The notes: a model not told the origin generated them from the sequence alone. DNA of 33,902 nucleotides from a virus (IMGVR_UViG_3300042905_005012:1-33902), one strand, 5' to 3'. Positions 1-33,902 are shown, counted from the first letter of the stretch. A program made the numbers and translations.

Positions 1-63
1 TGATTAGACCTGAAGAGACACGCCCTCCCCCTTTTCCATTTCCACAATTAGGAGTATCACACA

Positions 64-288
64 ATGCAATTAAGACTTAGTATTTATCAAACGATCTATC
101 AAGAATGCTCCCTCTGCCGGGAAAATCTCATCGGCTCCCATAATCCATTCAACGGCTCCTATAATCCATTAAACCAAACAAATAATTACTCAGCTTGCCC
201 CAACTGCAAGCAAGAAGTCTCAAAAGAGACACAATCTGATAAAAATTACAGAAAACGATGGAAAAGATTCGTAAACAAAACAAATTAA
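64..288 (+). CDS. Small zinc-ribbon-like protein, 74 aa
   Basis: Function not recognised. Two CxxC pairs, CSLC near residue 16 and CPNC near residue 46, are spaced like a small zinc ribbon. The C-terminal third is basic (RKRWKRF), so nucleic-acid binding or an adaptor role is possible but inferred. An AGGAG SD lies 8-9 nt before the ATG and matches the leader of the next gene. The gene's own promoter must lie outside the window. The coding status is supported by the SD and by the next promoter starting just after the stop. Confidence 0.6.
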   Translation: MQLRLSIYQTIYQECSLCRENLIGSHNPFNGSYNPLNQTNNYSACPNCKQEVSKETQSDKNYRKRWKRFVNKTN

Positions 289-291
289 ACA

Positions 292-349
292 TTGACAAAC
301 TCTCTAATCTGCGCTACAATACCCTTATCAGCAAACGGATTGCTGATAA
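292..349 (+). promoter_or_regulatory. Sigma-70 promoter with 5' stem-loop
   Basis: TTGACA at 292-297, 17-bp spacer, TACAAT at 315-320. The predicted start is followed by a perfect 10-bp stem (TTATCAGCAA / TTGCTGATAA, 325-349, 5-nt loop), then AGGAG and the ATG at 368. Confidence 0.85.
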
Positions 350-367
350 CCAATTAGGAGTATCACA

Positions 368-697
368 ATGTCTGACTATTACGAATTTGAAACAACCCCA
401 TATGAAGAAAATTGCCAACAATTAGGACCAAACTATGACTCAATTATGGCAAAATTAGAAGCAAAAACTCTAATTAAACAACTAGAAAGACAATTCCCAA
501 AACCAGAAGGCGTATATTACACAATCAAAAGTAACCCACATGATTTCGGTTACTATTACTCTGTACGCCTAGTATATGACGATAATGACGAAAATCATCA
601 AGAATTCGTAAATAAAGTAGAAGATAACTTCCCAAAAAATTGGGATGAACAAAGTCTTCTAACACTAGAAGAATATAAATTGAAAGGAGTTATATGA
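368..697 (+). CDS. Small acidic protein of unknown function, 109 aa
   Basis: Not recognised. It is rich in D/E, with many aromatic residues in the centre (YYYSVRLVY) that suggest a small alpha/beta domain. It is the first gene of a two-gene operon. Its TGA overlaps the ATG of the next gene (ATGA at 694-697), so the two are probably translationally coupled. The start is fixed by AGGAG 7 nt upstream and by a strong promoter with a 5' hairpin. Small, acidic and promoter-driven fits a phage early host-takeover protein, but that is context only. Confidence 0.7.
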   Translation: MSDYYEFETTPYEENCQQLGPNYDSIMAKLEAKTLIKQLERQFPKPEGVYYTIKSNPHDFGYYYSVRLVYDDNDENHQEFVNKVEDNFPKNWDEQSLLTLEEYKLKGVI

Positions 698-840
698 AGA
701 TCATAGGTAAAATTGATACCCTCAACATATCAACAGGACATAAACCACACCTCTCAGGTGCAGGTATCCATAATAACAAAAAAACAAAACGACAAAATAC
801 CAGATCAGCTAAACTCGCCAAAATTATAAAAGAACAATAA
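694..840 (+). CDS. Small basic protein, 48 aa
   Basis: Short ORF with start MKIIGKIDTL and a Lys/Arg-rich C-terminal half (NNKKTKRQNTRSAKLAKIIKEQ region). It has a good SD (AAAGGAG, 7 nt upstream) and an ATGA overlap with the preceding gene, and a strong terminator follows the stop immediately. These three signals argue it is real despite its size. The basic tail suggests nucleic-acid binding, but no domain is recognised. Confidence 0.6.
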   Translation: MKIIGKIDTLNISTGHKPHLSGAGIHNNKKTKRQNTRSAKLAKIIKEQ

Positions 841-849
841 AACCCAAAA

Positions 850-880
850 CCCCAGTGACCAAAATCACTGGGGTTTTTTT
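850..880 (+). terminator. Intrinsic terminator
   Basis: 9-bp stem CCCCAGTGA / TCACTGGGG with a 6-nt loop, followed by T7. It ends the two-gene operon. Confidence 0.9.
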
Positions 881-884
881 ACTA

Positions 885-935
885 TTGACAAACAACAATA
901 AACACGATACAATAAACACATGGCAACTTCGCCAT
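885..935 (+). promoter_or_regulatory. Sigma-70 promoter with ATGGC/GCCAT 5' hairpin
   Basis: TTGACA 885-890, 17 bp, TACAAT 908-913. ATGGC-AACTTC-GCCAT (920-935) forms a 5-bp stem at the predicted 5' end. The same hairpin recurs at 1342. The ATG inside it is in frame with the gene but lies in the stem. Confidence 0.82.
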
Positions 936-952
936 ATAAAAGGAGTTATAGA

Positions 953-1285
953 ATGACCACAAAGTATAAAAGCATCCCAACAGGTCTAAGAACTTGGATT
1001 CCTAAAAACGGTTGGGGATACACTGACTTCACATTCCATGAAAATACCCTAGCAATCAGAAGAATTGCTCTCATGGAAGCTTTCCAGTCCCAAGATGACT
1101 ATATCCGCTACGAAGAACTTATAGAAATGAAAACTACACTAGAATCTATTCTAGTTGACCCATATCACCATTACCCACAATTTGATAAAGATAAATGCCT
1201 AGAAATTATGCAGAAAGCTATAAATGACGGCACCGCTACCATCCACAGCGATAGAAAATATGGAATTTTCCCAAATCTAAAATAA
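953..1285 (+). CDS. Small protein of unknown function, 110 aa
   Basis: No family recognised. The start at 953 is chosen because AAAGGAG lies 8 nt upstream. The in-frame ATG at 920 falls in the 5' hairpin and has no SD. The N-terminal part is rich in aromatic residues (WIPKNGWGYTDFTFHE) and the middle looks helical. There is no obvious terminator after the stop, so some transcription may run into the next module, which has its own promoter. Confidence 0.65.
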   Translation: MTTKYKSIPTGLRTWIPKNGWGYTDFTFHENTLAIRRIALMEAFQSQDDYIRYEELIEMKTTLESILVDPYHHYPQFDKDKCLEIMQKAINDGTATIHSDRKYGIFPNLK

Positions 1286-1306
1286 TTTTATTTCAGATTT
1301 TACCCA

Positions 1307-1357
1307 TTGACAATTAACACCTAACAAGATACAATTACACCATGGCAACTTCGCCAT
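1307..1357 (+). promoter_or_regulatory. Sigma-70 promoter with ATGGC/GCCAT 5' hairpin
   Basis: TTGACA 1307-1312, 17 bp, TACAAT 1330-1335, then the ATGGCAACTTCGCCAT hairpin at 1342-1357, as at 920. Confidence 0.82.
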
Positions 1358-1374
1358 ATCAAAAGGAGATTAGC

Positions 1375-1617
1375 ATGAAGGTCAAGGAAGAAAATAATGA
1401 AATCGCTGACTTTGTATTAGATCAACTGGGAACTCCACCAAACTTCTCCCATGTAAATGTAATCAATATATTTGATAACAGATTCCGTGTTAATGTTTAT
1501 ACAAAAGAAGAAGGTTTCATCGACAAAATGACCATATCAGCATCGTTCTATATCATCAACGATAAGGACGATATCCACGTTTCACCAGAAATTACCCCAA
1601 AATTCCCAAAAAATTAA
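1375..1617 (+). CDS. Small protein of unknown function, 80 aa
   Basis: Not recognised. The ATG at 1375 follows AAAGGAG with 7-nt spacing. The in-frame ATG at 1342 is in the leader hairpin. The sequence alternates acidic helix-like and strand-like stretches (FRVNVYTKEEGF, TISASFYII), suggesting a compact alpha/beta fold. No terminator hairpin is visible before the DUF932 promoter at 1653. Confidence 0.62.
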   Translation: MKVKEENNEIADFVLDQLGTPPNFSHVNVINIFDNRFRVNVYTKEEGFIDKMTISASFYIINDKDDIHVSPEITPKFPKN

Positions 1618-1652
1618 ACAACCACAAACCCCAAAAAAATAAAAAAAAACAC

Positions 1653-1719
1653 TTGACACCACGACCGAAACACGCTACAATACACCTGTCGTCAACGGCA
1701 ACTTCGCCCAGAAACGACA
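1653..1719 (+). promoter_or_regulatory. Sigma-70 promoter with 5' stem-loop for the DUF932 gene
   Basis: TTGACA 1653-1658, 17 bp, TACAAT 1676-1681. The stem TGTCGT (1687-1692) / ACGACA (1714-1719) encloses the GGCAACTTCGCC mini-hairpin seen in the two preceding leaders. AAGGAG at 1725-1730 precedes the ATG at 1740. Confidence 0.85.
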
Positions 1720-1739
1720 GTTATAAGGAGATTCAGACA

Positions 1740-2720
1740 ATGGCACACGATATCGAAAATAGGAATAATGTTGCTTCTTTCGCCTTCGCCGGTCAACCCG
1801 GTTGGCACTCACTCGGTCAGAAAGTAGAAGGAGATGATACTAAGAATTATCTGTCCTTCCTCAAAGCCGCAAACATGGATTGGGGAGTTTACAAATCCCC
1901 TCTCTACCGCAAAGACGAAAACGGAGAATTTACACCAACCGAAGATTCATTCGGCGTTCTCCGTGATGTCGATCAAGCTTACCTCGGCACAGTTGGTCCC
2001 CAATGGGAACCAATTCAACCAAGTGAAGCTCTTCAATGGTTTCAACCTGTTGTTGACTCAGGTCTAGCTACTTTTGAAACCGCCGGTGTCCTCAAAGGAG
2101 GTAGGGTTATCTTTGCTATGTGCAAAGTTAATGAAGAAGAATCCGAAGTCGTTAAAGGTGATGCGATTAAACGCTATATCCTTCTTTCCACTTCATTCGA
2201 CGGGACTCAATCCACCCGTGCAGGTTTCACCCCAGTCCGTGTAGTTTGTGCTAATACATTAGCTCAAGCTAAATCCGATTCGGAATCTAAACTCCTCCGT
2301 ATTCGGCACCACAAACGACAAACCGAAGTTCTCGACAAAGTTCGAGAAATTATGGTTCTCGCAAACTCTGAGTTCCAAGCCACCATGGAACAATACCGAT
2401 TCCTCGCCAAAAGCAGAATCGTCAACCACAAGGATCTCGTCGAATATGTCATCAAAGTCCTTGACGTTGATGTCAATACCGATGGCGAAATGTCCACCCG
2501 ATCCTTCAATCGTGTGAAAGAAATCACCGATCTCGCCTATGTCGGCGTAGGATCTGACCTCGCTGAAGGTACTTGGTGGTCTGCTTACAACGCAGTCACC
2601 GAACACCTCTCTCACAACGCCGGACGAAACCCTGATAACCGATACACCTCCCTCTGGTTCGGTCAATCAGCTAATATGAACAAACGTGCGTTAGACCTAG
2701 CCGTCCAAGTCGCTAACTAA
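1740..2720 (+). CDS. DUF932 (TIGR03299-type) phage/plasmid-like protein, 326 aa
   Basis: It begins MAHDIENRNNVASF and continues with PGWHSLGQKVEG, the usual N-terminal signature of the TIGR03299/DUF932 phage-plasmid family. The conserved core VRVVCANTLAQA ... LLRIRHHK is at about residues 165-195. The length of 326 aa is normal for the family. The biochemical role is unknown; the family is common on phages and plasmids. The start is set by AAGGAG 9 nt upstream, and the longer in-frame ORF would begin at the -35 box. The gene has its own promoter, 5' hairpin and terminator. Its codon use is more C-rich than that of the small neighbours. A 41-bp piece of its core recurs at 5582-5622. Confidence 0.88.
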   Translation: MAHDIENRNNVASFAFAGQPGWHSLGQKVEGDDTKNYLSFLKAANMDWGVYKSPLYRKDENGEFTPTEDSFGVLRDVDQAYLGTVGPQWEPIQPSEALQWFQPVVDSGLATFETAGVLKGGRVIFAMCKVNEEESEVVKGDAIKRYILLSTSFDGTQSTRAGFTPVRVVCANTLAQAKSDSESKLLRIRHHKRQTEVLDKVREIMVLANSEFQATMEQYRFLAKSRIVNHKDLVEYVIKVLDVDVNTDGEMSTRSFNRVKEITDLAYVGVGSDLAEGTWWSAYNAVTEHLSHNAGRNPDNRYTSLWFGQSANMNKRALDLAVQVAN

Positions 2721-2741
2721 TCGAATTTAATAAACCATAAG

Positions 2742-2773
2742 CCCACACTGGAAAAACCAGTGTGGGTTTTTTT
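2742..2773 (+). terminator. Intrinsic terminator
   Basis: 10-bp stem CCCACACTGG / CCAGTGTGGG, A5 loop, T7. It follows the DUF932 gene. Confidence 0.92.
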
Positions 2774-2894
2774 ATGCATTCACATAAACCCATTCACAGT
2801 TTTACATAACGCCACCTAGAAACGATTATCTTCTAATAATCACCCGAAGTCCCAAGGAAAGAAATAAATGAGCTATAAGCCAAAATAAGAGGCA

Positions 2895-2975
2895 TTGACA
2901 TAACAAGAGAAAATAGGTTAGAATATAGAATGGAAAGTATGAACAGAAACTTTTCTAATCAACTCTTTCATATCA
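2895..2975 (+). promoter_or_regulatory. Sigma-70 promoter with weak 5' stem
   Basis: TTGACA 2895-2900, 18 bp, TAGAAT 2919-2924. GAAAGT and ACTTTTC in the leader can pair with one bulge, a weaker hairpin than in other modules. SD CAGGAGG precedes the ATG at 2988. Confidence 0.72.
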
Positions 2976-2987
2976 GGAGGATCGCCC

Positions 2988-3167
2988 ATGCCTTATTCAC
3001 TTGAACAGGATATTAAACTTATCCAAATACAAAGCCATATCGATAAGCTGCTTATCATGCTCAAAGAGCATCTTAAGAATGCAACACATACGGAAATTAT
3101 GGCAATCAAAAGAGAACTAACTAATTCTATAAACCAAAAGTTTAACGAAATGAAAAACAAACATTGA
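2988..3167 (+). CDS. Small helical protein, 59 aa
   Basis: MPYSLEQDIK start. The protein is almost entirely predicted amphipathic helix, with hydrophobic positions at about heptad spacing (IKLIQIQSHIDKLLIML), so a short coiled coil is likely. It has a strong SD (AGGAGG, 8 nt upstream) and its own promoter. The TGA stop lies inside the TTGACA -35 box of the next promoter, showing how tightly the modules are packed. No function recognised. Confidence 0.6.
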   Translation: MPYSLEQDIKLIQIQSHIDKLLIMLKEHLKNATHTEIMAIKRELTNSINQKFNEMKNKH

Positions 3168-3221
3168 CACTAAACCAAATACCTGATACAATACATCCAC
3201 GAAAGCAAATGGATTGCTTTC
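3164..3221 (+). promoter_or_regulatory. Sigma-70 promoter with 5' stem-loop
   Basis: TTGACA 3164-3169 overlaps the preceding stop. Spacer 17 bp, TACAAT 3187-3192. 8-bp perfect stem GAAAGCAA / TTGCTTTC (3201-3221). Confidence 0.87.
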
Positions 3222-3240
3222 ATACCAATGGAGTATCAAG

Positions 3241-3492
3241 ATGGAATGGACGAAAGAAGAATTCATTCAATACATGAATGAAAACAAAATCACTGATCTC
3301 GATAAAGAAAACTTTGCTATAAGCAAACTTCTAAACGACATAAATTTTGTCGAAGAAGTAGAACAAACAATGGAAAATCCCAATAGACAATATTGGGAAT
3401 CAAGTCTCTCTCAGGAAGACTTTGATAAATTCAAAGACCTATTCAAAGACCTATTCAAAGACCTATTCAAAGACCTATTCAAACAAGAATAA
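3241..3492 (+). CDS. Acidic small protein with C-terminal KDLF repeats, 83 aa
   Basis: MEWTKEEFIQYM start; the start is fixed by GGAG 7 nt upstream. Residues from about 63 on are four copies of (F)KDLF encoded by a perfect 12-bp tandem repeat (ttcaaagaccta, 3428-3480). This gives an amphipathic helix with Phe/Leu on one face and Lys/Asp on the other, which could insert at a membrane surface or bind a partner. The repeat is prone to slippage in copy number without a frameshift. No family recognised. Confidence 0.65.
   Translation: MEWTKEEFIQYMNENKITDLDKENFAISKLLNDINFVEEVEQTMENPNRQYWESSLSQEDFDKFKDLFKDLFKDLFKDLFKQE
3428..3480 (+). repeat. 12-bp tandem repeat inside a gene
   Basis: Four perfect head-to-tail copies of ttcaaagaccta with a partial end. 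In frame, each copy encodes FKDL. Confidence 0.92.
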
Positions 3493-3517
3493 CACATATC
3501 AACACCAACCATATCAA

Positions 3518-3549
3518 CCCCCTTGGATAACACCCAAGGGGGTTTTTTT
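3518..3549 (+). terminator. Intrinsic terminator
   Basis: CCCCCTTGG / CCAAGGGGG stem with T7. The surrounding block (atatcaaccccc...) is duplicated at 4403, and a shorter version occurs at 5181 and 5674. Confidence 0.9.
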
Positions 3550-3586
3550 ATGCAAATACAAACACCAAAAAAAACAAAAAAAAACA

Positions 3587-3646
3587 TTGACACCAAACCA
3601 AATACCTGATACAATGCACTCACGAAAGCAAACAGCTTGCTCTCGT
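3587..3646 (+). promoter_or_regulatory. Sigma-70 promoter with 5' stem-loop
   Basis: TTGACA 3587-3592, 17 bp, TACAAT 3610-3615. 10-bp stem with one mismatch, ACGAAAGCAA / TTGCTCTCGT (3622-3646). Confidence 0.86.
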
Positions 3647-3665
3647 AACCCAAAGGAGTATCAAG

Positions 3666-4376
3666 ATGCCTAAGATGCCTAATATGCCTGAAATGACTAT
3701 CGAAGAGCGCAATATCCATCAAGAGACAATCAACAAGGAAATTCAAAGGATTAAGGATAAATTTCAACATCAAATCTTTATCGTAGAAGATTATGATTAC
3801 GGTGATCCAGAAAGTGGGAACTTCTCTTGTAGAACAATTACAAAAGAAGCAAACATCGAAGATGTCATCAAAAGTCTCAGCCGAGGACTCCGTTTCCACA
3901 ACAGCAACGAAGTCCCTGAGATTATTGCTTATCTTCAAGAAATTACAGACTTTGAAAGTCTGAAGGAAAAGTTCGATGAGGCTAACGACCACGAAATTGA
4001 CGGACGTGCTGTACTAATGCAAATGGTTGACTTCGTTCTTCTTAAGAATGAAAAGGAAAGGAAGTTGCTCGAAGATGCCACACTCAGACTTCTAAGGAAG
4101 TGCGGAGAGACTGAAGTTAATCTAAACTTCATCAAGTATCTTGAAGATCAGATCAATAATGCATACTCCGAAATGAAGAACCATGACTCCTACGAACAAC
4201 GTGCAGAAAGATATGCCAGAGGAAGACATACCTTCGATCAAGATAATGATTATATGAAATCACATTGGCACAATCGTCTTGATGAAATCGCAAGAGTACA
4301 AAATTGGATTAAAACCAATTGCCCACTCCTCTGGGCACAATATAACTCACAACAACTTAAACAAGAACAAGAATAA
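3666..4376 (+). CDS. Helical protein of unknown function, 236 aa
   Basis: It begins MPKMPNMPEM with an MPxMP-type repeat, then a charged helix (residues 12-35) and long E/K/R-rich helical segments that look like a coiled-coil or all-alpha protein. No catalytic motif is visible. The promoter, leader hairpin and GGAG SD are near copies of those of the 3241 and 4539 genes, so the three modules probably arose by duplication of the control region while the coding part diverged. It ends QEQE just before a terminator. Confidence 0.68.
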   Translation: MPKMPNMPEMTIEERNIHQETINKEIQRIKDKFQHQIFIVEDYDYGDPESGNFSCRTITKEANIEDVIKSLSRGLRFHNSNEVPEIIAYLQEITDFESLKEKFDEANDHEIDGRAVLMQMVDFVLLKNEKERKLLEDATLRLLRKCGETEVNLNFIKYLEDQINNAYSEMKNHDSYEQRAERYARGRHTFDQDNDYMKSHWHNRLDEIARVQNWIKTNCPLLWAQYNSQQLKQEQE

Positions 4377-4402
4377 GTCCATATCAACACCAACCATATC
4401 AA

Positions 4403-4434
4403 CCCCCTTGGATAACACCCAAGGGGGTTTTTTT
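4403..4434 (+). terminator. Intrinsic terminator
   Basis: CCCCCTTGG / CCAAGGGGG with T7, a near copy of the terminator at 3518. Confidence 0.9.
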
Positions 4435-4461
4435 ATGCAAACATAATATCAAAAAAAAACA

Positions 4462-4519
4462 TTGACACCAAACCAAATACCTGATATAATACATCCACGA
4501 AAGCAAATGGCTTGCTTTC
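4462..4519 (+). promoter_or_regulatory. Sigma-70 promoter with 5' stem-loop
   Basis: TTGACA 4462-4467, 17 bp, perfect consensus TATAAT 4485-4490. 8-bp stem GAAAGCAA / TTGCTTTC (4499-4519). It is the strongest promoter match in the window. Confidence 0.9.
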
Positions 4520-4538
4520 AAACCAATGGAGTATCAAG

Positions 4539-5153
4539 ATGCCTAAGTATAAAGCAGAATCATTCAACAAAATCATCGCTAAGTATAATCTGAAGAAAGT
4601 ATTCGGTGAAGAAAACAGAGAAGAAGAAATCAAACGACCACCACATGTTTGCCAAAATTGTAATAAGGAAATTTACTGGAACACATGTGAATGCGAATCT
4701 CCTGAGCTTAATGAAGACGGAATTTGTATTAAATATGAAGGCGGTGGTGAACGATGCGAAGGCAAGAAGAACACATGCGAATGTGATTCTCAAAACAGAA
4801 TTCAACAACCATCAAAGTTCATATCTTTATATGAACACTACCAGTCCTACGGAGGAGCAGAAGAAGGTGGTTGGTGGTATCATCAAAGCTTCATTCAAGA
4901 GTCTTATGAATGTCTAAATGAGGAACAAGCCGATCAGATCAGACAGGAAATGCAGGATTTTGCAGAAGAACTGAATGAAGCAAGCAAACGACAACACGAT
5001 AAACACCTATCGGAATCTCTTGACTGGTTAGAAGCAAGAGGATTAGATGCAGACTATCTGCCGGAACCAGATGGTCCAACAGAATATGGAATCACAAATG
5101 AAAGATTCCCCGGCGAATCACATACCGGGAACTATCGTCCACAATACTCATAA
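4539..5153 (+). CDS. Cysteine-rich putative zinc-binding protein, 204 aa
   Basis: The start at 4539 is set by TGGAG 7 nt upstream. Residues about 38-88 contain CQNC, CECE, a C..C pair and CECD: roughly nine cysteines in 50 residues, arranged as two zinc-binding clusters. A basic segment precedes them and an acidic helical stretch (QADQIRQEMQDFAEEL) follows. The C-terminus is polar and G/P-rich. Family not recognised; zinc binding is inferred from the Cys pattern alone. Confidence 0.68.
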   Translation: MPKYKAESFNKIIAKYNLKKVFGEENREEEIKRPPHVCQNCNKEIYWNTCECESPELNEDGICIKYEGGGERCEGKKNTCECDSQNRIQQPSKFISLYEHYQSYGGAEEGGWWYHQSFIQESYECLNEEQADQIRQEMQDFAEELNEASKRQHDKHLSESLDWLEARGLDADYLPEPDGPTEYGITNERFPGESHTGNYRPQYS

Positions 5154-5180
5154 TCACCATATCAACACTATCCATATCAA

Positions 5181-5211
5181 CCCCTTGGCTAATCCCCAAG
5201 GGGTTTTTTTT
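5181..5211 (+). terminator. Intrinsic terminator
   Basis: CCCCTTGG / CCAAGGGG with a T8 run. Confidence 0.9.
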
Positions 5212-5246
5212 ATGTAAATACAAACAAAACATAAACAAAAAATTAC

Positions 5247-5309
5247 TTGACACCAAACCAAATATCTGCTACAATGGTCGTAGGTGAAAGACATGTCGTC
5301 ACTCACCTA
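5247..5309 (+). promoter_or_regulatory. Sigma-70 promoter with 5' stem-loop
   Basis: TTGACA 5247-5252, 17 bp, TACAAT 5270-5275. TAGGTGA (5281-5287) pairs with TCACCTA (5303-5309), enclosing a GACATGTC palindrome. Confidence 0.85.
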
Positions 5310-5331
5310 AAACACAATGGAGTATCAAGAG

Positions 5332-5646
5332 ATGGTTTATAAGATTACGCACGGTTTTGTTATCCAAAGATTTGAAGACAACAAGTTCGTGTCTCAGGAG
5401 TTCGTTGCAGGTGATCAGGTGGAGTATGAAACACCAAATGGGACACAGGTAGGAGAAGTATATGATCTTCCCTATGTCCCATTTGAAATGGTACAACCAA
5501 TAACGGAAGAGATCCAATTAAAGGAGTTGATGGAAAAACTCCAAGTTAATGAAGTTAGGGTAGTCTGCAATAACTCTTTAACCGATTCAGAATCTAAACT
5601 CCTCCGTATTCGGCACCACAAAGAATTACCATTTAAAGAAGAATAA
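5332..5646 (+). CDS. Small mosaic protein ending in a DUF932 core fragment, 104 aa
   Basis: The start at 5332 is preferred over 5317 because the ATGGAG at 5317 holds the SD, exactly as in the sister modules. The first ~75 residues (MVYKITHGFV..., with GDQVEYETPNGTQVGEVYDLP) look like a small beta-barrel, SH3- or KOW-like, but no family is certain. The last ~27 residues (VRVVCNNSL, then DSESKLLRIRHHK) are nearly identical to the DUF932 protein core at 1740-2720, and the DNA matches 40 of 41 bases. It is therefore a fusion of a small gene with a captured DUF932 piece. Confidence 0.65.
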   Translation: MVYKITHGFVIQRFEDNKFVSQEFVAGDQVEYETPNGTQVGEVYDLPYVPFEMVQPITEEIQLKELMEKLQVNEVRVVCNNSLTDSESKLLRIRHHKELPFKEE

Positions 5647-5673
5647 CCACCATATCAACACTATCCATATCAA

Positions 5674-5703
5674 CCCCTTGGCTAATCCCCAAGGGGTTTT
5701 TTT
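5674..5703 (+). terminator. Intrinsic terminator
   Basis: CCCCTTGG / CCAAGGGG with T7, a copy of the one at 5181. Confidence 0.9.
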
Positions 5704-6002
5704 ATGGAATAATTAAAACTATTTCAAACCAATTACATAAATGATATGGAAAGTAGTCACATATCAGGATTGGGAAAAGTAGATATAATGTAAGGCAGGT
5801 TTTATAAGGTGGGATGAAATGGGGATTTGTGGAAAATAATGGAGCGAAGCATTATACAAATAAAAAAACCTATCCAAGTGAAGGATAGGAAAGGAAGCGG
5901 GTCAAACGCCCGCTCTTACATATTCATACTCTCTTTGTGTCTAATAGGTGCAATATGCACGTTGTATGAAATAATATGTATGCGCCTAGTTGAAAATTTT
6001 TC
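5704..6002. other. Gene-free spacer
   Basis: No ORF with an SD was found in about 300 bases. The right part (5862-5960) contains three stem-loops, the leftmost of which reads as an intrinsic terminator on the minus strand (separate entry). The left part, rich in G on the + strand, shows nothing I can interpret. Confidence 0.5.
5862..5960 (-). ncRNA. Possible minus-strand small RNA ending in a terminator
   Basis: Reading leftwards on the minus strand there are three hairpins: GTGCA-TAT-TGCAC (5948-5960), AGCGGG / CCCGCT (5896-5914) and CCTATCC / GGATAGG (5869-5889), the last followed by T7. No minus-strand gene lies upstream that this terminator would serve. I could not find a convincing promoter (only a TATTAT at 5971-5976 with no good -35), so the call is tentative. 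Confidence 0.3.
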
Positions 6003-6059
6003 TTGACATAACAAAATATTTTTGTTACAATGTGTACACAGGAGCAAATCGCACCTGCA
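6003..6059 (+). promoter_or_regulatory. Sigma-70 promoter with 5' stem-loop
   Basis: TTGACA 6003-6008, 17 bp, TACAAT 6026-6031. Leader hairpin CAGGAGC / GCACCTG with one A-A mismatch at about 6040-6058. A GGAGG SD follows. Confidence 0.83.
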
Positions 6060-6074
6060 ATGGAGGAATTGAAG

Positions 6075-6272
6075 ATGGAAACGATGAAATTGTTTACCTT
6101 TGTTGTCCGAAAAGGGTTTGGACTATACAAAGACAAGCAGACTTTCCGTGCGTCTGTTAGAACGTATGTGAAGGATCTGATTGAAGTGCAAGATTTCGTT
6201 ATGGAAGATGGTACAATTCACAATTGCATCCCTTGTGAGAACACAAAATTCACAGATAAGGGAGAAAAGTGA
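6075..6272 (+). CDS. Small protein of unknown function, 65 aa
   Basis: The start at 6075 (METMKLFTFVV) follows GGAGG with 8-nt spacing. The in-frame ATG at 6030 overlaps the -10 box and is rejected. A short strand-rich domain with basic patches (VRKGFGLYKDKQTFRASVRTYVKDL). First gene of a two-gene operon; its TGA (6270-6272) shares a base with the ATG of the next gene. Function unknown. Confidence 0.65.
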   Translation: METMKLFTFVVRKGFGLYKDKQTFRASVRTYVKDLIEVQDFVMEDGTIHNCIPCENTKFTDKGEK

Positions 6273-6514
6273 TGAATGAATTCGCTAATCGGGTGTTCCA
6301 TATCATCCAATGCGTTAATCAGCAAGTCATAACCGATGAAATCAATGGTAATGACGACATTTTCTCTATTCTAATCCCTTATGGGCGTGGAAAACATGCT
6401 CAAGAGATCGACGTAGGCGAAGAAACGCTTGTGATCACGAAGAAAAGGGACTTATACAAGGACAAAAGGGGTCGAACCAAGCCATTTGTGTATCGTTTAT
6501 GTCGTGTAAGTTGA
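6272..6514 (+). CDS. Small protein of unknown function, 80 aa
   Basis: Second gene of the operon. The ATG at 6272 is preferred to the GTG at 6269 because GGAG lies 7 nt upstream of the ATG. MNEFANRVFHIIQ start, basic C-terminal half (KKRDLYKDKRGRTKPFVYRLCR). Its YKDK motif is also in the partner protein (LYKDKQ), hinting at distant homology between the two. A strong terminator follows. Confidence 0.65.
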   Translation: MNEFANRVFHIIQCVNQQVITDEINGNDDIFSILIPYGRGKHAQEIDVGEETLVITKKRDLYKDKRGRTKPFVYRLCRVS

Positions 6515-6525
6515 ATAAACGCAGA

Positions 6526-6556
6526 CCCACCAAGGTAAACTTGGTGGGTTTTTTTT
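6526..6556 (+). terminator. Intrinsic terminator
   Basis: 9-bp stem CCCACCAAG / CTTGGTGGG, 5-nt loop, T8. Confidence 0.92.
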
Positions 6557-6629
6557 GTTATCGGTGGTTTAGCATATACCGGGCGCACATATACCGCACG
6601 CACATATCGTGTACACGCACATGAGGGGC

Positions 6630-6687
6630 TTGACAAGAGACAAAATGTGTGGTATAATGGTGTTATGACCAATAGAGAGTCATAACA
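6630..6687 (+). promoter_or_regulatory. Sigma-70 promoter with 5' stem-loop
   Basis: TTGACA 6630-6635, 17 bp, TATAAT 6653-6658 (perfect hexamers). 9-bp perfect stem TGTTATGAC / GTCATAACA (6661-6687). AAGGA SD follows. Confidence 0.92.
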
Positions 6688-6704
6688 TTAAAGGAACCGA
6701 CAAA

Positions 6705-7034
6705 ATGGATTGTGAAATTGAAATTGTAGATGACCAAGATGGTAGTTGGTTGGTGTTGCCGAATGGTAAAAGACTAAAGATGCCTGAAGTGGCTTCAGTT
6801 TATCTTAGTCTAAAGGATTACAGGAGGATGGTTGACGAATTAAAGTATCTTTGGACAAAGTTTCAATACTTTATTCAAAGAGAAGACAGCTCCGCTAAGA
6901 AAAACATTTTAGAAAACATAAATCAGATACATGCAAGATTGAAAAATGCCTTTTGTGACAAAATTGATGATGAATATAAAACGCTTAAGGAGAGTTTGGT
7001 TAGTGAAATTGGTTTGTACTTGACAGGTGGTTGA
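6705..7034 (+). CDS. Small helical protein of unknown function, 109 aa
   Basis: MDCEIEIVDDQDGSW start with a short beta hairpin (WLVLPNGKRLKMP), then three long helices (residues 35-105) that look like a coiled-coil hairpin. The start is set by AAGGA about 9 nt upstream. The promoter of the next gene begins inside its last codons (TTGACA 7020-7025), so the 3' end of this gene is constrained by the -35 box. Function unknown. Confidence 0.67.
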   Translation: MDCEIEIVDDQDGSWLVLPNGKRLKMPEVASVYLSLKDYRRMVDELKYLWTKFQYFIQREDSSAKKNILENINQIHARLKNAFCDKIDDEYKTLKESLVSEIGLYLTGG

Positions 7035-7087
7035 TAGTTTGATACAATTTGAGTACCTGATGGAACACAGTGGGAAGTCGGGTACTC
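7020..7087 (+). promoter_or_regulatory. Sigma-70 promoter overlapping the preceding gene, with 5' stem-loop
   Basis: TTGACA 7020-7025 inside the upstream coding end, 17 bp, TACAAT 7043-7048. Stem GAGTACC (7051-7057) / GGTACTC (7081-7087). AAGGAG SD at 7091. Confidence 0.86.
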
Positions 7088-7102
7088 GATAAGGAGAATG
7101 AG

Positions 7103-7420
7103 ATGAATACAGTATTCTACTTTAGAAGGTCTTATTCAGGTAATGTTTATACAATGTGGATAGACAGTGAAACAGATGTAGCACAATGTGGATGGGAGAA
7201 GGATTCAAAAGTATTCTTCAAGGGAAATCCTTGTATTATCAACAATTGGTCTGTTAATATTCCTTTCTCAGAAGATCCTGAAGAGCATGACAGAATCAAG
7301 AATGAGTTATTTGGTATCATTTGTCAGAAGTTCAAAGAGTTGTATTGTCGGGGTGGTATGCGTCCCGGTGACACATTAGAAATGCATCTTGAATTGAATG
7401 AGAGCTTTGTTGGATCGTAA
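7103..7420 (+). CDS. Small protein of unknown function, 105 aa
   Basis: The start at 7103 (MNTVFYFRRSYSG) is set by AAGGAG 6 nt upstream; the in-frame ATG at 7070 is inside the leader stem-loop. Beta-rich, with aromatic strands (VFYFRRSYSGNVYTMWID), cysteines not in zinc spacing, and an acidic middle. The C-terminal LEMHLELNESF looks like a final strand. No family recognised. It is the last gene before the repeat-rich region. Confidence 0.66.
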   Translation: MNTVFYFRRSYSGNVYTMWIDSETDVAQCGWEKDSKVFFKGNPCIINNWSVNIPFSEDPEEHDRIKNELFGIICQKFKELYCRGGMRPGDTLEMHLELNESFVGS

Positions 7421-7453
7421 TCAAATAAGACTCTAACAATCTAAAACTCATCA

Positions 7454-7484
7454 CCCACCTGAGATGTCTCAGGTGGGTTTTTTT
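7454..7484 (+). terminator. Intrinsic terminator
   Basis: 10-bp stem CCCACCTGAG / CTCAGGTGGG, ATGT loop, T7. The following ttattgttatttaataagctac recurs after the terminator at 9322. Confidence 0.92.
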
Positions 7485-7513
7485 ATTGTTATTTAATAAG
7501 CTACACTTCTTGT

Positions 7514-7642
7514 AGACTAAAATGTGGATGGGAAAGAAACGAATCAAACGAATGAATCAAACGAATGAATCAAATGAAACGAATGAATTGATTTTGTATT
7601 AGTATAAGACTGTCCGGTTCCATCCACATTTTAGTATCCTAA
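7514..7642. repeat. Inverted pair of the conserved element, MITE-like
   Basis: A direct copy (7514-7531) and an inverted copy (ccatccacattttagtatcc, 7620-7642) face each other across about 90 bp containing cgaatgaatcaaa tandem repeats. The layout is that of a small element with about 16-bp terminal inverted repeats; 7771-7870 is a diverged sister. Confidence 0.6.
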
Positions 7643-7658
7643 GCACATCTTTAATTGA

Positions 7659-7675
7659 GACTAAAATGTGGATGG
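7659..7675 (+). repeat. Conserved element, solo copy
   Basis: gactaaaatgtggatgg; lacks the ggata start of the full core. Confidence 0.7.
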
Positions 7676-7770
7676 AGGAATGATTATGAAATGTAATTTC
7701 CCCTTGACAGATAGTTGAAAAAACGCAATTGAGACTTAGTTGATACTTGAGCAAAACTAATTGAGACAAC

Positions 7771-7870
7771 TTTAGGATACTAAAATGTGGATGGAATGAA
7801 TCGAATCAAACGATTGATATGATTTTATACTAATACAAAACCGCCACTCCCATACACATTTTAGTATCAA
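7771..7870. repeat. Inverted pair of the conserved element, second MITE-like unit
   Basis: Direct copy 7771-7794 (preceded by attgagacaac) and inverted copy 7850-7870 with one base change. The interior shares gattttNtatNagtat-type sequence with the 7514-7642 unit and includes a small hairpin AATCG/CGATT. Confidence 0.6.
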
Positions 7871-7881
7871 TTAAAGATGGG

Positions 7882-7920
7882 TTTAGGATACTAAAATGTG
7901 GATGGAAGGGGGCGCGCGCC
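7882..7920 (+). repeat. Conserved element followed by a GC palindrome
   Basis: Full core at 7882-7905, followed after a short G-rich stretch by the perfect palindrome GGCGCGCGCC (7911-7920). Confidence 0.75.
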
Positions 7921-8092
7921 TATGATATCAATATATAAGAGGTACTTGATTTTCCTCGGTGTTTTTCGTATACTAAGGGTGTCCTTGATGGTGGTGTGGT
8001 TTGGGTGGATTTGTGAAAACACAACGCCAACAGTGTTCAATTCTGAAGTTGCAAGTGTGAAAAACGCTTGTTTTGCCGAGGAAAAAAAACAC

Positions 8093-8184
8093 TTGACACG
8101 TTAAGCCGGTTGTGGTTTAATGGGTTCACCGCTGAAGGGCGGAACGGTTTCTTTCAGGTGAGAACAGTTTGATCCTGAAAGAAA
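8093..8184 (+). promoter_or_regulatory. Sigma-70 promoter with long 5' stem-loop for the ParB-like gene
   Basis: TTGACA 8093-8098, 17 bp, TTTAAT 8116-8121. Perfect 11-bp stem TTTCTTTCAGG (8148-8158) / CCTGAAAGAAA (8174-8184). AAGGAG SD at 8191. Confidence 0.87.
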
Positions 8185-8204
8185 ACAAAAAAGGAGATTT
8201 TGAA

Positions 8205-9299
8205 ATGGCTAAGGCTAAGGCATCTAAGACTTCTGTAATCGATTCTATCCCACATGTTCGGATGATCGTTGCTCTTGACAAAATTACTTATGATTTGTCA
8301 ATCAACAGAAAGCTTGGGATGGATGAAGAATCGATTTCGCAATTAGCGGACAATATCAAGATTCATGGGGTACTTCAGAATATCATTCTCAACGAGAAAG
8401 AGGATGGTACTTATGAAGTCATGGGTGGAGTCCGTAGGACCATGGCAGCTCGACAAGCGGGATTGACGGAGATTCCCGCTCTTGTATTCAAGAATCGGAG
8501 TAAGGAAGAAAACGCCATTATCCGATCTTATGAAAATCTAATTCGGCAGAATCCGAGTTACATTGATCGTGCTACAGAAATGATGAATTTCAAAAATGAG
8601 TTCAATTGGACTCAGAAGAGGATTGCTGCTCATTACAGAATGTCTGACGCTGAGGTTTCTAAGTTTCTTAGACTCCTTGATCTCCCAGAAGGAACTAGGG
8701 AATCAATTCACAATCGTGAAACGACTTTGGCGGTTGCATTTCAATATTTGACTGCAAAACCAGAGGTTAAAGAGATTCTCGGAGATGTGGCATCTGCAAT
8801 TGCAGCAGATACTGATCTTACTCTTAAAGAGAAGCAAGAGAAAAACAAAAAAGCCGTTGAAGTTGTAGCGGCTAAATTTCCAGACTCTGGAATTACCGCT
8901 TCTGTTCAAGAGAAAGCAGAAAATAAAGCAATGGCGAAAGCCGTAGCTAAGATCGAAGAGAAGAAAAAAGATCTTCCACCTATCAATCTTTCAGGTGCCG
9001 CAATGCCGCCTAAAGCGGACCCGAAGACTCCTTCTTCTGTCCTTCCTCCATCACGTCAAACACTGCCACCACTTAATCAACCAACCGTTTCCCCAACCGC
9101 CGAAAGGCGGGAAAAAGGATTGTCTAAGGATGCAATCATGGGACTTTTGTTATTCCTTGAGAAACAAGCTTCCGGTGAAGCACGGAAGTTCATTTCCGAT
9201 ATGATGGGACATATCGAAGAGACTAATAACTGTGCAAGCCGCCATGAGCTTGCAGAGATTTTGAAGTCTCTTGAAAAGGTAAAGCAAGAAGCCAAATAA
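8205..9299 (+). CDS. ParB-like protein (ParB/RepB/Spo0J family), 364 aa
   Basis: The N-terminal ParB/Srx-like domain covers about residues 20-110. It includes SISQLADNIKIHGVLQNIIL and the GGVRRTMAARQAG box, which corresponds to the phosphate/CTP-binding GERR-type motif of ParB. A KorB/ParB helix-turn-helix follows (WTQKRIAAHYRMSDAEVSKFLRLL, residues about 133-157). A proline-rich linker (about 255-295) leads to a helical C-terminal domain. The length is slightly above the usual 280-330 aa. No parA is in the window, so the job could be partition or gene regulation; parS sites were not identified. The start is set by AAGGAG 8 nt upstream. A linker segment (PTAERREKG) is partly copied in the gene at 11988. 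Confidence 0.88.
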   Translation: MAKAKASKTSVIDSIPHVRMIVALDKITYDLSINRKLGMDEESISQLADNIKIHGVLQNIILNEKEDGTYEVMGGVRRTMAARQAGLTEIPALVFKNRSKEENAIIRSYENLIRQNPSYIDRATEMMNFKNEFNWTQKRIAAHYRMSDAEVSKFLRLLDLPEGTRESIHNRETTLAVAFQYLTAKPEVKEILGDVASAIAADTDLTLKEKQEKNKKAVEVVAAKFPDSGITASVQEKAENKAMAKAVAKIEEKKKDLPPINLSGAAMPPKADPKTPSSVLPPSRQTLPPLNQPTVSPTAERREKGLSKDAIMGLLLFLEKQASGEARKFISDMMGHIEETNNCASRHELAEILKSLEKVKQEAK

Positions 9300-9321
9300 G
9301 TTAGGCTAACATAATCAACAG

Positions 9322-9354
9322 CCCCCTTCTCCACCCGGAGAAGGGGGTTTTTTT
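9322..9354 (+). terminator. Intrinsic terminator
   Basis: 11-bp stem CCCCCTTCTCC / GGAGAAGGGGG, 4-nt loop, T7. Confidence 0.93.
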
Positions 9355-9391
9355 ATTGTTATTTAATAAGCTACTATTCCACTAGCTTTAC

Positions 9392-9490
9392 GATACTAAA
9401 ATGTGGATGGGGCATATCGTCGTTTTGATATCTGCGTGGACAATTGAGACAACTTTAGGATACTAAAATGTGGATGGGACGGTTCCGTCT
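9392..9490 (+). repeat. Two copies of the conserved element
   Basis: Copies at 9392-9410 and 9441-9477 (the second with the full caattgagacaac extension). The second is followed at once by the hairpin GACGG-TT-CCGTC. The rest of the gap to the next promoter (9490-9611) shows no gene. Confidence 0.78.
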
Positions 9491-9611
9491 TATGCTTATC
9501 TAATCCGTTCGGCTTATCGACGGTTCACCATCGGCGTTGCATATCTTGCACACTAATCCCTACATATACACGGCTGTATATCTCCTACCGTAATAGGGGC
9601 AAATTGTGTTG

Positions 9612-9676
9612 TTGACAAGCTGCGGTTGGTTGTGGTAAATTGTGTTTGCTCAATGCGGCATGGTGTCGCAAAGCAC
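9612..9676 (+). promoter_or_regulatory. Sigma-70 promoter with 5' stem-loop
   Basis: TTGACA 9612-9617, TAAATT-like -10 at 9635-9641. Leader hairpin TGCGGCA-TGG-TGTCGCA inside an outer TGCT/AGCA stem (9647-9676). Confidence 0.77.
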
Positions 9677-9689
9677 TGGAGAAAACAAA

Positions 9690-9923
9690 ATGAACAACGA
9701 TAACAGAATCATGACGGCAGAAGAGGAAACCGAAGCATCCAAGGTTCCATCAAAACAGCTTCTCAATGTTATTTCAAAGATTGAAAAGCTTGTAGCCAAG
9801 TACAAGGTACTCGTTGAAGAATTCAGAAATGATCAATCGAATGACGAGCTTCGTGATAGTCTCGTTTCGATATTGATCAAGATTTCAGAAGTGAGCAAGG
9901 AGAACGCTACCGCTTGGTGGTGA
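9690..9923 (+). CDS. Small helical protein, 77 aa
   Basis: The start at 9690 (MNNDNRIMTAEEE) follows TGGAG with 8-9 nt spacing; upstream in-frame ATGs lie in the leader hairpin. Acidic N-terminus, then a long helix with heptad-like Leu/Ile/Val (LLNVISKIEKLVAKYKVLVEEF), and a second helix ending in AWW. Probably a small helical hairpin or dimer. Function unknown. Confidence 0.63.
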   Translation: MNNDNRIMTAEEETEASKVPSKQLLNVISKIEKLVAKYKVLVEEFRNDQSNDELRDSLVSILIKISEVSKENATAWW

Positions 9924-9949
9924 ATCTCATAACAGAACAAAATTGACAG

Positions 9950-9982
9950 CCCCCTTGTCCCCCCGGACAAGGGGGTTTTTTT
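9950..9982 (+). terminator. Intrinsic terminator
   Basis: 11-bp stem CCCCCTTGTCC / GGACAAGGGGG, C4 loop, T7. Confidence 0.93.
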
Positions 9983-10011
9983 ATTGTTATTTCAATTTTG
10001 TTATCAGACTG

Positions 10012-10050
10012 GACAATTGAGACAACTTTAGGATACTAAAATGTGGATGG
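10012..10050 (+). repeat. Conserved element, extended copy
   Basis: gacaattgagacaac extension plus the complete core, about 30 bp upstream of the next -35 box. Confidence 0.8.
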
Positions 10051-10079
10051 AAGGAATTTTCTCCTGCTGGAATTTTCTC

Positions 10080-10165
10080 TTGACGTGGTTTGGCGTTTGT
10101 GGTCTAATACGTTCATGGCTTGGTGAATGGTTCAACAAGCCTAGGTCACCGGTTCACCTTAAGAC
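10080..10165 (+). promoter_or_regulatory. Sigma-70-like promoter with two leader hairpins
   Basis: TTGACG 10080-10085, 17 bp, TCTAAT 10103-10108. Hairpin 1: GGCTTG-G-TGAA / TTCA-A-CAAGCC around a TGG loop (10117-10141). Hairpin 2: ACCGG / CCGGT type at about 10148-10168. The SD before the gene is weak. Confidence 0.72.
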
Positions 10166-10183
10166 CGGATTGAGAATCTTACC

Positions 10184-10441
10184 ATGAATAACAATATTCA
10201 GGTTGCTGTTGCCGTTCTGATTGACAATGGTGTAGATAACGCAATTATTGAAGCGTTGTCCACTTCCAAGGTGACAAGCCTTGGAATGAATCAGCTTGAA
10301 GGAACGTCTGTTCAATTGACCGTTGATCGAAACGGTGATGCTATCAAATTGATTTCAAAAAAGGAAGACGTTGATCTGGTCTTCCTGCTCACCCGTCATC
10401 TTGCCAATAAGAACACCAAGATCATCTGGCTTGGTGCATAA
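10184..10441 (+). CDS. Small alpha/beta protein, 85 aa
   Basis: MNNNIQVAVAVLIDNG start. Predicted pattern: helix-strand-strand-helix with hydrophobic strands (VQLTVDR, AIKLIS, KIIWLG). No recognised family. The ATG is preceded by GAGAATCTTACC, a poor SD, unlike the modules before 10 kb; translation may depend on leader structure. It has its own promoter and an identical-type terminator (GAAA tetraloop) to the 10999 gene. Confidence 0.62.
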   Translation: MNNNIQVAVAVLIDNGVDNAIIEALSTSKVTSLGMNQLEGTSVQLTVDRNGDAIKLISKKEDVDLVFLLTRHLANKNTKIIWLGA

Positions 10442-10465
10442 TCGAATAACATATCGGCAATCCTG

Positions 10466-10498
10466 CCCCGCAAGTCGAAAGGCTTGCGGGGTTTTTTT
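10466..10498 (+). terminator. Intrinsic terminator with GAAA tetraloop
   Basis: Stem CCCCGCAAGTC / GGCTTGCGGGG capped by GAAA, then T7. Duplicated at 11512. Confidence 0.93.
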
Positions 10499-10535
10499 GT
10501 TTTCATATCGGTAATTTCGTTATCTCCCCTATTCC

Positions 10536-10677
10536 GTTATCGGCTAACACTATTCCCACTTACGTTATCCGCTAACACTATTCCCACTTCCGTTATCCGC
10601 TAACACTATTACCGTTTCCGTTATCTCCCCTATTCCGTTATCGGCTAACATTATTGCCACTTTCGTTATCTGATAAC
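10536..10677 (+). repeat. gttatcNgctaac iteron-like array (5 copies)
   Basis: Copies start at 10536, 10564, 10592, 10637 and 10665, a 28-bp spacing with one 45-bp step. Each unit is a partial palindrome (GTTA...TAAC); the last is the perfect GTTATC-T-GATAAC. The linker actattcccac is also conserved. An AT-rich stretch follows (10678-10730). The layout suits protein-binding sites or replication iterons. Confidence 0.75.
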
Positions 10678-10729
10678 TATTTTAATTATGAAATTAAATA
10701 TTATAATTTAATTTTGTTTTTTTTAGAAA

Positions 10730-10854
10730 CAATTGAGACAACTTTAGGATACTAAAATGTGGATGGAAGGAATTCCTTTTTTGTTACCAGACTGGACAAT
10801 TGAGACAACTTTAGGATACTAAAATGTGGATGGGAGGGGGGGGGTCCGCGGACC
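10730..10854 (+). repeat. Two conserved elements, each followed by a palindrome
   Basis: Copies 10730-10766 and 10796-10832, 66 bp apart. The first is followed by AAGGAATTCCTT (10767-10778). The second is followed by a poly-G run and GGTCCGCGGACC (10843-10854). Confidence 0.82.
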
Positions 10855-10890
10855 TTAAGAATTTGTAAGAAAACTTTCTTGGGAATTCGC

Positions 10891-10984
10891 TTGACCTAGT
10901 GAAACGGTTTCCCTATGATGCTTGTAGGTGAACCGCATGTTGTGGTTCATCTTAACCGGTTCCGCCAGTATCCTGAAACTGGCA
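10891..10984 (+). promoter_or_regulatory. Sigma-70-like promoter with two leader hairpins
   Basis: TTGACC 10891-10896, 17 bp, TATGAT 10914-10919. Hairpin 1 TGAACC / GGTTCA (10929-10949). Hairpin 2 GCCAGT / ACTGGC (about 10964-10984). GGAG SD follows. Confidence 0.78.
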
Positions 10985-10998
10985 TGGAGTTTATGACC

Positions 10999-11490
10999 AT
11001 GGCACGCAAGAACGCTAAGGCAGTAGTGGCACCAGTGGCAATCGATGCAAGCCAGTCGATGCTTGATCTTGTTCGGGGTTTCAACCCCGAACAATTGGCA
11101 ACGCTTAGGGCAGCGTTGGCGCAAGTGGCACCAGTGGCACCAGTGGCACCAATTGCACCAATTGCACCAATTGCACCACTTGCACCAATTGCAGCTATTA
11201 AATTGCCAACGCCAATCACTCAAGCGATTGAGCCGGGTAATTACAATATTGAATTGATATGCGTAGGGGTTTCACCAGTACGCTGGGCGTATAATAAGCC
11301 TTCCCGTATCGTGAACTTTGTTCATGAGGCAACGAATATCGGTTTCGTGGCTTATGAACCCGGAACGGAAACCGAATTCCGTGTCGGTGCCAATTACGGA
11401 ATTGAGTTCACTCATGCGGGTAAGATGTCTCCGGTTTATCAAGGTGTTTCCAATAATGTGATCAAGATTACATCACACACGACAACATGA
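10999..11490 (+). CDS. Two-domain protein with Ala-Pro repeat linker, 163 aa
   Basis: The start at 10999 (MARKNAKAVVAP) is chosen for GGAG with 9-nt spacing. Residues ~15-42 form a small helical segment (SMLDLVRGFNPEQLATLRAAL) like an oligomerisation or SAM-like helix pair. Residues ~43-66 are (V/I)AP repeats from a 9-bp tandem repeat, a stiff extended linker. The C-terminal ~90 residues look beta-rich (NYNIELICVGVSPVRWAY, FRVGANYGIEFTHAG) and may bind a ligand. No family recognised. The domain-linker-domain layout suggests a multivalent binder. Confidence 0.66.
   Translation: MARKNAKAVVAPVAIDASQSMLDLVRGFNPEQLATLRAALAQVAPVAPVAPIAPIAPIAPLAPIAAIKLPTPITQAIEPGNYNIELICVGVSPVRWAYNKPSRIVNFVHEATNIGFVAYEPGTETEFRVGANYGIEFTHAGKMSPVYQGVSNNVIKITSHTTT
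11125..11191 (+). repeat. 9-bp in-frame tandem repeat
   Basis: gcaccagtg / gcaccaatt units encoding (V/I)AP, seven to eight copies. Confidence 0.85.
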
Positions 11491-11511
11491 CAACCCCTGC
11501 CGGTCAATCTG

Positions 11512-11544
11512 CCCCGCAAGTCGAAAGGCTTGCGGGGTTTTTTT
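11512..11544 (+). terminator. Intrinsic terminator with GAAA tetraloop
   Basis: CCCCGCAAG / CTTGCGGGG with GAAA cap and T7, a copy of 10466. Confidence 0.93.
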
Positions 11545-11564
11545 GTTTTCATATCTTTAATTTC

Positions 11565-11671
11565 GTTATCTGCTAACACTATTACCTTCATTTCGTTATC
11601 TTCGCTATTTCGTTATCGGCTAACACTATTCCCGCCATTTCGTTATCTCCGCTATTTCGTTATCGGCTAAC
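11565..11671 (+). repeat. gttatcNgctaac iteron-like array (3 copies)
   Basis: Copies start at 11565, 11612 and 11659, exactly 47 bp apart. The linker contains atttcgttatctNcgctatttc. It sits behind the duplicated GAAA terminator, as does the 10536 array. Confidence 0.75.
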
Positions 11672-11705
11672 ACTATTACACCCTTTTTTGATATCGTTCT
11701 AGATA

Positions 11706-11854
11706 ATTAAGACAACTTTAGGATACTAAAATGTGGATGGAAGGAATTCCTATTACGATACAATACGGACAACTTTAGGATACTAAAATGTGGATGGGAG
11801 GAATTCCTCTTAAGATACAATACGGACAACTTTAGGATACTAAAATGTGGATGG
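11706..11854 (+). repeat. Three tandem copies of the conserved element
   Basis: Copies end at 11740, 11797 and 11854, a 57-bp spacing. The first two are followed by AGGAATTCCT and GAGGAATTCCTC palindromes. The third is followed by the next promoter region. Confidence 0.85.
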
Positions 11855-11885
11855 GAGGAATCTTTTCTCTTGGGTGGATTTTCTC

Positions 11886-11973
11886 TTGACCTAGTTGGGG
11901 ACGTTGTTAGAATGACTTCATGAGGCGGCGCATAGTGTGCCGTTTCTAGGTTCCCGGTTCCCCTGAAAACCGG
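11886..11973 (+). promoter_or_regulatory. Sigma-70-like promoter with conserved two-hairpin leader
   Basis: TTGACC 11886-11891, 16 bp, TAGAAT 11908-11913. Hairpin 1 GGCGCA-TAG-TGTGCC (11927-11941). Hairpin 2 CCGGTT / AACCGG (11954-11973). No strong SD before the ATG (GGA 10 nt upstream). The same leader occurs at 12400, 12897 and 13590. Confidence 0.8.
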
Positions 11974-11987
11974 TTGGATCGACTGCT

Positions 11988-12254
11988 ATGAAAATTGAGC
12001 GTAACGCCGTTGCCGCAACCGTTTCTCCAACCGCCGACAAGCGGGAAAAGGAATACAAGGAATACATTAAGTGCGATAAGCCACAGCGGTTTAATCTGCC
12101 GGAAATACCCCACGCAAGGGAGAAAACGCCATTGGATGACCTACTCAAAAGCTACAAGAATAAAATCTCTTGTATGCGGGCAATCATGCGTTTGCCTAAG
12201 AGTGAAATAAGAGACGTTGCCATGAAGGCAATACTGGAGGCGTTCACAAAATAA
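11988..12254 (+). CDS. Small basic protein with ParB-linker-like segment, 88 aa
   Basis: MKIERNAVAATVSPTADKREK start. Residues ~9-21 and the underlying DNA (about 12016-12052) closely match the proline-rich linker of the ParB-like protein (TVSPTAERREKG; DNA about 9081-9118). The rest is charged, with a C-terminal helix (EIRDVAMKAILEAF). Function unknown. The start is the only good ATG after the conserved two-hairpin leader. The match may mark a shared interaction motif or a DNA patch moved by recombination. Confidence 0.62.
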   Translation: MKIERNAVAATVSPTADKREKEYKEYIKCDKPQRFNLPEIPHAREKTPLDDLLKSYKNKISCMRAIMRLPKSEIRDVAMKAILEAFTK

Positions 12255-12278
12255 CAATATCAGATAACAAAACTACAG

Positions 12279-12311
12279 CCCCCTTGACAGACAAGTCAAG
12301 GGGGTTTTTTT
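12279..12311 (+). terminator. Intrinsic terminator
   Basis: 10-bp stem CCCCCTTGAC / GTCAAGGGGG, AGACAA loop, T7. Same hairpin at 12732 and 14012. Confidence 0.93.
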
Positions 12312-12341
12312 ATTGTTATTTCAATTTTGATATTGTGCTGG

Positions 12342-12379
12342 ACAATTGAGACAACACTAGGATACTAAAATGTGTATGG
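12342..12379 (+). repeat. Conserved element, variant copy
   Basis: gacaattgagacaacactag then the core with a g-to-t change (tgtgtatgg). Confidence 0.78.
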
Positions 12380-12399
12380 GAGGAATCTTTTCTTTTCCC

Positions 12400-12486
12400 T
12401 TGACGTGGTTGGGGATGTTGGTAGAATGAATGCATGAGGCGGCGCACAGTGTGCCGCTTCTAGGTTCCCGGTTCCCCTGAAAACCG
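12400..12486 (+). promoter_or_regulatory. Sigma-70-like promoter with conserved two-hairpin leader
   Basis: TTGACG 12400-12405, 16 bp, TAGAAT 12422-12427, then GGCGCA-CAG-TGTGCC and a CGGTT / AACCG hairpin. Confidence 0.8.
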
Positions 12487-12501
12487 TATGGATCGAATAC
12501 C

Positions 12502-12708
12502 ATGAGAACTGAAAACCAATCAAGCCGCATTGTTGATGGAAAGGTTTCTCGCCCAAAGAGGGTAGATAAACAACTTAAAAGAATCAAAAATGAGCTGGAA
12601 CGATTCGAGAAAATCGTTGAACATCTAAAAATGTTTCTAAGAATGAAACCGAAGGAAAGAAAACTGGTTTCTGGAATCATCGATATGTGGCTCGACAAAA
12701 TTAAATAA
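12502..12708 (+). CDS. Small basic helical protein, 68 aa
   Basis: MRTENQSSRIVDGKVSR start. Strongly basic and helical (PKRVDKQLKRIKNELERFEKIVEHLKMFLRM), with a likely coiled coil from about residue 20 to 50. It shares its control region and layout with the 11988, 12998 and 13692 genes, but the proteins are not similar. No family recognised; nucleic-acid binding is a guess from its charge. Confidence 0.6.
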   Translation: MRTENQSSRIVDGKVSRPKRVDKQLKRIKNELERFEKIVEHLKMFLRMKPKERKLVSGIIDMWLDKIK

Positions 12709-12731
12709 CAATAGGCTAACTTAATCAACCA

Positions 12732-12764
12732 CCCCCTTGACAGACAAGTCAAGGGGGTTTTTTT
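12732..12764 (+). terminator. Intrinsic terminator
   Basis: CCCCCTTGAC / GTCAAGGGGG with T7, a copy of 12279. Confidence 0.93.
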
Positions 12765-12790
12765 ATTGTTATCTGAATTGAGACAATACG

Positions 12791-12876
12791 GACAACACTA
12801 GGATACTAAAATGTGGATGGGAGGAATCCTATTGCTGGACAATTGAGACAACACTAGGATACTAAAATGTGGATGG
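12791..12876 (+). repeat. Two tandem copies of the conserved element
   Basis: Copies 12791-12819 and 12838-12876, 57 bp apart, joined by ggaatcctattgctggac. Confidence 0.83.
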
Positions 12877-12896
12877 GAGGAATCTTTTCTTTTCCC

Positions 12897-12982
12897 TTGA
12901 CGTGGTTGGGGATGATGTTAGAATGTATGCATGAGGTGGCGCATAGTGTGCCGTTTCTAGGTTCCCGGTTCCCCTGAAAACC
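12897..12982 (+). promoter_or_regulatory. Sigma-70-like promoter with conserved two-hairpin leader
   Basis: TTGACG 12897-12902, 16 bp, TAGAAT 12919-12924, then GGCGCA-TAG-TGTGCC and CGGTT / AACCG hairpins. Confidence 0.8.
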
Positions 12983-12997
12983 GAACGGATTGAAGCC

Positions 12998-13384
12998 ATG
13001 AACAATACTTTTGGACTTGTTGGAAACATCCCAATGAACACGTTCATTGCAATGGATCTGGCAAAAAAAGTTCCGTTGATAGATGGAAATCCAGCCAACT
13101 GGATTGAAAAAGTTTTGATATTTGCTTCTTACTCAAAGCTTGAAGTCTTGATAAAATTTAACCACAACGAAGAGTGGTTTTATGGTGAAAAACAACGTGC
13201 CCTCAAGGGGCGGTTGGTTGGAGGTAAAATAACGTGGCTGGAACTTGAAAGTATTCATTACATCGGCAAGGATTGCCCTCTATTTTGGTTCACTTCAGGT
13301 GAAGAAGATGTGGCTAATTGGGGACCGCATTGGTCCTATCAAGGATTCAGAATTGAGCAAGTGGAATGGATTGTGTTAGCCTAG
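12998..13384 (+). CDS. Protein of unknown function, 128 aa
   Basis: MNNTFGLVGNIPMNTFI start. Aromatic and Trp-rich (NWIEKVLIF, EEWFYGEKQ, WLELESIHYI, FWFTSGEED, WGPHW), looking like a compact alpha/beta or beta-sandwich domain. No catalytic motif recognised. The start is the first ATG after the two-hairpin leader; there is no canonical SD (GGATTGAAGCC precedes it). Confidence 0.63.
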   Translation: MNNTFGLVGNIPMNTFIAMDLAKKVPLIDGNPANWIEKVLIFASYSKLEVLIKFNHNEEWFYGEKQRALKGRLVGGKITWLELESIHYIGKDCPLFWFTSGEEDVANWGPHWSYQGFRIEQVEWIVLA

Positions 13385-13413
13385 ATAACAATAGGCTAAC
13401 GAAATCCATTCCA

Positions 13414-13446
13414 CCCCCTTGTCCTCCCGAACAAGGGGGTTTTTTT
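13414..13446 (+). terminator. Intrinsic terminator
   Basis: CCCCCTTGT / ACAAGGGGG with T7. Confidence 0.92.
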
Positions 13447-13477
13447 ATTGTTATTTGAATTGAGACAATGCGGACGA

Positions 13478-13558
13478 ACTTAGGATACTAAAATGTGGAT
13501 GGGAGAAATCCTATTACTGGACAATTGAGACAACACTAGGATACTAAAATGTGGATGG
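13478..13558 (+). repeat. Two tandem copies of the conserved element
   Basis: Copies 13478-13502 and 13520-13558, 56 bp apart, same linker as at 12819. Confidence 0.83.
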
Positions 13559-13589
13559 GAGGAATCTTTTCTCTTGGGTGGATTTTCTC

Positions 13590-13678
13590 TTGACCTAGTT
13601 GGGGCATGGTGTTAAGATGATTGTATGACGTGGCGCACAGTGTGCCGCTTCTGGGTTCCCGATGACCGTAACATCGGG
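13590..13678 (+). promoter_or_regulatory. Sigma-70-like promoter with two-hairpin leader, second hairpin changed
   Basis: TTGACC 13590-13595, 17 bp, TAAGAT 13613-13618. Hairpin 1 GGCGCA-CAG-TGTGCC as in the sister leaders. Hairpin 2 is CCCGATG / CATCGGG (about 13657-13677): different bases from the sisters, same stem position. Confidence 0.8.
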
Positions 13679-13691
13679 TGGGTTGCTTACC

Positions 13692-13991
13692 ATGATCAAT
13701 TTACTTCAAGATCTTGCTTCTATGCCGAACAATCAACCTAGGTTGATTGGGTATGATTGGAGATCTCATGAGGCTATAGCCCATGACATATTGCAAAGAT
13801 TTTTCAATAGATGTTGTGGGAAGATAGATTTTAGCCATGGTGCGCCATGGCAAACATGGAAAGATAGAACTGTAGTATTGAGGTATGAACAAGAGGATGA
13901 ATTGTCCTCTTGCGTGTTATCATTATCAAGATTTGAAGAAATCTATAAAGAGGAATCTGATAAATATAAGGTTTATGCTGAAGCCTATTAA
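13692..13991 (+). CDS. Protein of unknown function, 99 aa
   Basis: The start at 13692 (MINLLQDLASMPNNQPR) is preferred. The in-frame ATG at 13662 is inside the second leader hairpin. Mixed alpha/beta with an RSHEAIAHDILQRFFNRCCGK helix and a strand DRTVVLRYEQEDE. No family recognised. It is the last member of the four paralogous control modules. Confidence 0.62.
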   Translation: MINLLQDLASMPNNQPRLIGYDWRSHEAIAHDILQRFFNRCCGKIDFSHGAPWQTWKDRTVVLRYEQEDELSSCVLSLSRFEEIYKEESDKYKVYAEAY

Positions 13992-14011
13992 AAACATATA
14001 GAAAGATATAG

Positions 14012-14044
14012 CCCCCTTGACAGACAAGTCAAGGGGGTTTTTTT
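14012..14044 (+). terminator. Intrinsic terminator
   Basis: CCCCCTTGAC / GTCAAGGGGG with T7. Confidence 0.93.
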
Positions 14045-14070
14045 ATTGTTATTTCAATTGAGGCAATGCG

Positions 14071-14098
14071 GACAAACTTAGGATACTAAAATGTGGTT
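14071..14098 (+). repeat. Conserved element, last and most diverged copy
   Basis: ggacaaacttaggatacta core, ending aaaatgtggttagg instead of ggatgg. Confidence 0.75.
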
Positions 14099-14118
14099 AG
14101 GAAGAATCTTTAGGTTGG

Positions 14119-14176
14119 TTCAAGTCTGGTTGGTTGAATGCCGATAATAGTAGTGTGGGGATCAATCGGCATTCAA
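14119..14176 (+). promoter_or_regulatory. Weak promoter candidate and long leader stem-loop
   Basis: Only a poor -35 (TTCAAG 14119-14124) with GATAAT 14142-14147. The clear feature is a 12-bp stem TTGAATGCCGAT / ATCGGCATTCAA (about 14132-14176) just before an AAGGA SD. Confidence 0.5.
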
Positions 14177-14187
14177 GGATGATGACC

Positions 14188-14358
14188 ATGGTAAGGTTAA
14201 TTATGTTATTGGTTGTGGTGTTGTCGGTAGGTTGCCAACACGTTCAACACCATGACCGCAAGCCGACAAGGCAGATAACAGAAGTGAATATCAATACTGA
14301 ATGGGAGGGGGATAAGCCAAAGGTTCATGCTAACATAACTATGAAGTGGGTAAGGTGA
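14188..14358 (+). CDS. Small putative lipoprotein, about 56 aa
   Basis: The start is probably the ATG at 14188 (MVRLIMLLVVVLSVGCQH), with AAGGA 9 nt upstream; ATGs at 14179 and 14182 are possible. The N-terminus is a short signal peptide with a hydrophobic core and a lipobox-like LSVGC, cleaved before Cys16. The mature part is about 40 residues, His/Lys-rich then polar. Known phage lipoproteins of this size include superinfection-exclusion proteins and Rz1-type spanins. It lacks the Pro-richness of Rz1, so exclusion or envelope modification is the better guess (inference). Confidence 0.62.
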   Translation: MVRLIMLLVVVLSVGCQHVQHHDRKPTRQITEVNINTEWEGDKPKVHANITMKWVR

Positions 14359-14540
14359 TAACAGAATAGGCAGGCGGCGTGATAACACAATTGCGCCGCA
14401 CTTGTTTTATAGGGGTTTTTTAATTATGTTACAAAGTTGCCATAACATAATTGCACTTGACATTCCCCAAAAGAGAGTGGGGTAGGGGGGTATCCCCCCG
14501 CCATCATGGCTCCCTTTTGTTGTTCATCTTGATTTATTTA

Positions 14541-14665
14541 AAAAAATCTGGAATAATTTTATTTCATTTTCTAAAAATCTGGAATAATTTTATTTCATTT
14601 TCTAAAATTTTGGAATAATTTTATTTCATTTTCTAAAAATTTGGAATAATTTTATTTCATTTTAC
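14541..14665 (+). repeat. 31-bp AT-rich tandem repeat, four copies
   Basis: Unit: ggaataattttatttcatt plus ttctaaaaatct, with GG anchors at 14550, 14581, 14612 and 14643. The period is exactly 31 bp, close to three helical turns, with phased A/T tracts that suggest bent DNA. Candidate replication, partition or packaging site; no direct evidence which. Confidence 0.88.
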
Positions 14666-14789
14666 AGAAATGTTGTGACATGGTATTGTGTATATGTGGT
14701 AATAGGTTAAAAATATATGAAGGTATGGGGTTTAAAAAAATGCGCCGGGGTATTTTTTTGGGGGTGGTAGGGTTTTTGTTTTTGTGGGA

Positions 14790-14795
14790 TAGATA
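14790..14795 (+). promoter_or_regulatory. -10-like TAGATA box 6 nt before ATG
   Basis: No SD precedes the 14802 gene. TAGATA plus a 6-nt gap resembles the boxes before the other + strand tagged genes. Confidence 0.4.
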
Positions 14796-14801
14796 TGTAT
14801 T

Positions 14802-15965
14802 ATGAAAAGATTTAAAGAGTGGTTTTTGATTAATGACAAGAAATTTACAATTGATGAAGTTTTAGGGTCAGTTGGAGGTTATCCGGTTCAGCATAATCTT
14901 TCACAGGGTTTGCAAAATCAGCCGCCGTCTAATGATTATGGTTGGTCTTCTCAATTTGGTTCAAATTATGGTGATGAGTATAAAAAGCATTTTCCAGACA
15001 AGGATATTGATTCTGATGATGTTGGTAGTCGATATGGTAGTTCTGGTTGGGATCACAATTTTAAAGGTGGTGACAAGAAAATTATAGAGAATCCTAGAAA
15101 TTTTAAATTGATAATGTCTGGTCTTGAAAAGAAGTTAGAGAAGCTTGGTATTGTGAACATACATTTCTATTTTGGTTATCCTAAAGATGATATTAAGTCA
15201 GGATTTACTATAAGGAAAGAGTTAACTAAAGACAACTACGATCAATTAAAAAATTATTTTTATGGTCGTGATGGAATGAACATAAGTAAGAGTGATATTG
15301 TTTACATGAAGACGAGTACTGCTGCTGATCCTTTGACTCCTTGGTTGATTCTTCACACATTTGCACATGGTATTTTTGATAGAGGGTCACTTGCTCGTAC
15401 AGCAGATTATGGTAATACATACATGAATAAAATTCAGGAGGATTGTGTTAGAGCTGAAAATTTAGTTAAGGAACTTTTGAAAGACTTTTTGGTTAGTCCG
15501 ATGTATCCACAGTTTTATCAAGGTTGGATTGATGTGTTGAAAGATGGTAATAAAGAAGCTTTGTATACTGATGAAGAAATACAAAAAAGAATAGGAAATA
15601 TAACTATAGATTTTCTAACAATTTTGTTTCCTAGTATTTGGAGTATAAAGGAAGCGTTTAAGATAATATCTGGAGCCAGATCGGGTCAATTTATAAAATC
15701 GAAAATGGATTTACAACAGGCTTTAAATTCTGGGGAGTTACAGATGGAGATATTTGTATTTTGGTTAACTCAAGGAGGAAGGTTGCCGATAGTTGATCCT
15801 AATTACAAAGTAAAGTTGCAAAAATTATTTGCAGGTAGGGAGCCGGAAAATTTTGATAGTTTGTTAGAGGGTTTGGAGAGTAGATTTAATGAAATTGCAG
15901 CCTCTTACCATTCAATTATAGATGGTTGCAGGGGTGAAGTTATTATGGATAGAAGGGGCAGTTGA
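14802..15965 (+). CDS. Tagged HxxxH protein (paralogue of the 27167 gene), 387 aa
   Basis: It starts with the tag MKRFKEWFLIND, followed by a polar, Gly/Ser/Tyr-rich stretch to about residue 90. The conserved core is shared with the protein at 27167: a strand IHFYFGYPKDDI, then DPLTPWLILHTFAHGIFD (about 181-198), and a later E...EIFVFWLTQGGRLP. The HxxxH plus downstream acidic residues could be a metal site like a degenerate zincin, but the Glu of HExxH is missing, so catalysis is uncertain. Start chosen by the tag; no SD. A putative packaged effector (inference). Confidence 0.7.
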   Translation: MKRFKEWFLINDKKFTIDEVLGSVGGYPVQHNLSQGLQNQPPSNDYGWSSQFGSNYGDEYKKHFPDKDIDSDDVGSRYGSSGWDHNFKGGDKKIIENPRNFKLIMSGLEKKLEKLGIVNIHFYFGYPKDDIKSGFTIRKELTKDNYDQLKNYFYGRDGMNISKSDIVYMKTSTAADPLTPWLILHTFAHGIFDRGSLARTADYGNTYMNKIQEDCVRAENLVKELLKDFLVSPMYPQFYQGWIDVLKDGNKEALYTDEEIQKRIGNITIDFLTILFPSIWSIKEAFKIISGARSGQFIKSKMDLQQALNSGELQMEIFVFWLTQGGRLPIVDPNYKVKLQKLFAGREPENFDSLLEGLESRFNEIAASYHSIIDGCRGEVIMDRRGS

Positions 15966-15969
15966 TATT

Positions 15970-16566
15970 ATGAAAACATTTTTTGAATATTTGGACCGAA
16001 CAGATGATTATTTGTGGTTAAGCGAGATGACTATTGTGGGAACTGATGGAGGTAAGCCGAAGCATTCGGAGTGGAGTCGCAATGATTTGTTTTACTTCGA
16101 TGTTGAGGGTGATGATTGTAGTCCCAAGTGGTGTTATTTGGTCTGGTTTGAGGAGTTGAAATCGAATAGCTATGAAGTTGAGTTTAAAAGGGGAAGTAAC
16201 AATTCTAAGGATGAGAGGCGTGGAGTTGGTATTAAGGTGATTGGTGCTGTTTTTTATGCAATTGGTGAGTTTATCAAAAATAATAATCCTGATTATCTGA
16301 TATGGAGTCCGTCAAAAACAAAAACTGCCAATCCTGTTACTGGAATAATAACGAATCCTGAAGGTCGCAGAGATGCGTATGATATTTTTGCCATCAAGGG
16401 TTTATTTCCTTCATATGTTTCGGTAAAAATAAATCAATGGATGAGGAGAGATATATATGAAAGGGAATATGTTCCGAAGGGTTATCCATCTATTCCAGAG
16501 AATTTGACAATGGAGTCGAGTCCTTTGGAAAAGAAGAAATTTTTACAAAATATTCGTGCGGTATAA
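15970..16566 (+). CDS. Tagged phage protein, possibly GNAT-like, 198 aa
   Basis: The start at 15970 gives the tag MKTFFEYLDRTDDY; the longer in-frame ORF overlaps the upstream gene. The core (VGIKVIGAVFYAIGEFIKNNNPDY, then SPSKTK..., then GRRDAYDIFAIK) follows the pattern of a phage hypothetical family in which a long helix precedes 'NPD..I.FS' and an R.+.Y motif. It is reminiscent of the GNAT acetyltransferase fold, which I cannot confirm. It lies 4 bp after the preceding tagged gene, so the two are probably co-transcribed. Confidence 0.68.
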   Translation: MKTFFEYLDRTDDYLWLSEMTIVGTDGGKPKHSEWSRNDLFYFDVEGDDCSPKWCYLVWFEELKSNSYEVEFKRGSNNSKDERRGVGIKVIGAVFYAIGEFIKNNNPDYLIWSPSKTKTANPVTGIITNPEGRRDAYDIFAIKGLFPSYVSVKINQWMRRDIYEREYVPKGYPSIPENLTMESSPLEKKKFLQNIRAV

Positions 16567-16573
16567 ATGTGTA

Positions 16574-16783
16574 TTAAGAAGGGTCGTAACCGAATTCTTG
16601 TAGCATGTCACCGTTAGTGAATAGGTGTTTAGCTGGTACTGTTTTGGATATTATTTTGAATACGTTATTCAGGCTTCCTTCTCCGTGTTCTTTTGCATAA
16701 TTTCTTGTGAGGCAGACCCAATCACCGGGGTTGATGGTTATTTTAATTCTTTTGGCTTTTAGTTGTTCTATTGGGTGAGGTTT
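16574..16783 (-). pseudogene. C-terminal remnant of a phage ART-type protein
   Basis: The minus strand has an open frame of 69 codons with no start codon, bounded upstream by an in-frame TAA. It reads ...INPGDWVCLTRNYAKEH, then GEGSLNNVFKIISKTVPAKH, LFTNGDMLQEFGYDPS and a stop. The pattern GDWV.L.R.YA..HGE.......K.V.A..LF..G....E.GYDP is one I know from the C-terminal ends of phage proteins, often linked to ADP-ribosyltransferase-like or internal virion proteins. With its front missing, it is a decayed gene trapped between two tagged genes. Confidence 0.6.
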
Positions 16784-16794
16784 TTAATTATTTG

Positions 16795-16802
16795 GAATAA
16801 AT
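16795..16802 (+). promoter_or_regulatory. AATAAATA late-promoter-like box
   Basis: It is followed 30 nt later by the ATG at 16833, which has a GGAG in its leader. It resembles the T4 late promoter TATAAATA. Confidence 0.35.
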
Positions 16803-16832
16803 ATACATGGGTAATTAAATATTGGAGATTAT

Positions 16833-17741
16833 ATGATTCGTTTTATGGATTGGGTTTTGATGAGAGAAAATGAGAGTGAAGGAGAGTCCTGCATCAAGGG
16901 CGAATGGATATATTATCCAAATGGTAAGTTGCAGAATGCCATAAGATCTGACAGATCCAGAGGACATACAGATTTAATATCGCAATATTATGTCACGAAA
17001 TACAAAAAAGCTTTATTTGATTTTTATACTAATTTTAGGAACAATCCTTGTGTTAACAAGGAAAAGCTTGAGAGAGAAGAGAGAGATGTCAGGCGTGGTC
17101 ATGTTCATTCTTCCGGTTTCTTTTTTCCTCCTTCCGATAAGACATACATCAATCATGAAAATTTTGGTTTGATGTATTCGGTAATTAGCGACATGATATC
17201 CTCTGATGTGTATAATAATGATAAAGAATGTGAAAATTATATTGAGCAAATAATGGCTAAAGGGTTGGATGAGGCTTTGGGATCGGCTTCATCAATTTTG
17301 CAGAAGATAGCTATGGGTCATGGAGAAGAGCAGCTTGAAGTAGAGGCGATGAAGGATGCTGGTATGATACTTGTGAGGGGTGCCAACAATTTCGACATGT
17401 ATTCGTATGACAAGGAGAAATTGATAAATTGCCTTAAGGCTATTTGTGCCAAGAATCAGCGTGTCAGGTCAACTAGTGATGATGAAGCTCTCCTGTATCA
17501 GCCTGCTACTATGAATACAACTATTTTTGTAAATACATTTGATAAGGGTGGGAAATCAGTAACAACTATGACTGTGAAGGACTTATTGGTGGGAGAAACG
17601 CCGCAGCAGGCATTTGACCTTCCGGCTGCACATTTGGCTGTTGAGCCGTTTTCCAAGGCAGCTATGATGCGAAGAGATGTTTTAAGGGACCAATGGAAGC
17701 AGAGGACGAGTGAGTCCGTCAGAGGAGAACGGATTTATTAG
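16833..17741 (+). CDS. Tagged protein of unknown function, 302 aa
   Basis: The tag-like start MIRFMDWVLMRENE is followed by a polar region, helical segments (about 40-170) and a C-terminal part with strands (MNTTIFVNTF, KSVTTMTVKDLL). No motif recognised. GGAG lies 7-8 nt before the ATG, one of the few tagged genes with an SD. The C-terminal end is basic (RRDVLRDQWKQRTSESVRGER). An orphan copy of the 35-bp cassette repeat follows its stop. Confidence 0.66.
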   Translation: MIRFMDWVLMRENESEGESCIKGEWIYYPNGKLQNAIRSDRSRGHTDLISQYYVTKYKKALFDFYTNFRNNPCVNKEKLEREERDVRRGHVHSSGFFFPPSDKTYINHENFGLMYSVISDMISSDVYNNDKECENYIEQIMAKGLDEALGSASSILQKIAMGHGEEQLEVEAMKDAGMILVRGANNFDMYSYDKEKLINCLKAICAKNQRVRSTSDDEALLYQPATMNTTIFVNTFDKGGKSVTTMTVKDLLVGETPQQAFDLPAAHLAVEPFSKAAMMRRDVLRDQWKQRTSESVRGERIY

Positions 17742-17760
17742 GTGTTATGATTTGCTCAGG

Positions 17761-17795
17761 TGTATTTATGTATGTTGATTTAATTTGTGTAGAAG
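17761..17795 (-). repeat. 35-bp cassette repeat, orphan copy A
   Basis: tgtatttatgtatgttgatt and on to 17795; nearly identical to copies at 18419, 18753 and 19881. On the minus strand it has no ATG behind it, so it is either the 3' border of the first cassette or the promoter of a lost gene. Confidence 0.85.
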
Positions 17796-17821
17796 TGGTG
17801 TGTAATATTTCTGGTATTGGG

Positions 17822-18415
17822 TTATAGGAATTCGTGATCTCCATTTCGATCTGATCGTCTTCTTGGTCTGATGAGTGGAATTGGTTTTGGTAATTTTGTT
17901 GGTAATGTTTTGATATTTACGAGGATTGGGTTGTATGGTATTTTCCAAGTGATGATAGTTTCTTCTGTGATTTCGTCTATTTCGTCTGTCATTGGGTAAT
18001 AGTCACGACGTGTGATATTAATAATTTTTGTTTTATCGATATAGACTGCGTAGCAATTTTCTCCATAGATTTTTTCTGGTTTATCGCCGCAGAATAGCAT
18101 TCTGTATCCTTTTTTGTTAAGAAAATTGGCAGCTTTTACCATCCATTGTTGGCGTTCTGTTGTGAGTGATTGATTTTTCTCATATGGATCGTCTCCATAT
18201 TCTTTTATGAATTCGTAGTAGTCCTTTTCTTCTATGATATTTTCGATATATCTTTTGACGAATACTTCAGCACTCATGTCTTCTTCGCTGGGACCAGAGA
18301 CATGTACTTGACCGAAGTGTGGATCTGTGTCTGGTTCTATTTGACGGCAGTTATAGCCAACGAGGTCTAGGCTAGCTGTTGATGTTTCATTATAAATAAA
18401 TTCTTTAAAGTTCAT
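17822..18415 (-). CDS. Tagged protein of unknown function, 197 aa
   Basis: Tag-like start MNFKEFIYNETS. Acidic helical middle (SAEVFVKRYIENIIEEKDYYEFIKEYG), a small beta-rich part (YRMLFCGDKPEKIYG, NCYAVYIDKTK), and a Pro/Arg-rich tail (LPKPIPLIRPRRRSDR). No family recognised. No SD; ATAAATA is 5 nt before the ATG. Flanked on both sides by the 35-bp repeat. Confidence 0.67.
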   Translation of the reverse strand: MNFKEFIYNETSTASLDLVGYNCRQIEPDTDPHFGQVHVSGPSEEDMSAEVFVKRYIENIIEEKDYYEFIKEYGDDPYEKNQSLTTERQQWMVKAANFLNKKGYRMLFCGDKPEKIYGENCYAVYIDKTKIINITRRDYYPMTDEIDEITEETIITWKIPYNPILVNIKTLPTKLPKPIPLIRPRRRSDRNGDHEFL

Positions 18416-18418
18416 GGT

Positions 18419-18453
18419 TATATTTATGTATGTTGATTTAATTTGTGTAGAGG
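18419..18453 (-). repeat. 35-bp cassette repeat, copy B, with ATAAATA box
   Basis: On the minus strand it ends in CATAAATA, 5 nt before the ATG at 18415, so it probably carries the promoter of that gene. Confidence 0.85.
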
Positions 18454-18466
18454 TAGTGTGGTTTTA

Positions 18467-18748
18467 TTATTCGCCCATTTTAATATTTTTAACATCTTTA
18501 ACTTGTATGTTTACCAAGCTTGACATTCCTGTGGCTAATGGTTTATAGTATCCTTGGTTGTAGAGATATGTCATTGCGTAGTAGAGATAATCTGGTAATA
18601 GGTCATCAGATGTAACTTTAATTCCTATGTGATATTCGCTAAATTTTTTGGTAGGTTTACCAACGTCTGATTCTGATCCTCTGCGAACGATCCAAAAGTC
18701 AGCTTCTGGAAAATTTGTTTTGATGGTAGCTTTATCTTTAAGTTTCAT
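18467..18748 (-). CDS. Orphan HsdS-like target-recognition fragment, 93 aa
   Basis: Starts MKLKDKATIKTNFPEADFW without a tag. The second half, LLPDYLYYAMTYLYNQGYY and ATGMSSLVNIQVKDVKNIKM, follows the C-terminal pattern of a type I restriction specificity (HsdS) TRD: '.p.YLyy.l......i...a.G....ni....i.ni.'. HsdS subunits are about 400 aa with two TRDs, so this is a single partial TRD. It could be an HsdS decoy acting against type I restriction, or a DNA-recognition domain put to another use. It sits in a 35-bp repeat cassette; no SD, ATAAATA 6 nt upstream. Confidence 0.6.
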   Translation of the reverse strand: MKLKDKATIKTNFPEADFWIVRRGSESDVGKPTKKFSEYHIGIKVTSDDLLPDYLYYAMTYLYNQGYYKPLATGMSSLVNIQVKDVKNIKMGE

Positions 18749-18752
18749 GATG

Positions 18753-18787
18753 TGTATTTATGTATGTTGATTTAATTTGTGTAGAGG
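18753..18787 (-). repeat. 35-bp cassette repeat, copy C, with ATAAATA box
   Basis: ATAAATA (minus, 18755-18761) is 6 nt before the ATG at 18748. Confidence 0.85.
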
Positions 18788-18794
18788 GTTGATA

Positions 18795-19877
18795 TTAATC
18801 ATCATGTGTTGAAGTAAAGTTTGATGGATCGTTAACATATTGTTTAATTGAATTTACTTTTTCTGGTAAGTAAGTTGCAATAAATTTTTCTCTTTCTGAT
18901 GTGGACATGTTTGTATATTTCATTAGTTCTAGTAATTGTTTAATGGAGATTTCTTTTTTGTAATTTATTAGTTCAATTAATTCTTCTATGGAGATTTCTT
19001 TTTTGTATTTTACTAGTTCTAGCAATTGTTCCACGGATATTTCTTTTTTATATTTTAATATAAGTCTTACAATAGTATTTTTGTATTTTTGATCTATTAA
19101 TTTATTTCTCTTTATGTATTCGAATATTTCTTCAAAATTAGATTTTTCATCCTTTATAAGGGTTACAATTTCTGATACAGATTTCAAATTATTTGGAGTA
19201 ATTGTTGCGTATTTTTCTCTTTGATCTGGTTCTAAATCTTGTATATCTTTGATGTTAGCTTTATCTGTTGATGTATTCCATCCTTTATTTGCGTACAGTT
19301 CGTTCATTTTATTGATATCTTCAACTTGTGCTTCTGCGTAACCAAGCATTTTTATTGTATTATCGTTCACTGGTTTATATTTTACTAAACAATAGCCATC
19401 ATTTGTTCCATAATAAATAATGCCTTTTATTGTATGCAGTATCCCAATATTTTCTCTACAAAATTTAACTGCATTATTACCATTAACAGTTCCGGTTTTT
19501 TCTTGTGCTTCATCGTATTGTCTAAGTTTATCTTCTGTAAAGCTTCCTGCTAAATTAAAATTTTTCAATTGATCACTGATTTTGTAATTTTGACCATGAA
19601 TTTTTTTAGCCATATTGGGGTGGAATACAAGATATTTATCAAGATCGGTGACATGAAACTTGATAACATAATTACCATATATGCTCATATAACTTTTAAA
19701 TTGGCTTTCTAGTGAGATGGTAGTGTAAAGACCATTACCATACATTTGACCACCACCGGTTTTGTATCCAGATTGTAGAATTCTTTCAATATTGCTAGCG
19801 TGTTCAGTCCTATGATAAACCGTAGCGGTGTTATTGGGATAAATTTCTTCGTTGATGAGCCATTGTTTAAAGTTCAT
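18795..19877 (-). CDS. Tagged ART-like protein with C-terminal helical repeats, 360 aa
   Basis: Tag MNFKQWLINE|E, which contains an I-x-E site like the T4 gp21 prohead protease site. The core is ADP-ribosyltransferase-like: ATVYHRTEHASNIERILQSG (H-containing strand and helix), GNGLYTT (aromatic/STS-like strand), then VIKFHVTDLDKYLVFHP. A conserved block GIIYYGTNDGYCLVKY (about 155-170) is shared with the paralogue at 22648. The C-terminus has three tandem repeats YKKEIS(V/I)xxL(L/I)EL, about 16-18 residues each. No SD; promoter-like ATAAATA 5 nt upstream. ART activity is inferred; the catalytic Glu is not certain. Confidence 0.72.
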   Translation of the reverse strand: MNFKQWLINEEIYPNNTATVYHRTEHASNIERILQSGYKTGGGQMYGNGLYTTISLESQFKSYMSIYGNYVIKFHVTDLDKYLVFHPNMAKKIHGQNYKISDQLKNFNLAGSFTEDKLRQYDEAQEKTGTVNGNNAVKFCRENIGILHTIKGIIYYGTNDGYCLVKYKPVNDNTIKMLGYAEAQVEDINKMNELYANKGWNTSTDKANIKDIQDLEPDQREKYATITPNNLKSVSEIVTLIKDEKSNFEEIFEYIKRNKLIDQKYKNTIVRLILKYKKEISVEQLLELVKYKKEISIEELIELINYKKEISIKQLLELMKYTNMSTSEREKFIATYLPEKVNSIKQYVNDPSNFTSTHDD

Positions 19878-19880
19878 GGT

Positions 19881-19915
19881 TATATTTATGTATGTTGATT
19901 TAATTTGTGTAGAGG
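19881..19915 (-). repeat. 35-bp cassette repeat, copy D, with ATAAATA box
   Basis: ATAAATA (minus, 19883-19889) is 5 nt before the ATG at 19877. Diverged relatives occur at about 21135-21180 and 22607-22640. Confidence 0.85.
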
Positions 19916-19937
19916 GTTGATATTTTTCTGGATTTTT

Positions 19938-19947
19938 TATATATAAA
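19938..19947 (+). promoter_or_regulatory. TATATATAAA box 4 nt before ATG
   Basis: Directly precedes the tagged gene at 19952, with no SD. Confidence 0.45.
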
Positions 19948-19951
19948 CATT

Positions 19952-20746
19952 ATGGATAATTTCAAAGAGTGGCTTCGACATGATGAAGGTTATTCACATG
20001 ATATTGTTATTAATGGTCCTTTCAGGTTTTATCATGGAACTAGTTCTGGAAAGAACGATGAGGTATTGAATTCATTTAAGAGGGATGGTGCTAGGTCTTC
20101 GGGATACGGTCATGGTCAGGGAGGTGGTTTATTTCTTTGGACATCGGATGAAAGCGCAAAAACTCATGCTTTGGCTCGTATGAACAGAGAATTGTATGGT
20201 TTGAAGGGTTCTTTAGAGGGTAATCCTATAGTTGTTGTAATAGATGTTCCAAATATTGATTTTGGTGAATGGGATTTGGACATTGAGAATCATGCGAAGG
20301 ACATTCTTACTTATGCTTCTAAAAGAGTTGGAAAGCTGAACAAGTTGGGAGATGTTAATTTAACAGACAAGACAAAAGAATATTTGTCAAAGGATGAAGT
20401 TGGAGAAAAGTTGACTGGTATTGATGCCGAGCCAATTCCATTTTCGACTATCAAGAAGAATCCTGTAGCCAGAAGTTTGTATGGTAAATTTCCCGGTAGA
20501 ATAGGAAGTGTTCGTGATCCTTTGTTGAATGATAACCCTTATTACAGTGCAGGAGCAGCATCTAATATAGCTCCTTTTTATTATGGACATCAGGATCGGA
20601 ATCCAGAATTGCATAAAAAACTGGAATCTTGGTTTTTCCAGAATAATTATGGAAAGAATCCTATGGCTTTGAAGTACACAGGAGAAAGTTCTTTACCTGT
20701 GACTAAAATTTTAGTTCATAATGGACAGGATTGGATTGAGTCTTGA
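19952..20746 (+). CDS. Tagged ART-like protein, 264 aa
   Basis: Tag MDNFKEWLRHDEG. Then FRFYHGTSSGKNDEVLNSFK and GHGQGGGLFLWTSDESAKTHA: the YHGTS strand-helix and the G-x-G-hydrophobic-aromatic-T-S strand of the ART superfamily, followed by IVVVIDVPNIDFGE as the next strand. The C-terminal half has no known domain. Catalytic residues H (YHGT) and the T/S strand are visible; the third (E/Q) residue I cannot place. No SD. Its stop lies 6 bp from the end of the convergent ParB-fold gene. Confidence 0.68.
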   Translation: MDNFKEWLRHDEGYSHDIVINGPFRFYHGTSSGKNDEVLNSFKRDGARSSGYGHGQGGGLFLWTSDESAKTHALARMNRELYGLKGSLEGNPIVVVIDVPNIDFGEWDLDIENHAKDILTYASKRVGKLNKLGDVNLTDKTKEYLSKDEVGEKLTGIDAEPIPFSTIKKNPVARSLYGKFPGRIGSVRDPLLNDNPYYSAGAASNIAPFYYGHQDRNPELHKKLESWFFQNNYGKNPMALKYTGESSLPVTKILVHNGQDWIES

Positions 20747-20752
20747 AGAATG

Positions 20753-21133
20753 TTACATTTTGAATTGTTCTAATTCATTTTGGTCTAGGACATAAGCTTT
20801 GATAGTTTGTTGGTTTAGGGAGTGAGCTTTTGCTAGTCTATGGACACCGTCAGCGATAAAGAGACCGTCTGGGTATTTGACGATAATGATTGGGTATTTG
20901 AGGTCAGTTAGTTCAGTTCTTTTGATAAATTCTGGATGACCGGGTAGTTCATCACCTTCTTCGTGTGGGGATGGTTCTAGGTTATGTAGTAGGGGTTCTA
21001 ATGGCATTTCTTTTATTGTTTTGTTTTCTGTTGCGTAGTTGACTATTTGTGGTACGGAGTAGGTGCCGTTGTTATCGGAGAAGGTTTGGTCTTCCATTCT
21101 GTAGGATTCTAGGAATTGTTTGAAAGTGATCAT
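20753..21133 (-). CDS. Tagged small ParB/Srx-fold protein, 126 aa
   Basis: Tag MITFKQFLESYRM. The C-terminal half YPIIIVKYPDGLFIADGVHR and LAKAHSLNQQTIKAYVL fits the ParB/sulfiredoxin-like domain: 'P..V...dG.y...DG.HRl.Aa...g...i.a.v'. The length of 126 aa covers only that domain, with no HTH. Such stand-alone domains can be nucleases or NTP-dependent enzymes; the DG-HR box supports nucleotide binding (family knowledge), but the activity here is unknown. ATAAATA 4 nt before the ATG, no SD. Confidence 0.7.
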   Translation of the reverse strand: MITFKQFLESYRMEDQTFSDNNGTYSVPQIVNYATENKTIKEMPLEPLLHNLEPSPHEEGDELPGHPEFIKRTELTDLKYPIIIVKYPDGLFIADGVHRLAKAHSLNQQTIKAYVLDQNELEQFKM

Positions 21134-21137
21134 GTAG

Positions 21138-21144
21138 TATTTAT
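21138..21144 (-). promoter_or_regulatory. ATAAATA box 4 nt before ATG
   Basis: Minus strand, before the ParB-fold gene. The surrounding 21135-21180 is a diverged form of the 35-bp repeat. Confidence 0.5.
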
Positions 21145-21200
21145 GCTTATTTGTGGATTTAATTTATAGAGATGTGGTGTGATTTTTTTGTTTAGTGGAA

Positions 21201-21206
21201 TATATA
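21201..21206 (+). promoter_or_regulatory. TATATA box 7 nt before ATG
   Basis: Before the tagged sigma-factor gene at 21214; no SD. Confidence 0.45.
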
Positions 21207-21213
21207 GTTTATT

Positions 21214-21897
21214 ATGAAAACATTTTTTGAATATGTTATTAATAGAGATTTTCATGAATCTGTAGATCCAGAAGCAGCCGAGATAATTTTTAAGTGTAAG
21301 AGGAATTTGGAGAATTTATTTTTATGGTATTCTGATAATTTGGGTAAGAAGGAAAAGTTTTATGATAGATTGGACAATAATATAAGAAATTGTTTTAGGA
21401 ATAGTCTTTTGCCTTATCAGCGTAGAATGGTTATAAGAAACATTGTTGATGAAGAGGACATTATCAACAGGACTTTGCTGAGGGTTCACAATACGGTTGA
21501 AAAAAAAATAAGAAATAGAAAATTGAATTACAATTTAATTGGTGGTTTGATTACAAACATGATTAGAGCATCTGTTGTGGACATTATAAGGCGTAATAAT
21601 TGGAAGAGTGAGAAAGGAAATGTGAGTTTTAACACAGTTGGTACTATTCATGAGCCTAGTTCATTTGCTGATGATCCATCGTCTGAAAAGATGGGATTAG
21701 AGGATTTGTTAAGGGTTCCCAATTTGAGTCCAAGGCAGAAGATTATTTTGACTCGCAGGTCTGAGGATGTAATGAATAAAGATATTGCGGCAGAATTGAA
21801 TATTCGTCCTTCTTATGCAACAATTCTTTACAATGATGCGATTGATAAGATTAAAGAGTACTATGGTATAGGCACTTATTCCTCAGATTCAGAATAA
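21214..21897 (+). CDS. Tagged ECF-type sigma factor, 227 aa
   Basis: Tag MKTFFEYVINRDFHES, nearly the same as that of the 15970 protein. Residues ~78-130 match sigma region 2 (VDEEDIINRTLLRVHNTV ... LITNMIRASVVDIIRRNN), including the DxxDhhxxThhRhh core and the terminal D..RR DNA-contact helix. Residues ~165-222 match sigma region 4 (NLSPRQKIILTRRSEDVMNK then DIAAELNIRPSYATILYNDA), a helix-turn-helix for the -35 element. The absence of a region 3 domain fits the ECF class. Such a factor could read the ATAAATA-type boxes, or act in the new host cell if packaged (both inference). No SD. Confidence 0.75.
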   Translation: MKTFFEYVINRDFHESVDPEAAEIIFKCKRNLENLFLWYSDNLGKKEKFYDRLDNNIRNCFRNSLLPYQRRMVIRNIVDEEDIINRTLLRVHNTVEKKIRNRKLNYNLIGGLITNMIRASVVDIIRRNNWKSEKGNVSFNTVGTIHEPSSFADDPSSEKMGLEDLLRVPNLSPRQKIILTRRSEDVMNKDIAAELNIRPSYATILYNDAIDKIKEYYGIGTYSSDSE

Positions 21898-21953
21898 TTA
21901 TATTAATTTTATTAGAATTAACTGGAGTTGTTACGGTGATTATTTGAAAGTGA

Positions 21954-22604
21954 TCATGTAGATTTTTTCCCCTTTTTTTTCTTTAAATCTTTCATAACTT
22001 CATCTACATCTATTTCTTTTAAATAATCTTCTAATGATTTAGGAGTTACTTCTGTTCTAAGATCGATTAATTCTGCTGATTTGGAATCACCTTCTGCAAC
22101 TAACATGATAGTATCATATCCCTGACTTTTTGCGATACCAGTCATGGGAAAATCTAATTTATCATAAGAATTGAAATCTTTGGTAGGTCCATTTTCATTA
22201 AAGTGTGATTTTATTACTTGATTTATATATCTATTGTTTAAATTTTGGTCAGCAGCAAGTCGTAAAAAATTTGCAGGATTAATATAAAACAATATATAAT
22301 TGTTGGGAAATCCTAATAGGTGAAGTGCATGTACTTTATTCCATGCTAATAAGCATTTGCCCAGATCAAGTTTAGTATCATTTTCATCTCCTATAAAATA
22401 CCAAACTCCTCTTGAATACTTCCTGAGACGTGGTGCGAATCCTTCAAATCTATAGACATAAACGAAACCTTGATCCAAATATTTTTTCGCATCAGCGGAA
22501 TTAATTCTTCTTCCTGCCAGCGATTTTCTGACATTTGGGTCAGTAACAGTACCTATTGGGATGATTTCTCTAGCAAATTCAAGGAATTGATAAAAGTTGA
22601 TCAT
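21954..22604 (-). CDS. Tagged ART-like protein, divergent, 216 aa
   Basis: Tag MINFYQFLEFA. Then FVYVYRFEGFAPRLRKYSRG and VWYFIGDENDTK resemble the first strand and STS-like strand of an ART fold. GYDTIMLVAEGDSKSAELID near residue 175 resembles the C-terminal strand in which phage ARTs carry 'GYD.I......E...'. The C-terminal tail is basic (KDLKKKKGKK). The fold call is tentative. AATAAATA is 4 nt before the ATG; no SD. Confidence 0.58.
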   Translation of the reverse strand: MINFYQFLEFAREIIPIGTVTDPNVRKSLAGRRINSADAKKYLDQGFVYVYRFEGFAPRLRKYSRGVWYFIGDENDTKLDLGKCLLAWNKVHALHLLGFPNNYILFYINPANFLRLAADQNLNNRYINQVIKSHFNENGPTKDFNSYDKLDFPMTGIAKSQGYDTIMLVAEGDSKSAELIDLRTEVTPKSLEDYLKEIDVDEVMKDLKKKKGKKST

Positions 22605-22608
22605 GTTG

Positions 22609-22615
22609 TATTTAT
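22609..22615 (-). promoter_or_regulatory. ATAAATA box 4 nt before ATG
   Basis: Minus strand, before the 22604 start. Confidence 0.5.
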
Positions 22616-22647
22616 TGGTGTATATTTAATTAATTGTTAAATAAATT

Positions 22648-23799
22648 TTATTTACGGGAACGCATAGCTCTAGAAATAAAATCAGACAATTCTGGTCTTT
22701 CGCCGGTTTTAGTGTCTATTGGTCTTCTGTCTGGATCTGATGTATAATCAGACCATACCTTGCTGGTTTGAGTGTCCATTGGTCTGTAGGTTTTAGGAAA
22801 CATAGCTCTAGAAATAAAATCAGACAATTCTGGTCTATTCTTAAGTATAAATGAACAAATTTCCCATGAGTCTGTTGAATATTTCATTAACAATGAAATA
22901 TCATCAACTGTTAATTCTTTTTTATTTTGTATAATTATTTTTGCAAATGCGTTTTTATTTTTAACAGAATTCATTATTTTTAATAATTCATCTTTTTCAA
23001 TATTTTTCTCTAGTTTTAGTTTTTTGATTATTTCCAAGACAGTTGGATTTTTTTCTTTTATTTTAATATATTTTTCTCTTTGTCCGTATGGGGTTTTATC
23101 AATAGATTTTAATTTGGCTATATCTGTTGATGTTGTCCAATTTTGAGATTTTTCTAAATCTTTCATTCTATTTTTGCTTTTTATTATCCCATCTTTTTCA
23201 TAATTTTTGTGTGGGTCGGTTGCATATCCGATCATAGTAATTGTTCCGTCATTTACTGGACGGAATTTAAGCAAGCAATATCCATCATCATATCCCCAAT
23301 AAATAACGCCTTTTATTTTACTTTTTATCCATTCGTTTTCAATTAAAAAAGAATAAACGTCAGTGATGTGGTTATATTGATTTGTGACTAGTTTTTCGTC
23401 TATATCATCAAGATAATTTTGTGTGAATTTTTGTGAAATTTTGAATTCTCTAAGTTGATCACTTAATTTGTAATTCTCTCCATGAATTCTTTTAGCCATA
23501 TTTGTATGGAATACAAGATATTTATCAAGATCAGTGACTTTGAATTTTATTATAGCATTTCCGTAAGTTTCTGCCTTTCCCATAGTGCTTTCAAGATCAA
23601 AGACGAAGAACATCTGCCCCGGTTGATTGTCTTTATCAAAATCGGATAACATAGGATGGTCTTTATCAAAATCGGATTTAGATCCATATTGGAGTATTGA
23701 AAGTGCATTTTCAATTTCGTCGGTTCTATGATAAACTATTGCCGTTTTGCCATTACGGTCAATTTCTTCTGTAAGTAGCCATTGTTTAAAATTAGTCAT
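22648..23799 (-). CDS. Tagged ART-like protein (paralogue of 18795), 383 aa
   Basis: Tag MTNFKQWLLTE|E with an L-x-E site. It matches the 18795 protein through VYHRT, VTDLDKYLVFHTNMAKRIHG, the KGVIYWGYDDGYCLLKFRPVND block and NWTTSTD...QREKY. Helical linker repeats follow. Near the C-terminus the segment (R)PELSDFISRAM occurs twice, from a 36-bp direct DNA repeat (22662-22698 and 22801-22836). A second small duplication, SDFDKD, lies at about residues 37-57. ART activity is inferred from the shared YHRT strand. ATAAATA 4 nt upstream, no SD. Confidence 0.7.
   Translation of the reverse strand: MTNFKQWLLTEEIDRNGKTAIVYHRTDEIENALSILQYGSKSDFDKDHPMLSDFDKDNQPGQMFFVFDLESTMGKAETYGNAIIKFKVTDLDKYLVFHTNMAKRIHGENYKLSDQLREFKISQKFTQNYLDDIDEKLVTNQYNHITDVYSFLIENEWIKSKIKGVIYWGYDDGYCLLKFRPVNDGTITMIGYATDPHKNYEKDGIIKSKNRMKDLEKSQNWTTSTDIAKLKSIDKTPYGQREKYIKIKEKNPTVLEIIKKLKLEKNIEKDELLKIMNSVKNKNAFAKIIIQNKKELTVDDISLLMKYSTDSWEICSFILKNRPELSDFISRAMFPKTYRPMDTQTSKVWSDYTSDPDRRPIDTKTGERPELSDFISRAMRSRK
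22662..22836 (-). repeat. 36-bp direct repeat inside the tagged gene
   Basis: catagctctagaaataaaat with the following 16 bases occurs at 22662-22698 and 22801-22836, with a partly repeated spacer (gtgtc[tc]attggtct). Confidence 0.88.
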
Positions 23800-23803
23800 G
23801 TAT

Positions 23804-23810
23804 TATTTAT
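23804..23810 (-). promoter_or_regulatory. ATAAATA box 4 nt before ATG
   Basis: Minus strand, before the 23799 start. Confidence 0.5.
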
Positions 23811-23911
23811 GATTACTTGTGGATTTTCTGAAATGAATTTGAAATGGAATGGGTGGTTAAGAGTTTTGAGTTTCCACATACTTGCTTCTTCGGGAGTTGC
23901 GGGTAATCTTT

Positions 23912-25225
23912 CTATTTAATTCCTAATATTTCTTTAGCTTCAGTGGAATATAAGTGGTCATTTTGATCTCTATTGTTTCTTGAGTAAACAGTTCTTAATT
24001 TTTGATCTATTTCTTTCCATGAATTTTTGCCAAGGTATTTAGCATATTTTATTATTACTTGTATTGCGTAATCATATATTCTAATGTATTCGCTTTTCAT
24101 TTGCAGATATTCATCAAAAATATCATGCTTATACAAATCAAGTACAATTTTTTGTGCTTCTTTATCGAAATTACTTCTGCTGATAACAGAATTTCTTGTC
24201 TTTTCCAATATACCTTCGTTTATTGATTCACAAATTAACCATGCATTAGTTGCCCATTTTGCATTCTTTATTATTTCGTTAAATTCTTCGCTGGTTATTG
24301 GTTTGAGTAAGCTACCTTTTCTATCAATTATTTCTTTATCATAAAGTGCAAAGAATACGGAATCTTTGTTTCTATGTTCTTTTGTTGTAATTAATTTTTC
24401 GTATGTGGGATGATTCATTGTTGGTGTTTCTTCATAAGGCAACCATTTTAATCTATTGATATCTTTGCTAATTTCATATGGCATGATGCTTGAGTTTTGG
24501 ATAATGCCTTTATAGGCAACTGTTCCTATCTTGTGCATGGATTCTTCCCAAGTTTCTGCTCTTGCGTCTTCATCGGGAAAAAGTCTTGTTGGATCTATTG
24601 CATATGAATTTATTTTTAATATGAGTGGAAGACCGCCATGATTTTTTGCTGCTTGTGTAGCTGCTTCTCTTGTAGCATAATCAGGATGAATTGTAAGATA
24701 ATTAAACATTCCTCTTGATAAGGCTCTGACTGATGATGCACCATAAGATCCAGAACTTCCAGATATTTGTCTTGGGACCAATCCTTGTTCTTTGATGAAC
24801 ATATTATATAAGTTTGTAGAGGTGCCGTGATAAAAATATTTTGGTAGATTTACTTTTGGTTCTGTTCTTTGTTGGTCAAGCCAATATTGTACTGTTCTAT
24901 GTTTTGTTGAAGGATTTCTAAATCCTGCAACTCCTGTCTCGGAAACGACATAGTTTAATATTTCAGGATATATTTTTTTAATTGTGTTAATTACATTAGC
25001 AAAATTTTTAGATAATGGTTGTAATGATCCTGTTGCTTCGATTGACTTATATTTTTTCCCAATTTTTATTATATTGGTTTCAATATGAGGGCTTGTAATT
25101 AATATTTTTCCATTAGGGGACAGTTGTAAGTGTAAATAAGAATGTTCTGTAGAATTAATTTCTTTAATAAATTCTTCTTTGTCAATTATTGCTTCGGTTA
25201 ACAGCCATTGTTTGAAAGTGGTCAT
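23912..25225 (-). CDS. Tagged ART-like protein, largest of the set, 437 aa
   Basis: Tag MTTFKQWLLTE|A; the L-T-E then A matches the T4 gp21 cleavage pattern. An N-terminal alpha/beta domain spans residues ~12-125. The ART-like core begins KYFYHGTSTNLYNMFIKEQG (about 128-148), followed by GLVPRQ, YLTIHPDYATREAATQAA (STS-like strand and helix) and GGLPLILKINSYAIDP. A helical C-terminal domain follows (about 300-437). This architecture is like phage T4 Alt in being large, multidomain and tagged, but the sequence is not recognisably Alt. No SD; ATAAATA 4 nt upstream. Confidence 0.72.
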   Translation of the reverse strand: MTTFKQWLLTEAIIDKEEFIKEINSTEHSYLHLQLSPNGKILITSPHIETNIIKIGKKYKSIEATGSLQPLSKNFANVINTIKKIYPEILNYVVSETGVAGFRNPSTKHRTVQYWLDQQRTEPKVNLPKYFYHGTSTNLYNMFIKEQGLVPRQISGSSGSYGASSVRALSRGMFNYLTIHPDYATREAATQAAKNHGGLPLILKINSYAIDPTRLFPDEDARAETWEESMHKIGTVAYKGIIQNSSIMPYEISKDINRLKWLPYEETPTMNHPTYEKLITTKEHRNKDSVFFALYDKEIIDRKGSLLKPITSEEFNEIIKNAKWATNAWLICESINEGILEKTRNSVISRSNFDKEAQKIVLDLYKHDIFDEYLQMKSEYIRIYDYAIQVIIKYAKYLGKNSWKEIDQKLRTVYSRNNRDQNDHLYSTEAKEILGIK

Positions 25226-25229
25226 GTTG

Positions 25230-25236
25230 TATTTAT
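25230..25236 (-). promoter_or_regulatory. ATAAATA box 4 nt before ATG
   Basis: Minus strand, before the 25225 start. Confidence 0.5.
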
Positions 25237-25244
25237 GATAATAT

Positions 25245-25727
25245 TTACAATTTATCTATTGATTTCATATAGTTGACATAAAATTGGGTAGCTTTTTTGT
25301 AATTATCGTCGATAGACATCCAGAAGTCTATTTTTGATTGATTTGGTTCTGGGTAATCTTTTATTAGGTGTCTTGCGAGGTCGGTCCATCTTTCGTGTAT
25401 GCCTATAATTTGTTCTGGTGGTATTACGTCTACCAAGACGTAGCTTGGTGGTGAGAATTGTTCTTCTGGGATGAAGAATTCGATAGTAGCTAGGTCTGAT
25501 TTGATGTTATAGAATGGTTTTCTTGCAGCCCAGATTACAGATGGTTCGTGGTGCGATTTTCCTGTTGACAAAGATTTAGTTATGCCATTTTGTTTAATTG
25601 ATGGAACATTTTCTGGATTTGTTTGATGATAGAGTCTTACGCATCCATCTGGTATTGGAGCGGTTCCCATTTCTGGTGGTAGTTCTAAGTCTTCTTTATT
25701 TTCTAAAAATTGTTTGAAGGTGATCAT
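25245..25727 (-). CDS. Tagged ART-like protein, short, 160 aa
   Basis: Tag MITFKQFLENKED. CVRLYHQTNPENVPSIKQNG is the YHxT strand plus helix of ART-like and KptA-like folds. WAARKPFYNIKSDLATIEFF and VDVIPPEQIIGIHERWTDLA are the later strands, the latter ending in an E/H-rich motif. At 160 aa this is a minimal single-domain ART-like protein. CTAAATA is 4 nt before the ATG, no SD. Confidence 0.68.
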   Translation of the reverse strand: MITFKQFLENKEDLELPPEMGTAPIPDGCVRLYHQTNPENVPSIKQNGITKSLSTGKSHHEPSVIWAARKPFYNIKSDLATIEFFIPEEQFSPPSYVLVDVIPPEQIIGIHERWTDLARHLIKDYPEPNQSKIDFWMSIDDNYKKATQFYVNYMKSIDKL

Positions 25728-25739
25728 GGTATATTTAGA

Positions 25740-25901
25740 TTAGCAGTGAAAATATTCTTCATAGATTGCGTAGAGGATGAACATGGTGGTTGCTGGTACG
25801 ATAGCAATGAATGACAGGGTGCTAATTAATTCTTGTTGAGAATTAGGTAGTGCTGGGTTCATGGTTGTGATATGATTCACTATATGATTAATTTCTTCCA
25901 T
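25740..25901 (-). CDS. Small membrane protein, 53 aa
   Basis: Short frame MEEINHIVNHITTMNP, then one hydrophobic segment (LISTLSFIAIVPATTMFILY, about residues 25-44) and a charged end YEEYFHC. A perfect ATAAATA box lies 4 nt before its ATG, as for the neighbouring tagged genes, and it fills an otherwise empty gap. A single-span membrane protein; holin- or exclusion-type roles are possible but unsupported. Confidence 0.55.
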   Translation of the reverse strand: MEEINHIVNHITTMNPALPNSQQELISTLSFIAIVPATTMFILYAIYEEYFHC

Positions 25902-25905
25902 ATAA

Positions 25906-25912
25906 TATTTAT
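25906..25912 (-). promoter_or_regulatory. ATAAATA box 4 nt before ATG
   Basis: Minus strand, before the 53-aa membrane protein. Confidence 0.5.
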
Positions 25913-25963
25913 GGAAGTTTGGGGCATAATGGGATGAATTTTTAATGAAGATTTGTGTGATGA

Positions 25964-26464
25964 TTAGTAGTTAATATTGTATAATTCATCAATAGTCATA
26001 TTCCAGCAGTCGCTTTTTACGATATAGTTATTATCTCCGTCAATATCTCCTTTGGATAGAAATCTAGCTTTTTCGAAGTATAGGTCTTTTGGGTAGATAC
26101 CTAGCAGGAATACTGATATTGGCATATTTGAATATGTAGGTTGATACACTCTTGTAAAGAGATAATCGTCACAATCTTGTAGTGTATTGAGGTTGGCGAT
26201 ACTGGTTTCGTAGTATGGTTTTATAGTAGTTGTGGTTCTTTTTGTTTTAACATCTATTCTTATGTTGTTGTGTATTATATCGTAGTGTATAGAGTTTTCT
26301 TCTTTGTTATATGGTATGTTTAGATACATTTTTGTTGCTATTTCGCCAAGGAATCCGGCGATATTACCTTCGCCTTTTGTTATTGAGTTTTTTAATTTTC
26401 CGAGTTGGTATGCTTTGTGGTTTGCATAATCTAGCATGATTTTTGTGATAGGGATTTCGATCAT
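25964..26464 (-). CDS. PD-(D/E)XK-like nuclease, 166 aa
   Basis: No tag (MIEIPITKIML). GFLGEIATKMYL (about 38-49) gives the first Glu helix. HYDIIHNNIRIDVKTKRTT (about 60-78) gives D then DxK, the expected metal-binding pair of the PD-(D/E)XK fold. A basic and aromatic C-terminal half follows. Phages carry many such stand-alone nucleases for host DNA breakdown or as restriction-type enzymes. GAGG about 10 nt upstream may be an SD, so its expression differs from that of the tagged neighbours. Confidence 0.6.
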   Translation of the reverse strand: MIEIPITKIMLDYANHKAYQLGKLKNSITKGEGNIAGFLGEIATKMYLNIPYNKEENSIHYDIIHNNIRIDVKTKRTTTTIKPYYETSIANLNTLQDCDDYLFTRVYQPTYSNMPISVFLLGIYPKDLYFEKARFLSKGDIDGDNNYIVKSDCWNMTIDELYNINY

Positions 26465-26517
26465 GACATAGTTGCCTCTATTTTTATATTATAAATTAGT
26501 ATTTATGTCAATTTATT

Positions 26518-27084
26518 TTACAAGCTTAGGCTTGGGCAATAAACGAGGTAATAGTGTCTTCTTTTGTTATCTGAAGGTTTTCTATCAACTTCTTGACGGT
26601 ATGACCATTCTTCTCCTAGTGATCTTGCTATTAGTTGTCTTAATTCATGTGGTACAGATTTTGATGTAGATACTACAGTGTATTTCATTCCATCGTTATA
26701 TCCTCCGTAGTCTTTTTCGGGATGTCTTTTTGGCTTATATTCTTTGATAAAGTCTTCTATTGGTGGCAATGGTGGTTTTGGTTGAGGAGGTGGTGCTGAT
26801 GCTTTGGTTCTCATTTCAGCTCTGGTTCTCATTTCGATCCATTTTTTAAATTCTTTTGCTGTTTGGTTTTGATCTTTGCGTTTATGGAGTAGTTCGTGAG
26901 TCCATTTAACTAATTCTGGGTTAAATTCTAATAGTTCTGGTTCCCATTTTAGGAGATCTGGATCTGTATCGATTGGTTGTGGAGGAACTGGCGATCCATA
27001 TTTAGCGAAATTGGCTGTAATGTCTTCTAATGCTTTTCTTAGTTCATCGTTTCTAGATTCTAGAAATTGTTTGAAAGTATTCAT
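26518..27084 (-). CDS. Tagged proline-rich protein of unknown function, 188 aa
   Basis: Tag MNTFKQFLESRNDE. Then Pro/Glu/Leu-rich segments (LLKWEPELLEFNPELVKWTH), a short MRTRAEMRTKA repeat, and a polyproline stretch (PPPQPKPPLPP). A small C-terminal domain ends WSYRQEVDRKPSDNKRRHYY. No enzyme motif visible. CTAAATA is 6 nt before the ATG, no SD. Confidence 0.66.
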   Translation of the reverse strand: MNTFKQFLESRNDELRKALEDITANFAKYGSPVPPQPIDTDPDLLKWEPELLEFNPELVKWTHELLHKRKDQNQTAKEFKKWIEMRTRAEMRTKASAPPPQPKPPLPPIEDFIKEYKPKRHPEKDYGGYNDGMKYTVVSTSKSVPHELRQLIARSLGEEWSYRQEVDRKPSDNKRRHYYLVYCPSLSL

Positions 27085-27154
27085 AGTGTATATTTAGTGA
27101 TAATTTTAAATAAATTGCTAGTAGAGAAGTTAAAATATTTCGCCGGGGTTTTTC

Positions 27155-27160
27155 TATATA
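27155..27160 (+). promoter_or_regulatory. TATATA box 6 nt before ATG
   Basis: Before the tagged gene at 27167; no SD. Confidence 0.45.
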
Positions 27161-27166
27161 GGTACA

Positions 27167-27982
27167 ATGAAAAGTTTTTATCAATTTTTGGAAGCTTTAT
27201 CGAGTCATGGTGGCTTTACGATGCCACATGGAGATGAATTTAAGCCATCTCTTAATGAAAAAGATACTGAATATATTTCTGGCATGTATAAAAGACCGCT
27301 TGTTATTAGTAGTCGTAGCAAGCTTCGTGGTGGCATAATATCTGTTTTAGACACAGTATTGGCAAGAGTCAAAGGCTTTAATTTTCATATATACTTTGGT
27401 GAATATAACAGAGATGACATAGATATTCAAAAATACTTTTTTGATAAAATTCCAAAAGAGGATATAGTTTTTCTTAAGAAATCATCACAAGGAGATTTAC
27501 TAACTCCTTGGATGATTTTGCACAATATGGGTCATGCAGTGTTTGAAATGGGAAATTCGTCTTCTAAAGATACAATTAAGATGGCTGTTTTCAATTTAGT
27601 TACACATCTGACATTTGGCAAAATACCTTTTACAACAGTGAATAAATTCTATGACAACAATGAATTTCCTTCAGTAGAATTTAAACCAAACAAAATATTG
27701 CCTTTATTGTTTAATTTTGCATCTGCAAAATCAACTGTGGAAAATAAAACTGTACAAGATGCCGACGAATTGGCATATGAAATTTTTGTATCTTATTTAT
27801 ATGGTGGTGGTAAATTAAAACGTCCTGATTTCAAAAAATTGACTAAGTTTTGTAATGAAAATTCTCCTATTAACCATACTGAAAATATTGTTGAGAAAAC
27901 AGTTAATATTGCTTTTACCAAAATAGAAAAAGAAATAAAAAAATCATTGGAATATTGTCGAGGAAAAGTAATAGAGGATTAA
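27167..27982 (+). CDS. Tagged HxxxH protein (paralogue of the 14802 gene), 271 aa
   Basis: Tag MKSFYQFLEAL. It shares with the 14802 protein FNFHIYFGEYNRDDI, then DLLTPWMILHNMGHAVFEMG (HxxxH, about 111-130) and DELAYEIFVSYLYGGGKL near residue 200. It lacks the long polar insert of its paralogue. Conservation of both His residues and of the downstream E.(A/M).EIFV across two diverged copies supports a metal or active site. Function unknown; the HExxH Glu is missing. Confidence 0.7.
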   Translation: MKSFYQFLEALSSHGGFTMPHGDEFKPSLNEKDTEYISGMYKRPLVISSRSKLRGGIISVLDTVLARVKGFNFHIYFGEYNRDDIDIQKYFFDKIPKEDIVFLKKSSQGDLLTPWMILHNMGHAVFEMGNSSSKDTIKMAVFNLVTHLTFGKIPFTTVNKFYDNNEFPSVEFKPNKILPLLFNFASAKSTVENKTVQDADELAYEIFVSYLYGGGKLKRPDFKKLTKFCNENSPINHTENIVEKTVNIAFTKIEKEIKKSLEYCRGKVIED

Positions 27983-28079
27983 AATTATAAAAGCTCGTCT
28001 TTAATTTATGATGTTTATTGGTTAAACCTAAAAATTACTATTGAATATAATAACTATTATAGTATAAGGATAGGTTTAT

Positions 28080-29177
28080 ATGGACAAAAAAAAAGATGTA
28101 GCATCAAGAAGAAGAGCTGCTGTAATTAATCTTAACAGTTTAAACAAAATAATAAATGAGGGAGACATGGCTAGTAGAATCAAAAATAATTTACTAGCTT
28201 CTTCTTCTTTAGGCAGTGGACAAAAAATTGTAAAATCTATTGGTGGAAGAAATAAAAATAATATTGTTCCTGAGAAACCTAGACCAGATAAAGACTTTTT
28301 AACAACTGTAAATGCAAAATTTATCAAGATTGATATCCCAGAAAAAGGTTCATTCAATGCTGGTTTAGTCGAATTAGATGATGATCATTATGTTTGTGTA
28401 TACCGCCCAAATGAACTAAAGTTTGTCGGTTGTATATTAGACAAAAATTACAAGGTGGTTGAAAAGTCTTATCATAAATTTAATATAAACAAATGTGCTG
28501 ATCCAAGATTAATTTGGACTAAAGATAATCAGTTGTTGATGATTTATTCTTATATTGAAAACGACAAGTATGAAACAGAATACATGAGAGGAACTGTTAT
28601 AATGGATAACAGATCTTCTGGTAAATTTATTGAAGATACATCTTTTAGAATAAGTCCTGCTCATATGAATTCAAGGCAGAAAAATTGGATGCCTTTTGAT
28701 CATAATGGTAAAATATATATTATAAACTCTGTTTGTCCTCATGGGATTTATGAATTAGATAACAACTTTAAATGCAAGAAAGTTTTTGAAAGTTCTTGGG
28801 TATCTCCATGGAAGATAGATGCTCATTTGAGAGGAAATACTAATGCTGTTAGATTAGATGATGGTAATTATCTTGGCACTTTTCATACATCAATGATTCA
28901 TAGTCACAAACATCACTATGACAATGGAGTTTATTTGTTTTCTGGTGAGCCTCCATTTAATGTTTTAAAATGTGCTAATAGAACTTATTTGCCAGCAGAT
29001 GCAGCATGTGAAACGCCTTTTAGAAAACAAAATGAAATTGCTTGTATATTCCCTATTGGAATGGTAAGAAAAAAAGATAAAATTATAATAAGTTATGGCG
29101 ACAATGATTCTGTAGTTAAAATTGCTGAATATAAACTACAAGATTTACTTAACACTATGGTCTCAGTAGATTTGTAA
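28080..29177 (+). CDS. GH130-like beta-propeller glycoside phosphorylase/hydrolase, 365 aa
   Basis: MDKKKDVASRRRAA start, no tag, polar N-terminal ~70 residues. The rest shows repeated propeller blades: FNAGLVELDDDHYVCVYRP, DPRLIWTKDNQLLMIYS, KNWMPFDHNGKIYIINSV, LRGNTNAVRLDDGNYLGTFH and IFPIGMVRKKDKIIISYGD. These are typical of the GH130 five-bladed propeller (mannosyl phosphorylase family), with the 'DPR' and 'ISYG..D' motifs. Substrate unknown. AAGGA about 8-10 nt upstream. It lies next to sulfotransferase and glycosyltransferase genes, suggesting a glycan role. Confidence 0.7.
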   Translation: MDKKKDVASRRRAAVINLNSLNKIINEGDMASRIKNNLLASSSLGSGQKIVKSIGGRNKNNIVPEKPRPDKDFLTTVNAKFIKIDIPEKGSFNAGLVELDDDHYVCVYRPNELKFVGCILDKNYKVVEKSYHKFNINKCADPRLIWTKDNQLLMIYSYIENDKYETEYMRGTVIMDNRSSGKFIEDTSFRISPAHMNSRQKNWMPFDHNGKIYIINSVCPHGIYELDNNFKCKKVFESSWVSPWKIDAHLRGNTNAVRLDDGNYLGTFHTSMIHSHKHHYDNGVYLFSGEPPFNVLKCANRTYLPADAACETPFRKQNEIACIFPIGMVRKKDKIIISYGDNDSVVKIAEYKLQDLLNTMVSVDL

Positions 29178-29198
29178 GATAAGGTTTGTTTACATTTA

Positions 29199-29690
29199 TC
29201 ATAGTTTTGTTAATACTCCCATGTTTTTTAATTCTTGAACTAATTTAATTAAATGTTTGCATAAACCGGGATGATTGCCTTCATTAAGGAAGGCTCTATT
29301 TGTGGTTTTTATGTATGGTGGGCGCAAGTTTCTGGAACTATCGTACAGTGAATTGACGGCATCATTTTGTCTATTGCATGTATAGGCAAAGTTGGTACAA
29401 CCACAGAAGACTTGTGCATTGCCATTTCTTGGATTAATTTTGGCTATTTTAACAGGTCCGGTTACAGTTTCTATTGTTGTTCTGCCTTTTTTTACATTAT
29501 TTAAAAGAATTGTGAGAGGATAAACGCCTTCTCCGTGTGCATCAGATCTAATTAGAAGTGTACTTGGTGGTAAAAAGTTGAATGTAATATCACCGATTTC
29601 AACTGAAGTAGATCTAACAATCTTTTCAGGAAAGTGAGTGTCTGTGCTGTTATAAAGATCTGATAAAGAAACTTCAAGAAAGAGATTCAT
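29199..29690 (-). CDS. SWIM-like zinc-finger protein, 163 aa
   Basis: VFCGCTNFAYTCNRQNDA (about 98-115) then GNHPGLCKHLIKLVQELKNM (about 139-158) gives C-x-C...G.CKH, a SWIM-type zinc finger with a phage-style insertion. SWIM fingers bind DNA or protein. The AGGTGA SD overlaps the end of the upstream gene, so it is the third gene of a minus-strand operon (sulfotransferase, 29694 gene, this gene). The start MNLFLEV only faintly resembles the tag. Confidence 0.65.
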   Translation of the reverse strand: MNLFLEVSLSDLYNSTDTHFPEKIVRSTSVEIGDITFNFLPPSTLLIRSDAHGEGVYPLTILLNNVKKGRTTIETVTGPVKIAKINPRNGNAQVFCGCTNFAYTCNRQNDAVNSLYDSSRNLRPPYIKTTNRAFLNEGNHPGLCKHLIKLVQELKNMGVLTKL

Positions 29691-29693
29691 GAT

Positions 29694-30293
29694 TCACCTT
29701 TTGTATCTTGTTGCCAACTCTTTGATCAACATTTCTTTTATTTTTTTGTGATCTTCTTTGGTGCTAATTAATTCTATATATTTTTCTACTGACTTTATTT
29801 TCTTACATAATAATTTAATTGTTGCATAATTTTTGTGCTCTAAAGCTGCAATCATTCCTTCTTCTGGGAATGAAACATTATTCCTCAAGTGAAACAACAG
29901 AGAAAATTTGCTGTGTTTCGCCGCATGAACAAAAGTATTATGATCCATTTCTACTTCTCTGTCAACAGCATATTTTACCAATGTCAAGGAATTTAATATT
30001 GTTCCGTAGTAAAGAATTTTATTTAAGGGCAATCTTTCTTTCAGTTGGTCAACATTTTTAAATTCTATAGGTAGACCAATGATGTCATCAAATGTTAAAT
30101 TCTTTTTAAGATCAATGAATAGCAAAATGTTTTTAACATATCTTTTTTTATATATTTTTATATGTGTAACATTTTCTGAATTGTTAAATTGTAATTCTGC
30201 GACTTTTTTATTGAAGTGATGCATTATAATTTTATTATCTTTTTCAAAACAATAAACATTTTTTCCGCACAATTCTTTTCCTTCGAGATGCAT
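29694..30293 (-). CDS. Ankyrin-like repeat protein, 199 aa
   Basis: MHLEGKELCGKNVY start. The N-terminal ~70 residues are strand-rich. From ~95 on, segments such as NSLTLVKYAVDREVEMDHNT, FVHAAKHSKFSLLFHL and GMIAALEHKNYATIKLLCKK fit degenerate ankyrin repeats (A..HK....+LL). These are protein-binding modules; the target is unknown. GAGGA 6 nt before the ATG, 4-nt gap to the sulfotransferase stop: same operon. Confidence 0.55.
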   Translation of the reverse strand: MHLEGKELCGKNVYCFEKDNKIIMHHFNKKVAELQFNNSENVTHIKIYKKRYVKNILLFIDLKKNLTFDDIIGLPIEFKNVDQLKERLPLNKILYYGTILNSLTLVKYAVDREVEMDHNTFVHAAKHSKFSLLFHLRNNVSFPEEGMIAALEHKNYATIKLLCKKIKSVEKYIELISTKEDHKKIKEMLIKELATRYKR

Positions 30294-30299
30294 ATTTCC

Positions 30300-30962
30300 T
30301 CATAACATTTTTATAAAGTTGACTGGTTTGTATCCATGATCAAGCATAAATTTAGAAAAATTAGATTCAATAAATCTTATTTGTTCTTTGGTTAATCTTT
30401 CATGTATTGTTTTATTTGCTTTAGGGCTTATATGGTTTGGATGCATTTGTGTGACAGTGCGATCAAGCTTTTCGTATTTTGTATTTTTAATTGCATCTAA
30501 ATTTTTTATTATTTTATTTATATCTATTTTTGATTCATTTATTCCTAAAACATTCATTATTTCTTTTATTATTTTTGTTTTGTCGTTAAAGTAGCTTTCA
30601 TATCTGAAAGTATAATCTGATAGAGGTTTCATGATTTCAAATGTTTTTATATAAGACGAGCAAACGCTTTTGATTTGTGATTCTGAATTGACATTAAATT
30701 TTGGATTAAAATCAGAATAGCTTGCGATAACGTATCTTGGGTCTCTTACGCTTGTGATGATTAAATCAGCCCAATCAATTAGCTTTTGCACTCTATCATG
30801 ATTTTTTATAATATTATATTTTTTTTGTTGATTCTCTTTGAAAAATTGAGTCCAAGTGGCATAAGTCTTATCTTTGCCGTATTCTTCTTCAAATAATATT
30901 CGGCAGAGATTAAATAGTAATGTACTGCCTGATCTGGGCATTGTTGAAATTAATAGATTCAC
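30300..30962 (-). CDS. Sulfotransferase, 220 aa
   Basis: Starts at GTG; MNLLISTMPRSGSTLLFNL contains the PAPS 5'-phosphosulfate loop PRSGSTLL (residues 9-16). DLIITSVRDPRYVIASYSDF (about 68-85) is the 3'-phosphate-binding motif. The length of 220 aa is at the short end of the family. It transfers sulfate from PAPS to a glycan or lipid; the acceptor is unknown. TATATT lies 5 nt before the GTG, so it may also be near-leaderless. First gene of the minus-strand operon. Confidence 0.82.
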   Translation of the reverse strand: MNLLISTMPRSGSTLLFNLCRILFEEEYGKDKTYATWTQFFKENQQKKYNIIKNHDRVQKLIDWADLIITSVRDPRYVIASYSDFNPKFNVNSESQIKSVCSSYIKTFEIMKPLSDYTFRYESYFNDKTKIIKEIMNVLGINESKIDINKIIKNLDAIKNTKYEKLDRTVTQMHPNHISPKANKTIHERLTKEQIRFIESNFSKFMLDHGYKPVNFIKML

Positions 30963-31109
30963 AGCTTAATATATTAAGATAGGAAGGAAAAATGTGTAGA
31001 ATATATTTTTGAACCAAGAGAGAAACGAACTAAGAAAAAACTGGAAAAAACCCAATAAAGATTTTAAATCATTATTGTGATTATAACTAAATTAATGTGA
31101 GGATTAATT

Positions 31110-32174
31110 ATGCATTATGTACACAAAATATCTTTTATAATACACACGGCATCTTGTGATAATTTTTTAGAAAGTCAAGGAATAGATAGTTATTTTTTTT
31201 CTGTTGTTGAAAATTTAAAAAGACAAACATTAAAGGAATTTGAATTCATTTATGTTGATACATTTTATGAAGATAACAAAGAAAAATTCAGTAAAATTAT
31301 TCCAACATTACCTTTTATTGTCAAGCATGTTCCCATACATCCAAATCATAGATATTGGTATGATAAAGGATATGTCTATATTTCTGCCGCAAAGAATACT
31401 GGGATATTGTATGCTGATGGTGAGTTGGTAATAAGTTGCGATGATGCTGAGTTTTTCCCTGATGATTTATTACAAATATATTGGAATCATTATAAAAATG
31501 GGCATTTCATGCTCGGAATGCACAAAAGATTGGAAAACATAAATACTTCTAACGGAGTAATTAATTTTCCTATAAGTGGTAAAATTTACATCAATGATCA
31601 CAGGTTAAAAAATCTATCTCAAGCTGTTTATAATCATAGAAATGGTAGTTGGGCTTTTGCTGGTACTAGTTTTAGCTTGAAAGATGCTTTGATTATAAAT
31701 GGCTATAATGAGAAGATGGATGGTTGCAAAAGTTTAGAGGATTGTGATTTTGGTGATAGGCTAGTTCAATTAGGAGTTAATTTTACTTTAGATGAAAATG
31801 GATTTCTTTATATTTTGGATCACACAAGTTATACAGATTACAAAGAGAAAACCAATTGGGAAGTTGGAGAAGATTGTCAAAAACAAAATTGTGAAGATGT
31901 GACTAAGATGAAAAAGAAAATTGACAATTTTATTGCTATAGAAAATTATGGAATGTTGATATGTGGAAGAGAATTGTATGAAATGCGAGCTAATTCCAAC
32001 AAAATTACAGACAAGCATTTAGAAATTATAAGAAGAGAAACATTGAAATATAGAAACTTTGATATTTTCAGTGAATCTAATCGTGAAAAGTTAAATGTAT
32101 GGTTAGGAACTCCTAATTTTGATTTAAAACAAGAAAGAGATCAACTAAGAAACAACAAAGAATGGAGATGGTAA
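31110..32174 (+). CDS. GT2-like glycosyltransferase, 354 aa
   Basis: KISFIIHTASCDNF start of the Rossmann-like strand, LKRQTLKEFEFIYVDTF, then AAKNTGILYADGELVISCDD and AEFFPDDLL: the CDDAEF plays the role of the DxD motif. WAFAGTSFSLKDALIINGYN plus EDCDFGDRL is the GT2 'ED' acceptor motif. A helical C-terminal extension (about 260-354) is outside the domain. GAGG about 9 nt upstream. It overlaps the methyltransferase start (TAATG), so the two are co-expressed. Confidence 0.78.
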   Translation: MHYVHKISFIIHTASCDNFLESQGIDSYFFSVVENLKRQTLKEFEFIYVDTFYEDNKEKFSKIIPTLPFIVKHVPIHPNHRYWYDKGYVYISAAKNTGILYADGELVISCDDAEFFPDDLLQIYWNHYKNGHFMLGMHKRLENINTSNGVINFPISGKIYINDHRLKNLSQAVYNHRNGSWAFAGTSFSLKDALIINGYNEKMDGCKSLEDCDFGDRLVQLGVNFTLDENGFLYILDHTSYTDYKEKTNWEVGEDCQKQNCEDVTKMKKKIDNFIAIENYGMLICGRELYEMRANSNKITDKHLEIIRRETLKYRNFDIFSESNREKLNVWLGTPNFDLKQERDQLRNNKEWRW

Positions 32175-32806
32175 TGCAAAATGTAATTGATATTGTACAG
32201 GAAAATTTAAAATCTATTGAGGGATGGTGTAGCTTAGAAAAAGCTACTAAACTTGTCAACTGCATAGCTGATATTAAACCCGATTTGTGCGTAGAGATTG
32301 GCGTTTTCGGTGGTTCTTCTTTTATTCCACAAGCTCTTGCAATTAAAGAAAACGGTAAAGGAGAAATAGTAGGTATTGATCCTTGGTCTAATGAATCAGC
32401 TTTAGAAGAAATGCAAGATGAAGCAAATGTTGATTGGTGGAGCAAGTTAGATATCGATTATGTATACAGACACTTTCTTGCTAACTTAGAAAAATTTGAT
32501 ATCAAAGGTGTAAGCAAAATCATTAAAGATAAAGCAGAAAATGTTTATAATCAATTTGAGGATGATAGTATTGATTTATTGCATATTGATGGGAATCATT
32601 CAGAATTATTAGCTTATAAAGATGCAACATTGTATTTCTCAAAAGTAAAAATTGGAGGTTATATATTTTTTGATGACATACATTGGCATGAAGTTGATTC
32701 ACATGTTACTACAAGAAAAGCAATTAATTTTCTTCTTCAATATTGTCAAAAAGAAGATATTGTTAATGGTGATTGTTTGATAATGAAGAAAATCATATCC
32801 TCGTAA
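32174..32806 (+). CDS. Class I SAM methyltransferase (Methyltransf_24-like), 210 aa
   Basis: LCVEIGVFGGSSFIPQAL is motif I (GxxxG-type SAM loop), IVGIDPWS the second strand, and DLLHIDGNHSELLAYKDATL the IDGxH motif typical of glycan-pathway methyltransferases of this family. GYIFFDDIHWHE supplies a further motif. The start at 32174 overlaps the GT stop and has GGAG 6 nt upstream; 32162 and 32168 are alternatives. Probably methylates a sugar made or transferred by the neighbour. Confidence 0.8.
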   Translation: MQNVIDIVQENLKSIEGWCSLEKATKLVNCIADIKPDLCVEIGVFGGSSFIPQALAIKENGKGEIVGIDPWSNESALEEMQDEANVDWWSKLDIDYVYRHFLANLEKFDIKGVSKIIKDKAENVYNQFEDDSIDLLHIDGNHSELLAYKDATLYFSKVKIGGYIFFDDIHWHEVDSHVTTRKAINFLLQYCQKEDIVNGDCLIMKKIISS

Positions 32807-32823
32807 TAAGATAGGAGTCAAAA

Positions 32824-32925
32824 ATGTGTTGTGGAAGACCTTCAAAAAAATCAAAAACAAAAAGTAAAAGCAGGAAGATTAAAAAAGAAGTTAAAAATGA
32901 AGTTAATAAAGAGGAAAAAAAATGA
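32824..32925 (+). CDS. Very small basic CC-containing protein, 33 aa
   Basis: MCCGRPSKKSKTKSKSRKIK and on, almost half Lys. AGGAG lies 7 nt upstream and the TGA overlaps the ATG of the NUDIX gene (ATGA). Tiny MCCG proteins occur in T4-like phages, as I recall, but I know of no function. The coupling and SD support expression. Confidence 0.5.
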   Translation: MCCGRPSKKSKTKSKSRKIKKEVKNEVNKEEKK

Positions 32926-33347
32926 AAAGTTTTCAGGATTTTTTAAAAGGAAGATTGCCCAAGTCTGCGACAGTAGCGGTTTTTAACAATAATAAATTAT
33001 TATTGTTAAGAAGAAGCAGTACTGCTCCATGGATGCCTTTATATTATTGTCTTACTGGTGGTGGTGTTGAAGAGGGAGAAACTCCAGAAGATGCTGCATC
33101 AAGAGAAATGATAGAAGAAATAGGACTTGATATTCCTCCATATGAATTAAAAAAGGTTCAAACAAGAGTTGAAGATGATTATGTTAATTTTGTCCATGCA
33201 ACAGTTGTAGATAATCCAAAAATAAGATTGAATTTTGAACATGATAAATACGAATGGTGTGATTATGAAGATTGCAAAAAATTAAATCTTGTCCCAAATC
33301 TGGATATTATCATTGATAACTTGAAAAATAAAGGATATTTTGGATAA
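32922..33347 (+). CDS. Tagged NUDIX hydrolase, 141 aa
   Basis: Tag-like MKSFQDFLKGRLPK. A complete NUDIX box, G(x5)E(x7)REUxEExGU, is visible as GGVEEGETPEDAASREMIEE plus IGL (about 48-70). Preceding strands ATVAVFNNNKLLLLRRS. The length of 141 aa is normal. It cleaves nucleoside diphosphates linked to X (NDP-sugars, ADP-ribose, cap structures); the substrate cannot be read from sequence. Since ART-like proteins abound here, NAD- or ADP-ribose-linked substrates are a guess. The SD is GAGG 8-9 nt upstream. Confidence 0.85.
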   Translation: MKSFQDFLKGRLPKSATVAVFNNNKLLLLRRSSTAPWMPLYYCLTGGGVEEGETPEDAASREMIEEIGLDIPPYELKKVQTRVEDDYVNFVHATVVDNPKIRLNFEHDKYEWCDYEDCKKLNLVPNLDIIIDNLKNKGYFG

Positions 33348-33360
33348 ATGTTTATAAGCT

Positions 33361-33394
33361 GAATCCTCGGCTTTCTTTACACAAGGTCGAGGAT
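33361..33394. other. Stem-loop between convergent genes
   Basis: AATCCTCG / CGAGGATT 8-bp stem around an 18-nt loop, without a T-run on either strand. It could block readthrough or be an RNA processing site. Confidence 0.5.
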
Positions 33395-33774
33395 TAAGCG
33401 TCTACTGATTTCTTTCTATATTTATTTCTTCTTACTTTTTCTTTTTCATGTCTTAATTTAAATTCTTCTTTTGAAAACCATTTTTCTTTACCTGCTTCAT
33501 TATATTCCCAGAATACCAAACCTGTTTCTTCATTAACAGTTCCTCTACGAATTCTTTTTTCCAAAGACTGCAATACAAGTTTTCTTTTCGTTCTATAAAA
33601 CATGTCTAATTTCCTGTAAGATATTGCTCTGCTTTTTTTCCTTTCTTCCAATCTTTTGGCAGATCCAAAATATGGTTTTTTACCAATAAAGAAGCAAACA
33701 AATTCTTTTGGGTTATTTGGATTGGGATCACCAAATTTAAGATTAGTTTGAAGTTCTTTAAGTCTTTTGGTCAT
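33394..33774 (-). CDS. Basic protein of unknown function, 126 aa
   Basis: MTKRLKELQTNLKFGD start; very basic. An FVCFFIGKKPYFGSAKRLEE segment is followed by a basic helix and a C-terminal AGKEKWFSKEEFKLRHEKEK. The gene before it ends with a similar AGKEVWGTKFQLEKHRKRLN, so the two are probably paralogous. It overlaps that gene by ATGA. Nucleic-acid binding is likely from charge; no family recognised. Confidence 0.62.
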   Translation of the reverse strand: MTKRLKELQTNLKFGDPNPNNPKEFVCFFIGKKPYFGSAKRLEERKKSRAISYRKLDMFYRTKRKLVLQSLEKRIRRGTVNEETGLVFWEYNEAGKEKWFSKEEFKLRHEKEKVRRNKYRKKSVDA

Positions 33775-33902
33775 GTCCTTTCTTCTATCGTTCAGTCTTT
33801 TTCTATGTTTTTCAAGTTGGAATTTGGTTCCCCATACTTCTTTACCTGCGGTAGAAATACTAATGAAGTATAAATTTTTGGAACAATCATATTTACCGAG
33901 AT
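33771..33902 (-). CDS. 3' end of a gene that continues beyond the window
   Basis: Open frame from the window edge to TGA at 33771-33773: about 43 residues ending YFISISTAGKEVWG, TKFQLEKHRKRLNDRRT. The AGKE.W....F.L..H pattern matches the C-terminus of the next gene. Incomplete, so no function can be given. Confidence 0.6.

What the first reader, a model, noticed from the sequence alone, without database searches (positions are those of the whole stretch)
18795..25727. Bank of ADP-ribosyltransferase-like tagged proteins
At least four proteins (18795, 19952, 23912, 25245) and their relatives (22648, more weakly 21954) carry YH(R/G/Q)T followed by a helix and a G-x-G/aromatic-T strand, the opening of the ART fold. 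They differ strongly elsewhere, and the 16574 fragment looks like another ART-type remnant. T4 packages one such enzyme (Alt) and makes two more (ModA, ModB). Six or so in 7 kb, all tagged, would be a striking expansion, perhaps each for a different host target.
Basis: partly seen in the sequence, partly recalled or inferred. Interest (0 to 1): 0.78.

Follow-up and report, generated by a model that had tools for sequence, protein, structure and literature searches.

The report
Phage bank of packaged ADP-ribosylating proteins
This T4-type phage carries a row of about fifteen genes whose proteins share a head-packing address tag, and at least two, probably four to six, look like enzymes that attach ADP-ribose to other molecules, so each virus particle may inject a mixed set of takeover proteins into its host.

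Summary
The bank is real. All seven ORFs in the reported span carry the N-terminal tag, as do 15 of 43 window genes (0.4 expected by shuffling) and many genes in relatives. The tag resembles the T4 capsid targeting sequence (T4 IpI begins MKTFKEF), and a close relative's contig encodes T4-type portal, prohead protease and major capsid protein.

The ART reading is well supported for 18795 and, by homology, 22648: a 7-sequence model (pLDDT 74) finds a "PolyVal ADP-ribosyltransferase" as best viral match (E 8e-5); the best PDB match is the ART ParT, not significant. Invariant residues suggest an H-Y-D triad; 22648 has lost the Tyr. 23912 has weak PARP/Tpt1 evidence; 19952 is linked to it by profile comparison only (67%, controls at most 2%). 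25245 and 21954 stay unproven. The 16574 piece is the C-terminal part of a family intact and tagged in three relatives. Two relatives encode tagged proteins above the ART-PolyVal cut-off.

Packaging, cleavage, NAD use and targets are inferred. Tagged internal proteins and head-packaged ARTs are each known; the scale, the ART diversity and the one-gene cassettes with a TAAATA box just before the ATG are the new part.

The parts
18795..19877 (-). P1: tag + ART domain (about residues 12-190; H22, Y51, D160) + C-terminal ~16-aa helical repeats
   Evidence: 7-sequence family A11, pLDDT 74.3, pTM 0.70; BFVD top hit PolyVal ART E 7.9e-5 prob 1.00; PDB top hit ParT not significant; Pfam Tox-ART-HYD1 weak E 0.05 for one relative
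22648..23799 (-). P5: tagged paralogue of P1 (40% identity); keeps H and D but Tyr is Phe and the G-x-G loop is lost, so possibly degenerate
   Evidence: blastp E 4e-55 to P1; alignment A8
23912..25225 (-). P6: tag + N-terminal domain + Tpt1/PARP-like ART domain (about residues 118-262, YHGTS at 132-136)
   Evidence: relatives at 78-81% in three contigs and 34% in L052; L052 hits PF00644 E 0.0023 and PF01885 E 0.046; best PDB profile hits are Tpt1 6e3a/6ede, E 0.55, not significant
19952..20746 (+). P2: tag + YHGT/GHGQGGG ART-like domain
   Evidence: relatives L010 (94%), L075 (39%, fused to NUDIX) and L119 (27%, from a 381-kb record); HHalign to P6 67%; no Pfam/PDB hit
25245..25727 (-). P7: tagged, YHQT motif; orphan, ART unproven
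   Evidence: no relative in any search; HHalign at most 4% to ART families
21954..22604 (-). P4: tagged, VYRFE...RGVWYF...ELIDL; ART only possible
   Evidence: 39% relative L074:12498-13097; HHalign 2% to ART-PolyVal
16574..16774 (-). broken C-terminal part of an R-S-E-like family (GDWV...YA..HG...EFGY)
   Evidence: blastp E 7e-19 or better to L045/L017; profile hit 6e-36 in the window and intact in three other records; alignment A10
20753..21133 (-). P3: tagged protein with weak ParB-like hit, between P2 and the next tagged gene
   Evidence: phrog_17560 E 4e-12, ParB-like phrog_33277 E 5e-5; no Pfam hit
21214..21897 (+). tagged sigma/LuxR-type HTH protein
   Evidence: GerE in 4/4 homologues (best 8e-5), Sigma70_r4 best 0.0035, Sigma70_ECF 0.028
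14802..18415 (.). other tagged genes upstream: 14802+, 15970+, 16833+, 17822-
26518..27982 (.). other tagged genes downstream: 26518-, 27167+
32922..33347 (+). tagged NUDIX hydrolase
   Evidence: PF00293 E 4.5e-18

Best explanation
A bank of single-gene cassettes in a T4-type phage. Most genes have their own late-promoter-like TAAATA/TATATA box just before the ATG and encode a protein starting with a capsid targeting sequence. The tag draws the protein into the prohead core; the phage's gp21-type protease probably trims it, and the mature proteins are packed with the DNA and ejected into the next host. Two of these proteins (18795, 22648) have an ADP-ribosyltransferase fold, two more (23912, 19952) probably do, and two (25245, 21954) may. 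The active ones would use host NAD+ to ADP-ribosylate host proteins or nucleic acids at the start of infection, as T4 Alt does, or to defeat defences. Shown here: tags, relatives, ART fold by prediction for the 18795 family, promoter-like boxes, T4-type head genes in a relative. Inferred: packaging, cleavage, ejection, NAD use, targets.
For: 15/43 window genes tagged against 0.36 expected. Scored with a tag matrix, T4 internal proteins IpI, IpIII and IpII rank 1, 9 and 10 of 115 T4 proteins; papers describe the T4 internal proteins as highly diverse with only the CTS conserved (PMC3012670), with targeting at residues 4 and 7 (PMC9026906). [LI]xE near the tag in 80/169 against 48 by shuffling. 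The L009 record has a gp21-type protease (E 2.6e-28), gp23 (E 1.2e-87) and a gp20-type portal (E 3e-72). P1 fold. Tagged ART-PolyVal proteins in L005 (E 9.6e-19) and L016 (E 1.7e-18). Four tagged P1 paralogues within 13 kb of L118. Box TAAATA at -13..-8 in 9/16 genes against 0.7% chance.
Against: No window protein reaches a curated ART threshold. The P1 PDB search gave no significant hit, and the best viral TM-scores are only about 0.37-0.39. 22648 lacks the Tyr and G-x-G. 25245 and 21954 have no support beyond motif shape. Only 3/15 window tags contain a strict [LI]xE within residues 7-18, so cleavage is uncertain for many. The prohead protease and capsid genes were found in a relative's record, not in this 33.9-kb record. 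There are no virion proteomics or enzyme data.
Confidence: 0.6

Rival explanations
1. The ART-like domains are head-packaged but are binders or signal scavengers rather than transferases: they bind NAD+/ADP-ribose signals (with the co-tagged NUDIX enzyme degrading them) and so counter NAD-based immunity.
For: P1 family has Asp where canonical ARTs have Glu, and 22648 has lost the Tyr; a tagged NUDIX in the window and an ART-like+NUDIX fusion in L075; head-packaged ADPr-targeting enzymes are proposed in PMC9503650.
Against: H and D are invariant in 7/7 P1-family proteins and Tyr in 6/7, as expected of an active site; a weak HYD1-type ART family hit exists.
Confidence: 0.15
2. The tag is not a capsid targeting sequence but another assembly or membrane-docking motif, so these proteins act late in the same cell or sit elsewhere in the virion.
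For: Many window tags (FKQFLES, FKQFLEN) lack the strict (L/I)xE cleavage motif; no virion data exist.
Against: Residue-level similarity to T4 IpI/IpII/IpIII; gp20/gp21/gp23 genes in the L009 record; tagged small proteins lying in the head gene cluster of two relatives (L070:11632, L082:6938).
Confidence: 0.15
3. Only the P1/P5 pair (and perhaps P6) are ARTs; 19952, 25245 and 21954 are unrelated tagged proteins that share short motifs by chance or convergence.
For: No family hit for P2, P4 or P7; P7 is an orphan.
Against: YH[GRQA]T in 15/146 tagged and 0/475 untagged ORFs; P2-P6 profile match 67% against at most 2% for controls.
Confidence: 0.3
4. 23912 and relatives are Tpt1/KptA-like RNA 2'-phosphotransferases used for RNA repair, not protein modifiers.
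For: Best, non-significant, PDB profile hits are Tpt1 (E 0.55); L052 hits PF01885 weakly.
Against: The same relative scores better against PARP (E 0.0023); the tag fits an injected effector better than a repair enzyme (inference).
Confidence: 0.15

Closest known systems
T4 internal head proteins IpI, IpII, IpIII with capsid targeting sequence
   Same: Short N-terminal tag of the same pattern (MKTFKEF / MKTYQEFIAE) on otherwise unrelated proteins; gp21-type protease in a relative
   Different: Fifteen tagged genes in 14.8-33.3 kb, mostly stand-alone and in both orientations, including enzymes; many tags lack strict (L/I)xE
T4 Alt (head-packaged ART), ModA, ModB
   Same: ART in a T4-type phage, predicted to be delivered with the DNA
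   Different: No sequence relation found; Alt does not carry this tag (MELITELFDED, rank 44 of 115); here H-Y type families, several per phage
ART-PolyVal (PF18760), ARTs of phage polyvalent proteins
   Same: Nearest named fold match of P1; two relatives encode tagged PF18760 proteins
   Different: Window proteins do not reach PF18760; here ARTs are separate tagged proteins, not domains of one giant polyprotein
Tox-ART-HYD1 (PF15633)
   Same: H-Y-D residue pattern and collinear weak match
   Different: E 0.05, below the family cut-off
Tpt1/KptA (PF01885) and PARP (PF00644)
   Same: P6 family motif order YHGTS...GL.PR...YLT.HPD.A
   Different: Scores below the curated cut-offs; catalytic residues not assignable
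Head-packaged ARTs, Macro, NADAR and Nudix proteins of myoviruses (PMC9503650)
   Same: The same general idea; that survey reports phage G with at least 10 ARTs and packaging contexts for about 44% of phage ARTs
   Different: In the passages read, packaging is argued from gene neighbourhood and fusions; here a shared tag marks the whole set

Membership tests
ART superfamily (18795 and 22648) | ART fold | tested here: met
   Model pLDDT 74.3; BFVD top hit PolyVal ART E 7.9e-5; further named hits include ART and PARP proteins; PDB top hit is an ART but not significant. 22648 by homology only.
ART superfamily (18795 and 22648) | catalytic H-Y-E or equivalent triad | tested here: inconclusive
   H22 and D160 invariant 7/7, Tyr 6/7 (Phe in 22648); Asp instead of Glu, as the name of HYD1-type ARTs implies
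ART superfamily (23912) | family/fold match | tested here: inconclusive
   L052 relative: PARP E 0.0023, Tpt1 E 0.046, both below cut-offs
ART superfamily (19952) | family/fold match | tested here: inconclusive
   HHalign 67% to the 23912 family, controls at most 2%; no direct family hit
ART superfamily (25245, 21954) | family/fold match | tested here: inconclusive
ART superfamily | NAD+ binding, NAD-dependent transfer | not testable with these tools
   needs purified protein
ART-PolyVal PF18760 | curated Pfam score | tested here: not met
   No window match; met by tagged relatives L005:2293-2787 and L016:622-1215
T4-type CTS internal protein | N-terminal tag of T4 Ip type | tested here: met
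   15 window genes; T4 IpI/IpIII/IpII rank 1, 9, 10 of 115 by tag score
T4-type CTS internal protein | (L/I)xE cleavage site at the end of the tag | tested here: inconclusive
   80/169 over all loci against 48 by shuffling, but 3/15 in the window
T4-type CTS internal protein | gp21-type prohead protease in the same phage | tested here: inconclusive
   Present in the close relative's record (L009) and two others; the 33.9-kb window record is a fragment and does not cover it
T4-type CTS internal protein | present inside the virion and ejected | not testable with these tools
   needs virion proteomics

The most novel reading that the evidence does not exclude
A T4-type phage lineage uses its head as a general effector-injection device: dozens of interchangeable one-gene cassettes (near-leaderless late promoter + targeting tag + effector), carrying several unrelated ART families, NUDIX enzymes, ankyrin and helical-repeat proteins, and possibly a virion-delivered sigma factor, comparable in breadth to a bacterial secreted-effector arsenal.
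Probability: 0.4. Interest if true: 0.86.

Novelty: new variant of a known kind. Interest (0 to 1): 0.68.

Why it matters
If the tag is a true packaging signal, it is a readable label for every protein the phage injects, so the injected set of uncultured T4-type phages can be listed from sequence alone. Several distinct ART families in one particle would suggest that host takeover or defence evasion at time zero is spread over many NAD-dependent modifications, and would give a directly testable list of candidates.

Tried and rejected
(1) First structure job on the P1 family with 3 sequences gave pLDDT 45.8 and a meaningless fold search; it was replaced by the 7-sequence domain alignment. (2) Phage nucleotide and tblastn searches gave no match. 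(3) Both genome-contig scans (P2 and P6 families) found no bacterial relatives. (4) P7 found no relative in any search. (5) The P1 profile hit on the ART-PolyVal relative in the genome search (E 5e-5) was not counted as ART evidence, because the shared tag alone gives similar scores in other records. (6) Pfam hits such as OB_YrrC, DUF7757, LSDAT_euk, HTH_DeoR and RXLR_WY were judged chance (low scores, below cut-offs). (7) Membership in the T4 Alt family was considered and not supported: different N-terminus and no sequence match.

Full report
Context. The window is the whole of a 33.9-kb virus record from IMG/VR. It has no DNA match, and its ART candidates no protein match, in the annotated phage collection, but relatives exist in other uncultured viral contigs. 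The closest, the L009 record (70.6 kb), shares the neighbouring methyltransferase and glycosyltransferase-type genes and carries a T4-type prohead protease, major capsid protein and portal. The phage is therefore very probably of the T4 superfamily, although the window itself holds none of those genes.

The tag. Fifteen of 43 curated window genes start with M-x(1-3)-F-x-x-[FWY]-[LIVF], most often MxxFKQ(W/F)L; shuffling the N-termini gives 0.36 on average. They form an almost unbroken run from 14.8 to 28 kb, on both strands; only 18467 and 25964 in that run are untagged. The same tag recurs on 169 distinct ORFs over the fetched loci, with most of the genes of L007 tagged. T4's own internal proteins begin MKTFKEF (IpI) and MKTYQEFIAEA (IpII, IpIII); scored with a matrix from the new tags they rank 1, 10 and 9 of 115 T4 proteins, even though that matrix was built on F-only tags. 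[quoted passage not shown] The (L/I)xE cleavage motif is enriched near the tags overall (80/169 against 48) but strict in only 3 of 15 window proteins (18795 INE, 22648 and 23912 LTE), so trimming is uncertain for the FLE-type tags.

ART evidence, by protein. 18795 and 22648 are paralogues (40%); with L005:8001 and four tagged paralogues in L118 they make a 7-member family. H22, R23, T24 and D160 are invariant and Y51 is kept in six. The 7-sequence model reached pLDDT 74.3. Against BFVD the only match with E <= 0.001 is a 'PolyVal ADP-ribosyltransferase', E 7.9e-5; several lower named hits are ARTs or PARPs. Against the PDB nothing is significant; the best is the ART toxin ParT with TM 0.34-0.37. 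One relative has a weak, collinear hit to Tox-ART-HYD1, which fits the H-Y-D pattern. 22648 has lost the Tyr and the G-x-G loop and may be degenerate.

23912 has a Tpt1/PARP-like pattern; its relative L052 hits PARP (E 0.0023) and Tpt1 (E 0.046), and Tpt1 tops the PDB profile search without significance. 19952 has relatives at 94, 39 and 27%, the second fused to a NUDIX domain and the third in a 381-kb record, and matches the 23912 family at 67% in HHalign, where tagged non-ART control families never exceed 2%. 25245 is an orphan with a YHQT motif, and 21954 lacks YHxT; neither is established. The 16574 piece is the C-terminal part of a tagged family intact in three records. In relatives, tagged proteins include two above the PF18760 cut-off. 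YH[GRQA]T is confined to tagged ORFs, 15/146 against 0/475.

Regulation. Thirteen of 16 genes examined (tagged genes plus 18467) have TAAATA, TATATA or TAGATA starting 10-14 nt before the ATG; TAAATA alone lies in the -13..-8 window in 9/16 against 0.7% by chance, usually without a Shine-Dalgarno sequence. This resembles a T4 late promoter placed so close that the mRNA would be leaderless or nearly so (inference); the capsid gene of the L009 record has no such box but an AAAGG-type sequence before its start. Each gene thus looks like a self-contained cassette.

Mechanism and limits. The most likely reading is late synthesis, tag-directed packing into the head, possible trimming by a gp21-type protease, ejection with the DNA, and NAD-dependent modification of host molecules by the ART members. 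Only the sequence anatomy, the relatives and the predicted fold are shown; packaging, cleavage, ejection, catalysis and targets are inferred.

Comparison. Head-packaged ARTs and NUDIX proteins in myoviruses are already proposed, with phage G encoding at least 10 ARTs (PMC9503650), and the T4 internal-protein locus is the known model for tag-shared diverse cargo. What is new is the size of the tagged bank, the several distinct ART families within it, and the cassette layout. I rate it a new variant of a known kind.

Noticed in passing
window 21214-21897 (+): A tagged protein with sigma region 4 / LuxR-type HTH hits in all four homologues (Sigma70_r4 0.0035, GerE 8e-5). If packaged, it could be a virion-delivered sigma factor.
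   Followed up: partly
window, upstream of tagged genes 14.8-28 kb; also L007, L070-L081: TAAATA/TATATA box 10-14 nt before the ATG, usually without Shine-Dalgarno, suggesting near-leaderless late transcripts.
   Followed up: partly
window, upstream of 17822-, 18467-, 18795- and 20753-: A shared ~45-nt upstream element (CTCTACACAAATTAAATCAACA...CATAAATA), nearly identical before three genes.
   Followed up: no
window 7508-14107: Eighteen copies of a 31-nt intergenic repeat (TTTAGGATACTAAAATGTGGATGGGAGGAAT), looking like repeated early promoters before small ORFs.
   Followed up: no
L078:2951-4027 (-), record of L010: DUF1559 pseudopilin-type protein (PF07596 E 1.3e-42), to my knowledge typical of Planctomycetes; a possible host hint.
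   Followed up: no
L070:12517-15045 (-): T4-type portal gene interrupted by an intein (PF14890 E 4e-14).
   Followed up: no
L009:9985-15756 and L005:9606-12203: Tagged proteins with a shared N-terminal domain (GINPKS.Y.TPLGIYFYPL) followed by ankyrin or helical repeats; the N-terminal domain might be another ART-like fold.
   Followed up: no
L075:14617-16086 (-): 19952-type ART-like domain fused to a NUDIX domain in one tagged protein.
   Followed up: no
window 28080-32806: Glycan-type genes: GH130-like (E 5e-10), sulfotransferase (E 5e-8), family 2 glycosyltransferase and a methyltransferase.
   Followed up: no
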